This document shows positions 1 through 40,380 of a stretch of DNA of 40,380 nt, piece by piece. Below the pieces are notes generated by a model. The model was given only the letters and a program-made list of their open reading frames with translations, did no database searches and had not been told where the DNA came from. How positions within the stretch are numbered: position 1 is the stretch's first letter; each line of letters starts with the position of its first letter. The DNA is from a virus. The stretch lies in IMG/VR virus record IMGVR_UViG_3300042864_002099, positions 1-40,380 of that record. The stretch is one strand, 5' to 3'. Position numbers and translations under genes: made by a program.

Positions 1-10
1 TAAAGTACAT
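1..10 (-). CDS. Start of a further minus-strand gene, cut by the window edge
   Basis: An ATG on the minus strand at 10-8 begins MYF and runs off the window. The end of the upstream gene supplies a Shine-Dalgarno-like GGAGA about 5-9 bases before it, which is the reason for calling a start here. Nothing can be said about the product. It would be the next member of the minus-strand series that includes the 2H phosphoesterase. Confidence 0.4.
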
Positions 11-11
11 A

Positions 12-461
12 TTAATCTCCTATTAATTCGTCTAGTTTAAATAAATCAGTTTGTATTTTTACATCAGGTAAAATTAATTTTATTTTAGAATAATCTTCAG
101 GATTAATTTTACCTAAAGAAATATGAGGTTGATAACTATCAAAATCCCAACTACAATCGAATTTGTTTTTTAATTCATCAAATTCATCATGTAATCTTTT
201 ACTATCAACTAAAATTACCAAATAATCACCAAACAATTCTAATTTGTTTAAAGTTACAATTGGATTTCCCCAACTTATAAATTTATTCATTAAGAAATTG
301 TAAATTTGATTTTTATCAACCGGATTTTGGCTATAAATTAAAGTTATATGAAATTCATTTTGAATATCTATTTCAATTTGTTCTTTAATTTTATTAGCTA
401 AATCAGCAAAAATATGAAAATCGGTTAAAATTGGATATGAGCAATATAAAGGTTCTAGCAT
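12..461 (-). CDS. 2H phosphoesterase superfamily protein (2'-5' RNA ligase-like)
   Basis: The 149-residue protein has the two H-x-T/S signatures that define 2H phosphoesterases: HIT at residues 38-40 (context FHITLIYS) and HIS at 113-115 (context PHISLGK). Members act on 2'-5' or cyclic phosphodiester bonds in RNA or nucleotides; T4-like phages carry relatives thought to repair RNA or cleave 2'-5' oligonucleotides, and some counter host nucleotide-signal immunity. Which substrate applies here cannot be told from sequence. The ATG follows the stop of the preceding HRLTGP gene by 7 bases without a clear Shine-Dalgarno, so translation is probably coupled. Confidence 0.85.
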   Translation of the reverse strand: MLEPLYCSYPILTDFHIFADLANKIKEQIEIDIQNEFHITLIYSQNPVDKNQIYNFLMNKFISWGNPIVTLNKLELFGDYLVILVDSKRLHDEFDELKNKFDCSWDFDSYQPHISLGKINPEDYSKIKLILPDVKIQTDLFKLDELIGD

Positions 462-468
462 AAAATAT

Positions 469-777
469 TTATGTATATTTTAAAAGCATTTCAATTTGAA
501 AGGCATTTGTTTGATTTGGGTGTTCTTTTAGCCAATCGTGACAATTTTTACCATAAAATTTATTATCTAACCAAAACCAGTAAGTACCATCACCTAATAT
601 TTCTGATGGACCAGTTAATCGGTGATGAATAAATCCTTTTAAACACCAAACTTTTAGGCCCTTTAATATATTTTCAAAAGCAGGGGTATTTTCATCTGGT
701 GAAGAGAAATCATCCCAAAGAATTTTATTGTAGTTATCGGTTGTAAATTTTTTACCATCAACATAAAAAACAAACAT
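469..777 (-). CDS. HRLTGP-family small protein (102 aa)
   Basis: Member of the paralog family that recurs through this window. It has the N-terminal hairpin FYVDGKKFTTDNYN, the SSPDENTPAFE segment, a tryptophan/cysteine strand (KVWCLKG), HHRLTGPSEI, and a DWLKEHPN helix start. I chose the ATG at 777 rather than 789: it gives 102 residues, equal to the paralog at 23529-23837, and aligns with the M(F/R)x(Y/F)YVDGKKF starts of others. Its tail, QTNAFQIEMLLKYT, is shared only with 23529-23837; plus-strand copies end in LWYLQN instead. Function unknown. The HRxxGPA pattern is seen in many phage and giant-virus proteins of unknown role. Confidence 0.8.
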   Translation of the reverse strand: MFVFYVDGKKFTTDNYNKILWDDFSSPDENTPAFENILKGLKVWCLKGFIHHRLTGPSEILGDGTYWFWLDNKFYGKNCHDWLKEHPNQTNAFQIEMLLKYT

Positions 778-800
778 TTTTAAATCCATTGTTATAATTA

Positions 801-1358
801 TTAATCATGATGTTTTGGTAAAATCTCCCAAACGTTTTTATCTTTAATATATTGAATGATTTGAGATAAGTTTTTTGGTTTATAACCCAAACTATCAACA
901 CCAACATCGACTCTTCTATTAGTAATTTTTCCTAAATTACCATGACAATGCCCGTGAAGCATAATATTTCCTTTGTGACCACCATTCCATTCTAATAATG
1001 GATAATGCATCATAACAAAACGATAACCTTCTACAGCCAATTCATAGTAATCAGCAACATAAGAAAATCTTTTATTTCTGCATAATTCTTCACTATCATG
1101 ATTGCCTTTAATAAAAACAATGTCACCTTTTAAACGATAAAGAATTTCATTAATTTTTGTTGGGTTTCGTTCAAAACAAAAATCCCCCAAATAGAAAACA
1201 GTATCATTGTCTGTTACTACTGAATTCCATTCGTTGATCATATGTTCATTCATTTCTTCTACCAAAGAAAATTCTCTATTAGTGTATTTCAGAATATTTT
1301 TATGAGAAAAATGATGATCTGATGTTATATATGTGTTTTTTAATGTTAAGTTTTTCAT
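801..1358 (-). CDS. Calcineurin-like metallophosphoesterase
   Basis: A 185-residue protein with the full metal-binding series of the family: SDHHFSH at residues 13-19, GD at 58-59 (context YLGDFCF), GNHD at 85-88, an HYP histidine at 118 and GHCHG at 136-140. These motifs bind the dinuclear metal centre that hydrolyses phosphodiesters or phosphomonoesters. Length and motif spacing match the short phage and bacterial phosphoesterases with a DHHF start. It may process nucleotides or RNA ends, and it lies two genes from a 2H phosphoesterase, so a nucleotide-metabolism or anti-defence pair is possible. The substrate is not evident. No good Shine-Dalgarno is visible. Confidence 0.88.
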   Translation of the reverse strand: MKNLTLKNTYITSDHHFSHKNILKYTNREFSLVEEMNEHMINEWNSVVTDNDTVFYLGDFCFERNPTKINEILYRLKGDIVFIKGNHDSEELCRNKRFSYVADYYELAVEGYRFVMMHYPLLEWNGGHKGNIMLHGHCHGNLGKITNRRVDVGVDSLGYKPKNLSQIIQYIKDKNVWEILPKHHD

Positions 1359-1364
1359 ACTATG

Positions 1365-1392
1365 AAAATATCATATAATATCTATATGTCAA
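1365..1392 (-). promoter_or_regulatory. Promoter, TTGACA with extended -10
   Basis: On the minus strand TTGACA (1392-1387) is followed after 16 bases by TATTTT (1370-1365) preceded by TGA, an extended -10. The transcript would serve the metallophosphoesterase gene starting at 1358. The same TTGACA-N12-ATGATA spacing recurs at 2063 and 23887. Confidence 0.5.
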
Positions 1393-1426
1393 TAGGGGAA
1401 AGAAAAATATTTTTCTTTCCCCTATT
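1391..1426. terminator. Perfect 36-base palindrome, probable terminator
   Basis: Bases 1391-1408 are the exact reverse complement of 1409-1426, giving an 18-bp stem with a GGGGAAAG core. It begins at the stop codon of the gene at 1425-2009 and ends at the -35 box of the next promoter. On the plus strand it is followed by a T-run; on the minus strand, where the gene lies, the U-run is only inside the stem, so it is an imperfect intrinsic terminator in that direction. Confidence 0.55.
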
Positions 1427-2009
1427 ATTTTTTAGATTGTAGCCAATTCCAAAATGATGTTTGTTCTAATTTATATTCAATACAAACAGGAATAATTTTT
1501 CCTCGTAATTGATACATATTAAATTTTTCCGTTTTCAAAAATAATTTAATATCATCTATAATTGATTTTGGAATTTTTAATTTTTCTTTTGGAATAACAA
1601 TACGACAACTATTTTCAATATCAATATAACGACTCCAAAGTTCCTTATCAAGTTTTTGTTCATGAGTTAATTCAGGTTCAACTTTTACAACAGGTTTATG
1701 TGGAAACATAATAGACGTTTCAACAATTTCAACAAAATCAGGAATATTAAAATAATCATTATCCCAATCAGGGTTCCAAGTATAATTTAATTCATATTCA
1801 TTATTTTCTTTGTCTTTAAAAATAAGAACTCGATATTCACGGCCATCATCTTCAACATAGTCACGATGAGTTTCACCTTTTACGCGTACATAATCAGGAA
1901 GATTATAAGGAATATCGTCAAAAACGATTTCAAAAAAATCATCAAATTGATCAGGTCGATTAATAAATTGATTAAATTCTTGTTTAGTAAATTGCAATTT
2001 ATTTTGCAT
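1425..2009 (-). CDS. Hypothetical protein, 194 aa
   Basis: The start is set by a strong Shine-Dalgarno, AAAGGAG, at about 2016-2022, seven bases before the ATG at 2009 (MQNKLQFTKQEF). The protein is acidic and tyrosine/tryptophan-rich in its first half (EYELNYTWNPDWDNDYFN) and more basic in the second half (VIPKEKLKIPKSIIDDIKLFLK). No known domain recognised, no membrane segment. It has its own promoter upstream and a hairpin at its stop codon, so it appears to be a single-gene transcription unit, typical of phage early accessory genes. Confidence 0.72.
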   Translation of the reverse strand: MQNKLQFTKQEFNQFINRPDQFDDFFEIVFDDIPYNLPDYVRVKGETHRDYVEDDGREYRVLIFKDKENNEYELNYTWNPDWDNDYFNIPDFVEIVETSIMFPHKPVVKVEPELTHEQKLDKELWSRYIDIENSCRIVIPKEKLKIPKSIIDDIKLFLKTEKFNMYQLRGKIIPVCIEYKLEQTSFWNWLQSKK

Positions 2010-2035
2010 GTTAATCTCCTTTATATTCATATAAA

Positions 2036-2063
2036 AGATTATCATAAATTATATTTTTGTCAA
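2036..2063 (-). promoter_or_regulatory. Promoter, TTGACA with extended -10
   Basis: TTGACA at 2063-2058 is followed after 16 bases by TAATCT (2041-2036) preceded by TGA. It lies in the gap before the 194-aa gene, overlapping the last bases of the radical SAM gene, and shares fixed spacing of ATGATA with the promoters at 1392 and 23887. Confidence 0.55.
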
Positions 2064-3344
2064 CTAAAAATATTTTTGTAATTTTTGATATAATTCAGAA
2101 CAATATTCTTCAAAATTACAATTGCGTTGTTGGTCTAAAATTTTAGTATATTCAGCAAAAAATTTTAATTGTTTTTCATCTTCCACACAATTTTGTAATT
2201 TTACAATTAAACTTTCAACAGAATTACGCAAAAATTCTGATCTTAAATTATTGTTATTATAAATTTTTAAAGATTTTATTTTTTGTAATTTATCAATAGC
2301 TAAATCGCAAATTTCTTTAGGTAAATGATCAATACACAAATAGCTTGGATTATCACATAATAAAAAATCAACTAATACATCTGATATTTGTAAACTATCA
2401 ATCCATTCAATTAATGGAAATATGTCTAAAATATTATAAATTTGAACGACTGGACTAAATCCAATTCCTAAATTTGATAAGTTTAAGTTTTTTAATTTTA
2501 ATACATTTTTTTCAATTATTGAAAAATCACTTGGATAGCGAATATAATAATTCAATTTATCATAACCATCAATACTTAAATTAATATTAGTAAATTGAAA
2601 ATGTTCTAATAAAGATAAAAATTCATCTGGTAAATTAGTTCCATTTATATTAAAAAATAATTCAATATTTTTACTTTTGCCATTATCAATTAATTCTTGC
2701 AAATATTTGGTATTTTGTTTAATTAAAGTTGGTTCACCGCCAGTCATATAAATTTTCTTTATATCAGTTGATATATTTTTCAAAGAGTTCCAAAATACAT
2801 CACTTTCATACCAACGATAATTTTTAGTATTGGTTTGATTAAATTGTTTTTGCCAATTTGTATAATCAAGTTGTTGATCTAATTGTAACCATTCTGAAGC
2901 AATTGCAGAACTATTATGTGGATTACACATGCGACATTTTAAATTACAAGTATTACCTAATCTTAAATCCAAATACACAGGAGTATCAAAAACAAAGCCA
3001 TCATTTTCAATACTATCATTAACCCGGCGTTCAATTTCTTCAACTCCTAATTTATCGATCCATTCATTATTGTGTCGTTCACGATAAGAATATTTTCCTA
3101 TTTCTTCTTGACGATAACAAATATCACAACCAGATATTTTTTCGCCTTTTATCATAGAATTGCGGATATCAATTAAATCGGAACTATTCCAAGCTAAATC
3201 AATTTCATCTTTGCTTAAATCTAAACTATTACCTTCATGTTTTAATCTACCGCCTTTTTTTGCCACACAACAATAACTTGGGAAACCAGATGTATTGGCT
3301 GTTAAATGTATCCAAGGGTAAACGCAAAATGTTTTTGAAATCAT
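2064..3344 (-). CDS. Radical SAM enzyme with N-terminal cysteine motifs
   Basis: A 426-residue protein with the radical SAM cluster motif CNLKCRMC (C133, C137, C140), followed by the SAM-binding glycine motif TGGEPTL near residue 202. It has extra cysteines before the core: C7, C25-C26, and a C-x2-C at 73-76 (GCDIC), which could hold a second cluster or a structural metal, as in twitch/SPASM-type enzymes whose auxiliary sites usually lie C-terminal. The N-terminal FCVYPWIHL-type opening is familiar from marine phage radical SAM proteins. The reaction is unknown; its place at the end of a glycosyltransferase operon suggests sugar or peptide modification. It starts 3 bases after the Dam stop, using AAAGG as ribosome site. 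Confidence 0.85.
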   Translation of the reverse strand: MISKTFCVYPWIHLTANTSGFPSYCCVAKKGGRLKHEGNSLDLSKDEIDLAWNSSDLIDIRNSMIKGEKISGCDICYRQEEIGKYSYRERHNNEWIDKLGVEEIERRVNDSIENDGFVFDTPVYLDLRLGNTCNLKCRMCNPHNSSAIASEWLQLDQQLDYTNWQKQFNQTNTKNYRWYESDVFWNSLKNISTDIKKIYMTGGEPTLIKQNTKYLQELIDNGKSKNIELFFNINGTNLPDEFLSLLEHFQFTNINLSIDGYDKLNYYIRYPSDFSIIEKNVLKLKNLNLSNLGIGFSPVVQIYNILDIFPLIEWIDSLQISDVLVDFLLCDNPSYLCIDHLPKEICDLAIDKLQKIKSLKIYNNNNLRSEFLRNSVESLIVKLQNCVEDEKQLKFFAEYTKILDQQRNCNFEEYCSELYQKLQKYF

Positions 3345-3347
3345 AAT

Positions 3348-4040
3348 TTAACCTTTATAAACAAATAATTTTTCTATTCTTTTTGTATTAATATTTTTTT
3401 GTAAACTAAAATTAGTAAATGTTTCATGTTCAAATATACATTCAAAATCTTTTGGTGAATTATATTCTGAAATATAAACTAAATGACCTTCTAAAGATTT
3501 ATTTCTACACCAATTCCAAAATTCATTATGGTTAAATTTGGTGTTATATTTTGTTGTACCTTCATAAGGGGGATCACAATAAATTAAGCTATTTTCTGGA
3601 ATATCTAAATCATAATAATTACCACAAAAAAATTTAACATTTTGTAAATTTTTTATTTGTTTTAATAAATTAGTTTTTCCTTCTAATGCATAGTTTCTAT
3701 TAGTTTTATCAGTTGCATATCCATTAAAAAACTTAGCACCAAAACTACAACAAAAACCAACAAAACCTACTAATTCTTTGGGATAATTTTCTTTATTATT
3801 TTTTATATCAATATATAAATCTTTAGAAATAGTATCAGGTGGAATATATCCATTTTGTAAAGCTATAAAAAGAGAAATAAGATAATGATTATTATCATTA
3901 CCAATTCTATTACCATCAATTTTATCAATTAGATTAGCGCCACCAACAAAAGGCTCTATCCATGTTTTATTATTTCTATTTTGTAATAAAATAGGTAATA
4001 AATATTTTGATATTTTATTTTTACTTCCTAGATATTTCAT
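3348..4040 (-). CDS. dam: DNA adenine N6-methyltransferase (Dam/D12 class)
   Basis: A 230-residue D12-class methylase. KYLGSKNKI at the N-terminus matches the family opening, EPFVGGA (29-35) is the SAM-binding FxGxG-type motif, and DPPY (156-159) is the catalytic motif IV. It would methylate adenine N6 in phage DNA, often to evade host restriction. The target site cannot be read from sequence. It overlaps the preceding glycosyltransferase gene by ATGA. It is slightly shorter than E. coli Dam (278 aa), in line with phage versions. Confidence 0.92.
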   Translation of the reverse strand: MKYLGSKNKISKYLLPILLQNRNNKTWIEPFVGGANLIDKIDGNRIGNDNNHYLISLFIALQNGYIPPDTISKDLYIDIKNNKENYPKELVGFVGFCCSFGAKFFNGYATDKTNRNYALEGKTNLLKQIKNLQNVKFFCGNYYDLDIPENSLIYCDPPYEGTTKYNTKFNHNEFWNWCRNKSLEGHLVYISEYNSPKDFECIFEHETFTNFSLQKNINTKRIEKLFVYKG

Positions 4041-4876
4041 CTAATATAAATTCCTGCATAATTTTTAATCCATTTTGAAGTTTCAATACTGTGTAATGGA
4101 ATATTTTCTTTTATTAATTTTATTAATTTTTCATTATTATCAACCAGTTCTTTTTCAACATCATTAATTTTATTAAACATATTTTTTAAATAATCATAAT
4201 CTTTAACTAAAGAAATTTTAGTTGGTTCGGTTAAACTCATTAATAATCCTTGATGCGCTCCCAACATGGCATAATTTCCATATTTTACATCTTGACCTAA
4301 AGATAACCAAGCCATTAACATTTGATAATTTCTTGTTTGTTTTTTAATTTCATCAAATGAAATTGGTTTACCTTGATTTAAACTTAATTTTGTTCCTTCA
4401 CGAAAACCAACTCTCCATGCTTGAAGTGCAGAACCATTTGGAAAAGTCCAACCAACAGTTTCATCTAATTGAAGATATAATTGATCCCAACAAAAATCTA
4501 TACCATCATTTTTGCTTAATTCATGAAAATTCATATTTTTTAAAAATTCATTTCGCCAAATTTTTACTCCACCATTTCCATAAACCAATCCATTAATTTG
4601 ATTTACTGAATTAAAAGAAATTGCATTTATATTTTCTGGAAAATCAATTGTTTTATTAAAAAAGCTATCTATAACTTGAGTATCGCCATCAACTGTAATT
4701 GTAAATTCGGTTTCTGATAAATTTCCTGCGGTTTGATGCGCCAAATCAAATCCTTTTACGCCATGACTTCTTTTAACCCAATGAATTTGTTCTGATAATT
4801 TAGAAAAATTCTCTTCTGCATTTGGTTCGTCATAAGAAATGAATATAGTATCTAATTCGTTTAATTTTATTTCCAT
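4037..4876 (-). CDS. Putative GT-A type glycosyltransferase
   Basis: A 279-residue protein opening with LDTIFISYDEPNAEENF and containing VDGDTQV near residues 76-82, a DxD-like metal/nucleotide-sugar site after a strand predicted as TEFTITVDGD. The N-terminal layout is that of GT-A nucleotide-diphospho-sugar transferases. The C-terminal 60 residues are helical and charged. It sits between a second unknown and a Dam gene in an operon with two other likely glycosyltransferases, so a virion- or DNA-glycan role is reasonable. Overlaps the upstream gene by 10 bases. Family assignment is by motif only. Confidence 0.6.
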   Translation of the reverse strand: MEIKLNELDTIFISYDEPNAEENFSKLSEQIHWVKRSHGVKGFDLAHQTAGNLSETEFTITVDGDTQVIDSFFNKTIDFPENINAISFNSVNQINGLVYGNGGVKIWRNEFLKNMNFHELSKNDGIDFCWDQLYLQLDETVGWTFPNGSALQAWRVGFREGTKLSLNQGKPISFDEIKKQTRNYQMLMAWLSLGQDVKYGNYAMLGAHQGLLMSLTEPTKISLVKDYDYLKNMFNKINDVEKELVDNNEKLIKLIKENIPLHSIETSKWIKNYAGIYIR

Positions 4877-5718
4877 TGTACGCCTGTATTTTCAAATATA
4901 TTTCTACCAATAATTATACTTGGTTTTAATCTTTTTTTCAATGTAAATCCAGTATGATATTGTTTTTTTTCTAATAATTCATTAACTGGAATTTTTATCC
5001 ATTGATAAACTTTATTTTTATTAAAACGATCAACTAACCCAAAAATCCAATAATCAATATCAAAATTTGGAGTTGTTGGGTTTTTTAAAATAACACTAAT
5101 TGCGTAATCAAAATTTTGTTTTTTATAAATTTGTATTTCAACATCTGCATCTTTATTAATTGGATATTCACTTTCTGCATCAATTAAAGCATTAACTTCA
5201 ATTAATTTACTTTTTTTAGTTTTATGAATAAAAACATTTAAAGAACAGGCAGAACATAAAATTTTATCAATAAGAACTAAATTAATATCATTAAAAAATA
5301 TTTTTTTCTTTTCTAATAATTCTTCAATTGAAAATTCTGTTTTAAAAACTAATTGGTAATCATCAGTTTGAAATATTAATTTGAACTTATTTTCAATTGA
5401 AGAAAGAATATAATCTTTGTGTTTATCTGTTAATTCAATTGATACCGTATTAGTATATTCATAAAGAGTAATTTTAATACTATTACTGGTTATTGTAGTG
5501 TTTGGAGAAAATAATCTATTTTGAACTTTTAGTATGTTTAATTTATCTATTTTATAAATTATTTTTTTATTATCAATGTCAAATATTTGATATTCACATG
5601 GTTTTTCTAAACCAGAAATAAAATCATTACTTAATTGATCATCAATAATAAACTCATAATCGAGTTTTTTTCTTGTAATTGCTTTTATATTTTGGTTTTC
5701 ATAGTATATTTTAAACAC
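4867..5718 (-). CDS. Hypothetical protein in glycosyltransferase operon, 283 aa
   Basis: No family recognised. The protein is rich in alternating hydrophobic strands (ILKVQNRLF, IKITLYEYTNTVSIEL, DVEIQIYKKQNFDYAISVIL) and looks mostly beta, without signal peptide or membrane segment. ELLEKK occurs twice, and a CSAC pair lies near residue 157. It overlaps both neighbours by 8-10 bases, so it is translated together with the glycosyltransferases. It could be an accessory structural protein that carries the glycan, but nothing in the sequence proves this. Confidence 0.7.
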   Translation of the reverse strand: MFKIYYENQNIKAITRKKLDYEFIIDDQLSNDFISGLEKPCEYQIFDIDNKKIIYKIDKLNILKVQNRLFSPNTTITSNSIKITLYEYTNTVSIELTDKHKDYILSSIENKFKLIFQTDDYQLVFKTEFSIEELLEKKKIFFNDINLVLIDKILCSACSLNVFIHKTKKSKLIEVNALIDAESEYPINKDADVEIQIYKKQNFDYAISVILKNPTTPNFDIDYWIFGLVDRFNKNKVYQWIKIPVNELLEKKQYHTGFTLKKRLKPSIIIGRNIFENTGVQWK

Positions 5719-6553
5719 CTACTATTTTCTCCAAATGTTTAATTTGTTCATCTGAAATTAAATTTTTAATAACATAATGAACAGGAATGCGAGGTTCAAA
5801 TTTACCCAATCTTAATTGACCAGTTTTTGTAATATAAGAACTAATACTATTAGTCCAATTTTCACCAATATATTCACCAGAAAAATTCTGCAATTGTGTT
5901 TTCATATGAATAAATTTTAAAACATTATTTTCATTATAATCATTTAATTTACTGGCTAAAGCAAAAGCAACATCAGTTGTAGCAAATCCTGTTTTTTCTT
6001 CTTTTAAAAATTCATTTTTCCATTCCGCAAAATTATGAAAAATGTTTTCAATATCACGAAAAATTTCCATTGATTTTTCGGTATTTTTTTTAAACCATGT
6101 TAATCCAGAATAAACATTTGGTAATTCACATGATTTAAAATCTTCACGATAAGCATAATTATCACTAACATTTTCTTCACGAAAGTTATAAACTTTATTG
6201 CAAATAGTAAAATCATAAAATTGTAATTCTTTAAACCAATGTTCAATATTTGAATTAAAAAACATATCGGAATCAATTTTCAAAGTTAAATCATAAGGGC
6301 TTATATGTAATGCTTTCCATTCATTTTGTAATTTCCAATCCGCATCTTTTGCGTCATCATGCCAAGGAATTTCAATTATTTGATCAAAAATTAATTTTTG
6401 TTTTTCAGTAATTTTGGTTTTGGGTGTTACTGCAACACTCATTTTGTTTATATTGGGTTGTGAAATTTTCAAAGATAAAGCACAAACATAAGCCAATTTT
6501 ACATAATCAATTTTTGAATTTTGAGCAAACGTAAAATAACCAATACTAGACAT
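5711..6553 (-). CDS. Putative glycosyltransferase (GT8-like)
   Basis: A 280-residue protein whose N-terminus, YFTFAQNSKIDYVKLAYVC, and internal LKIDSDMFF (DSD near residue 94) match the layout of GT-A transferases that use a DxD motif to bind metal and nucleotide sugar. It resembles its downstream-encoded neighbour at 6546-7451 in the opening (GxxxFAxNxxxIDYxxxAxVC), so the two are probably diverged duplicates. The C-terminal part ends in a basic helix. It overlaps genes on both sides by 8 bases. Acceptor unknown; virion decoration is the natural guess because the operon begins with tail genes. Confidence 0.65.
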   Translation of the reverse strand: MSSIGYFTFAQNSKIDYVKLAYVCALSLKISQPNINKMSVAVTPKTKITEKQKLIFDQIIEIPWHDDAKDADWKLQNEWKALHISPYDLTLKIDSDMFFNSNIEHWFKELQFYDFTICNKVYNFREENVSDNYAYREDFKSCELPNVYSGLTWFKKNTEKSMEIFRDIENIFHNFAEWKNEFLKEEKTGFATTDVAFALASKLNDYNENNVLKFIHMKTQLQNFSGEYIGENWTNSISSYITKTGQLRLGKFEPRIPVHYVIKNLISDEQIKHLEKIVGV

Positions 6554-7451
6554 ATTGCACCAAACTTTCTGGTAAATGTAATTTTAATAAAGTTTCAGCA
6601 TGTCGTCCAATTGCATGTTTGTTCATTACATGTACATTTTGATTTTTAACTAAAATTGCATTCCAAATCCAATGTTCTTCGGCTGATTTATTTGCTAAAA
6701 ATGTTAAACTATTTTTTTCTTTTGGTTCTAATAAATCATCTCGATCAACTGAAGTTCTTAAAACAGGATTTGGAAATGATTTAGCAAAACTTTCTAATTT
6801 ATTTCCGCCCATTATAAAATTAGCTATTCCAAAAATAAAATCATTTCTAAATAAATTTCCTGAGTAATTATATGAGTGTTGATAATATTCAAGATTATCA
6901 ATTATATGTTCAACTAATTGAAAAAAATCATTGTGTTCAGAACATTTATTAAAATAACAAACAGTCGCCCAATTTACAGGTATTGAAAATCCATCAATAT
7001 AAACATCCAATCCTTCTTTATTATCCAATAAATTCATTGCATTTGTATTAATTAAAAAATCTTTACTTGACCATATGTAATCCAACCAAGAACTTTGAAT
7101 AAGATAATCACTGTCAATTAATAATGTTTTTTTCCAAGGAGTTAATTGATAAACCTTTGATCTTGGATTATTACGCCAATTACCTGTAACATTTGAATAA
7201 GGGCCATCTCTAAAAACACGCAATTGATCTTTTAAATCAGCATAATCAAGAAAAACAATTTCTTGAAATAAATAAGAAATTAAATTATTATCATAACGAT
7301 TTTTAATATAATCCCAACTTCCTTGGTCTGTGATTAAAGCAACATTATTTTCTTTTAAATTAGATTTAAGCATGGCAGAACAAACCATTGCTTGTTGGGT
7401 ATAATCAATTAATCCATTATTATTTGCAAAAATACAAATACCATTAGACAT
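6546..7451 (-). CDS. Putative glycosyltransferase (GT8-like)
   Basis: A 301-residue protein with the opening GICIFANNNGLIDYTQQAM and a DxD motif in KKTLLIDSDYLI, near residue 114. The conserved pattern shared with 5711-6553 suggests a common ancestor. W-rich segments (WLDYIWSSKDFL, EHWIWNAILV) lie after the DxD. No membrane segment is visible, so it would act in the cytoplasm. It is coupled to the small gene upstream by an 8-base overlap. Substrate and acceptor are not determinable. Confidence 0.65.
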   Translation of the reverse strand: MSNGICIFANNNGLIDYTQQAMVCSAMLKSNLKENNVALITDQGSWDYIKNRYDNNLISYLFQEIVFLDYADLKDQLRVFRDGPYSNVTGNWRNNPRSKVYQLTPWKKTLLIDSDYLIQSSWLDYIWSSKDFLINTNAMNLLDNKEGLDVYIDGFSIPVNWATVCYFNKCSEHNDFFQLVEHIIDNLEYYQHSYNYSGNLFRNDFIFGIANFIMGGNKLESFAKSFPNPVLRTSVDRDDLLEPKEKNSLTFLANKSAEEHWIWNAILVKNQNVHVMNKHAIGRHAETLLKLHLPESLVQYV

Positions 7452-7788
7452 TAGCTGCCTGCTTTACATTTCTTGAATTTTTAATTCGCAATAATTCGGA
7501 GTAATATTCATTATTAGCTTGATGATGAATATCAAATGCAGTATCTAAAAATGTTTTTAAATCTAAAATTTCAATAGGTTTTTTTCTATCATCTAAAACA
7601 ATTGAATCATTATAACGTGATAACAAACAACTCCAATAACTTAAATTTTCTTGTGTTGCACGAAACAAGCCTTTTTCATAATTGAATAAAAGATTACTTT
7701 CATAATTTTCTCGTGCAATTTGTGTTTGTGTTTGAATTGTTGATTTCAACCGACCATGTTCTAACGCACGACTTAAACGTTCATCCAT
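7444..7788 (-). CDS. Conserved small protein of the virion cluster, 114 aa
   Basis: A charged, largely helical protein with the outline MDERLSRALEHGRL, NYEKGLFRAT, IVLDDRKKPIEILDLKTFLD and ANNEYYSELLRIKNSRNVK. I recall a similar architecture (N-terminal helix, GxF strand, DxxxxPIEI, C-terminal helical pair) from small proteins encoded beside tail genes in marine T4-like phages; this is memory and not a search result. A good Shine-Dalgarno (AAAGGAA) precedes the ATG. It may be an assembly or chaperone factor. Confidence 0.7.
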   Translation of the reverse strand: MDERLSRALEHGRLKSTIQTQTQIARENYESNLLFNYEKGLFRATQENLSYWSCLLSRYNDSIVLDDRKKPIEILDLKTFLDTAFDIHHQANNEYYSELLRIKNSRNVKQAANV

Positions 7789-7820
7789 ATTAAATTCCTT
7801 TCTTTATTTTATTTAGATTA

Positions 7821-8798
7821 TTAAATATCTAAACTATTAACATTAACAATTGATTCAGGTGGATCAACATCAACAGGACCAGTTGCATGTAAAATATCAA
7901 CTGATACTTTAGTACCAGGAGAAATTGAAGGAGAAACGGTAGGTGAATTTTCAGTCATTGTAACAGTAAATCTAATTGATGATCCATTGCCGCCTCTTAC
8001 TCCCAAATAACCTAAACGTTGTGCTTCAATTTTTAATTTATCATTTGAACCGCCTGTTTGTGGTCCACCTGGGAAAACATAAGTATAATTACTTAAATCA
8101 GTTGCATTAAAAACAATTTGTTGCGAAGCTGTTAATTGATAATAACCAATATTTTTTGTTTGAATTGGTAATCCATTAGTAATAGATTGATTATGTGAAA
8201 ATCTTAAAACACCAACACCGCCCAAAGCACCATGCCATTGTTTATCATTACCAACGCCATTTGGATGATAAAGCGCTACTCGTATTTCACCACCACTATT
8301 AAAAAACCAACGAGCATGATCTTCATCACGAAAATTAACATCAAACGAACAAGTTATAGTTGGAGTTGTTAAACTACCCCATCCCAAAGTTCTAGTATCT
8401 GAGTATTCATTAACCAATAATGTCATTGATAATCCATTATTAGTTTGAAATCTTGCCGGGTTTGCAGCTATGGCAAAAACAACTGTATCTAAATCATACT
8501 GATCTGAAGTTGGGGCAGAACTTTCATATGCTTCAATAATTTTACCAACCGCTAATAAATTTGCTGGTGGCATAGTTGTTGAACTGGTTCCTTGGTGATT
8601 TGCACAAACTAAACAAGCTTCACGCATTGAACTCCATTGAGCACTTGTAATTTTTTGTCCTACGTTAGCATTTGTTAATGTTATAATATTTTGACCATAA
8701 CCAAAAGTACCATTACCTTCACCATAAACAGATTTTACAATATCGGTAAAGCCATTATATTCGGCAGTTGTAATTTTAGAGCCAATTTGATAAACCAT
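7821..8798 (-). CDS. Virion structural protein (YGYGQ/ITxxQW type)
   Basis: A 325-residue protein whose first 90 residues carry the pattern ITTAEYNGFTDIVKSVYGEG, GTFGYGQN, GQKITSAQWSSMREACL and NHQGT, a layout that recurs in structural proteins of marine T4-like phages. The rest is beta-rich and ends in a proline-rich region (MTENSPTVSPSISPGTKV). It overlaps the upstream structural gene by one base (TAATG-type junction). Probable tail or fibre component; the exact position in the virion is unknown. Confidence 0.7.
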   Translation of the reverse strand: MVYQIGSKITTAEYNGFTDIVKSVYGEGNGTFGYGQNIITLTNANVGQKITSAQWSSMREACLVCANHQGTSSTTMPPANLLAVGKIIEAYESSAPTSDQYDLDTVVFAIAANPARFQTNNGLSMTLLVNEYSDTRTLGWGSLTTPTITCSFDVNFRDEDHARWFFNSGGEIRVALYHPNGVGNDKQWHGALGGVGVLRFSHNQSITNGLPIQTKNIGYYQLTASQQIVFNATDLSNYTYVFPGGPQTGGSNDKLKIEAQRLGYLGVRGGNGSSIRFTVTMTENSPTVSPSISPGTKVSVDILHATGPVDVDPPESIVNVNSLDI

Positions 8799-9859
8799 TA
8801 TTTTGCTCCTAATGCAACTTCAATTAAACCAATTTCTTTTGTTAATTTATCTTCTAATGCACGACCAATAACACAATAAACACTTAAATCTTTAAGATTG
8901 CCAGAAAATGCTTTTGCAACACCGGGGATATGAGAACTAACTAAACGTTGACCTTTTTTAACAATTCCTGTAGTTAATACAGGAACACGTCCAGTTAAAG
9001 CAACAAATGGGTGAGAAGAATTATTATATTCAATTTTGTCATTCATTCTAAAACCAGGATTAGCACTTATAACGCCAAAAACATTTTCACTCATCGAGTG
9101 TGTTGTTGGTTGAATTTCATTTTCGCCACCAATCTCAACAACCGTACCAGGAGGAATTGCGTGACCACTAAAATAACGTTCAGCTAAATCAGCATAATCA
9201 GAACTTGTACTTGTTCCACGAAATTTAAAACCTAAGCTTTCATTACAAGAATTTAATCCTTTATCAATACCATTTGAAAATCTTGCACCCCATTGATAAG
9301 TAACGCCTCGTAAAATAATTGTAGCTGGTACACTAGCAATTAAACCATCGGCCCAAACTGCAACAATAACACCATTAATAATAACAAAAAGCAAATTAAC
9401 ACCCATGTAAACAGCATCTATAAGTGTTGTAGAATTATTAGTAAATTGGCTTGGTAAACGCCAATTACTTCCATCCCAAACTAATAATTGTCCAGTTAAA
9501 TTATTAAACCATAAATCACCCACACTTGGGCCGGATGGTGCAGTATTAGCTACCGTTGTATTTGAACCAATATTTCTCCAATCTGGTACACTTGGATTAG
9601 CTGAAACGTTTACTTTTAATTTTAATTCTTGAGTATTAAACCAAGTTTGACCACGTAACGGTTTTAAAGCATTAATTGCTGTAGGATTAGGGCTTGCAAA
9701 ATTTTCACATAAATTAATTAATGTTTTAGCAACAGGTAAACCATAATCAGTTGCCCCACGTCCTAATAAAACAATTGGCGCTAATGAATTATCTATGACA
9801 AAATCATTAACTGTAAAATTTCTAGTAGTGCCATCAAATGTTGTAAAAATATAACTCAT
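8798..9859 (-). CDS. Virion structural protein with Peptidase_G2/IMC-like C-terminus
   Basis: A 353-residue protein. The N-terminal part carries DYGLPVAKTLINLCENFA and LRGQTWFNT, a pattern I associate with tail proteins of marine myoviruses, and PSVGDLWFN with LLVWDGSNW, a short beta repeat typical of fibres. From about residue 215, DYADLAERYF, IPPGTVVEIGG, NVFGVISANPGF, ALTGRVPVLTTG and VIGRALED follow the order of the Peptidase_G2 (intramolecular chaperone, autoproteolytic) domain. It would self-cleave after assembly if active; the catalytic residues were not confirmed. It heads the minus-strand operon that runs to 2064. Confidence 0.7.
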   Translation of the reverse strand: MSYIFTTFDGTTRNFTVNDFVIDNSLAPIVLLGRGATDYGLPVAKTLINLCENFASPNPTAINALKPLRGQTWFNTQELKLKVNVSANPSVPDWRNIGSNTTVANTAPSGPSVGDLWFNNLTGQLLVWDGSNWRLPSQFTNNSTTLIDAVYMGVNLLFVIINGVIVAVWADGLIASVPATIILRGVTYQWGARFSNGIDKGLNSCNESLGFKFRGTSTSSDYADLAERYFSGHAIPPGTVVEIGGENEIQPTTHSMSENVFGVISANPGFRMNDKIEYNNSSHPFVALTGRVPVLTTGIVKKGQRLVSSHIPGVAKAFSGNLKDLSVYCVIGRALEDKLTKEIGLIEVALGAK

Positions 9860-9911
9860 CTTAAATACCTAATTTGTTTTAAATATTTAGATAAAAACAA
9901 GGAAAAATTTA

Positions 9912-10916
9912 ATGTTAAGAATTGCAAAATATCCAGAAGCCGTTTGGTTTTACACACAAAAAACATTCCCAAGTGTTATTGTTATTCCAGAAAATAAAAA
10001 TTATCTTGTTTATAAAATAAAAACAACTTTATTAATTAAATTATTAGGGTCTCAATTTAATTTAGATATTAAAAAATTATTAATAAACAATGGGCGATTA
10101 AATAAAGAAGTTATTGAAGAAATAAACTATTATTCTAAATGTATTGAAAATAAAACAATGAGTAAAGAAGAGTTGTATAAATTCTTAAATACTGGATTGC
10201 AAGTGAATGATAATTCATTTCAAAGTTGTTTTGGAGAATTGCCACAATTAGAAAAAACAATGGATGATATAACAATTATTTGGCCGGAAAATTTTAGAGA
10301 ATCAAGTAAGAAAAAGTGTTTAACAATATTAGAAGAAATAAAATCTATTTTAGCTTCACATGGATTATTAGATGTATTTGATGGTAAAATCGTTTTTAGA
10401 AAAATGAAACAAGCTGGTCTTTATTACCCAACATTACATGAGATTCATTTAAATTCAAATATGACACACGTTGATAATCAAGGATTGCATACAATTTTAC
10501 ATGAATTAGGTCATAAATGGTATTACGAACAAATTTCTGAACAAACAATTAAAAAAATCAATGATAATTTTTATGAATTTTTAAAAGACGATAAAAATTT
10601 TTCTGTTGGGGATCGATTAATTTGTAATAGTAAAAGCAATCCTGATTTAAATGGATTAAAATGTGAAATTGTAGAATTAACTGATAAAAAAGTTAAATTA
10701 GTTTTTGAAAACGATCAAGAGTTTAATTTAGATAGAAAGTATATTGATGATCACGCATCAATATTTCAAAAAATAGATTTATTAGATTGGTTTCCTACAA
10801 AATATAGTAAGAAAAGTCCTCAAGAATGGCAAGCTGAATGTTTTTATTTTTACTTAACTAATCAACTAAACAAAAATTTGAAAAAATTTTGGGAACAAAT
10901 TTTTCAAAATAGTTGA
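9912..10916 (+). CDS. Zinc metalloprotease (HExxH, gluzincin-like)
   Basis: A 334-residue protein with HTILHELGHKW, giving zinc ligands H197 and H201 and catalytic E198. The likely third ligand is the glutamate in PQEWQAECF near residue 314, in the context PTKYSKKSPQEW that is usual for this group. Between these lies an inserted 50-residue beta segment (FSVGDRLICN to EFNLDRKYI) with the look of a small SH3/KOW-like barrel. No signal peptide, so it acts in the host cytoplasm or in virions. Start is set by AAGGA seven bases before ATG. Its stop codon overlaps the next promoter's -35 box. Confidence 0.85.
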   Translation: MLRIAKYPEAVWFYTQKTFPSVIVIPENKNYLVYKIKTTLLIKLLGSQFNLDIKKLLINNGRLNKEVIEEINYYSKCIENKTMSKEELYKFLNTGLQVNDNSFQSCFGELPQLEKTMDDITIIWPENFRESSKKKCLTILEEIKSILASHGLLDVFDGKIVFRKMKQAGLYYPTLHEIHLNSNMTHVDNQGLHTILHELGHKWYYEQISEQTIKKINDNFYEFLKDDKNFSVGDRLICNSKSNPDLNGLKCEIVELTDKKVKLVFENDQEFNLDRKYIDDHASIFQKIDLLDWFPTKYSKKSPQEWQAECFYFYLTNQLNKNLKKFWEQIFQNS

Positions 10917-10940
10917 CAAACATAAATTTTCTGGTAAAGT
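10913..10940 (+). promoter_or_regulatory. Promoter with CTGG-half operator
   Basis: TTGACA at 10913-10918 overlaps the stop codon of the metalloprotease gene; TAAAGT at 10935-10940 is the best -10 (16-base spacer), although TATAAA lies at 10941. The spacer contains AAATTTTCTGG, the mirror half of the CCAGAAAATTTT seen in the promoters at 29398 and 23419. It drives the small operon beginning at 10970. Confidence 0.55.
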
Positions 10941-10969
10941 TATAAAACTAACTAACAAGGAGATTTAAC

Positions 10970-11107
10970 ATGTACGAAATTACTTATATTGACAATGAAG
11001 ATCAAATTCGTGTTTTCAAAATTTGCGCTACTAAGTATGAAATTATGCTTAATAGTGGCGAACTTGATAGTCTTGATTCTGTAACTGTTAAATTTATCAA
11101 TGAATAA
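10970..11107 (+). CDS. Small protein, 45 aa
   Basis: An ORF of 45 codons starting MYEITYIDNEDQI and ending VTVKFINE. A strong ribosome site, AAGGAG, lies eight bases before the ATG, and a TTGACA promoter precedes it. The peptide is acidic with a predicted beta-helix mix and no membrane segment. It overlaps the next ORF by 8 bases, so three small genes are coupled. No similarity recognised. The ribosome site and the overlaps are the main reasons to call it. Confidence 0.7.
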   Translation: MYEITYIDNEDQIRVFKICATKYEIMLNSGELDSLDSVTVKFINE

Positions 11108-11219
11108 CGTTTACTTTTACATTTGGTTGTTTATTCTTACATGTCTCTTGGGTTTTATTGTATTCCCAAGAGACATTAATCATTTAGAATTAATTGTAAT
11201 TGAAGAACACTCGATATGA
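11100..11219 (+). CDS. Small single-membrane-span protein, 39 aa
   Basis: The 39-residue ORF has one clear hydrophobic span, VYFYIWLFILTCLLGFIVF, followed by a charged tail PRDINHLELIVIEEHSI. The N-terminus is very short, so the tail could face either side. It starts within the end of the 45-aa gene (8-base overlap) and ends in an ATGA overlap with 11216-11560, which strongly suggests a translated, coupled unit. Likely an inner-membrane peptide of the infected cell; whether it affects lysis or superinfection is not shown. Confidence 0.6.
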   Translation: MNNVYFYIWLFILTCLLGFIVFPRDINHLELIVIEEHSI

Positions 11220-11560
11220 CTTTTAATATTAAAGTTATTAATAACTCAAATAATATGAGATTTAAAGTTGTTAATAAATTAACCAACAAAGAATATCTTT
11301 TTAATCACCCTAGAGAAGTAATTTCTTTTATTGAGCGAGATAAAAATATTTTATTTCATGTTGAAACAAATGAACTTGGATATTCTCTTTGGCAAAATAA
11401 AAATGGTAATTTTATTCAATTACCATTTGTTTTAAATTCTCATTTTGGAATATTTGAAGGATTAAGAGAATTGCTTAAAATTGAAAATATTCTTCCTAAT
11501 CGTCATAATGCTAATAAAGATTATGATGAATTTGATGATTATATTATCTATTATTTTTAA
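11216..11560 (+). CDS. Hypothetical protein, 114 aa
   Basis: Starts by ATGA overlap with the membrane peptide gene. The sequence is a mixed alpha/beta protein (MRFKVVNKLTNKEYLF, PREVISFIERDKNILFHVE, GYSLWQNKNGNFIQL) with an acidic, aromatic tail (DYDEFDDYIIYYF). No domain recognised. It converges with the structural gene at 11557-12138, sharing 4 bases at the ends, without a visible terminator. Confidence 0.72.
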   Translation: MTFNIKVINNSNNMRFKVVNKLTNKEYLFNHPREVISFIERDKNILFHVETNELGYSLWQNKNGNFIQLPFVLNSHFGIFEGLRELLKIENILPNRHNANKDYDEFDDYIIYYF

Positions 11561-12138
11561 CAAGTTGCAATTCTAATTACATATTCAATTTCATAACTGC
11601 GATTTAAACTTTTTTGAATTGGTGAGAAAATTGCATGAGTTAATAATTTACCTGCGCCTGCAACACTAGAAAAAGATTTCAAACCAATTTCATCAAATAT
11701 AAAATCACCTTCTAAATCATTTGTTAAATCAAATGCATCTTGGCCTGATGGTTCACCATAATCCAAAGTACAAACTATAATTATATCAGTAAAGAGATTT
11801 CCTCTTGTATGTTTTACTTCCATAAAATTAGCAGTTGGATTTGAATTAGCAGAACTTTTTTGATCTACAATTTTAAAATATGTAGGATTATAAAGATTGG
11901 CATTTACCCCTTCAACATTTGGTGGATAATAAGAAATTGCACCAACTGAATCAATAATACTTGCGCCATTACCAAAATGCATTTCATAAATATGCCCTTC
12001 TGCATTTCCAGCAGCGGCCAAAGCCAATGCTTCACCAAAATTTTCATAATGAATTGCATTTGTTTTCTCAAGAATTATTTCAGAGGTATTTTTATCTCTA
12101 ATTGTAAATCTTCCTGTAATTTTATTTTCTAAATTCAT
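11557..12138 (-). CDS. Virion structural protein, 193 aa
   Basis: A 193-residue protein without membrane segments, with ENKITGRFTIRDKNT, an alanine-rich helix (GEALALAAAGNAEG), a glycine turn MHFGNGAS and beta-rich C-terminus ending YEIEYVIRIATC. I recall the EALALAAAG...HFGNG arrangement from tail-associated proteins of marine myoviruses. It follows the giant structural gene in the same direction and overlaps the small ORF 12135-12305 by ATGA. Probably a baseplate or tail-tip part. Confidence 0.65.
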   Translation of the reverse strand: MNLENKITGRFTIRDKNTSEIILEKTNAIHYENFGEALALAAAGNAEGHIYEMHFGNGASIIDSVGAISYYPPNVEGVNANLYNPTYFKIVDQKSSANSNPTANFMEVKHTRGNLFTDIIIVCTLDYGEPSGQDAFDLTNDLEGDFIFDEIGLKSFSSVAGAGKLLTHAIFSPIQKSLNRSYEIEYVIRIATC

Positions 12139-12305
12139 AAAATATCTGGTCCTAAATTTGGTTTCATACTTAAAAGGTTTTTACCTTTTACTCGTATGGT
12201 TAATGTATCTGTTATATTTAAAACACTTTTAACATCATAATTTTTTTCTGTTTTGATGTTTGATTTTTTTAACAACACTTGATCTTGAGGTTTCAAAGGT
12301 TCCAT
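12135..12305 (-). CDS. Small ORF overlapping the 3' end of the giant gene, 56 aa
   Basis: An ORF of 56 codons starts MEPLKPQDQVLLKKSNIK inside the last 71 bases of the giant gene, in the +1 frame, and ends ITDTLTIRVKGKNLLSMKPN...DIL with an ATGA overlap onto the 193-aa gene. It fills the only gap between these two genes. A weak GGGATG lies upstream. It contains an 8-bp hairpin (12171-12190, loop TTTT). It could be a genuine small structural or assembly protein, or the remnant of a longer coupled gene; the coding claim rests on position and the stop-start overlap. Confidence 0.5.
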   Translation of the reverse strand: MEPLKPQDQVLLKKSNIKTEKNYDVKSVLNITDTLTIRVKGKNLLSMKPNLGPDIL

Positions 12306-15300
12306 TTAATTTATCATCCCATTTAAATTTATTCCAAAAGCCAACATCCCATGAAGTATTTTTAAAAATTTCAACTGGTCCTGCTAAACGACTTTTGCTA
12401 TCAACTAAAATAACTCTTTCATTTTCTTTAAATGATTTGTCATCATAAACATTTATTTTATTAACAACTAAATCAAATTCAGAAGTTGGTACAGTATTTA
12501 ATTTAACATAAACATTATTACCAATTCTTGTTTTTGTATAATTATAATAAATCAAATTATCACGTTCAACATAAAATTCATTTTCATTCCAAGGAACAAG
12601 ATATTCATCTTGACCAACTTGAACTGAAATTTTAACAAAATCTGTGATAATATAATTTTGATTTGTTGTGTGTTGTGTTTGATTGGTTAATAATGACGCA
12701 ACTGCGGTTGTACCATTATCTTCAATTCTACGCCCCTCTAAACGCTCTCCTGTGCGATATAAAGCATATTGGCTACCTTCCCTCATCCAATCAGCTTGAA
12801 CCCTCTTGGTGAGGCTTAAATCGCGTTCTAAGGCTATTACATTACCAACATTTTGATCATTGATTGAAAAATGTTCTGAGAATTTGCCATTTACAAATTG
12901 TCCCCAACTTGCTTCCATTTCAGCATGATTATTTGGTTCAATGAAAATCTCAATTATGTCAGAAGTTTTATGTGTTGGGATTAATTGAATAGAAGAAATT
13001 TTGCCCATATCCCAATTGTTTGTATCCCATCCTTGATTATCCCAAGCATCAATTGCATGAGTGTTCCAAATCCAATCTTTGCCCCACATTTGTTTTTTAC
13101 CATTTACATAAACAAAAACATACGCTGGATTAATTGGTTTAGATGGAACATTATATCGAGCATAATTATTACCCCAATAACGTAAATGAACAGTTTCTTT
13201 TTGTTGATTTTCAATAACATCGATTTCTAATTCTACAGAATCGGGATTATTAATTTCTAAAATTTCTGTTGTTTTATTCCAACGATAATCAGAAACAGTA
13301 ATATTTTCTACAAAAACATTTCCTTCCAAATAATCTTTAAAAATTAAAGTATTTTCAACTAATAAAACATCTGCATTTGCAGGAATTATATCATTGGGCC
13401 AAACATCTAAATCAACTTGATTTAACGCTGAATACATAATACTTGAACCAACAATTAAATCTTCATTATTAAATCGAACAATTAAATCATTTACAGAAGA
13501 ATAATTTTGCATTGTTATAATTCTTTCAACACCCGCAAATTTTCTATAAATGTGATCAGGACCATTTAATAATTTACCATTTCCATAAATTTTAACGCCA
13601 GTTAAAATATCATTTTTAACTAAATTATTTGGAAAAGCAATTTGATTTGGGTTAGCGCCTGGAATTACAATTTGACGATATTGTTCAAAATCAAAATCGT
13701 AAGGTTGATTGCTTAATTCAACTTTTACAATATCAGTTGACAAAGAAACCCATGCAATAGTATTTTTATCAATAATAGTAAAATTACTTTCAACATCATT
13801 AATATAAACTCTAGGATAAAAAATTTGATTTTCAAAAGCGTCTAAGAAATTTTGAATAAAAGAAAATTGATTAGCAATAACAATTTCTTCTTGTAAAATT
13901 GTTTTTTTGTAAATCATAACAATTACTTCATCGCCAATTGTTCCATTAACAACAATTTGATTTAAATTAGTTGTATAAACACTTTCTAATGTATTTTTAA
14001 AAACTCTTATATGATAAACATCAGTTAAATCATAATCGAACACAATTTGATTGGTTGATATTTCACCAAATAAAATCTTATCAGGTTCAACTGGATTTCC
14101 TGACATACTTCTTGTTGAAATTTCAACTAATTCGTTTAACCAAAGATTATTACTTACTGAATAATTCAATTGATTAAGAACAAAATTTCTATCTTTAACC
14201 CCATTAATCCAACTATCAACCCAAAATGGAAAAATTTCAGTTGATAAAACAGAATTGTTATTATATTCAACTAAATTACTTTTTATTTGACTAACGCCGC
14301 GAGAGTTTTTTCTAGTTGTAATAATTTTTAATGGATCATAAATGATAACATTTGCACGTTCTTCGCAACGATCATCTGAGAAAATAAAATTACCACCATT
14401 TACATCAATATCCCAAGGCATTTTAGGTTTTGTTATTAAAATAATAACTTCATCTAAACGATTGGTTGGTTGAATTAATACTACATTTTGTTTTAAATTA
14501 TCAAATAAGTATTGATTGGCTTTACTACCATAAAACACTTCATGTTTATTAACAAAAACTCTAGTATTAGTTTCATCAAAATCAAAATCTGCATCAATTG
14601 AAAAAACAGTTTGTGCTAAATCAGCTACATACTTAAATCCTCTTGCTAATTCACCACCTGATAATTTTAAATCAATCAAATCATTACCAACAATTAATAT
14701 GGCAATTGTACCATTATTATTGTTTAAGTTAGTAACAACTTGATCGTTATTAACAACATAATCTTTTCCGTTTATTAATCGATCAAATCCAATATTACCT
14801 GTTTTTTCAAAATAAACTTGTATGTTTTTTTGATTATAAACTTGAGGTAAAGTGTAAGTTTGATTAGTTTCAGATTGTTTTTTAACACCCCAAATTAATA
14901 AACTATGAGTAGTTTCTAAATTTTCATTATCCCAAGTTAATTCACGAATATCATAATTAACAGCAACAAAATTACCACCTGTAATTGTTTGAACATTTTT
15001 AATACTCATTAAATCTTGAATGTTTTTATTTTGATTTAATCTTGGATTATAATATTTTAAAATTCTTCCAACTGCCCCTAATTGATCAACCCAACGAGAA
15101 CTATTTTTATTATAACCATTATAAGGAATATTATCAAATGGTTGATTGCCATATGATGAATCAATTAATTCTGTAGTATTGGTTGTAACAGTTTGTTGAT
15201 TTTCGCTATCAAATGCAGAAGAATTATTCCATGAAAAAGTATCCCAACCTTTATATTTGGTTGTTACACGATCTAATCTCATTTTCATTTTTATTTTTCT

Positions 15301-18300
15301 TACTGGATTATAAGTATTAGCATCATAATTGTTTCTATCACGATTTACGCGATCATAAACATCATAATAATCACGACCAGCACGAGTTTCATTGATTGTA
15401 ATTTGATCTTCTTGATTATAAGGATTTAAAATTTTAACTTTTCCATCGATCAATCTTGGTGAATTATCAAAATCACTTAACCACCAAAATGAATCATCAC
15501 GATCAGGAGAAAGTTTACGTTTAACATCACGTAATTTAACATGATAAGGTTTTGTTTCTTCAATATAACTTAATAAATCATCCCAATGATTTTGCATTTT
15601 AATTGGTGACGCCCACATGCGTTCTTTAAATCCATTTACACTCATAAATGAAGTTTTAAACAACCAATCAGGATTATCTTGTTCAGCAAGAACATAATTA
15701 ACTGCTGCAAAAAATGTTTGATTTTCTTGTTGACGTGAAAAAATTTCTGTTCTTAAAATTTCAAAAAAATCACGAATTTCATACGCAGGATTTCTATTGA
15801 CAAAATTTTCAACAAAATCGTTTTCATTAATTCCATTGAAAATTAAATTATTATTTTTCCACAATTTTTCAGAAAATTCAACGGTGCCATTTTGTTTAGC
15901 TACAGTTTGCCATTTATTATCAATTTTCTTTTGCCAAATCCAATTACCAGTTCCATCATCATTGATTTTGACAAAATTCAATTGTTGATTGTTTTGAAAT
16001 TGTGCTTCTGCACTTGTACGAGATTGAATGTCAGGATAAACAACAACCGGAGGTTCATTTGGATCAACTGCATACCAATTTTTTAAAGTAACAAAATCGG
16101 TTTTATGATTTCTTGCATAACGTAAAAATACAAAACCAAAATTATCTGCATAAGTTGAATTTGGATCAAATGTCCATAATGTTGAAACATTATTATAATT
16201 TTCATCTACAGCGACTAAAACACGATTACCAATTGATAAAGTATTTGCTATTTCATTTCTGCTTAAACGATCATCAACAACATAATCATAATTTTTAGCT
16301 AATATTAATTTATCGGATTTTTTAATTTTTACGCTATATGAATTATTAATTGATCTTGTATCAATTAAAATTCTTTCGTTTTCTGTTAAGTCATTTAAAT
16401 CAATTTCATTTGTATTTGAATAAATTTTTGAGTATTCATAATTTTGATATTTGGCTAAAGGTAATTCAATTTTATCATAACCAGTTCCAATTTTAAATGA
16501 ATATTCTGGTTCATTGTCTAAAGCAGTTAATTGTTGATAAGCATCAGGAAATTCATCATTTAAGTTAATTAAACTTAAAGTGTAATTGATAAATTTAAAA
16601 ATATTTTCCGCAGCTAAATTTCTATTTTTAAACCATGTTTGATTTGGGCGAATATTGTTTCCCAAATTATGAATTAAACCAATTTGCGGTGTTGGTTCTC
16701 CCAAACTATTTTGGCCACATAAACTATCAACCATTTTTTTCCATAAGAATTTTGGTATAGCATTTTGACTGTCATTGCGTTTTACACAAACATATTCTTT
16801 ATGATGATTATTTTGTTGTTTAGTTTCACGATAATTTAATTGTAAACGTGTAGTTTGATTAAATTGTTGTAAATTGGTTAATAAAACAATATTAGGATTA
16901 GTCCAAGCAATTAAATTAAATCCTTCATCAATTGGATTAATGATATTATTGATTAATTGCTCAATAGTTTGATTATTTTTTAATATAAAATTATTTTGTT
17001 TAACCCAATAAGCATAACGTGTAACACGATTACCGTTTGTTAAAGTTTCTTCAAATGTTTTAAATTCTTCAACAGATTTTACTTCACCATTATAAGCATC
17101 AGGCGTAACATCAGAACTAATATAAACATAAATGTCAATTTTGCTTCTAGGTGCTAATTTACTCCAATTATCTCTTGTATAAATTAAATCATTTTTATCA
17201 ATTTTATAATTTATAAAATAGGCAGTTGATGTATCCCACCAAGTTTTACCTAAATTATCTTGATTAAATTCTAAATTGTTAATCGGGTCTTTAGAAGTTG
17301 TAAAATCTAAAACAAGTAAAGGACTACCAGGAATTAAACCGTCTAAAACATCCCAAGCAATAAAATCATTTGTTAATTTAGGATAAACAAATCTTTTAAA
17401 ATCTTCAGTTTTATTTTCAACATCACATAATTGAGAAGCTAAAATCAATCTATTATCTGGGAAATCTTCTGTTGTTCTTAACAATTGAAAACTTCCATTG
17501 ATAAATTGATAAGCATTTTCTTCTGAATAAACAATTTCATTTTCAGAAAAATCAATATTATAATCAATTAATCCTTGTGAAATGTTAACAAATTTAAAAA
17601 CGATTGCAGTTTCTTCAAATGTACCAGAAATGCCAGGATTATCAATTAATTCAACACGCAAAGTATCAACAATTTTAACTTGATAAACACCATAAAATTC
17701 TGTTGAATTTAAAGGATTTAAATTAAAAAACAACCAAGCATCTGATGTTAATTCATGAGGACGTGAAAATTCAACGATACCTTCTTCTGAAATTGATAAT
17801 ATAGAATTTTCTTCGGCACCTAATTGTGTTACTCTAAAAGCACTTGTTTTAAAGTTTTCATTATAAAGTAAAATTTTATCTTTTTCTTCTAAAGAATAAA
17901 TTTGTTCTTCAACAATTAAATTTGAAAAATCATTAAAATCAAAAGCCGAGTATTTTACTTCAGTTAATTTAACTGGTCCAGTTGTTTTAAAAATGCTTTT
18001 TCTATTTGTTAAATCAATTTTTCTATTTGGGCGATTAATCCAATTAGATGAATTATTATAAATTTCAATTGTATTATCACCTAATTGATCAATACCATCT
18101 TCATTGATAAATTTAATCAATTGGCTATTTGTTACAATTGAATGCGCGTTTAGTTCAATTACGAGATTTTCTCTATTATCTAATTGTCCAAATTCTCCGG
18201 TTCTAAACGCCCATTCTTCTAAGAAACCCAAATCATCATTTTGAGAAATAAAAGTGCTGCGTTTTAAACGTTCAAAAACACTTGCTGTTCCTTTAGATTG

Positions 18301-21300
18301 AATCATACCTAAATAAAATTCAAATTGGCTTTCACGATTTAATCTTAAATTTGTCAAATATTGGCGAGGTTCATAACCAAGATTATGTCTTGCATAATCT
18401 TGCATTGTTTGATCACCTGGAAATTCTATTGAATAGATATTTCTCATATCTTCAACAATCATTTCAAAACTAGGTTGAACACCCAACGAACTAATCATAA
18501 AACCTGGATTGTTTAAACGACCTTGCCAATTGGTAGTTCTCCATCCAGTTACACGCAATCTTGGGATGCGAGTTCCTAAAAGTGGAACATAAAGATTATC
18601 TGATAAATTAGTTGTATTTTCAAAAACAACAATATGTTCTAATGCCGTTCTAAATAAACGAACAAAAGAACAACTATTTGAATTTGTACGAACAAAAATT
18701 TCACCATCAATTCGATCAATTGTACTATCAGAATTTACAACATTATTTCCTGTTTTGTTTAATAAATTAGAAACACCACGAAAACGTTCATAAATATTTC
18801 CTATTTGACCGAAATCTTGATTGAATTGTACTAAATTAGCAAATGGATTTAAAGCAATAAAGTTACCAATTGCCCAAGGTGTTTGATTCCAAAATAAAAA
18901 TTCTTTAATTGATTGATCAAAATTATCAACCATACCTGTAATTTCATTTATATTTTCAAAAATCCATCCATCTTGTTCAAGATAAGCTTGATATTCTGCC
19001 AAGAAATTAGCAACTTCTTGTATATTGGAAAACTCAGTACCATAATCAATTTGTTTTACTTCAAGAGTAAATTCTAATGGAACTTCTACACTTGCATTTA
19101 AATCACCGCGATCAACTGATGTAATATCCCAATATTTTTGTTCAAAAAAATCTTTTGATTGGTGAATACGATTACAACGATAAGTTAAACCATTGTATTC
19201 TACAATAATATCGGTTTTATAATCAGTTCTTGCGCGCCATTTAACAACAACAGGAATTTCTCGATCATTAATTGAAATTGTTTTTTTCATACCAGTTGGT
19301 ATGTGTTCTAAACAATTAAACCAAGGAGCGATGCTATCATATCCTAATACAACAAAACCATTATTAGATTTTTCAACTATAACGGCACTTGATGTGTGTT
19401 GAGCAAAAGGAGGGCTTTCATAAAATAAAACAGAAAAATCATTTTTAGATAATATACCAGAAAAATCACTATTAAAATCCAAATATTTTTTATCAGCAAA
19501 TCCACTTGTTTTCCAAGTTAATTTTACAGTTGCGTTTTTAATATAATTTTCAAAAGAATTTGTTTTTGCACCTTGACCAATAATGTAATCAGAAAACCAT
19601 TGTGCAATTCCATAAACCGTATTTGTTTCAGTATGAAATTCAACATTTTTTGGATTTAATCTGGTTAATGTATTAGTTTGAACAATGTGATCATCATGCA
19701 CAATTTTTTCTAAATTTCTACTCCAAAATCTTTCAACGAATTGAGAAGGTTTCATCAAATATAAAACGGCGGAAGCAGCAAAAGAAAAATATTCACTATA
19801 ATAAAATGCTGTTTCAGCGGGTGAACGATCACCAAAAGACCAATTTTTGTTTCGATCAGATATAATGCTTAATTGATTTATTATTCCCGCTTCAATTGGA
19901 TCAATTAATTGACCAAATTCATTTACTGGAATTATATCAATTAATCCAGGGCGAATAAAACTTTGATCATAATAACTATTATTTGGATCAGCAACAAATC
20001 CTTTGGATAAATCATTCCAAAGTAAAACATTTTCACTTGAATAAGGAGCATTACCATAACGATTAAACCACCAATCGGGTTGATTATTAAATCCTAGCAT
20101 TTCCCAAGGAGTTAAATGAGGGCGATCTGTATCAAAAAGATAATTGTAAATTGCACGCCAAGAACCATCGGCTAATTCACCATTAAAATAAACTGAATTA
20201 TAATAATTATAAGTCCAAGGATTGCCTTCTTCGAATTGTTGTTCACGCCAACGAAGTTGTTTTAAAGTTGTAAATTTTGTAAAATAAGGCAATAATAATT
20301 GATTATATTCTTTAATAGAATATTCACAATTTGATAACTCAATATAGTTATCTTTATCTAAATCAAAATTAAAAGCAGTAAACTCAATAATAACAAAATA
20401 AGTTTTGTTATTATAAACAAACGTTTGATTACGAAGATAAAGTTTTCCTAATTCATAATTGTCATTTGTAATTGGTTTACGAAAAAATCCTTCTTTTAAT
20501 TTTTTAGTTTGTACAACCGGCAATTGATTACGATAATTTTCTAAAATATTATCGTAAATTAATTTTTCAAATTCTAAGATGATATTGTCACGATAATCAT
20601 TAAACAATTGATTTAATGATCCATCATGTCCTTGTAACCATTGTTTTGCAGGATTATAAGAATTATCTGTAATGATTTGAGGATTAAAGGGTTGTAATAC
20701 GCCCAAATGCATTGGTGTACTTGGAATATAATAAGTTGAACCGGCCATTTTTGAAGCAAAAAATGGATATTCATTATTTTTATTCAAACTTAAATTATCA
20801 AGGATTGCTAAACAAATGTTTTTTGGATTATCTTGTGTGTCAATTGTGCCAATTCTTGCTAATTCAGAAATTTTTTGAATAAATTTATTTTTATATCTAA
20901 TATATTCTCGGTTTACAAAATCTATTGCATCAACGATATTCCATTGATTTGATTTTGTAAACAATTCAGTTCGCCATAATGGAACATCGTGTTGTAAAAT
21001 ATGCACACCTTTTGTTTTATCTCTTTTAGTATCACGCCAATTGTTTGAACTTAAAGAATTTCCTTCAAAGGAATTTTGATTTTCAATAATAGAAGAAAAT
21101 TGCTCAAATAATTCACCACGAGAAATTTCTAAAACATATTCATTTAATGAATTATTTGTTAAACTTTTTGGTAATTCATAACTTCCATCTTGGTTTAATT
21201 TTTGATAAATTTTTTCACCAAAATGATACTGATCAGAAAAACGATTTTCATTAAAGTAATTAACCCAATAATCACCAATTATATCACCAAATTTACTTTG

Positions 21301-22995
21301 ATAAGTTTGTGTTTTTTGATAATTTTCAAAAATAATTTGATTTTCTTCATTTAAAGCCAATCTTACATTTAAAATTTTATCAATTGAATTTGTATTATCA
21401 ATTTTCCAAGAAAATATTTTACTACCAACAAAATTACTTTGTGGATAAACACCTTGATCAGATAAACTATTACCGTCACAATCATAAAGCCAAAATAAAA
21501 TTTCTTGATTTGCGTTTATTTTATCTTGTGCTGCTTGCCAAGTTGTGCCATCAAACCATAATTCTGAACAGCCAAATACATTTCTTTTAGACCAAAAATA
21601 AGGAACATCCCATTGAATATTTTGATTTGCGTTCATACTTGGGTCTAAGTCCCAATGTGCTTCATCCCAATTACAATAATGATCTTCAATATCGATTTTA
21701 ACAATATCGCCATAATCAGGTTCACCTAATGAAAATTCACGATCTTCTTGTAAAATTAAAACACTTTTCCCATCGACAAAACGATAAGCAAAAATTTTAT
21801 TAATTAAATTTTGATCTAAATCATTGATAACAAGAATACGATCACCATCTTTTAATGATCGTCCATTTACACCTTTAGTATTTGGCGCTTGATTACTTAA
21901 AGTTTCATCGATACTCATAGTTGGACGATTCCAAACTGCTTGAACTGCTGGTCGATGTTGTGTTCCATAATCCCATAATCTTACACATGCGTCATGTTGT
22001 AAAATCGGTCTTTTTGCTCTATTAGTAAATTCTGGTTCTAAATTAGCATGTTTCCAACAATCTTTGTGAAACCAACCATTAATCGTTGTCCAAGGATTTT
22101 CGTCTAAACTCCAACGTTCTGAAACAATATATTCTGGCGTTTCTGGAATTAAAAACTTACTCCAATCTAAAAGATAAATGCTTCTACCAACATTTTCAAC
22201 TAATTGAACATGTTTTCCTTTTGGATAATCCCATTGATCTTTACCGTTTAAATCCCATCCTTCAAAATCCCATAAATCACTAACTGTATTATCAAGAATG
22301 ATAACGCGCATACCAGTTGTTAATTTCGTTCCATTAAATTCAAAAGTTTCTTTTCCAATAATATTTTGTGCAAAATTTCCATTTGTAAAAACAACAACTT
22401 TAGAACCTATTTCTGGAATAGTGTTTAAAACCACTTTAGAGCCGTTGTAGCTATGTTCAACTGAGTTTCCATCAACCAGTACCACTGTTTCTACAACCAC
22501 GCTTTCTAGGGCTTCTGGCGCAGAAAATTCATTGGTTAAAGTTTCTTGAATATAAGTAAATCTTGGAATTGAAATTACAAAAACAGGTGGGCCATTTCTA
22601 TCCCAATAATATTGTTGAAAATTAAGCAACATATCTGGATTTATGCTTGGGCACCAACTATAGGATTGATAAGTAAAAAGACGATTTTCATCTTCAATTA
22701 AAGCACCTTGATAATTTAATCTTAAAAGAGCATCATCATAAGGTGCAACCAATGCAGTTGTATTATTCATTGAAACAACACTTGGATTTAGTTGCTTGTT
22801 TGTTCTACTAATAATTGGTTCATTAATATAAATGTCATTAGGTAACATCCAAGAAGTTTTATCACCAATCCAACCACTAAGAATATCTCTTGATCCAGGT
22901 TGAAAAACTTCATCAACTGTATTGGCTATATTTGTATCAACTCGAAAATTACGATTGACTGGTGGAAGAAATTGTGAATATTGATTGTTTTTCAT
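12235..22995 (-). CDS. Giant virion structural protein, 3586 aa
   Basis: One uninterrupted frame of 3586 codons. The N-terminal half is unusually rich in tryptophan, asparagine and aspartate, with recurring modules such as WDFEGWDLNGKDQWDYP, WDEAHWDLDP and GSWRAIYNYLFDTDRPHLTP. The C-terminal third shows a repeated strand-turn pattern (RVFVNKHEVFYG, RVYINDVESNF, KIYGNGKLLNG, VFVYVNGKKQMWG), like a string of beta modules. No signal peptide or membrane segment, no enzyme motif recognised. Its place between structural genes, and giant proteins of this style in marine T4-like phages, point to a tail or fibre component, perhaps receptor-binding. It starts one base after the stop of 22997-23356 (TAATATG), so it is coupled to it. 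Confidence 0.8.
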   Translation of the reverse strand: MKNNQYSQFLPPVNRNFRVDTNIANTVDEVFQPGSRDILSGWIGDKTSWMLPNDIYINEPIISRTNKQLNPSVVSMNNTTALVAPYDDALLRLNYQGALIEDENRLFTYQSYSWCPSINPDMLLNFQQYYWDRNGPPVFVISIPRFTYIQETLTNEFSAPEALESVVVETVVLVDGNSVEHSYNGSKVVLNTIPEIGSKVVVFTNGNFAQNIIGKETFEFNGTKLTTGMRVIILDNTVSDLWDFEGWDLNGKDQWDYPKGKHVQLVENVGRSIYLLDWSKFLIPETPEYIVSERWSLDENPWTTINGWFHKDCWKHANLEPEFTNRAKRPILQHDACVRLWDYGTQHRPAVQAVWNRPTMSIDETLSNQAPNTKGVNGRSLKDGDRILVINDLDQNLINKIFAYRFVDGKSVLILQEDREFSLGEPDYGDIVKIDIEDHYCNWDEAHWDLDPSMNANQNIQWDVPYFWSKRNVFGCSELWFDGTTWQAAQDKINANQEILFWLYDCDGNSLSDQGVYPQSNFVGSKIFSWKIDNTNSIDKILNVRLALNEENQIIFENYQKTQTYQSKFGDIIGDYWVNYFNENRFSDQYHFGEKIYQKLNQDGSYELPKSLTNNSLNEYVLEISRGELFEQFSSIIENQNSFEGNSLSSNNWRDTKRDKTKGVHILQHDVPLWRTELFTKSNQWNIVDAIDFVNREYIRYKNKFIQKISELARIGTIDTQDNPKNICLAILDNLSLNKNNEYPFFASKMAGSTYYIPSTPMHLGVLQPFNPQIITDNSYNPAKQWLQGHDGSLNQLFNDYRDNIILEFEKLIYDNILENYRNQLPVVQTKKLKEGFFRKPITNDNYELGKLYLRNQTFVYNNKTYFVIIEFTAFNFDLDKDNYIELSNCEYSIKEYNQLLLPYFTKFTTLKQLRWREQQFEEGNPWTYNYYNSVYFNGELADGSWRAIYNYLFDTDRPHLTPWEMLGFNNQPDWWFNRYGNAPYSSENVLLWNDLSKGFVADPNNSYYDQSFIRPGLIDIIPVNEFGQLIDPIEAGIINQLSIISDRNKNWSFGDRSPAETAFYYSEYFSFAASAVLYLMKPSQFVERFWSRNLEKIVHDDHIVQTNTLTRLNPKNVEFHTETNTVYGIAQWFSDYIIGQGAKTNSFENYIKNATVKLTWKTSGFADKKYLDFNSDFSGILSKNDFSVLFYESPPFAQHTSSAVIVEKSNNGFVVLGYDSIAPWFNCLEHIPTGMKKTISINDREIPVVVKWRARTDYKTDIIVEYNGLTYRCNRIHQSKDFFEQKYWDITSVDRGDLNASVEVPLEFTLEVKQIDYGTEFSNIQEVANFLAEYQAYLEQDGWIFENINEITGMVDNFDQSIKEFLFWNQTPWAIGNFIALNPFANLVQFNQDFGQIGNIYERFRGVSNLLNKTGNNVVNSDSTIDRIDGEIFVRTNSNSCSFVRLFRTALEHIVVFENTTNLSDNLYVPLLGTRIPRLRVTGWRTTNWQGRLNNPGFMISSLGVQPSFEMIVEDMRNIYSIEFPGDQTMQDYARHNLGYEPRQYLTNLRLNRESQFEFYLGMIQSKGTASVFERLKRSTFISQNDDLGFLEEWAFRTGEFGQLDNRENLVIELNAHSIVTNSQLIKFINEDGIDQLGDNTIEIYNNSSNWINRPNRKIDLTNRKSIFKTTGPVKLTEVKYSAFDFNDFSNLIVEEQIYSLEEKDKILLYNENFKTSAFRVTQLGAEENSILSISEEGIVEFSRPHELTSDAWLFFNLNPLNSTEFYGVYQVKIVDTLRVELIDNPGISGTFEETAIVFKFVNISQGLIDYNIDFSENEIVYSEENAYQFINGSFQLLRTTEDFPDNRLILASQLCDVENKTEDFKRFVYPKLTNDFIAWDVLDGLIPGSPLLVLDFTTSKDPINNLEFNQDNLGKTWWDTSTAYFINYKIDKNDLIYTRDNWSKLAPRSKIDIYVYISSDVTPDAYNGEVKSVEEFKTFEETLTNGNRVTRYAYWVKQNNFILKNNQTIEQLINNIINPIDEGFNLIAWTNPNIVLLTNLQQFNQTTRLQLNYRETKQQNNHHKEYVCVKRNDSQNAIPKFLWKKMVDSLCGQNSLGEPTPQIGLIHNLGNNIRPNQTWFKNRNLAAENIFKFINYTLSLINLNDEFPDAYQQLTALDNEPEYSFKIGTGYDKIELPLAKYQNYEYSKIYSNTNEIDLNDLTENERILIDTRSINNSYSVKIKKSDKLILAKNYDYVVDDRLSRNEIANTLSIGNRVLVAVDENYNNVSTLWTFDPNSTYADNFGFVFLRYARNHKTDFVTLKNWYAVDPNEPPVVVYPDIQSRTSAEAQFQNNQQLNFVKINDDGTGNWIWQKKIDNKWQTVAKQNGTVEFSEKLWKNNNLIFNGINENDFVENFVNRNPAYEIRDFFEILRTEIFSRQQENQTFFAAVNYVLAEQDNPDWLFKTSFMSVNGFKERMWASPIKMQNHWDDLLSYIEETKPYHVKLRDVKRKLSPDRDDSFWWLSDFDNSPRLIDGKVKILNPYNQEDQITINETRAGRDYYDVYDRVNRDRNNYDANTYNPVRKIKMKMRLDRVTTKYKGWDTFSWNNSSAFDSENQQTVTTNTTELIDSSYGNQPFDNIPYNGYNKNSSRWVDQLGAVGRILKYYNPRLNQNKNIQDLMSIKNVQTITGGNFVAVNYDIRELTWDNENLETTHSLLIWGVKKQSETNQTYTLPQVYNQKNIQVYFEKTGNIGFDRLINGKDYVVNNDQVVTNLNNNNGTIAILIVGNDLIDLKLSGGELARGFKYVADLAQTVFSIDADFDFDETNTRVFVNKHEVFYGSKANQYLFDNLKQNVVLIQPTNRLDEVIILITKPKMPWDIDVNGGNFIFSDDRCEERANVIIYDPLKIITTRKNSRGVSQIKSNLVEYNNNSVLSTEIFPFWVDSWINGVKDRNFVLNQLNYSVSNNLWLNELVEISTRSMSGNPVEPDKILFGEISTNQIVFDYDLTDVYHIRVFKNTLESVYTTNLNQIVVNGTIGDEVIVMIYKKTILQEEIVIANQFSFIQNFLDAFENQIFYPRVYINDVESNFTIIDKNTIAWVSLSTDIVKVELSNQPYDFDFEQYRQIVIPGANPNQIAFPNNLVKNDILTGVKIYGNGKLLNGPDHIYRKFAGVERIITMQNYSSVNDLIVRFNNEDLIVGSSIMYSALNQVDLDVWPNDIIPANADVLLVENTLIFKDYLEGNVFVENITVSDYRWNKTTEILEINNPDSVELEIDVIENQQKETVHLRYWGNNYARYNVPSKPINPAYVFVYVNGKKQMWGKDWIWNTHAIDAWDNQGWDTNNWDMGKISSIQLIPTHKTSDIIEIFIEPNNHAEMEASWGQFVNGKFSEHFSINDQNVGNVIALERDLSLTKRVQADWMREGSQYALYRTGERLEGRRIEDNGTTAVASLLTNQTQHTTNQNYIITDFVKISVQVGQDEYLVPWNENEFYVERDNLIYYNYTKTRIGNNVYVKLNTVPTSEFDLVVNKINVYDDKSFKENERVILVDSKSRLAGPVEIFKNTSWDVGFWNKFKWDDKLNGTFETSRSSVVKKIKHQNRKKL

Positions 22996-22996
22996 A

Positions 22997-23356
22997 TTAT
23001 GCTCTTGTTATTCTAATACTATCGATTTTACCTTGAACACGTTGCTCGGATGCTATAACTTGACCAGCACGATATTCAATTTTAATTTTTATCCAGGGGA
23101 TAATTGTATTTATTAAGAAAAAAATAGTTTTACTTGTGATATTATTTTCATAACCAATATATTCAATTTTTTTATTATCTTGAATGAAATCAAACCAATT
23201 TTCTTTATCTAAAGAACCATAAAATTTTATATTTCCATTAAAATTATAAAAAGTAATGGCTATGGTATTTTGCGTACCATAGCCATTTTCACTAGATGTA
23301 GAAAGAATGATTTCTTGATCTGTTAATATTTGACTTGCAATTAATTCATTACGCAT
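22997..23356 (-). CDS. Small virion-cluster protein, 119 aa
   Basis: The ATG at 23356 is preferred over the TTG one codon upstream. The protein is beta-rich: TIAITFYNFNGNIKFYGSLDKENWFDF resembles the strands of a small beta-sandwich, as in phage proteins that score deviation terms (GxxxxFYGSLDxxxW). No cysteine, no membrane segment. It leads directly into the giant gene, with two candidate promoters upstream at 23419 and 23527, so it is the first gene of the structural operon. Confidence 0.68.
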   Translation of the reverse strand: MRNELIASQILTDQEIILSTSSENGYGTQNTIAITFYNFNGNIKFYGSLDKENWFDFIQDNKKIEYIGYENNITSKTIFFLINTIIPWIKIKIEYRAGQVIASEQRVQGKIDSIRITRA

Positions 23357-23390
23357 CAAATATTTAAAACAATTTATATTTGAATTAATT

Positions 23391-23419
23391 CATTACTAAA
23401 ATTTTCTGGTTCTTGTCAA
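23391..23419 (-). promoter_or_regulatory. Promoter with AAATTTT spacer, upstream of structural operon
   Basis: TTGACA (23419-23414) and a 17-base spacer containing CCAGAAAATTTT lead to GTAATG (23396-23391), a poor -10. The spacer matches those at 29398 and 30535. It would transcribe the 119-aa gene and the giant gene. Confidence 0.45.
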
Positions 23420-23499
23420 GTGATTTTTTAAATTTAATTTTTGTTAAGTTGCAGTTATAGGAACACTCTCAATATTTCCTTGTTTTCTGCGGCTCTCCA

Positions 23500-23527
23500 T
23501 GAATAGAAAATTTATTAGAAATATCAA
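23500..23527 (-). promoter_or_regulatory. Candidate promoter with AAATTTTC spacer
   Basis: TTGATA (23527-23522), a 16-base spacer ending AAATTTTC, and TATTCA (23505-23500). It lies just after the HRLTGP gene stop and would give a transcript with a 150-base leader into the structural operon. The leader (23400-23500) contains no convincing gene. Confidence 0.35.
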
Positions 23528-23528
23528 A

Positions 23529-23837
23529 TTATGTGTATTTTAACAACATTTCTACCTGAAAGGCATTTGTTTGATTTGGGTGATCTTTTAACCAATCGTG
23601 AACGTTTTTATAATGTTTCCCATTTAAACAAAATCTTTTAATTCCGTCCTCATTAATATATGAGGGTCCAGTTAATCGATGCCATCTATCTCTTATTTCG
23701 CACCAAAGTTTTTCTCCTGTTAAAGTATCTTCATAAGCGGGAGTATTTTCACTATATGAAGATACTTCTCCCCAAGGGACTCTATAATAAAAATCGGTTG
23801 TAAATTTTTTACCATTTACGTAATAAATATATCTCAT
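23529..23837 (-). CDS. HRLTGP-family small protein, 102 aa
   Basis: Closest relative of 469-777: opening MRYIYYVNGKKFTTDFYY, VPWGEVSSYSENTPAYED, LWCEIRDRWHRLTGPSYI, and the same variant tail QTNAFQVEMLLKYT. These two minus-strand copies form a subfamily distinct from the plus-strand ones ending LWYLQN. Shine-Dalgarno AAGGAT lies nine bases before the ATG, and a TTGACA promoter with extended -10 lies at 23860-23887. Function unknown. Confidence 0.8.
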   Translation of the reverse strand: MRYIYYVNGKKFTTDFYYRVPWGEVSSYSENTPAYEDTLTGEKLWCEIRDRWHRLTGPSYINEDGIKRFCLNGKHYKNVHDWLKDHPNQTNAFQVEMLLKYT

Positions 23838-23859
23838 AAAATTTTATCCTTTTTGTTTA

Positions 23860-23887
23860 TAATTATCATAAAAATATTTTCTGTCAA
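23860..23887 (-). promoter_or_regulatory. Promoter, TTGACA with extended -10
   Basis: TTGACA at 23887-23882, 16-base spacer, TAATTA at 23865-23860 preceded by TGA. It serves the HRLTGP gene ending at 23529. ATGATA occupies the same offset from TTGACA as in the promoters at 1392 and 2063. Confidence 0.55.
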
Positions 23888-23891
23888 CATC

Positions 23892-23920
23892 TTGATTTTT
23901 TAAACTTTTTGATTTAAATA
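23892..23920 (+). promoter_or_regulatory. Candidate promoter for the GNAT operon
   Basis: TTGATT at 23892-23897 and TAAATA at 23915-23920 with a 17-base spacer, 28 bases before the ATG of the acetyltransferase. It lies back to back with the minus-strand promoter at 23887. Confidence 0.35.
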
Positions 23921-23948
23921 TATTGCAGTGCAACATGGAAAAGAAATC

Positions 23949-24383
23949 ATGAAAATTATTAATAAGGATGATGTTTTAATTCATTTAAAAACTTTAAATG
24001 AAAATGATCGTTATTTGCGTTTTTTAGGTTTAGCAAATGATTTAATGATTGAAAATTATGTAAAGAATATTTATTATAGTGATTTATTATTTGGTGATTA
24101 TGAAAATGATATTTTAGTGAGTTGTTTACATGCTCATATAACTGAGGATAATATTTGTGAGTTTGGTATTTCTACCTTAGAGGAATATCGTGGTCGTGGC
24201 TTAGGTAAAAAATTACTTGACGAGATGTTTATGGTATGTTATGAAAAGAAAATTAAAAAAGTAATTTGTTTATGTTTAAGAAATAATCGTTGGATGATGC
24301 AAATTGCTAGAAAATATTCTATGACTTTAGAGTTTGATGGAACCACATGTTGGGCGGAAAAAACAATTGAAAATTTATGTTGA
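23949..24383 (+). CDS. GNAT-family N-acetyltransferase
   Basis: A 144-residue protein. The acetyl-CoA binding motif A is clear in STLEEYRGRGLGKKLLDEMF (RGRGLG), preceded by the usual beta-strand CEFGIS and followed by KKVICLCLRNNRWMMQIARK, the motif B helix. GNAT enzymes transfer acetyl groups from acetyl-CoA to amines; the acceptor cannot be inferred. I take the ATG at 23949 because GGAAAAG lies just before it; a GTG at 23928 would add seven residues. The gene heads a coupled run of small C-terminal-LW proteins. Confidence 0.85.
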   Translation: MKIINKDDVLIHLKTLNENDRYLRFLGLANDLMIENYVKNIYYSDLLFGDYENDILVSCLHAHITEDNICEFGISTLEEYRGRGLGKKLLDEMFMVCYEKKIKKVICLCLRNNRWMMQIARKYSMTLEFDGTTCWAEKTIENLC

Positions 24384-24699
24384 TTTAGATTATAAGAAAA
24401 GTAATGTTATAAAATTTATTGCTGGCGAAAAATTTCCAGTAATATTTTCTGAAGAAGAAATAATAACTGAATATTTTATATTACATCCAATTTACAATGA
24501 ATTGGGTGTTTGTGGATTATTTTCTAAAATTTATTCAGCTTATAATTTAGAAAACATTGGAAAGTATTCAAACATTACAATTGAAAAAATAGAATTTATT
24601 CCAAGTCCTGAGTTTAATTTAAACAACATTTATAAATTGAAAATTGTTTGTGAATTTGCTAATAATACCGATTATGTTTTATGGAAGTTAAGTGAATGA
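24367..24699 (+). CDS. Short C-terminal-LW protein, 110 aa
   Basis: A protein of the second small family here: no HRLTGP core, but the same C-terminus as the others (NTDYVLWKLSE). I take the TTG at 24367 (KIYVDLDYKKSN), overlapping the GNAT end by 17 bases, because a (K)xYYxD-type opening recurs in relatives; an ATG at 24337 is an alternative. Mid region: FPVIFSEEEIITEYFILHP, IEKIEFIPSPEF, IVCEFANNT. Overlaps the next gene by ATGA. Function unknown. Confidence 0.62.
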   Translation: MKIYVDLDYKKSNVIKFIAGEKFPVIFSEEEIITEYFILHPIYNELGVCGLFSKIYSAYNLENIGKYSNITIEKIEFIPSPEFNLNNIYKLKIVCEFANNTDYVLWKLSE

Positions 24700-25028
24700 G
24701 TAAATTATACCTAGTATCAAAATATGTTGATTTAAATAGAGCCAATTCTGAGCATTTTACAATTAAAAAGTCATCTCAATATCATGATATACATTTAAAC
24801 GATAAAATTTTAACAAAAGAAGAATTTGAAAAATATTTCAAAACAAATAAAAATACTTATTCTGGTTTTTTTGATTTTATTGAAATGAATAAAGAATATT
24901 TTTCATATGAAATTGTAGAATTTAAGCATCGATTGCTTCATAATGATTTATATCATTCATTTAAATTAAAAGTATCATTTTATGATAATGCTTGTGAAAT
25001 TTTATGGTTGTTAAAAAACAATGTTTAG
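24696..25028 (+). CDS. Short C-terminal-LW protein, 110 aa
   Basis: Starts in the ATGA overlap after 24699. It opens MSKLYLVSKYVDLNRAN, has the EYFSYEIVEF strand and a KLKVSFYDNACEILWLLKN C-terminus. The order strand, polar helix with FFDFIEMNKEYFSY, strand, then the EILWxLxN tail is shared with 25021-25257, 25239-25506 and 35365-35631. No catalytic motif. It overlaps the next gene by 8 bases. Confidence 0.7.
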   Translation: MSKLYLVSKYVDLNRANSEHFTIKKSSQYHDIHLNDKILTKEEFEKYFKTNKNTYSGFFDFIEMNKEYFSYEIVEFKHRLLHNDLYHSFKLKVSFYDNACEILWLLKNNV

Positions 25029-25257
25029 AATTGAAAAAGATCGAAATAATAAAAAATATTATTTAGGTTGTCCTTATTCTACAATGTGGTATTTGCCTGA
25101 AAATAAAATAAGTGGATATTTAAGTGATTTTTTCAAAGAAAACGAAAATTTATTAACATATAAATTAGAATGTATTAATGAAACTTTTCAAAATTATTTT
25201 ATTGAAATTATTTTTTTAAATGAAACATGCGAGATATTATGGTTCTTGGCAAATTAA
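25021..25257 (+). CDS. Short C-terminal-LW protein, 78 aa
   Basis: Opens MFRIEKDRNNKKYYLG, then ISGYLSDFFKENENLLTYKLE, IEIIFLNETCEILWFLAN at the C-terminus. Clearly aligned with the preceding gene over the second half. Coupled to its neighbours on both sides by overlaps of 8 and 19 bases. Function unknown. Confidence 0.7.
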   Translation: MFRIEKDRNNKKYYLGCPYSTMWYLPENKISGYLSDFFKENENLLTYKLECINETFQNYFIEIIFLNETCEILWFLAN

Positions 25258-25506
25258 AATTTATTGAAGAAGAAAATAGATATTTGGTGATTGAATATAT
25301 TTCTGAAACTGAATATTATAATTTTAATTACAATAATAGAAAAAAAACCAGTTAATAAAGGTTATCCGTTAGATGATTTTTTACAACAAAACAAAAAATA
25401 TTTTTCATATAAAACAATGATATTAGATACAGACGATTATAATTTTGAAGTTGAAATAATATTTCATGATAATACCTCTGAAATATTATATTTTTTACAA
25501 AATTAA
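25239..25506 (+). pseudogene. Short C-terminal-LW protein, frameshifted at an A8 tract
   Basis: An ATG at 25239 opens MVLGKLKFIEEENRYLVIEY... in one frame and stops after 38 codons. The following bases, in the next frame, encode PVNKGYPLDDFLQQNKKYFS...and end EIIFHDNTSEILYFLQN, the family tail. The two frames join at A8 (25340-25347); removing one A restores an 88-residue protein like its neighbours. It may be a disabled copy, a sequencing or assembly error, or a programmed +1 slip. Reading from a TTG at 25291 gives an unlikely isoleucine-rich start. Confidence 0.5.
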
Positions 25507-25542
25507 TTAAAAAACTAAATAAGATTTTAATAGGAACAAAAA

Positions 25543-27423
25543 ATGAACAAAATAAAAGATGATATTATTGATGCGCTAACCCCTTATCAACAAGCAAGAG
25601 CTAGACCTGGAATGTGGTTTGGTAGCGAAACTCCAAATGAAGATAATTTAGTTGTTTTTAATGGTAATGAATTAGAATATAAAAATATTCGATACACGCC
25701 AGCAATTGCAACAATGTTTAGAGAAATTGTTGATAATTCATTAGATGAAATTAGCAAAGGTTTTGGAAATGTTTTAAAATTAAATTACAATCCAACTACT
25801 TTTACTTTTTCAGTATTAGATAATGGGCGCGGTATTCCTTTAGATAAAGTTCAACTTGTTTTCACAAGTATGTTTTCTGGTAGAAATTTTCGTGAACGTG
25901 GCGAACAAGCAGGACAAAATGGTGTTGGTGCAGCAGTTGCAGCTTTTACTTCTTTAGAATTTACGGTTGATGTTTGGCGTGATGGTAAACATTTAACTCA
26001 AAAATTTTCTGAATCAAAAGAAAAAGGTGGCGATTTTGGACCAGAAAATATTATAATCCATGAACAAATTGTAAAACCTTATAAAGGTAAAAATGTTGGA
26101 ACACAAGTAACATTAACGCCAAGCGGTCGGGTTTATAAACATTTATTAATGCCAGAAGAATACTTAAAAGCGCGTGCTTGGGAAATTGCTGCAAATAATC
26201 CAAACATAAAAGTTTATTGGAATGACGAATTATTAAAATCAGCTAAAACAACACAGGCTACATTATTTTCTAATAAAAAACCCATTGTTATTGAAATTAC
26301 TGAACCAGATTTTAACAGTGTTTTTTATTTGCAACCACATTTTGCTGAAAATTTAGATGAAGAAGTTGTTCATAGTTCTGTAAACAATATCCCAGCTTGG
26401 GATAAAGCGGGTAAACATATTAGTGCTTTTAGAAATACTTTTTATAATGGATTATTAGAAGCTTTAAAATTAGAAAGTAAGCGTCGTAAATTAAATCCAA
26501 ATCGCAGTGACATTGCAGCCGGATTATTAATTTATAATGTTACTAAAATGAAAGCCCCAACATTTGATAGTCAAAATAAAACAAGATTAACAAATGTTGA
26601 AGCTGAACGCGCAATTAAGAAAAATTTAGATGGTGAAGTTGAATATAAGAAAATTATAAAACAATATCCAGAATGGATTGATGATATTTACGCTCGTTGT
26701 TCTGAACGCACACAAAAATTAGACAATTCAGAAGCAGCAAAATTAGCTAAGAAAATGCGTAAAGCAAAAGTTGCTGGTTTATTAGATGCCACTGGAAGCA
26801 ATAGAACATTTTGTCGTTTGTTAATTGGTGAAGGTGATTCAGCAGTTGGAATGATTGCGCCTGCTCGTGATCCAAAAATTCATGGCGGTTTAGCTTTAAA
26901 AGGAAAGCCATTAAATGTGTTTGATAAAACCGCTCGTGAAGTTTTAGAAAATGATGAATTACGTGATATTTGTAATGCTATTGGATTAATTCCAGGCCAA
27001 AAAGCTGTATTAAGTGATTTAAGATATGGGCAAGTTTGGTTTGCAACCGACATGGATCATGATGGAAGTCATATTTGTGGTTTATTAACAAATTTCTTTT
27101 ATAAATGGTGGCCTGAATTATTTGATGATAAAAAGCCTTATTTTTATGCATTTATGACGCCTTTTATTATTGCTGAAAAAGGTAAACAAAAGTCGTATTG
27201 GTATGGCGATAATGTTGCTGAATTTAAGCCAGAAGAATATCGTGGATGGAATATTCGTCGTGCTAAAGGTTTGGGTTCTTTGGAAGAATCAGATTGGGTT
27301 ACAAGTTTAAAAAATCCTAAATTAATTCCAATTTCGGATGATGGTCGTTTAGGTGAATTAATGAGTTTAATTTTTAATAATGAACGTGCAGATGATCGAA
27401 AGGTTTGGTTAGCTCATGAGTAA
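25543..27423 (+). CDS. Type II DNA topoisomerase large subunit (T4 gp39-like, GyrB/ParE type)
   Basis: A 626-residue subunit with GHKL ATPase motifs REIVDNSLDEI (60-70), DNGRGIP (93-99) and GQNGVGAAVA (124-133), a transducer region, and a TOPRIM domain with EGDSA near 430 and DMDHDG near 503-508. It ends ADDRKVWLAHE, typical for this family. With a gp52-like cleavage subunit, not in this window, it would relax or supercoil phage DNA during replication. Shine-Dalgarno AGGAA precedes the ATG. The next gene starts within its last codons (8-base overlap). Confidence 0.93.
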   Translation: MNKIKDDIIDALTPYQQARARPGMWFGSETPNEDNLVVFNGNELEYKNIRYTPAIATMFREIVDNSLDEISKGFGNVLKLNYNPTTFTFSVLDNGRGIPLDKVQLVFTSMFSGRNFRERGEQAGQNGVGAAVAAFTSLEFTVDVWRDGKHLTQKFSESKEKGGDFGPENIIIHEQIVKPYKGKNVGTQVTLTPSGRVYKHLLMPEEYLKARAWEIAANNPNIKVYWNDELLKSAKTTQATLFSNKKPIVIEITEPDFNSVFYLQPHFAENLDEEVVHSSVNNIPAWDKAGKHISAFRNTFYNGLLEALKLESKRRKLNPNRSDIAAGLLIYNVTKMKAPTFDSQNKTRLTNVEAERAIKKNLDGEVEYKKIIKQYPEWIDDIYARCSERTQKLDNSEAAKLAKKMRKAKVAGLLDATGSNRTFCRLLIGEGDSAVGMIAPARDPKIHGGLALKGKPLNVFDKTAREVLENDELRDICNAIGLIPGQKAVLSDLRYGQVWFATDMDHDGSHICGLLTNFFYKWWPELFDDKKPYFYAFMTPFIIAEKGKQKSYWYGDNVAEFKPEEYRGWNIRRAKGLGSLEESDWVTSLKNPKLIPISDDGRLGELMSLIFNNERADDRKVWLAHE

Positions 27424-27811
27424 TTATGTTTATTATATAGATGGTAAAGAATATACAACGAATGATGCCATCTCATTATATGATAATTATGTTTATTATG
27501 TAGATGGTAAACGATTTACAACTAATAATTATGATGAAATTCCTTGGGATGATATTTCGTCACCAGATGAAAATACACCTGCATTTATAGATACTATGTT
27601 GTGTAGAAATGTTTGGTACTTAAAAGGAAAGGTTTATCATCGCTTAACTGGTAAAATATTTGATGGTCATGATGAATATTTTTATTTAAATGACAAATAT
27701 TATGAAAATGTTCATGATTGGCTTAAAGAACATCCAAATCCCGATTTATATTTTCATAAAATTGGTATTTTTACTGAAACCGATAAGGTTCTTTGGTATT
27801 TGAAAAATTAG
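27416..27811 (+). CDS. HRLTGP-family protein with duplicated N-terminal hairpin, 131 aa
   Basis: The N-terminal hairpin occurs twice: NYVYYIDGKEYTTND, then NYVYYVDGKRFTTNN, with the rest of the unit once (DDISSPDENTPAF, VYHRLTGKIFDG, NVHDWLKEHPNPDLYF) and the tail GIFTETDKVLWYLKN. The duplication is visible in the DNA, so it is recent. The core HRLTGP lacks the usual A (GK instead). It starts within the topoisomerase stop. Function unknown. Confidence 0.8.
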   Translation: MSNYVYYIDGKEYTTNDAISLYDNYVYYVDGKRFTTNNYDEIPWDDISSPDENTPAFIDTMLCRNVWYLKGKVYHRLTGKIFDGHDEYFYLNDKYYENVHDWLKEHPNPDLYFHKIGIFTETDKVLWYLKN

Positions 27812-27820
27812 GAGATACAT

Positions 27821-28153
27821 ATGTTTTATGTTTATTACGTTGATGGTAAAAAATTCACAACTGATACATTCGATAAAATACCTAAGAATAATATTTCTTC
27901 ACCAAATGAAAATATTCCAGCAATTGAGGATAGAAATACAAAATATAAAGAATGGTGTGATAAAGGAAATATTATACATCGATTAACTGGACCAGCAATT
28001 ATTCATGCTAATGGTTCAGAATGGTTTTATTTAAATAATATATTTTATGAAAATATTCGGGATTGGATTAATAATCATCCAAATCCAGATTTATACTTTG
28101 ATGCAATTGGCTTGACTGAAACAGATCGAGTGTTATGGTTTTTACAAAACTAA
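27821..28153 (+). CDS. HRLTGP-family protein, 110 aa
   Basis: Standard one-unit member: FYVYYVDGKKFTTDTF, ISSPNENIPAIED, EWCDKGNIIHRLTGPAII, NIRDWINNHPNPDLYFDAIG and tail LTETDRVLWFLQN. Shine-Dalgarno AGGAG lies seven bases before ATG. Ten bases after the previous stop, so the genes are in one operon. No catalytic motif; likely a small beta protein with a C-terminal helix. Function unknown. Confidence 0.82.
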   Translation: MFYVYYVDGKKFTTDTFDKIPKNNISSPNENIPAIEDRNTKYKEWCDKGNIIHRLTGPAIIHANGSEWFYLNNIFYENIRDWINNHPNPDLYFDAIGLTETDRVLWFLQN

Positions 28154-28160
28154 ATACTTT

Positions 28161-28448
28161 ATGTATAAAGTTTGGGATGGTGAAAAATATATTGAATTAG
28201 AATATCATCAAATTCCTTGGTTAAATATAAATTTTGGTCGATTAGATGGGCCTTCTGTAATTTCTTTTAATAATTATCAATATTATTGTTATAAAGGAAA
28301 ATATCATCGAATTAATGGACCAGCAATTATATTACCATTTAAACATACTTGGTGGTTACATGGTAATCGATATAATTTTAAAGATTTTATAGAAAATAAT
28401 AATTATATTTCAGAAACCGAAAAATTATTATTATGTTTAAAATATTAA
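28161..28448 (+). CDS. Divergent HRLTGP-family protein, 95 aa
   Basis: A diverged copy: MYKVWDGEKYIELEYHQIPW replaces the usual hairpin, with two GP motifs, GRLDGPSVI and YHRINGPAII, and a degenerate tail SETEKLLLCLKY. The KYHRxxGPA repeat with spacing of about 30 residues resembles multi-repeat proteins of phages and giant viruses, which suggests the core is a repeatable beta unit. It is the last gene before the Hsp20 leader. Confidence 0.75.
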   Translation: MYKVWDGEKYIELEYHQIPWLNINFGRLDGPSVISFNNYQYYCYKGKYHRINGPAIILPFKHTWWLHGNRYNFKDFIENNNYISETEKLLLCLKY

Positions 28449-28471
28449 AAAATTTTACATTTTATTGTTGA

Positions 28472-28495
28472 ATTTAGCAAAATTATTTGCTAAAT
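28472..28495. other. 10-bp inverted repeat upstream of Hsp20
   Basis: ATTTAGCAAA (28472-28481) and TTTGCTAAAT (28486-28495) form a perfect stem with loop ATTA. No U-run follows on either strand, so it is unlikely to be an intrinsic terminator. It could be an operator or an RNA thermometer-like leader hairpin, 90 bases before the Hsp20 start. Confidence 0.4.
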
Positions 28496-28585
28496 AAAAA
28501 AAGCAATCTAAGTGATTGTCTGGAAATGCTTATTAAAAGGTTTCCAAATAAATTAAACATTCTAGCCTTATTGGGAGAAAAACAA

Positions 28586-28990
28586 ATGTCAAATGGTTAT
28601 CTAAGTCAAATTTTATTCCGTGAATTAATCAATTCTGTAGGAGCAACAGTTCCAAACGATACGGATTATCCAAGATATAATGTATTAGAACAAAATGAAA
28701 ATATTACTGTGTTAGAATTAGCGGTAGCTGGTTTTAAAAAAGAAGAATTAACAGTAAAGCAAGAATTTAAAAATAATACAATTAAACAAGTATTAACAAT
28801 TGAAGGTAAAAAAGAAGAGAAAAAAGAATATGCTTATAAAGGCATTTCTACTCGTGATTTTAAACGAGAATTTAGTCTTCCTGAATATACAGAAATTAAA
28901 GAAGTTACTTTAGTTGATGGTATTTTAAGCGTTGTTTTAGAAAAACAAGTACCAGAAGACAAAAAACCAAAAACGTTTACTATAAATTAA
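28586..28990 (+). CDS. Small heat-shock protein (Hsp20 family)
   Basis: A 134-residue alpha-crystallin-type chaperone. The start at 28586 follows GGGAG (ttgggagaaaaacaaATG) and gives the usual phage Hsp20 opening MSNGYLSQILFRELI. The ACD follows: YNVLEQNENITVLELAVAGF, KEELTVKQE, LTIEGKKEEK, ISTRDFKREFSLPEYTEIKE, and a G-x-L strand DGILSVVLEKQ. Such proteins hold unfolding host or phage proteins and are common in T4-like phages. A strong bidirectional terminator follows immediately. Confidence 0.9.
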   Translation: MSNGYLSQILFRELINSVGATVPNDTDYPRYNVLEQNENITVLELAVAGFKKEELTVKQEFKNNTIKQVLTIEGKKEEKKEYAYKGISTRDFKREFSLPEYTEIKEVTLVDGILSVVLEKQVPEDKKPKTFTIN

Positions 28991-29016
28991 AAAAGGGGGA
29001 TATTTCCCCCTTTTTT
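28989..29016. terminator. Bidirectional intrinsic terminator
   Basis: A 12-bp perfect stem (AAAAAAGGGGGA and its complement) with loop TATT. A-run on one side and T-run on the other, so it works for the Hsp20 transcript on the plus strand and for the gene at 29015 on the minus strand, whose stop it overlaps. Confidence 0.85.
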
Positions 29017-29338
29017 AATAATTAATATCTAGTATTACATGTTCACGAAATTCAATAGAACCAATATCATCATTGGTCCATTCTTCTTCATTAACAGAAT
29101 ATCCATTTAGTTCTAAGTATTCGATAAAATCTTTAATCTTATTTTTGTTAAAAATTGGATTATTATAATCCCAAACAAATTCAAAAAAACATTTTTTATT
29201 TTTAATAGCTTTTAGTAGAACATTATTAAAGTCTGTTTTAAGGTTTTCTGAAATTTTTTCAGAAACAACATTGATTTTATCTTGTGAATAGTCACTAAAA
29301 AGTTGTTGAGCTTGATAAGCAGTAAGAATGTTTTGCAT
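29015..29338 (-). CDS. Hypothetical protein, 107 aa
   Basis: Starts at the ATG at 29338 (MQNILTAYQAQQLFSDYSQDK), after AAAGG; the longer reading to 29398 runs through the promoter and is rejected. Acidic C-terminal half with EEWTNDDIGSIEFREH. No domain recognised. It resembles, in size and in having a private promoter and terminator, the single-gene units at 1425 and 30610. Transcribed from the promoter at 29370-29398. Confidence 0.7.
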   Translation of the reverse strand: MQNILTAYQAQQLFSDYSQDKINVVSEKISENLKTDFNNVLLKAIKNKKCFFEFVWDYNNPIFNKNKIKDFIEYLELNGYSVNEEEWTNDDIGSIEFREHVILDINY

Positions 29339-29369
29339 TTTAAAACCTTTCTGTTTGATTGTTAAAATT

Positions 29370-29398
29370 AATATAGAAAATTTTCTGGTTTTTGTCAA
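29370..29398 (-). promoter_or_regulatory. Promoter with CCAGAAAATTTTC spacer
   Basis: TTGACA (29398-29393), 17-base spacer, TATATT (29375-29370): near-consensus. The spacer carries CCAGAAAATTTTC, nearly identical to the spacer at 30541-30557. It lies 32 bases before the 107-aa gene. Confidence 0.75.
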
Positions 29399-29424
29399 TG
29401 TATTTTTTATTAATCATTTTATCC

Positions 29425-29453
29425 TTTACAAAATTGATTAATCAGGTTATAAC
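29425..29453 (+). promoter_or_regulatory. Promoter for clpS
   Basis: TTTACA at 29425-29430, 17-base spacer, TATAAC at 29448-29453, 35 bases before the ClpS start. It lacks the AAATTTTC spacer element, so it may be regulated differently from its minus-strand neighbour. Confidence 0.6.
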
Positions 29454-29487
29454 AGAAGTTGATAATTAGTTTAAGGAGATTATAATT

Positions 29488-29787
29488 ATGACAACAAGCA
29501 CAGTAACATTAACAATGGAAGAAATTTTAAATTCACTTCCACCAAAACATAAAGTTATTTTTCACAATGATGATGAAACATCAGTTGATTATGTAATTAG
29601 TGTATTAAGTGCTATTTTTAATTTTACATACGAAGAAGGTGAAGAATTAGCTTATGAAATTGACCGGGAAGGTTATGGTGTTGCTGGGGTTTATGATGAA
29701 AAAATTGCCCAATTAAAATGTGAACAAGTTAAAGAAATGAATAAAAAATGGGGAAAAAATTTGAAAGTAACACATGAGCCTGAATAA
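29488..29787 (+). CDS. clpS: ClpS-like adaptor of ClpAP protease
   Basis: A 99-residue protein with the ClpS core: PPKHKVIFHNDDETSVDYV (NDD at 27-29), an FNFTYEEGEELAYEI helix, and GYGVAGVYDEKIAQLK. ClpS delivers N-degron proteins to ClpAP. Two pocket residues differ from the bacterial norm: the E. coli M40 position is V33 and the H66 position is D59 (EIDREG in place of VHxxG). These would affect recognition of the substrate's N-terminus. Shine-Dalgarno AAGGAG precedes the ATG. A ClpA partner is not encoded here, so it would act on the host protease. Confidence 0.88.
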   Translation: MTTSTVTLTMEEILNSLPPKHKVIFHNDDETSVDYVISVLSAIFNFTYEEGEELAYEIDREGYGVAGVYDEKIAQLKCEQVKEMNKKWGKNLKVTHEPE

Positions 29788-30116
29788 TGTTTATTTATTA
29801 TATTGATGGTGAAAAATTTATTTCAGATGATGTTCACATTCCTTGGTTAGAAATTTCATCACCCAATGAAAATACACCCGCTTATGAAGATTTAACAACT
29901 GGATATAAAGAATGGTGCGAAAAAGGATGGAAATTTCATCGATTAATAGGTCCAGCGCATATTCGATCAGATGGAAGTAAATTTTTCTTTTTAAATGGAA
30001 AAAAATATAAAAACGTAAAAGAGTGGATTAAAGATCATCCTAATCCTGATCTTTATTTCGATGCAATTGGTGTTCTTACTGAAACAGACAAAATTCTATG
30101 GTTTTTACAAAATTAA
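29787..30116 (+). CDS. HRLTGP-family protein, 109 aa
   Basis: Standard member: MFIYYIDGEKFISDDVHIPW, ISSPNENTPAYED, EWCEKGWKFHRLIGPAHI (LIGPA variant), NVKEWIKDHPNPDLYFDAIG, tail VLTETDKILWFLQN. Starts one base inside the clpS stop (TAATG), so it is translated with ClpS. Its tight coupling to ClpS is the only contextual hint of function. Confidence 0.82.
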   Translation: MFIYYIDGEKFISDDVHIPWLEISSPNENTPAYEDLTTGYKEWCEKGWKFHRLIGPAHIRSDGSKFFFLNGKKYKNVKEWIKDHPNPDLYFDAIGVLTETDKILWFLQN

Positions 30117-30127
30117 GGAAATAATAA

Positions 30128-30520
30128 ATGAACGAAACAATAAAAAATTATTTAAAATCTGGAATATTTAAAACTGAAAATACTTCACAACGAGATTTTA
30201 TTGTTAGAATTAAAAATGAAATTTATTATTGTGCCAATATGAGTTTATTTACTAAAGAAATTTTAGAAGGAACTTATGATGATTTGCCGTCAATGGAAAG
30301 ACCATATGCTGAATATAAAGTTTGGTATGAAAACGGTAAAAGGCATCGATTAACTGGACCCGCAACAATACATCGCGCAGGTTGCGATTATTGGATAGAA
30401 GGAAAATATTATGAAACCGTAAAAGAATGGATTAATAATCACCCAACCCCCGATTTGTATTTTCATAAAATTGGTATTTTTACAGAAACAGATAAAGTTC
30501 TTTGGTATTTGCAAAATTAA
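30128..30520 (+). CDS. Chimeric HRLTGP-family protein, 130 aa
   Basis: The N-terminal 65 residues (MNETIKNYLKSGIFKTENTS, FIVRIKNEIYYCANMSLF) do not match the usual YYIDGEKFTT opening, while the second half is standard (RHRLTGPATI, YWIEGKYYETVKEWINNHP, tail GIFTETDKVLWYLQN). The last 150 bases differ by only 4 from the end of the gene at 32514-32843, so the C-terminal half was copied or converted recently. Function unknown. Confidence 0.8.
   Translation: MNETIKNYLKSGIFKTENTSQRDFIVRIKNEIYYCANMSLFTKEILEGTYDDLPSMERPYAEYKVWYENGKRHRLTGPATIHRAGCDYWIEGKYYETVKEWINNHPTPDLYFHKIGIFTETDKVLWYLQN
30371..30520 (+). repeat. Paralogous tract A, 150 bp, 97% identical to 32694-32843
   Basis: Counted by eye, 146 of 150 bases match the tract at 32694-32843, extending at lower identity about 30 bases upstream. 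Elsewhere the paralogs are much more diverged, so this is a recent gene conversion or duplication. Confidence 0.85.
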
Positions 30521-30534
30521 ATTTAAAAAAGTGC

Positions 30535-30563
30535 TTGACAAGAACAGGAAAATTTTCTATATT
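30535..30563 (+). promoter_or_regulatory. Promoter with GGAAAATTTTC spacer
   Basis: TTGACA at 30535-30540, a 17-base spacer with GGAAAATTTTC, TATATT at 30558-30563. Near-consensus. It drives the 122-aa gene at 30610 and is almost a copy of the minus-strand promoter at 29370-29398. Confidence 0.75.
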
Positions 30564-30609
30564 GGTTTCATCAAGACGGAAATGCCGCAACCAAACAAGG
30601 AGGTTAACA

Positions 30610-30978
30610 ATGAAACAAGTTTCTAAAGAAGAGTTTAAGTGGTATTATAATACTGCGCGTGAACTTGTTTTTGAAATGGGAGGACAAGCATATTATGAAG
30701 ATTGGCATAAAGAGTCTAAAGATGATTATGATGCAGACGAAAAATTAGTTAATCTTTGTATTGAAAATATTATTAAAAATAAACGTTTGGGAGGAAATGG
30801 TAGTTTGTTTGTTATTAATTTGAAACCCTGGGAAAACCGTGCTTGTAATGAAAATTTAGCATGGTCACGAGTATCTGATATTTCCACACCAACAGCACGA
30901 AAAGAACATAATCGGTTGTATAAAAATCATACTAACCAAAATTGTATGCTAATTGGGCCTGCTAAAGTTCTACCGTAA
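30610..30978 (+). CDS. Hypothetical protein, 122 aa
   Basis: The ATG at 30610 follows AAGGAGG at about 30597-30603; the longer reading from 30502 crosses the promoter. The protein opens MKQVSKEEFKWYYNTARELV and has a basic C-terminal part (TARKEHNRLYKNHTNQN). Mixed helix content, a glycine-rich turn LGGNGSLFVINL. No domain recognised. It has its own promoter and a strong terminator, so it is a single-gene unit. Confidence 0.7.
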   Translation: MKQVSKEEFKWYYNTARELVFEMGGQAYYEDWHKESKDDYDADEKLVNLCIENIIKNKRLGGNGSLFVINLKPWENRACNENLAWSRVSDISTPTARKEHNRLYKNHTNQNCMLIGPAKVLP

Positions 30979-31002
30979 TTAAAATCATTTACTTGCAAAA
31001 TT

Positions 31003-31028
31003 AAAGGGGAGAATTAATTCTCCCCTTT
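31003..31028 (+). terminator. Intrinsic terminator, 13-bp stem
   Basis: AAAGGGGAGAATT (31003-31015) is the exact reverse complement of 31016-31028, followed by further T residues. It ends the transcript of the 122-aa gene before nrdB. Confidence 0.85.
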
Positions 31029-31096
31029 TTTATTTTAATTAAATTTTGAAATTTCATTTTCATTTAAATAAGATACCTTAATAGGAGATTATTTAA

Positions 31097-32197
31097 ATGA
31101 GCAAAATTTTCAACACAACACAAATCGATTATACAAACGAACCTATGTTTTTTGGTTCTACTTTAAATTCTCAAAGATTTGATCGATTTAAATATCCAAA
31201 ATTTGAACAACTTAATGAACAAATGTTAAGTTTTTTTTGGCGTCCACAAGAAGTTAGTTTACAAAAAGATCGCAATGATTATATGCAATTAACTGAGGGA
31301 CAAAAACATATTTTTACCAGTAATTTAAAATATCAAACATTATTAGACAGTGTGCAAGGAAGAGCGCCAGCAATTGCTTTCCTACCAATTGTTAGTATTC
31401 CTGAATTAGAAGGCGCAATTAATACCTGGAATTTTTTTGAAGGTTCAATTCATTCAAAAAGTTATTCTTATATAATGCAAAATTTATATCCAAATCCAAC
31501 TGAAATCTTTGATTCAATTATTACCGATCAAGCAATTTTAGAAAGAGCTAAAAAAGTTACTGTTTATTATGATAATTTAATTGAAAAATTAAATCAACGC
31601 AATTCAAGCAACCCACCTTCATTATACGAATTAAAAAAACATTTATATTTGGCTTTGATAAATGTTAATATTTTAGAAGGTTTACGTTTTTATGCAAGTT
31701 TTGCTTGCACCTTTGCGTTTGGTGAAAATAAATTAATGGAAGGTTCAGCAAAAATTCTTTCATTAATTGCACGAGATGAGAACGTGCATTTTGCATTAAC
31801 TACTAATATTATTAATTACATGATTGAACGCGAAAATGATAAAGATTATCAACAAATTCGAGAAGAAACACATGATCAAGTAATTCAAATGTATTTGGAT
31901 ATTTTAGAACAAGAAAAAGCTTGGGCTAATTATTTGTTTAATCAAGGAACCATTATTGGCTTAAATGAGCGTTTACTTTGCGATTACTTAGAATATCTTG
32001 CAGTTCGTCGTGCAAAAAATATAGGATATACTTTACCAATAAATGCACAAACAACCAATCCGTTACCTTGGATGGACAATTGGCTTACTTCAAAAAATCT
32101 TCAAGTTGCGCCTCAAGAAAGCGAAATTGAAAATTATTTGATTGCAGCGGTTGTAAATGACATTACAGATGAAACATTTAAAGACTTTGTTTTGTAA
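31097..32197 (+). CDS. nrdB: Ribonucleotide reductase class I small subunit
   Basis: A 366-residue T4-like NrdB. It shares the T4 opening NEPMFFGS and the metal-site motifs: D84 in LLDSVQGR, E115 and H119 in WNFFEGSIHS, radical tyrosine Y123 in HSKSYSY, E194 in NILEGLRFY, and E228-x-x-H231 in ARDENVHF. The tyrosyl radical made at its iron centre is used by NrdA to reduce ribonucleotides for DNA synthesis. The spacing from E115 to H119 is one residue longer than the E-x-x-H of E. coli and T4. Shine-Dalgarno AGGAG lies eight bases before the ATG. NrdA is not in the window. The C-terminus lacks the usual tail motif strength (DFVL). Confidence 0.94.
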   Translation: MSKIFNTTQIDYTNEPMFFGSTLNSQRFDRFKYPKFEQLNEQMLSFFWRPQEVSLQKDRNDYMQLTEGQKHIFTSNLKYQTLLDSVQGRAPAIAFLPIVSIPELEGAINTWNFFEGSIHSKSYSYIMQNLYPNPTEIFDSIITDQAILERAKKVTVYYDNLIEKLNQRNSSNPPSLYELKKHLYLALINVNILEGLRFYASFACTFAFGENKLMEGSAKILSLIARDENVHFALTTNIINYMIERENDKDYQQIREETHDQVIQMYLDILEQEKAWANYLFNQGTIIGLNERLLCDYLEYLAVRRAKNIGYTLPINAQTTNPLPWMDNWLTSKNLQVAPQESEIENYLIAAVVNDITDETFKDFVL

Positions 32198-32517
32198 TGC
32201 GAATTTATATTATAGGTGATAGTCCTACTCGGTTAAAGATAGGAATAAGTGAGGATTGCCAAAAACGTTTGCGAGAATTGCAAACAGGCAATCCAAATTT
32301 ATTGACTTTATATTGGGCGAGTGATAATTTAACAAAAGAAAATGCTTATGTAATTGAACAACTATTTCATAAGAAAAATAATTTTAGAAGAATTAAAAAC
32401 GAATGGTTTGAATTAGATTTAGAATTAGCTAAAGCAGAATTATTATTGGCCGTTAATTCTTTAGGTATGGAAGAAAACATAAAGCATAAATTTAAGCAAG
32501 GATTTTTAAAATATTGA
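32197..32517 (+). CDS. GIY-YIG-type nuclease-like protein (T5orf172/Mug113 group)
   Basis: A 106-residue protein with a YIIG opening (MRIYIIGDSPT), KIGISEDCQKRLRELQTGNP, and a C-terminal NEWFEL; the invariant arginine and glutamate pattern of the T5orf172 group is present (KRLRELQ; AYVIEQLFH). Such small nucleases are often mobile or act in DNA processing. The usual GIY half appears as YIIGD, so the call is to the broader superfamily. It starts one base within the nrdB stop. Confidence 0.75.
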   Translation: MRIYIIGDSPTRLKIGISEDCQKRLRELQTGNPNLLTLYWASDNLTKENAYVIEQLFHKKNNFRRIKNEWFELDLELAKAELLLAVNSLGMEENIKHKFKQGFLKY

Positions 32518-32843
32518 TCGTTTATTACATTGATGGTGAAAAATTTACAACTGAGAATATAAATAATATTCCTCTTTATGAAATATCTTCACCAGATGAA
32601 AATACACCAGCGCTTGAATATACAATATCGGGTAATAAACTTTGGTGTGAAAAAGAAAAATTTTGGCATCGATTAACAGGACCAGCATCAATACATCGCA
32701 CAGGTTGCGATTATTGGATAGAAGGAAAATATTATGAAACCGTAAAAGAATGGATTAACAATCACCCAACCCCCGATTTGTATTTTCATAAAATTGGTAT
32801 TTTTACAGAAACAGATAAAGTTCTTTGGTACTTACAAAATTAA
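32514..32843 (+). CDS. HRLTGP-family protein, 109 aa
   Basis: Starts with TTG in a TTGA overlap with the preceding stop; AAGGA lies 13 bases upstream. Standard order: IVYYIDGEKFTTENIN, ISSPDENTPALEY, LWCEKEKFWHRLTGPASI, YWIEGKYYETVKEWINNHP, tail GIFTETDKVLWYLQN. Its second half is nearly identical in DNA to that of 30128-30520. Confidence 0.8.
   Translation: MIVYYIDGEKFTTENINNIPLYEISSPDENTPALEYTISGNKLWCEKEKFWHRLTGPASIHRTGCDYWIEGKYYETVKEWINNHPTPDLYFHKIGIFTETDKVLWYLQN
32694..32843 (+). repeat. Paralogous tract B, 150 bp, 97% identical to 30371-30520
   Basis: Partner of the tract at 30371-30520; 4 differences in 150 bases by eye. The upstream 150 bases of the two genes differ strongly. Confidence 0.85.
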
Positions 32844-32852
32844 GGAAAACAA

Positions 32853-33524
32853 ATGACATATATTTATTATATTGATGGTGAAAAATTTATAACAGAAAAT
32901 TATCATGAAATTAATCGTTGGATAATTTCTTCACCAGACGAAAATACACCTGCTTTTGAAAATTTAGAAACAGGTGAAAAATATTGGTGCGAAACAGGCG
33001 AAATTTATCATCGTTTAACTGGACCAGCAAAAATTTATTCAGATGCTTATTTTGAATTTTGGGTAAATAATAGATTTTATCCTGATGTTTATACTTGGCT
33101 TATGGATCATGATAATAAAAATGAAAACTTTCAAAACAAAATGATTGAAAATTATAAAAATAATAATATTATTATTAATAATATAAACTATCAATATATT
33201 TATTACATTGATGGTAAAAAATATACTACTGAAAATTATGATAATATTGATTTTTATGAAATTTCTTCTATCAATGAACAAACACCAGCTTATGAAAATG
33301 TAATTACAGGCAAAAAAATTTGGTGTGAAAAAAGATTTAAATTACATCGATTGATTGGTCCCGCCGAAATTCACGATAATGGGACAGAAAATTATTATTT
33401 AAATGGTAAATGTTATTATAGTAATATTAATTATTGGTTAACAGAACACCCAAATCCCGATTTGTACTTTGATGCAATTGGTTTGAATGAACCCGATAAA
33501 GGTCTTTGGTACTTACAAAATTAA
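32853..33524 (+). CDS. Two-unit HRLTGP-family protein, 223 aa
   Basis: Two family units in one frame. Unit 1 (residues 1-105): TYIYYIDGEKFITENYHE, ISSPDENTPAFE, YHRLTGPAKI. It lacks the usual tail; unit 2 (about 113-223): YIYYIDGKKYTTENYDN, LHRLIGPAEI, HPNPDLYFDAIG and tail NEPDKGLWYLQN. The link NYKNNNIIINNINYQ joins them. Only the C-terminal copy carries the LW tail, which suggests that the tail must be at the true C-terminus. Shine-Dalgarno AAGGA lies ahead. Confidence 0.82.
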   Translation: MTYIYYIDGEKFITENYHEINRWIISSPDENTPAFENLETGEKYWCETGEIYHRLTGPAKIYSDAYFEFWVNNRFYPDVYTWLMDHDNKNENFQNKMIENYKNNNIIINNINYQYIYYIDGKKYTTENYDNIDFYEISSINEQTPAYENVITGKKIWCEKRFKLHRLIGPAEIHDNGTENYYLNGKCYYSNINYWLTEHPNPDLYFDAIGLNEPDKGLWYLQN

Positions 33525-33544
33525 ATAAATTATAGGAGAAACAA

Positions 33545-33799
33545 ATGCGAAATTTTTTATAAAATTTCTTTAACAAAGAAACAACTAAATTAGACAAATT
33601 AATTGATACACCCATTGAAATGTATACTACAAAACAAATGAATATTAATTTACCAGAAATTAAAGTTCCTGGTTATTATGGTAATGATTTAAAAGTAACA
33701 ATAAAACATAATGATAAATTAATTGATTGTGATATAAACCAATTTGGTGTATATTTTCAAGAAATTGATAATAAAAATTACATAGCAATATATAGTTAG
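33545..33799 (+). pseudogene. Small gene interrupted by TAA at codon 6
   Basis: After AGGAG, ATG at 33545 opens MRNFL, then TAA (33560-33562), then the same frame continues for 78 codons: NFFNKETTKLDKLIDTPIEM, VPGYYGNDLKVTIKHNDK, ending NYIAIYS. Codon usage and composition past the stop look coding. The TAA differs from AAA by one base. A downstream ATG (MYTTKQMNI...) could restart. Other genes end in TAA throughout, so a recoded stop is unlikely. Its last 24 bases are inside the 27-bp repeat that flanks SerRS. Confidence 0.6.
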
Positions 33800-33800
33800 G
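33774..33800 (+). repeat. 27-bp direct repeat, left copy flanking SerRS
   Basis: Bases 33774-33800 equal 35079-35105 exactly. The left copy covers the last codons and stop of the broken small gene; the right copy ends in the Shine-Dalgarno of glutaredoxin. The 1278 bases between carry only SerRS. Confidence 0.9.
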
Positions 33801-33823
33801 CAAACAGAAATGGATTTATAGAT

Positions 33824-35077
33824 ATGATAGATATTAATATAATTAAAAATAATCCTCAAATAATTGAAGAAAATCTTAAAAAAAGAAATTTAAATTTTCC
33901 TCTTAAAGATATGATTGATTTAGAGATTAAAAAACGTGAATTATTAACACAAATCAATTTAAAAAATGCTGAAAAAAATAAACTTTCATTATTAATGAAG
34001 GATAGCGAAATTCGCAACAAAATATTAGAAAAATATAATAAATTAAATAACGAATACTCTGAAATAAAACAGTTAGAATTAAAATATAAGAATGATTTTG
34101 AAAAATTATATTATGAACTACCCAATATTTTAGATGACAGTGTACCTATTGGTTTAGACGAAAATGATAATGTCATTATTTATGAACATCTAGTACAAAC
34201 TAATTTTACATTTGAACCTAAACCACATTATAAAATATCTATGATTGAAACATTATTTAATTTTGAAGATTCTACTAAAATTTCAGGAAATAGAACGGCT
34301 ATTTTAATTGGAGAATTAGCAAAATTAGAGCGTATATTGGGACAATATATGCTTGATACACAAGTTGAAAATGGTTTTACCGAAGTTAATACGCCTGTTA
34401 TTGTAAACGAACAGGCATTGTTTAATACGGGCCAATTACCAAAATTTAAAAATGATCTTTATAAAATAGAAAATTTACATTTAAATAAATATTTACTTCC
34501 TACATCAGAAGTAACATTAACCAATTTATTTGCAAATACTATTTTAGATAATGCAGCTAAAAAATTAGCTGCATTAACACAATGTTTTAGATCAGAAGCA
34601 GGCGCTGCTGGAAAAGATCAAAAAGGTATATTCCGACAACATCAGTTTGCAAAAGTTGAATTAGTTGCAGCAACAAAACCAGAAAATAGCGAGGCTATGC
34701 TCGAAGAAATTACAAACTCCGCTGAATCTATTTTAATAAATCTTAAATTACCTTATAGAAAAATGTTATTATGTTCTGGTGATATCGGGTTTTCTTCTAA
34801 AAAAACATATGATTTAGAAGTGTGGATACCATCTGAAAATAAATACCGTGAAATAAGCAGTTGTAGTAATTGTGGGGATTTTCAAGCAAGACGCATGAAT
34901 GCACGATTTAAACGAACAAAAAATTCAAAACCTGAATTTGTTCATACGTTAAATGGAAGTGGATTAGCAGTTGGGAGAACCTTAATTGCAATTTTAGAAA
35001 ATTATCAAACAGAAAATGGAAATATTAAAATTCCAGATGTATTAATACCTAGATATGGTAAAGAATATTTAATGTAA
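33824..35077 (+). CDS. serS: Seryl-tRNA synthetase
   Basis: A complete 417-residue class II synthetase, about bacterial length. N-terminal long helical hairpin (about 28-100) for tRNA-Ser binding; TSE at 227-229 for the serine site; motif 2 in FRSEAGAAG (255-263) and FRQHQFAKVE (270-279); ISSCSNC (344-350) and DFQARRM; motif 3 in NGSGLAVGRTL (377-387). All key residues look intact, so it is probably active and charges tRNA-Ser. LLCSGDIGFSSKKTYDLEVW and ISSCSNCGDFQARR resemble alphaproteobacterial SerRS from memory. Start is ATG at 33824 (MIDINIIKNNP); no strong Shine-Dalgarno. It is bracketed by 27-bp repeats. Confidence 0.95.
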   Translation: MIDINIIKNNPQIIEENLKKRNLNFPLKDMIDLEIKKRELLTQINLKNAEKNKLSLLMKDSEIRNKILEKYNKLNNEYSEIKQLELKYKNDFEKLYYELPNILDDSVPIGLDENDNVIIYEHLVQTNFTFEPKPHYKISMIETLFNFEDSTKISGNRTAILIGELAKLERILGQYMLDTQVENGFTEVNTPVIVNEQALFNTGQLPKFKNDLYKIENLHLNKYLLPTSEVTLTNLFANTILDNAAKKLAALTQCFRSEAGAAGKDQKGIFRQHQFAKVELVAATKPENSEAMLEEITNSAESILINLKLPYRKMLLCSGDIGFSSKKTYDLEVWIPSENKYREISSCSNCGDFQARRMNARFKRTKNSKPEFVHTLNGSGLAVGRTLIAILENYQTENGNIKIPDVLIPRYGKEYLM

Positions 35078-35078
35078 T

Positions 35079-35105
35079 AAAATTACATAGCAATATATAG
35101 TTAGG
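35079..35105 (+). repeat. 27-bp direct repeat, right copy flanking SerRS
   Basis: Exact copy of 33774-33800, beginning one base after the SerRS stop codon and ending within the ribosome site of the glutaredoxin gene, so the insertion preserved expression of the downstream gene. Confidence 0.9.
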
Positions 35106-35114
35106 AGAAGAAAA

Positions 35115-35372
35115 ATGAAAGTAAAAATGTATTCTAAACAAAATTGTGGATATTGTGTAAAAGCAAAAACATGGTTTAAATCAAAAAATATTTCTTATGA
35201 AGAGATTGATTTGAGTATTGAAGAAAATCGTAATGAATTTATTAAAAACATTATGCCTAATTATCCAAATGCAACAACAGTTCCACAAATTTTTGTAAAC
35301 GATGTTTATGTTGGTGGTTTTGATAATTTAATGGAAAAACAAGATTGGGTATTAAGTCAATTAAATGACTAA
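35115..35372 (+). CDS. Glutaredoxin
   Basis: An 85-residue protein with redox CGYC at 11-14 (KQNCGYCVKA) and the cis-proline motif TVPQIFVND followed by VGGFDNL. It would reduce disulfides, probably supplying electrons to ribonucleotide reductase, whose small subunit is 3 kb upstream. AGGAG-type ribosome site lies in the right 27-bp repeat. The next gene starts within its stop (8-base overlap). Confidence 0.92.
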   Translation: MKVKMYSKQNCGYCVKAKTWFKSKNISYEEIDLSIEENRNEFIKNIMPNYPNATTVPQIFVNDVYVGGFDNLMEKQDWVLSQLND

Positions 35373-35631
35373 GTATTATCTTGATACATATGCTCATCCG
35401 GTTAAATTATCAAAAGAACCAATACTTAGAATAGTTAATGATAAATTTTACAATTTTGATTCAATTAAAGAAATATTGTTAAGTAAATTTGAAACAAAAA
35501 ACTTATTAGATATTGGGGATATTGAATTACATAGCGACATAGCACAATATAATAATTTTGAAATTAGATTTTATATTGAATATAAATTTAATAACCAAAC
35601 AGATGAAATTTTATATTGGTTGGAGAATTAA
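35365..35631 (+). CDS. Short C-terminal-LW protein, 88 aa
   Basis: Second-family member: TKYYLDTYAHPVKLSKEP opening, FDSIKEILLSKFETKNLLD helix, FEIRFYIEYKFNN strand, tail QTDEILYWLEN. Coupled to glutaredoxin by ATG inside its stop. No catalytic motif. Together with 35634-35912 it forms a tandem pair. Confidence 0.72.
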   Translation: MTKYYLDTYAHPVKLSKEPILRIVNDKFYNFDSIKEILLSKFETKNLLDIGDIELHSDIAQYNNFEIRFYIEYKFNNQTDEILYWLEN

Positions 35632-35633
35632 CA

Positions 35634-35912
35634 ATGCAGAAGTATTATTTTAACATTGATACTTTTAAAATAGAAAAACGACCGTGTAGAAAAACTATGG
35701 GATATAGTTTTACCGATAACGAAGACGATATTAAAAGAAACATATATTATATGTTAATTAGAAACTTTGCAATAAGTAAATATGATATAATTTATAATAT
35801 AATTTTATGTGCTCCAATTGAAGACAAGTATTATTTTAATTATATTGAAAATATTATTGAAGTAAAATTTAAAAAAGAAACAGACGAAATTTTATACTTA
35901 TTAGAGAATTAA
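35634..35912 (+). CDS. Short C-terminal-LW protein, 92 aa
   Basis: The ATG at 35634 is chosen because TTGGAG lies nine bases ahead; it gives MQKYYFNIDTFKI, matching the preceding gene's opening. Middle: NEDDIKRNIYYMLIRNFAIS; strand YIENIIEVKFKKE; tail TDEILYLLEN. Sequence similar to 35365-35631, so a tandem duplicate. Function unknown. Confidence 0.7.
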   Translation: MQKYYFNIDTFKIEKRPCRKTMGYSFTDNEDDIKRNIYYMLIRNFAISKYDIIYNIILCAPIEDKYYFNYIENIIEVKFKKETDEILYLLEN

Positions 35913-35915
35913 AAA

Positions 35916-36335
35916 ATGTATTATAACTATCCAAACAATGTAGATGAAACAAATTTAGAAAGTAAAACAAAAACATTATTGCCTAACAATGGAACATTTA
36001 TACCATTTCTTTTACAAAATAATTATTCTTTAGCATTGAGAATTTGGCAAGAACCTTTACAACAAATTCAAGATTTTTCATTATTAACTTGGATTTCAAA
36101 TGAACCTTGGGGGCAGCAAATTTTTTCATTGGATGAAGCTGAAAAAACATGGCATTTAAGTAAAAACATTGACCGAGTTACTGCCATAATAGATAAAAAT
36201 TTACCGCTTGACAAAGTTCCTACTTCAACGCAATATGTTATTTCATTAGAACCAGGAACATATTTTATTAATGTTCAAAATTTAGAAAATCGTTCTAACA
36301 CTTTTAATTTTCACATGATTGGAGTCAGTAATTGA
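35916..36335 (+). CDS. Hypothetical protein, 139 aa, beta-rich
   Basis: No family recognised. The last third (YVISLEPGTYFINVQNLENR, FNFHMIG) has the strand pattern of a small beta-sandwich, as in carbohydrate-binding or prepeptidase-type modules. The middle has LRIWQEPLQQIQDFSLLTWI. It is translated with the next gene (TTGA overlap). It may be a structural or secreted protein, but lacks a signal peptide. Confidence is in the gene, not the function. Confidence 0.68.
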   Translation: MYYNYPNNVDETNLESKTKTLLPNNGTFIPFLLQNNYSLALRIWQEPLQQIQDFSLLTWISNEPWGQQIFSLDEAEKTWHLSKNIDRVTAIIDKNLPLDKVPTSTQYVISLEPGTYFINVQNLENRSNTFNFHMIGVSN

Positions 36336-36904
36336 TCGAAGGCTATAAATCAAAAAATCGCGTATATATTTTATCTCATAATAGTTTGGCAGAATTAGAC
36401 AATTTTGCTTCCGCTAATAACGGCAAACTAATTAATCCAAGCGATAACTTTGCATATAAAGAATTTGTTCATCGTGCTTATGTTTGGGATTTTAATAATG
36501 CAAATGAACGAAATACGTTTATTAAATCTCATAATATTAAACTTTGGCCTAAAAGCATGGCAATTGCCAATCAAAAATACAATCATGAAAACTCAGATGA
36601 TTTTGAAGAGTTTGATATGAACATGACTGTTGCTGAACATTTAGGTTTGGATAAACACGATCCTTGGAGTAAAAACAAAGATAATCCAAATACTACCCAA
36701 CGCAATAAAAACGTTACAGGTGATAGCTTTAATGATCGTGAAAAGAAAGGCGATATTACTATTGAAACTATTGAAGGTAAGAAAAACGCACAAGGTAAAA
36801 TTAAATTAGAAGATATTGAAACTGTAGTTGCTACAATTGATCGTGGTGAATTTTTTGAAGAAACACCTGATGTAGATCAAAATGGAAAACAAGTTACAAA
36901 ATGA
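36332..36904 (+). CDS. Hypothetical protein, 190 aa
   Basis: Starts with TTG in a TTGA overlap; GGAG lies ten bases ahead. The N-terminal 75 residues look folded (RVYILSHNSLAELDNF, YVWDFNNANERNTFIKSHNI); the rest is charged and low in hydrophobics (HDPWSKNKDNPNTTQRNKN, REKKGDITIETIEGKK), probably disordered or extended. No known domain. It overlaps the next gene by ATGA, so it may act with the I42-like inhibitor. Confidence 0.68.
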   Translation: MIEGYKSKNRVYILSHNSLAELDNFASANNGKLINPSDNFAYKEFVHRAYVWDFNNANERNTFIKSHNIKLWPKSMAIANQKYNHENSDDFEEFDMNMTVAEHLGLDKHDPWSKNKDNPNTTQRNKNVTGDSFNDREKKGDITIETIEGKKNAQGKIKLEDIETVVATIDRGEFFEETPDVDQNGKQVTK

Positions 36905-37188
36905 GTTATATTGAAAACGATGATAATTTAAAAGGAGAGATTGGAGAAATTTTCTCTATTTCTCTCCCTGAATTTTCTAGTAGTGGATTTTTATGGGAAA
37001 TAAATTATCCCGAAAATTCAATAGAAATTATAACAAACGAAACAATTATTTCTGATAATATTGGCGGAATTGCAACTAAAATTTATGAGTTTAAAATACT
37101 TACAGTTGAACCAATTGAAATTATACTTGAACATAAACGTCCTTGGAATGATGAAATTCACGCAATTAGAAAAATAAAAATAAATTAA
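36901..37188 (+). CDS. Chagasin-like protease inhibitor (I42 family)
   Basis: A 95-residue protein showing the three loops of I42 inhibitors in order: SSSGFLWE in place of NPTTGYxW, DNIGGIATK for the GxGG loop, and HKRPWNDE for the RPW loop, followed by a strand RKIKIN. I42 inhibitors bind papain-like cysteine proteases. A cytoplasmic location follows from the absence of a signal peptide. It could protect phage proteins or block host proteases. The first loop is altered, so potency is uncertain. Confidence 0.75.
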   Translation: MSYIENDDNLKGEIGEIFSISLPEFSSSGFLWEINYPENSIEIITNETIISDNIGGIATKIYEFKILTVEPIEIILEHKRPWNDEIHAIRKIKIN

Positions 37189-37373
37189 AATTTTCCACCA
37201 TTTAATTTTACAGTTTGTTGAACAGTTGGAACATTAGTTTCCAACTGTTTTTTTAACAATAAATTTAAGTCAGCACAAAGTTCAACTGCTTCTTCCATTG
37301 TTAATCGTAATTCTTTTGATCGTGAAGAATTAGCCATTTTTATTTTCTTAGTAAAATTTTCAATACTTTTCAT
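37185..37373 (-). CDS. Small helical protein, 62 aa
   Basis: Start taken at the ATG at 37373, which overlaps the stop of the upstream gene by ATGA; the 67-residue reading is less likely. Sequence MKSIENFTKKIKMANSSRSK then LRLTMEEAVELCADLNLLLKK is strongly helical. The ELRLTMEEAxxLxADLxxLL style is familiar from small phage proteins, but I cannot name it. Converges with the I42 gene end at 37188. Confidence 0.62.
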   Translation of the reverse strand: MKSIENFTKKIKMANSSRSKELRLTMEEAVELCADLNLLLKKQLETNVPTVQQTVKLNGGKF

Positions 37374-37657
37374 TTTTGTAACAACCATAATACTTGTTCA
37401 GTTTCATCTACTATATTTACAACAAACATATAATAGTAATTTGCACTAGATTTTGTTAATTCTAATTTTATTACTGCGCTTTTATATTTTTCTTTAATTA
37501 ATTCTAATTGTGATTTTATCCAACAATACATAACATTATGTTGATAATTAGGATCATAAAATTCTTTGGCGTGCTGATCATATAAATGTAATGCAAAATT
37601 AGAATTTTCTTCTAATTTATAATCGCCATTTTGATCAAAATTAAAATATAAAATCAT
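37370..37657 (-). CDS. Short C-terminal-LW protein on the minus strand, 95 aa
   Basis: Opens MILYFNFDQNGDYKLEEN and ends MFVVNIVDETEQVLWLLQK, the family tail on the opposite strand. Middle: HNVMYCWIKSQLELIKEKYKSAVIKLEL. Preceded by the amidoligase gene (10-base gap). It shows that the tail family is not limited to one operon direction. Confidence 0.7.
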   Translation of the reverse strand: MILYFNFDQNGDYKLEENSNFALHLYDQHAKEFYDPNYQHNVMYCWIKSQLELIKEKYKSAVIKLELTKSSANYYYMFVVNIVDETEQVLWLLQK

Positions 37658-37667
37658 TATTTGTTTG

Positions 37668-38915
37668 CTACTTTATAAACAATATTAAAGAATAAAATTG
37701 AACTGAATATTTTTCAAAAAACAATTCTTCTAATACTGCTTCCAATTCACGATTATTAATTAATCTTATAATATTTGATTTAGATAAAAATTTATTTAAT
37801 TCTGAATAGTTTTCTGTAACATCAAAATTAAATAGTTTTCCTAATTTTTTTAAATATTCTTCTCGATATAAATTTTCATCCATTGCAACAGTTAAAGCCA
37901 ATTCAATTCTTTTCATTATAGCTAAAACTTTATCTAAATCTTGTTCGTAATTAACGCCACCAGGAGCGCGAATTTCTAAATAATTTTCATTTTCTAAATG
38001 TAAAAAATTAACACTTTGGTATTTTTGATCAAATAAATTTAATAAATCATCATTAAATGATTTATTATCTATTTCTGATGTTATTTTAACATCTTTTTTA
38101 ATAAATTTTTCAATTTTATCTTTTAATTGGCGAGTGTATTTTGAATTATTTTCACGATTAAATTGTTTTAAAACATAAAGATCATCAAAAAATACCATAA
38201 ATTTTAATATATCAATATCATCTGTTGAAAAAGTACCAACGTTTATATGTAATCCAGTAGAAGGATTGGTTTCTAAATAATCATCATCTTCTATAAAATC
38301 AAATATCTTTTTTAATGAAATTTTAGCTTCATCTGAATTTAAAATTGGCGAGACAATTTCAACACCTAATGGCTTAATGCTTGTATCTTCTACTATTTGC
38401 CATTCTGGTTGTTCTGGAAGTTGCATATTATCTAAATCTTGTTCAATTGAATATTTTAATTGTTCAAAAACATTATCATTATCTGGATCATAATATGTTT
38501 TATTTTCTAACCATTCTCCAAATTGCTCATCACTATCAACAATATCTTCGGCTTCAACATCAATATAATTTTGTAATTCTCTGAATGTTTTACATTTTTC
38601 TAAATCAATTTCTTCATCCGTTTCTAAATCAATAATTGTATAATCATTTTCAGAATAATCATAACCATCTTTTAAATTATAATCTTGAAGAATTTGAATA
38701 AATTTATATTCCCATATTTTTTCTGCTGCACGTTCAACATCAAAATTTTCATCAAACGCATCTCTTGCTGCATCAAAATTTGGATAATCAAATTCACTAT
38801 CCATATAACGTTGATTAACTGCTATTTCAAATTCAAAACCCCATGTAAAATCAGTTCGACTTTTTGATTTTCTATTCATAGGCATATTTTTTTCTTGTAA
38901 TTGTTTTAATCTCAT
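37668..38915 (-). CDS. Amidoligase (putative carboxylate-amine ligase)
   Basis: A 415-residue protein with the order expected of Amidoligase_2/glutamine-synthetase-fold ligases: TWGFEFEIAV near 25-33, EDTSIKPLGVEIVSPIL, TGLHINVG and LEIRAPGGVNYE. These enzymes form amide bonds between carboxyls and amines, in peptide or cell-wall modification. Its role in phage is not established; possibilities are modification of host peptidoglycan or of phage proteins. The first half also holds a very acidic stretch (DLETDEEIDLEKC, EDIVDSDEQFGEWLE). Nearby I42-like inhibitor is on the other strand. Confidence 0.78.
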   Translation of the reverse strand: MRLKQLQEKNMPMNRKSKSRTDFTWGFEFEIAVNQRYMDSEFDYPNFDAARDAFDENFDVERAAEKIWEYKFIQILQDYNLKDGYDYSENDYTIIDLETDEEIDLEKCKTFRELQNYIDVEAEDIVDSDEQFGEWLENKTYYDPDNDNVFEQLKYSIEQDLDNMQLPEQPEWQIVEDTSIKPLGVEIVSPILNSDEAKISLKKIFDFIEDDDYLETNPSTGLHINVGTFSTDDIDILKFMVFFDDLYVLKQFNRENNSKYTRQLKDKIEKFIKKDVKITSEIDNKSFNDDLLNLFDQKYQSVNFLHLENENYLEIRAPGGVNYEQDLDKVLAIMKRIELALTVAMDENLYREEYLKKLGKLFNFDVTENYSELNKFLSKSNIIRLINNRELEAVLEELFFEKYSVQFYSLILFIK

Positions 38916-38948
38916 TGTATAATTCCCATTAACTATAGGAATATTTAC

Positions 38949-39233
38949 ATGAATAATTTAGATTTGTCTTTACGCGAACAAGAATACTATTTAAACATCG
39001 AATATGGATTTTTTACTAAAAACATAACAGCAATAAAAACATCTGATCCATATGATATTATTAACAATTTATATGGTTTAAATACAAACGATTTATCCAT
39101 AAATTTATTACAATTAAATTTTGGTAGCCAAAGCCAAACAAACTCTTATTATTTTATAAAAATAAAATTTCGATCAAAAACAGTTGAAACACTTTATATC
39201 TTACAAGATAAAATTTATGTTGACATGTTTTAA
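38949..39233 (+). CDS. Short C-terminal-LW-related protein, 94 aa
   Basis: Opens MNNLDLSLREQEYYLNIEYG. Its C-terminal strand SYYFIKIKFRSKTVETLYILQDK matches the tail region of the family, but continues with IYVDMF, so the LWxLxN tail is not terminal here. The extension overlaps the -35 box of the following promoter. AGGAA lies ten bases before ATG. Function unknown. Confidence 0.65.
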   Translation: MNNLDLSLREQEYYLNIEYGFFTKNITAIKTSDPYDIINNLYGLNTNDLSINLLQLNFGSQSQTNSYYFIKIKFRSKTVETLYILQDKIYVDMF

Positions 39234-39248
39234 GGATTTTAGTATAAA
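39220..39248 (+). promoter_or_regulatory. Consensus promoter, TTGACA-N17-TATAAA
   Basis: TTGACA at 39220-39225 and TATAAA at 39243-39248 with a 17-base spacer, 30 bases before the 60-aa gene. It overlaps the end of the preceding gene. The -10 region reads TATAAATA, which also matches the T4 late consensus, but the perfect -35 at the right spacing favours a sigma-70 type. Confidence 0.75.
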
Positions 39249-39278
39249 TATGTTTCTAACCAACAAGGAGTTATTAAA

Positions 39279-39461
39279 ATGTCAGATGTAGAATTTGAAA
39301 CCAGCAATACGGTTCTTTATTTTAATAATCGTATGATTGAAGTTTTTGATCTTGGAAATAATTATGCTTTTTCAGTCAGCAATACTTTCCGAAGTGGTTT
39401 TCAAACAGAAAAGCAAGCAATTGATGCTGCAAAAGTTTTCATTCTAACCAAGAATGCATAA
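39279..39461 (+). CDS. Small protein, 60 aa
   Basis: AAGGAG lies nine bases before ATG. The protein opens MSDVEFETSNTVLYFNNRMI, then VFDLGNNYAFSVSN, TEKQAIDAAKVFIL. A predicted beta-strand series followed by a helix. No family recognised. Strong promoter upstream and terminator just downstream, so a single-gene unit. Confidence 0.72.
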   Translation: MSDVEFETSNTVLYFNNRMIEVFDLGNNYAFSVSNTFRSGFQTEKQAIDAAKVFILTKNA

Positions 39462-39663
39462 CCTTACAATCATTGTAATAATAGGAGTGATGATTTTTTT
39501 ATCATCACTCCTATTTTCTCAAGCCAATATTTATCAAACACAAGTTGATAATTTGCTTAATTCTTATGGTTTTACTGAAATTAAATATGAAAATAAAAAG
39601 CCATTTACTTGCCCACAACAGTTAGAAAAAACAATACATAATTATTTTTTCTTTTTTGTATGA
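39454..39663 (+). CDS. Possible membrane-anchored small protein, truncated at the TnpB gene
   Basis: A 69-codon ORF with a hydrophobic N-terminal span (IIVIIGVMIFLSSLLF) and a polar rest (TQVDNLLNSYGFTEIKYENK), ending in FFFFV within the tnpB 3' end. The span is encoded by the terminator hairpin 39480-39515, so part of it could be an artefact; the polar region looks coding. The 8-base overlap with the preceding gene favours translation. The 3' end may have been overwritten when tnpB arrived. Confidence 0.42.
   Translation: MHNLTIIVIIGVMIFLSSLLFSQANIYQTQVDNLLNSYGFTEIKYENKKPFTCPQQLEKTIHNYFFFFV
39480..39515 (+). terminator. Intrinsic terminator, 15-bp stem
   Basis: A perfect inverted repeat (ATAGGAGTGATGAT and complement, plus one flanking A-T pair) around a six-T loop and followed by TTTT. 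It begins 19 bases after the 60-aa gene, as a terminator should. Confidence 0.7.
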
Positions 39664-40380
39664 GAAACTGCTAATTCCTCACCATTTAAATCAAATAAAC
39701 TATTAATTCCCCAAAAGAAACCAGTTCGATTTAATTTTAATGCCATAAAATCATAACTAATAGAAAACAAAGTTATACTATTATTTTTAGCCGCATTCAA
39801 ATCTGCATTATCGGTATGACCGCAATGACAACATTCAAATGTTTCTTGGCTCCTGTTTGATTTATGTACGTAACCACAAGAAAAACATCGTTGAGAACGA
39901 TAATAACTCTTGTTATGTTTTACTTGGACGCCAAGTAATTCACATTGATTTATTAATGCAGAATTTATATCTCGCCAAGACCAAGAATTTAAATATGATG
40001 ATAATCTTCGACTATGTTTTATATTCTTGTTACTTTCTACATTAATTAATTTAATTCCATTTAAATTTAATTGCTTTACAGACCAATTTATATAATTAAT
40101 CCTATGTGCAACTGCTTTTTTATAATTTTTACTCCCTCTTTTCTTAGTTGAAATCTTTTTACAAATTGTTTTTAAATTATGTCCGTGATTACAAGAGATA
40201 GTTTGTTGATTATCTGATAAACTTACTGCTGTATTCAATCCAATATCCGCACCTATTATTTTTGTTCCAGTATTTTTTTGTGCAATAATATTCCATCTCA
40301 AATCAATAGATTTTTCTTTTAACAAAATACTCGTCATTAATGATCCAATATTCAACATAATATTAGAATGTTTTGTATGT
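39642..40380 (-). CDS. tnpB: TnpB/OrfB RNA-guided nuclease, 5' end beyond the window
   Basis: The frame stays open to the window edge (reading HTKHSNIML upstream of the first ATG), so this is the C-terminal 245 residues of a protein usually near 370-400. RuvC motifs are present: D in IIGADIGLNTAV, E in LINVESNKNIKHSRR, D in NADLNAAKN. The OrfB zinc ribbon is complete: two CxxC pairs, CFSC and CCHC, in SQRCFSCG...ECCHCG. TnpB uses an omega RNA to cut DNA next to a target motif. No TnpA or end sequence was seen in the window. Confidence 0.88.
   Translation of the reverse strand, partial: HTKHSNIMLNIGSLMTSILLKEKSIDLRWNIIAQKNTGTKIIGADIGLNTAVSLSDNQQTISCNHGHNLKTICKKISTKKRGSKNYKKAVAHRINYINWSVKQLNLNGIKLINVESNKNIKHSRRLSSYLNSWSWRDINSALINQCELLGVQVKHNKSYYRSQRCFSCGYVHKSNRSQETFECCHCGHTDNADLNAAKNNSITLFSISYDFMALKLNRTGFFWGINSLFDLNGEELAVSHTKKKK

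Follow-up and report, generated by a model that had tools for sequence, protein, structure and literature searches.

The virus record analyzed here, of which the whole stretch of 40,380 bases (26.8% GC) is referred to as the window, encodes a ClpS protein in which V33 takes the place of the gatekeeper M40 of Escherichia coli ClpS, D59 takes the place of the pocket residue H66, and the ClpA-binding face is altered as well. With a probability of about 0.55, we regard this protein as a working adaptor with an altered, perhaps Ile/Val-tolerant specificity that hands its targets via the modified face to a ClpA-type unfoldase; the family, the fold, the residue changes with their rarity, the recurrence of D66, and the gene context are seen in the data, whereas the binding, the specificity, and the delivery are what we infer. 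In the proposed mechanism, ClpS is probably produced together with the phage HSP20, the two forming a small proteostasis module. The ClpS pocket would receive the N-terminus of a target: N27 and D28 together with D59, an acidic replacement for the histidine as in UBR1 and UBR2, would hold the alpha-amino group with its positive charge, and V33, being smaller, would leave more room for the side chain, permitting the binding of hydrophobic N-termini with a specificity that is altered and may be wider (Ile, Val). The adaptor would then pass the target to a ClpA-type unfoldase of the host or the phage via its modified contact face. We favor this reading because the pocket residues other than those at positions 40 and 66 are kept, because an aspartate is present at position 66 in UBR1/UBR2 and in Leptospira ClpS1, because D66 recurs in viral ClpS proteins, and because of the hsp20 context and the matches to ClpS by profile, PDB sequence, and fold. 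As for the gate, Met40 of E. coli ClpS excludes beta-branched residues (PMC12493166), the apicoplast ClpS accepts Ile (PMC7966870), and the smaller Val of the window ClpS would be expected to admit more side chains. What counts against this reading is that the UBR1/UBR2 pocket is not identical, having a tyrosine gate and a histidine at the T38 position, that two of the three ClpA contacts are changed, that the sequence is highly divergent, and that in E. coli ClpS a joint exchange of D35, D36, and H66 for alanine reduces substrate binding (PMC9810338).

The source of the window is a large T4-like phage. Its T4-type topoisomerase is closest to those of the jumbo phages Phosso and Atu_ph07 (46% identity), and NrdB and HSP20 are also encoded. 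The positions of clpS, its neighbors, and several further genes are given in Table 1.

Table 1. Features of the 40,380-base window, with positions counted from its first base.
Feature	Position	Strand	Remarks
clpS coding sequence	29488..29787	+	99 aa, ATG start; ClpS adaptor
AAGGAG ribosome-binding site	29473..29478	+	9 nt before the clpS ATG; read from the sequence
NDD motif, residues 27-29	29566..29574	+	E. coli N34 D35 D36; kept
V33	29584..29586	+	position of E. coli gatekeeper M40, by alignment
D59	29662..29664	+	position of E. coli H66, by alignment
Altered ClpA-binding face	29701..29718	+	K72 (E79), Q75 (E82), K77 (K84, kept)
HSP20 small heat-shock protein	28487..28990	+	TTG start; first gene upstream of clpS on the same strand; counterpart of the hsp20 in the conserved phage pair
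ORF of unknown function	29015..29398	-	between hsp20 and clpS
HRLTGP-family protein	29787..30116	+	109 aa; ATG overlaps the clpS stop (TAATG)
HRLTGP-family ORFs, nine paralogues	469-789, 23529-23837, 27416-27811, 27821-28153, 28161-28448, 29787-30116, 30128-30520, 32514-32843, 32853-33524	both	scattered; one with two domains
3586-aa protein	12235-22995	-	probably a very large tail protein or adhesin; weak match to a carbohydrate-binding module, nothing else
Seryl-tRNA synthetase-like protein	33824-35077		PHROG 16140, E=9e-136
Putative amidoligase in phage	37668-38915	-	PF12224
TnpB/Cas12f-like transposase-related protein	39642-40358	-	Cas12f1-like TNB domain

The assignment to the ClpS family is based on a match to the Pfam profile PF02617 (E=2.3e-22, 79 bits at a cut-off of 23), in which residues 18-95 cover profile positions 3-80; the protein also matches PHROG 27368 and, by sequence, ClpS chains in the PDB, and it misses the NCBIfam equivalog cut-offs (best 54 vs 112). 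An AlphaFold2 model shows the ClpS fold with a mean pLDDT of 87.7 (93-97 in the core), and its best PDB neighbors are the E. coli and Caulobacter ClpS proteins; as the input was an alignment of bacterial ClpS sequences, the model supports compatibility with the fold and not the detail of the pocket. It replaced a poor single-sequence fold (pLDDT 49.5). The core comprises approximately residues 18-97 and aligns with E. coli ClpS without gaps, and the N-terminal extension of about 17 aa has a low pLDDT. The sequence is highly divergent, with about 35-42% identity to its best viral matches and about 24-33% to bacterial ClpS. When viral and GTDB contigs were scanned with protein seeds (the ClpS proteins of the window, Phosso, and the Vibrio phage and the seryl-tRNA synthetase of the window), no confirmed relatives were found.

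In a multiple alignment, the E. coli pocket residues N34, D35, D36, T38, V43, and L99 are kept in the window ClpS, V65 is an isoleucine, and M40 and H66 correspond to V33 and D59. The initial annotation had named these two replacements and the preserved NDD motif, and the multiple alignment agrees on all three; nor does it restore a pocket histidine, as there is none near D59. H26, at E. coli position 33, was considered as a compensating histidine and dismissed: of the 117 viral ClpS proteins listed, 13 have His33, all of them together with H66, and nothing specific speaks for it.

The rarity of the two replacements can be judged from bacterial and viral sequences. In a survey of a single phylum, the Pseudomonadota, ClpS was present in 112 of 120 genomes; 70 matches were fetched, and 69 were usable after one (L133) with an internal stop and a missing pocket was left out. 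All 69 have H66; at position 40, 62 of them have M and 7 have R. For viruses, a DNA pattern that required NDD, T38, V43, and V/I65 and permitted H, D, N, or Y at position 66 retrieved at least 120 contigs from IMG/VR; among the matches listed, 119 were real ClpS proteins and 117 of these were distinct. H66 is present in every one of these 117, and position 40 is M in 97, I in 7, V in 6, A in 3, F in 2, Y in 1, and Q in 1. An Asp-only version of the pattern returned ten contigs, five of which (L291-L295) encode ClpS, representing one distinct sequence; the other five are chance matches to unrelated proteins. The identical D66 ClpS of these five contigs was found in different samples. The isolate phages differ at position 66: Vibrio phage 2.275.O has D, Atu_ph07 has E, GAP32 has K, Hallingskeid has N, and all others have H. 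The D59 change is thus real and rare, and V33 is real and not rare among viruses, where it represents a modest, recurring variant. In the Rak2-like phage ClpS proteins (L006, L007, L008, L010, L014, L015), the N-terminal extension is much longer, and K84 has been lost together with much of the pocket motif. The ClpS of 'Acinetobacter phage MD-2021a' (L013) was rejected as a phage protein, as its clpS-clpA-argC context resembles host DNA.

An aspartate at the H66 position is known from N-recognins. According to a review, D263 of UBR1 is the single pocket residue that differs from ClpS (PMC8346999), and in the PDB sequences the position lies within IDKEG in UBR1 and VDRDG in UBR2, compared with IDREG in the window ClpS; a profile of the window and phage ClpS proteins finds UBR1 and UBR2 with E of about 2e-5. 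ClpS1 of Leptospira interrogans has Asp62 in place of the histidine, together with a non-Met gate and an altered ClpA face (PMC12493166). In a tree of the ClpS proteins, the D66 protein L291, whose pocket is otherwise canonical, is nested in an H66 clade with a support of 96, and therefore the exchange of H for D arose independently at least once within phage ClpS. We do not claim a common ancestry of D66 in the window and Vibrio phage proteins, which the tree joins via long branches that were flagged as unsafe. On chemical grounds, a carboxylate should be able to accept the positively charged alpha-amino group. Together with the aspartate of working N-recognins and the recurrence of D66 in phages, this suggests that D59 more likely represents another kind of clamp than a broken clamp. 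The initial annotation had suggested changed or lost N-degron binding; a change is plausible, whereas a loss is disfavored by the aspartate in working N-recognins and by the other pocket residues checked, which are kept.

The second working face of the protein also departs from the norm, which the initial annotation had missed. The ClpA contacts of E. coli ClpS are E79, E82, and K84 (PMC12493166), and only the last of these is kept in the window ClpS, as E79 is replaced by K72 and E82 by Q75. In the viral set listed (n=117), glutamate is found at position 79 in 110 proteins and at position 82 in 112, and lysine at position 84 in 110. As the window ClpS is unusual at its pocket as well as at its ClpA face, a different unfoldase partner is possible; a delivery of targets to ClpA is uncertain from these residues, and another ClpA or ClpC may be used. 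A phage-encoded ClpA is known from Atu_ph07 and the majority of its Rak2-like relatives (PMC6102473). These changes bear on the model of the initial annotation, according to which the protein would be a decoy that binds host ClpA and not N-degrons, and thereby blocks or redirects host ClpAP. We consider this unlikely. The near-universal H66 in bacteria and phages is in line with it, as is the fact that H66 is part of the E. coli substrate site, where the exchange of D35, D36, and H66 for alanine reduced substrate binding (PMC9810338). However, this loss was caused by a triple alanine exchange, which is a different change from H66D, although position 66 may still matter; aspartate occurs at this position in working N-recognins and is met again in phage ClpS proteins that are canonical in other respects, the remaining pocket is kept, and the exchanges of E79 for K and E82 for Q do not favor a tight ClpA decoy. 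That the protein binds ClpA without normal substrates is therefore unsupported as stated, the pocket being mostly intact and the other altered surface being the one that contacts ClpA.

Slightly less probable than the decoy is an ordinary ClpS with unchanged Leu/Phe/Trp/Tyr specificity, whose differences would be due to neutral drift and which would only boost the host N-degron turnover. Phage ClpS proteins are common and mostly canonical, valine recurs at position 40, and an aspartate could, by its chemistry, bind the amino group; but gate and clamp, both otherwise conserved in bacteria, are altered here in one and the same protein. A more far-reaching and still less probable reading is a phage-private N-degron pathway, with a substrate set different from that of host ClpS, an Asp clamp as in UBR1, a small Val gate that admits Ile and Val, and a ClpA face adapted to an unfoldase that is unusual or encoded by the phage; if true, the phage would degrade targets of its own choice in parallel with the host pathway. 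It is very improbable that the protein merely has the ClpS fold and, decaying or repurposed, lost its adaptor role by drift at pocket and ClpA face alike, as the joint changes at positions 40, 66, 79, and 82 and the Rak2-like phage ClpS proteins without most pocket residues (e.g., GAP32, L006) are outweighed by the intact ORF with a good ribosome-binding site, the kept NDD, T38, V43, and L99, and the confidently predicted core fold.

The gene context, likewise overlooked by the initial annotation, is one of the points in favor of the working adaptor. Among the matches listed, 111 viral ClpS loci extend 600 bases or more upstream of clpS, and 85 of them contain an HSP20-like gene; in 83 of the 124 ClpS loci fetched, clpS follows hsp20 on the same strand after a gap of no more than 83 nt. 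The order is hsp20-tk-clpS in Atu_ph07 and Phosso and hsp20-clpS in PA5oct. The window keeps the order of hsp20 followed by clpS, with one opposite-strand ORF in the 497-nt gap, and this supports a proteostasis role in common with HSP20. In L293-L295, an hsp20-like gene is also present, apparently on the opposite strand, and in the IMG/VR contigs L171-L290 the same fetched stretch often contains genes for S21 (45 loci), a ClpX-like protein (20), or IF3 (14). A limited literature search found no description of the hsp20-clpS pair, and within the scope of that search, the count of its prevalence is a new element.

The gene downstream of clpS had been proposed to be co-translated with it and to encode a possible partner. 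The one-base overlap at 29787 is real, and translational coupling of clpS and this HRLTGP gene is probable from the arrangement. The partnership is weak, and the conserved phage neighbor is hsp20; we rejected a dedicated ClpS partner because the paralogues are scattered on both strands of the window and because the family is absent from every other clpS locus fetched. With one member as query, no matching record was found in the phage collection. The second halves of the ORFs starting at 30128 and 32514 are nearly identical, which suggests recent copying.

That phage ClpS proteins bring targets to host ClpAP has already been proposed (PMC7824862); new is that a single phage protein combines a UBR1-like aspartate and a Val gate with an altered ClpA face. 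It offers a natural test of whether an aspartate can replace the supposedly key ClpS histidine, and by connecting bacterial ClpS with the UBR1/UBR2 pocket, it bears on the evolution of N-degron specificity. The widespread hsp20-clpS pair suggests that the control of host proteolysis by phages is common and not exceptional.

Compared with known systems, the window ClpS shares with the bacterial proteins (E. coli YljA, Caulobacter ClpS; PF02617) the fold, the gapless core, NDD, T38, V43, L99, and K84, and differs from them by V at M40, D at H66, K at E79, and Q at E82. The ClpS proteins of jumbo and environmental phages (Atu_ph07, Phosso, PA5oct, GAP32, Vibrio 2.275.O; PMC7824862, PMC6102473) are likewise phage-borne and are often encoded beside hsp20, IF3, S21, or clpX, but unlike the window protein, they mostly keep M40/H66 and E79/E82/K84. 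Vibrio phage 2.275.O has D66 as in the window but a Phe gate, and Atu_ph07 has a glutamate at position 66. Leptospira interrogans ClpS1 is a bacterial paralogue in which, unlike in the window ClpS, the gate is Tyr36 and K84 is replaced by Val. The N-domains of human UBR1 and UBR2, which are working N-recognins, have the same aspartate at the H66 position, but they belong to large ubiquitin ligases without ClpA contact, with a tyrosine gate and a histidine where the window ClpS has V33 and T31.

Follow-up and report, generated by a model that had tools for sequence, protein, structure and literature searches.

Huge phages can encode up to 15 aminoacyl-tRNA synthetases per genome (Al-Shayeb et al. 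2020, PMC7162821). Among the Brevundimonas jumbo phages, for example vB_BpoS-Kikimora (ON529857), a seryl-tRNA synthetase (SerRS) is annotated. In T4-like phages, promoter-less free-standing endonucleases are found between nrd genes, such as mobE between nrdA and nrdB (PMC2988022), and promoter/stem-loop (PeSL) elements have been linked to gene shuffling in T4-type phages (Arbiol et al. 2010, as cited in PMC4503421).

When analyzing a metagenomic phage contig, we noticed a gene for SerRS that lies between nrdB (ribonucleotide reductase small subunit) and grx (glutaredoxin) and is bounded by exact direct repeats of 27 bp. The gene resembles the huge-phage synthetases (PMC7162821) in being full-size, bacterial-type, carried by a jumbo phage, and related to yet distinct from host versions. 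Unlike them, it sits between exact repeats at a defined place. It shares a broad alphaproteobacterial-type clade with the SerRS of Kikimora, but the two proteins are only 40% identical, and the Kikimora gene has another neighborhood and no flanking repeat of at least 12 bp. Like mobE, it is a promoter-less single gene between conserved nrd-pathway genes, and a GIY-YIG-type gene follows nrdB here, but SerRS is not an endonuclease. The repeats recall the PeSL cassettes, as far as these are characterized in the source cited, in being short repeated sequences located between genes, where they could help genes to be shuffled; compared with that description, the 27-mer has neither a promoter nor a stem-loop and occurs only twice. 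What is distinctive here is the presence of exact repeats at both edges of a synthetase gene, within a surrounding gene order that is known from relatives.

Results

The stretch of DNA analyzed, hereafter the window, comprises 40,380 nt (positions 1 to 40,380 of IMGVR_UViG_3300042864_002099). It is probably a fragment of an AT-rich jumbo phage of a lineage that includes Agrobacterium phage Atu_ph07. Its topoisomerase shares 46-49% identity with those of Sinorhizobium phage Phosso, Agrobacterium phage Atu_ph07, and several contigs of 415-561 kb. Relatives were recovered by alignment scans; single-protein scans returned no relative for SerRS or the topoisomerase and only distant ones for nrdB. 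Kin contigs from three samples (IMG 3300042311, 3300042330, and 3300042864) were found by a scan with a paralogue family of the window. One of them, G444, comes from another sample and is 100% identical to window positions 1-12215, which places the same phage in that assembly; it stops short of the SerRS locus. The sample of G444 also yielded contig G443, which carries tRNA-Ser(GGA) and other tRNAs and is likely part of the same genome as the window phage. An Rfam search of the window gave no match.

The paralogue family used in the scan (YYIDGKKFTT...HRLTGPA...HPNPDLYF) is hugely expanded (one kin contig of 146 kb has about 40 DNA matches) and had no Pfam match where tested. Its members are found in the window at 469-789, 23529-23837, 27416-28153, 29787-30520, and 32514-33524 and in kin sequence at L373-L396. 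A TnpB-like ORF lies at the window end (39642-40358), and on a kin contig an IS607-like pair of resolvase and TnpB adjoins a truncated paralogue-tail gene (L412:2512-4300).

All genes of the locus are on the plus strand. The serS gene (33824-35077; 417 amino acids [aa]) is the sole complete ORF between the two repeat copies, in agreement with the preliminary description, which had placed one full SerRS gene there and judged it intact. Pfam recognizes the class II core (PF00587, 5.5e-38) and the SerRS N-terminal domain (PF02403, 4.5e-10), and the protein also matches PDB 2dq3 (1.2e-112). The motifs PTSEV, FRSEAG, HQFAKVE, EISSCSN, and NGSGLAVGR are all there, and the protein keeps 76 of the 81 alignment columns that are at least 97% conserved in 60 bacterial sequences. 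The AlphaFold2 model (mean pLDDT, 83.5) superimposes on Escherichia coli SerRS (6r1m) with a TM score of 0.93 and has the long helical tRNA-binding arm (helices 27-57 and 61-98). SerRS is thus an intact, bacterial-type enzyme. Its sequence and model make serine tRNA charging during infection its most likely role; G443, from a sample that contains this phage, has a tRNA-Ser(GGA).

The 27 bases at 33774-33800 recur letter for letter at 35079-35105, as had been reported, and the identity can be extended on neither side. Across 30 third-order Markov shuffles of the whole window, the maximum repeat length ranged from 16 to 20 nt, and random 300-bp flanks had no match longer than 12 nt. The remaining exact repeats of at least 19 nt in the window all fall within the one expanded paralogue family, and no other site in the window comes closer to the 27-mer than 8 mismatches, a level also reached in shuffled sequence. 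Its 22-nt core was not found in any other IMG/VR contig. Since its 20-nt core, with up to 3 mismatches allowed, was also not found in eight same-phage or kin contigs (540 kb in total), we regard the 27-mer as non-recurring. It contains no promoter-like site, no TTGACA, and no stable stem (fold z, -0.73). An inverted repeat of 7 bp (ATGTAAT-AAA-ATTACAT) at 35072-35088 spans the boundary between the SerRS end and the right copy.

The two copies have different relations to the genes around them, and the earlier assignment of the left copy to the 3' end of a small gene and of the right copy to the ribosome site of grx was borne out. The small gene (33545-33799; 85 codons, including the stop) has its last 8 codons and its stop codon inside the left copy. 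The right copy starts 2 nt past the SerRS stop codon, and its final AGG opens the grx ribosome site AGGAG (35103-35107); grx itself follows at 35115-35372 (85 aa; PF00462, E value of 4.3e-17). The ATG of the small gene at 33545 is well placed behind a good ribosome site. However, codon 6 is an in-frame TAA (33560-33562), after which the frame is open for 78 codons, and no homologue was found among phage proteins, the ORFs of kin contigs, or the 88-aa ORF between nrdB and grx of relative G004. The small gene therefore cannot be counted as intact and may be broken or read through. Between the left copy and SerRS, a minicistron of three codons (ATG GAT TTA TAG; 33810-33821) begins 9 nt past the AGG of the left copy and ends 2 nt before the SerRS start.

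Upstream of the small gene, nrdB (31097-32197; 366 aa; PF00268, E value of 2.8e-52) is followed by a GIY-YIG-type nuclease-domain gene (32197-32517; 106 aa; MUG113, 2.8e-11; T5orf172, 4.4e-11), whose start overlaps the nrdB stop codon, and by two ORFs of the paralogue family (32514-33524; 109 and 223 aa), identified by the direct repeats D1 to D6 and by alignments. The GIY-YIG-type gene belongs to the enlarged nrdB-grx interval, outside the repeat-bounded block; as it ends 1.3 kb upstream of SerRS, its co-mobilization with SerRS would be conjectural.

We compared the nrdB-grx interval with that of relatives, as the preliminary description had proposed, and found empty sites at the level of gene order. 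Ten related jumbo-phage contigs have grx 9-898 bp downstream of nrdB and on the same strand, in some cases with one to three small ORFs between the two genes, and none of the 10 has SerRS in the interval. The spacing in the window is 2.9 kb. As nrdB and grx are near neighbors without SerRS in these contigs, SerRS is an addition at this place. The GIY-YIG-type gene and the two paralogue-family ORFs in the same interval point to several additions, so SerRS need not have arrived alone. So far, only this phage has SerRS between nrdB and grx. Five of the 10 relatives (G001, G004, G005, G038, and G040) have a SerRS gene at another place on the contig, separated from nrdB by at least 76 kb, and 6 of the 19 contigs of at least 250 kb recovered by topoisomerase carry one. 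The premise that phage-encoded aminoacyl-tRNA synthetases are rare is therefore not upheld for SerRS in this group, in which the gene seems to have been gained and lost. Apart from one 12-mer, the SerRS genes checked on other contigs lacked flanking repeats of at least 12 bp.

Other translation genes were seen in these contigs. One relative of 561 kb has, after nrdB and grx, a small ORF and then a class I tRNA synthetase of 928 aa whose sequence identifies it as IleRS (L081:4459-8838). Within 10 kb of SerRS, two SerRS-bearing jumbo contigs (L040:3427-18820 and L043:2902-17749) carry a tRNA-Ser(TGA) along with a tRNA whose anticodon, CTA, could make it an amber suppressor.

Base composition gives no sign of a foreign gene, as the GC content (0.262) and GC3 (0.127) of serS match those of its neighbors and of the phage. 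We searched 385 alphaproteobacterial genomes for a possible host origin; a match was present in 377, with a best identity of about 50%. In two trees, SerRS clusters with alphaproteobacterial and jumbo-phage SerRS, on a long branch and with no close host, so that the alphaproteobacterial affinity that had been anticipated is recovered but a particular host relative is not. In a larger tree its placement is unsettled, and no sequence in the largest tree has a longer branch. The end branch measures 1.8-2.3 changes per site. A clade with five other jumbo-phage SerRS was not rejected by the AU test (p = 0.265), which is no evidence for such a clade either. Taken together, the phage-like GC and GC3, the best identity of about 50%, and the isolated long branch argue against a recent capture from the sampled host group, and the idea that a gain from the host is visible here is accordingly not sustained. 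From its sequence, SerRS appears to be proteobacterial-type, probably alphaproteobacterial-type, and long diverged, probably in phages. The donor may have been an unsampled AT-rich host.

One match was set aside. The SerRS listed for Acinetobacter phage MD-2021a (L002, CAKLQH020000002.1) apparently lies on a bacterial contig, with rplU, rpmA, and rpoD near serS, and further unannotated SerRS matches in the phage collection may likewise be bacterial.

Discussion

On balance we favor, with somewhat better than even confidence, the interpretation that an old phage-type SerRS was secondarily placed at the junction of the small gene and grx and that 27 bp were duplicated in the event. The diverged gene would have landed as a single, promoter-poor gene within the nrdB-grx interval. 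The insertion would have doubled the 27 bp in such a way that the left copy retained the stop codon of the small gene and the right copy retained the ribosome site of grx. The AGG of the left copy may supply SerRS translation by way of the AGG-ATGGATTTATAG three-codon minicistron, which ends 2 nt before the SerRS start, and the enzyme would serve in serine tRNA charging. When one repeat and the SerRS block are removed on paper, the stop codon of the small gene joins the grx ribosome site. The restored junction that had been postulated is thus reproduced, but the small gene is interrupted, which makes the restoration a weaker argument. An empty site with a single 27-bp copy, which the preliminary description had suggested looking for, was not found in IMG/VR or in the kin contigs. 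For this reason, we infer rather than see directly that the duplication dates from the insertion, that both were one event, and in which order things happened. The insert holds one full gene only, with no transposase, and no terminal inverted repeats join its two ends. A target duplication of 27 bp is long for known transposons.

Tandem paralogues of this phage have exact common segments of 29-34 bp, and the best-supported rival therefore invokes a lost tandem paralogue. In this account, which we consider serious though unlikely, two small genes with identical tails stood before grx, and SerRS replaced the body of the second; the right 27 bp would be the tail of the lost copy, and ATGGATTTA before SerRS would be its start. 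Pairs with such segments are known from the phage (34 bp in L377, 29 bp in L389, and 30 bp in L420), the right copy lies in the SerRS reading frame, where it would encode a small-gene tail, and immediately left of SerRS there is an ATG with an AGG. However, the 334 kb of kin sequence yielded no small-gene paralogue, and the identity begins exactly 2 nt past the SerRS stop codon and gives way to dissimilar sequence at both ends. A less probable alternative is that SerRS was already present when the 27 bp were copied over 1.3 kb, by a template switch or gene conversion that had nothing to do with the insertion. The inverted repeat across the right boundary and the repeat-rich nature of the phage are compatible with this, but it takes a coincidence for the copied piece to bound the newcomer gene with a stop codon and a partial ribosome site.

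The original reading, a fresh capture of SerRS from a current alphaproteobacterial host, now seems very improbable. It can draw on the grouping with alphaproteobacterial SerRS in two trees, but neither the best identity of about 50% among the 377 genomes with a match, nor the end branch of 1.8-2.3 changes per site, nor the phage-like GC3 fits a recent host gene, and the clade with other jumbo-phage SerRS is unrejected, if not positively indicated. We give just as little credence to the 27-mer as a conserved regulatory element, a promoter or processing site, before SerRS and grx. It does precede two genes, and the phage does repeat TTGACA promoters and terminators; against this, its core is not repeated anywhere else in the 540 kb of kin sequence, even when 3 mismatches are allowed, TTGACA and a stable stem are missing from the 27-mer, and its left copy is coding. 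Least probable of all is an assembly artifact in which SerRS was joined to the junction through the common 27-mer. The contig is metagenomic, but 27 bp is shorter than a usual read, the composition and strand of SerRS suit the operon, and a contig from another sample is 100% identical over window positions 1-12215, though it ends short of this locus.

Exact repeats around a single gene occur once more in the phage and its same-population contigs, where a search of 334 kb for a comparable layout returned only one other case, exact 40-bp repeats around a 110-aa ORF (L374:13378-13815 and L389:3643-4080). The sequence is identical in the assemblies of two samples, and the ORF lies downstream of an HNH endonuclease gene. 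Each 40-bp repeat ends in a ribosome site and a start codon, and sequence similarity continues for a few codons within both genes. Similar repeats elsewhere in the phage were mostly TTGACA promoters, terminators, or segments shared by paralogues, and the 40-bp case alone was left over. It is conceivable, if rather doubtful, that this lineage gains single genes by duplicating a gene junction, that is, the upstream end or leader together with the downstream ribosome site, so that both neighbors stay usable. If so, SerRS (27 bp) and the HNH-adjacent 110-aa ORF (40 bp) would be two products of one junction-duplicating process. Two cases do not make a mechanism, though the idea is testable.

The finding is ordinary in kind and is useful as a testable placement event. 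It also carries a caution: a flanking repeat is no proof of recent host capture, as this SerRS looks old although its placement may be young. In large phages, the gain or relocation of translation genes can mostly not be observed, since the donors and the empty sites have disappeared. Here, the place of insertion is bracketed by two conserved genes and an exact repeat, so that the event can be checked by reads or in relatives.
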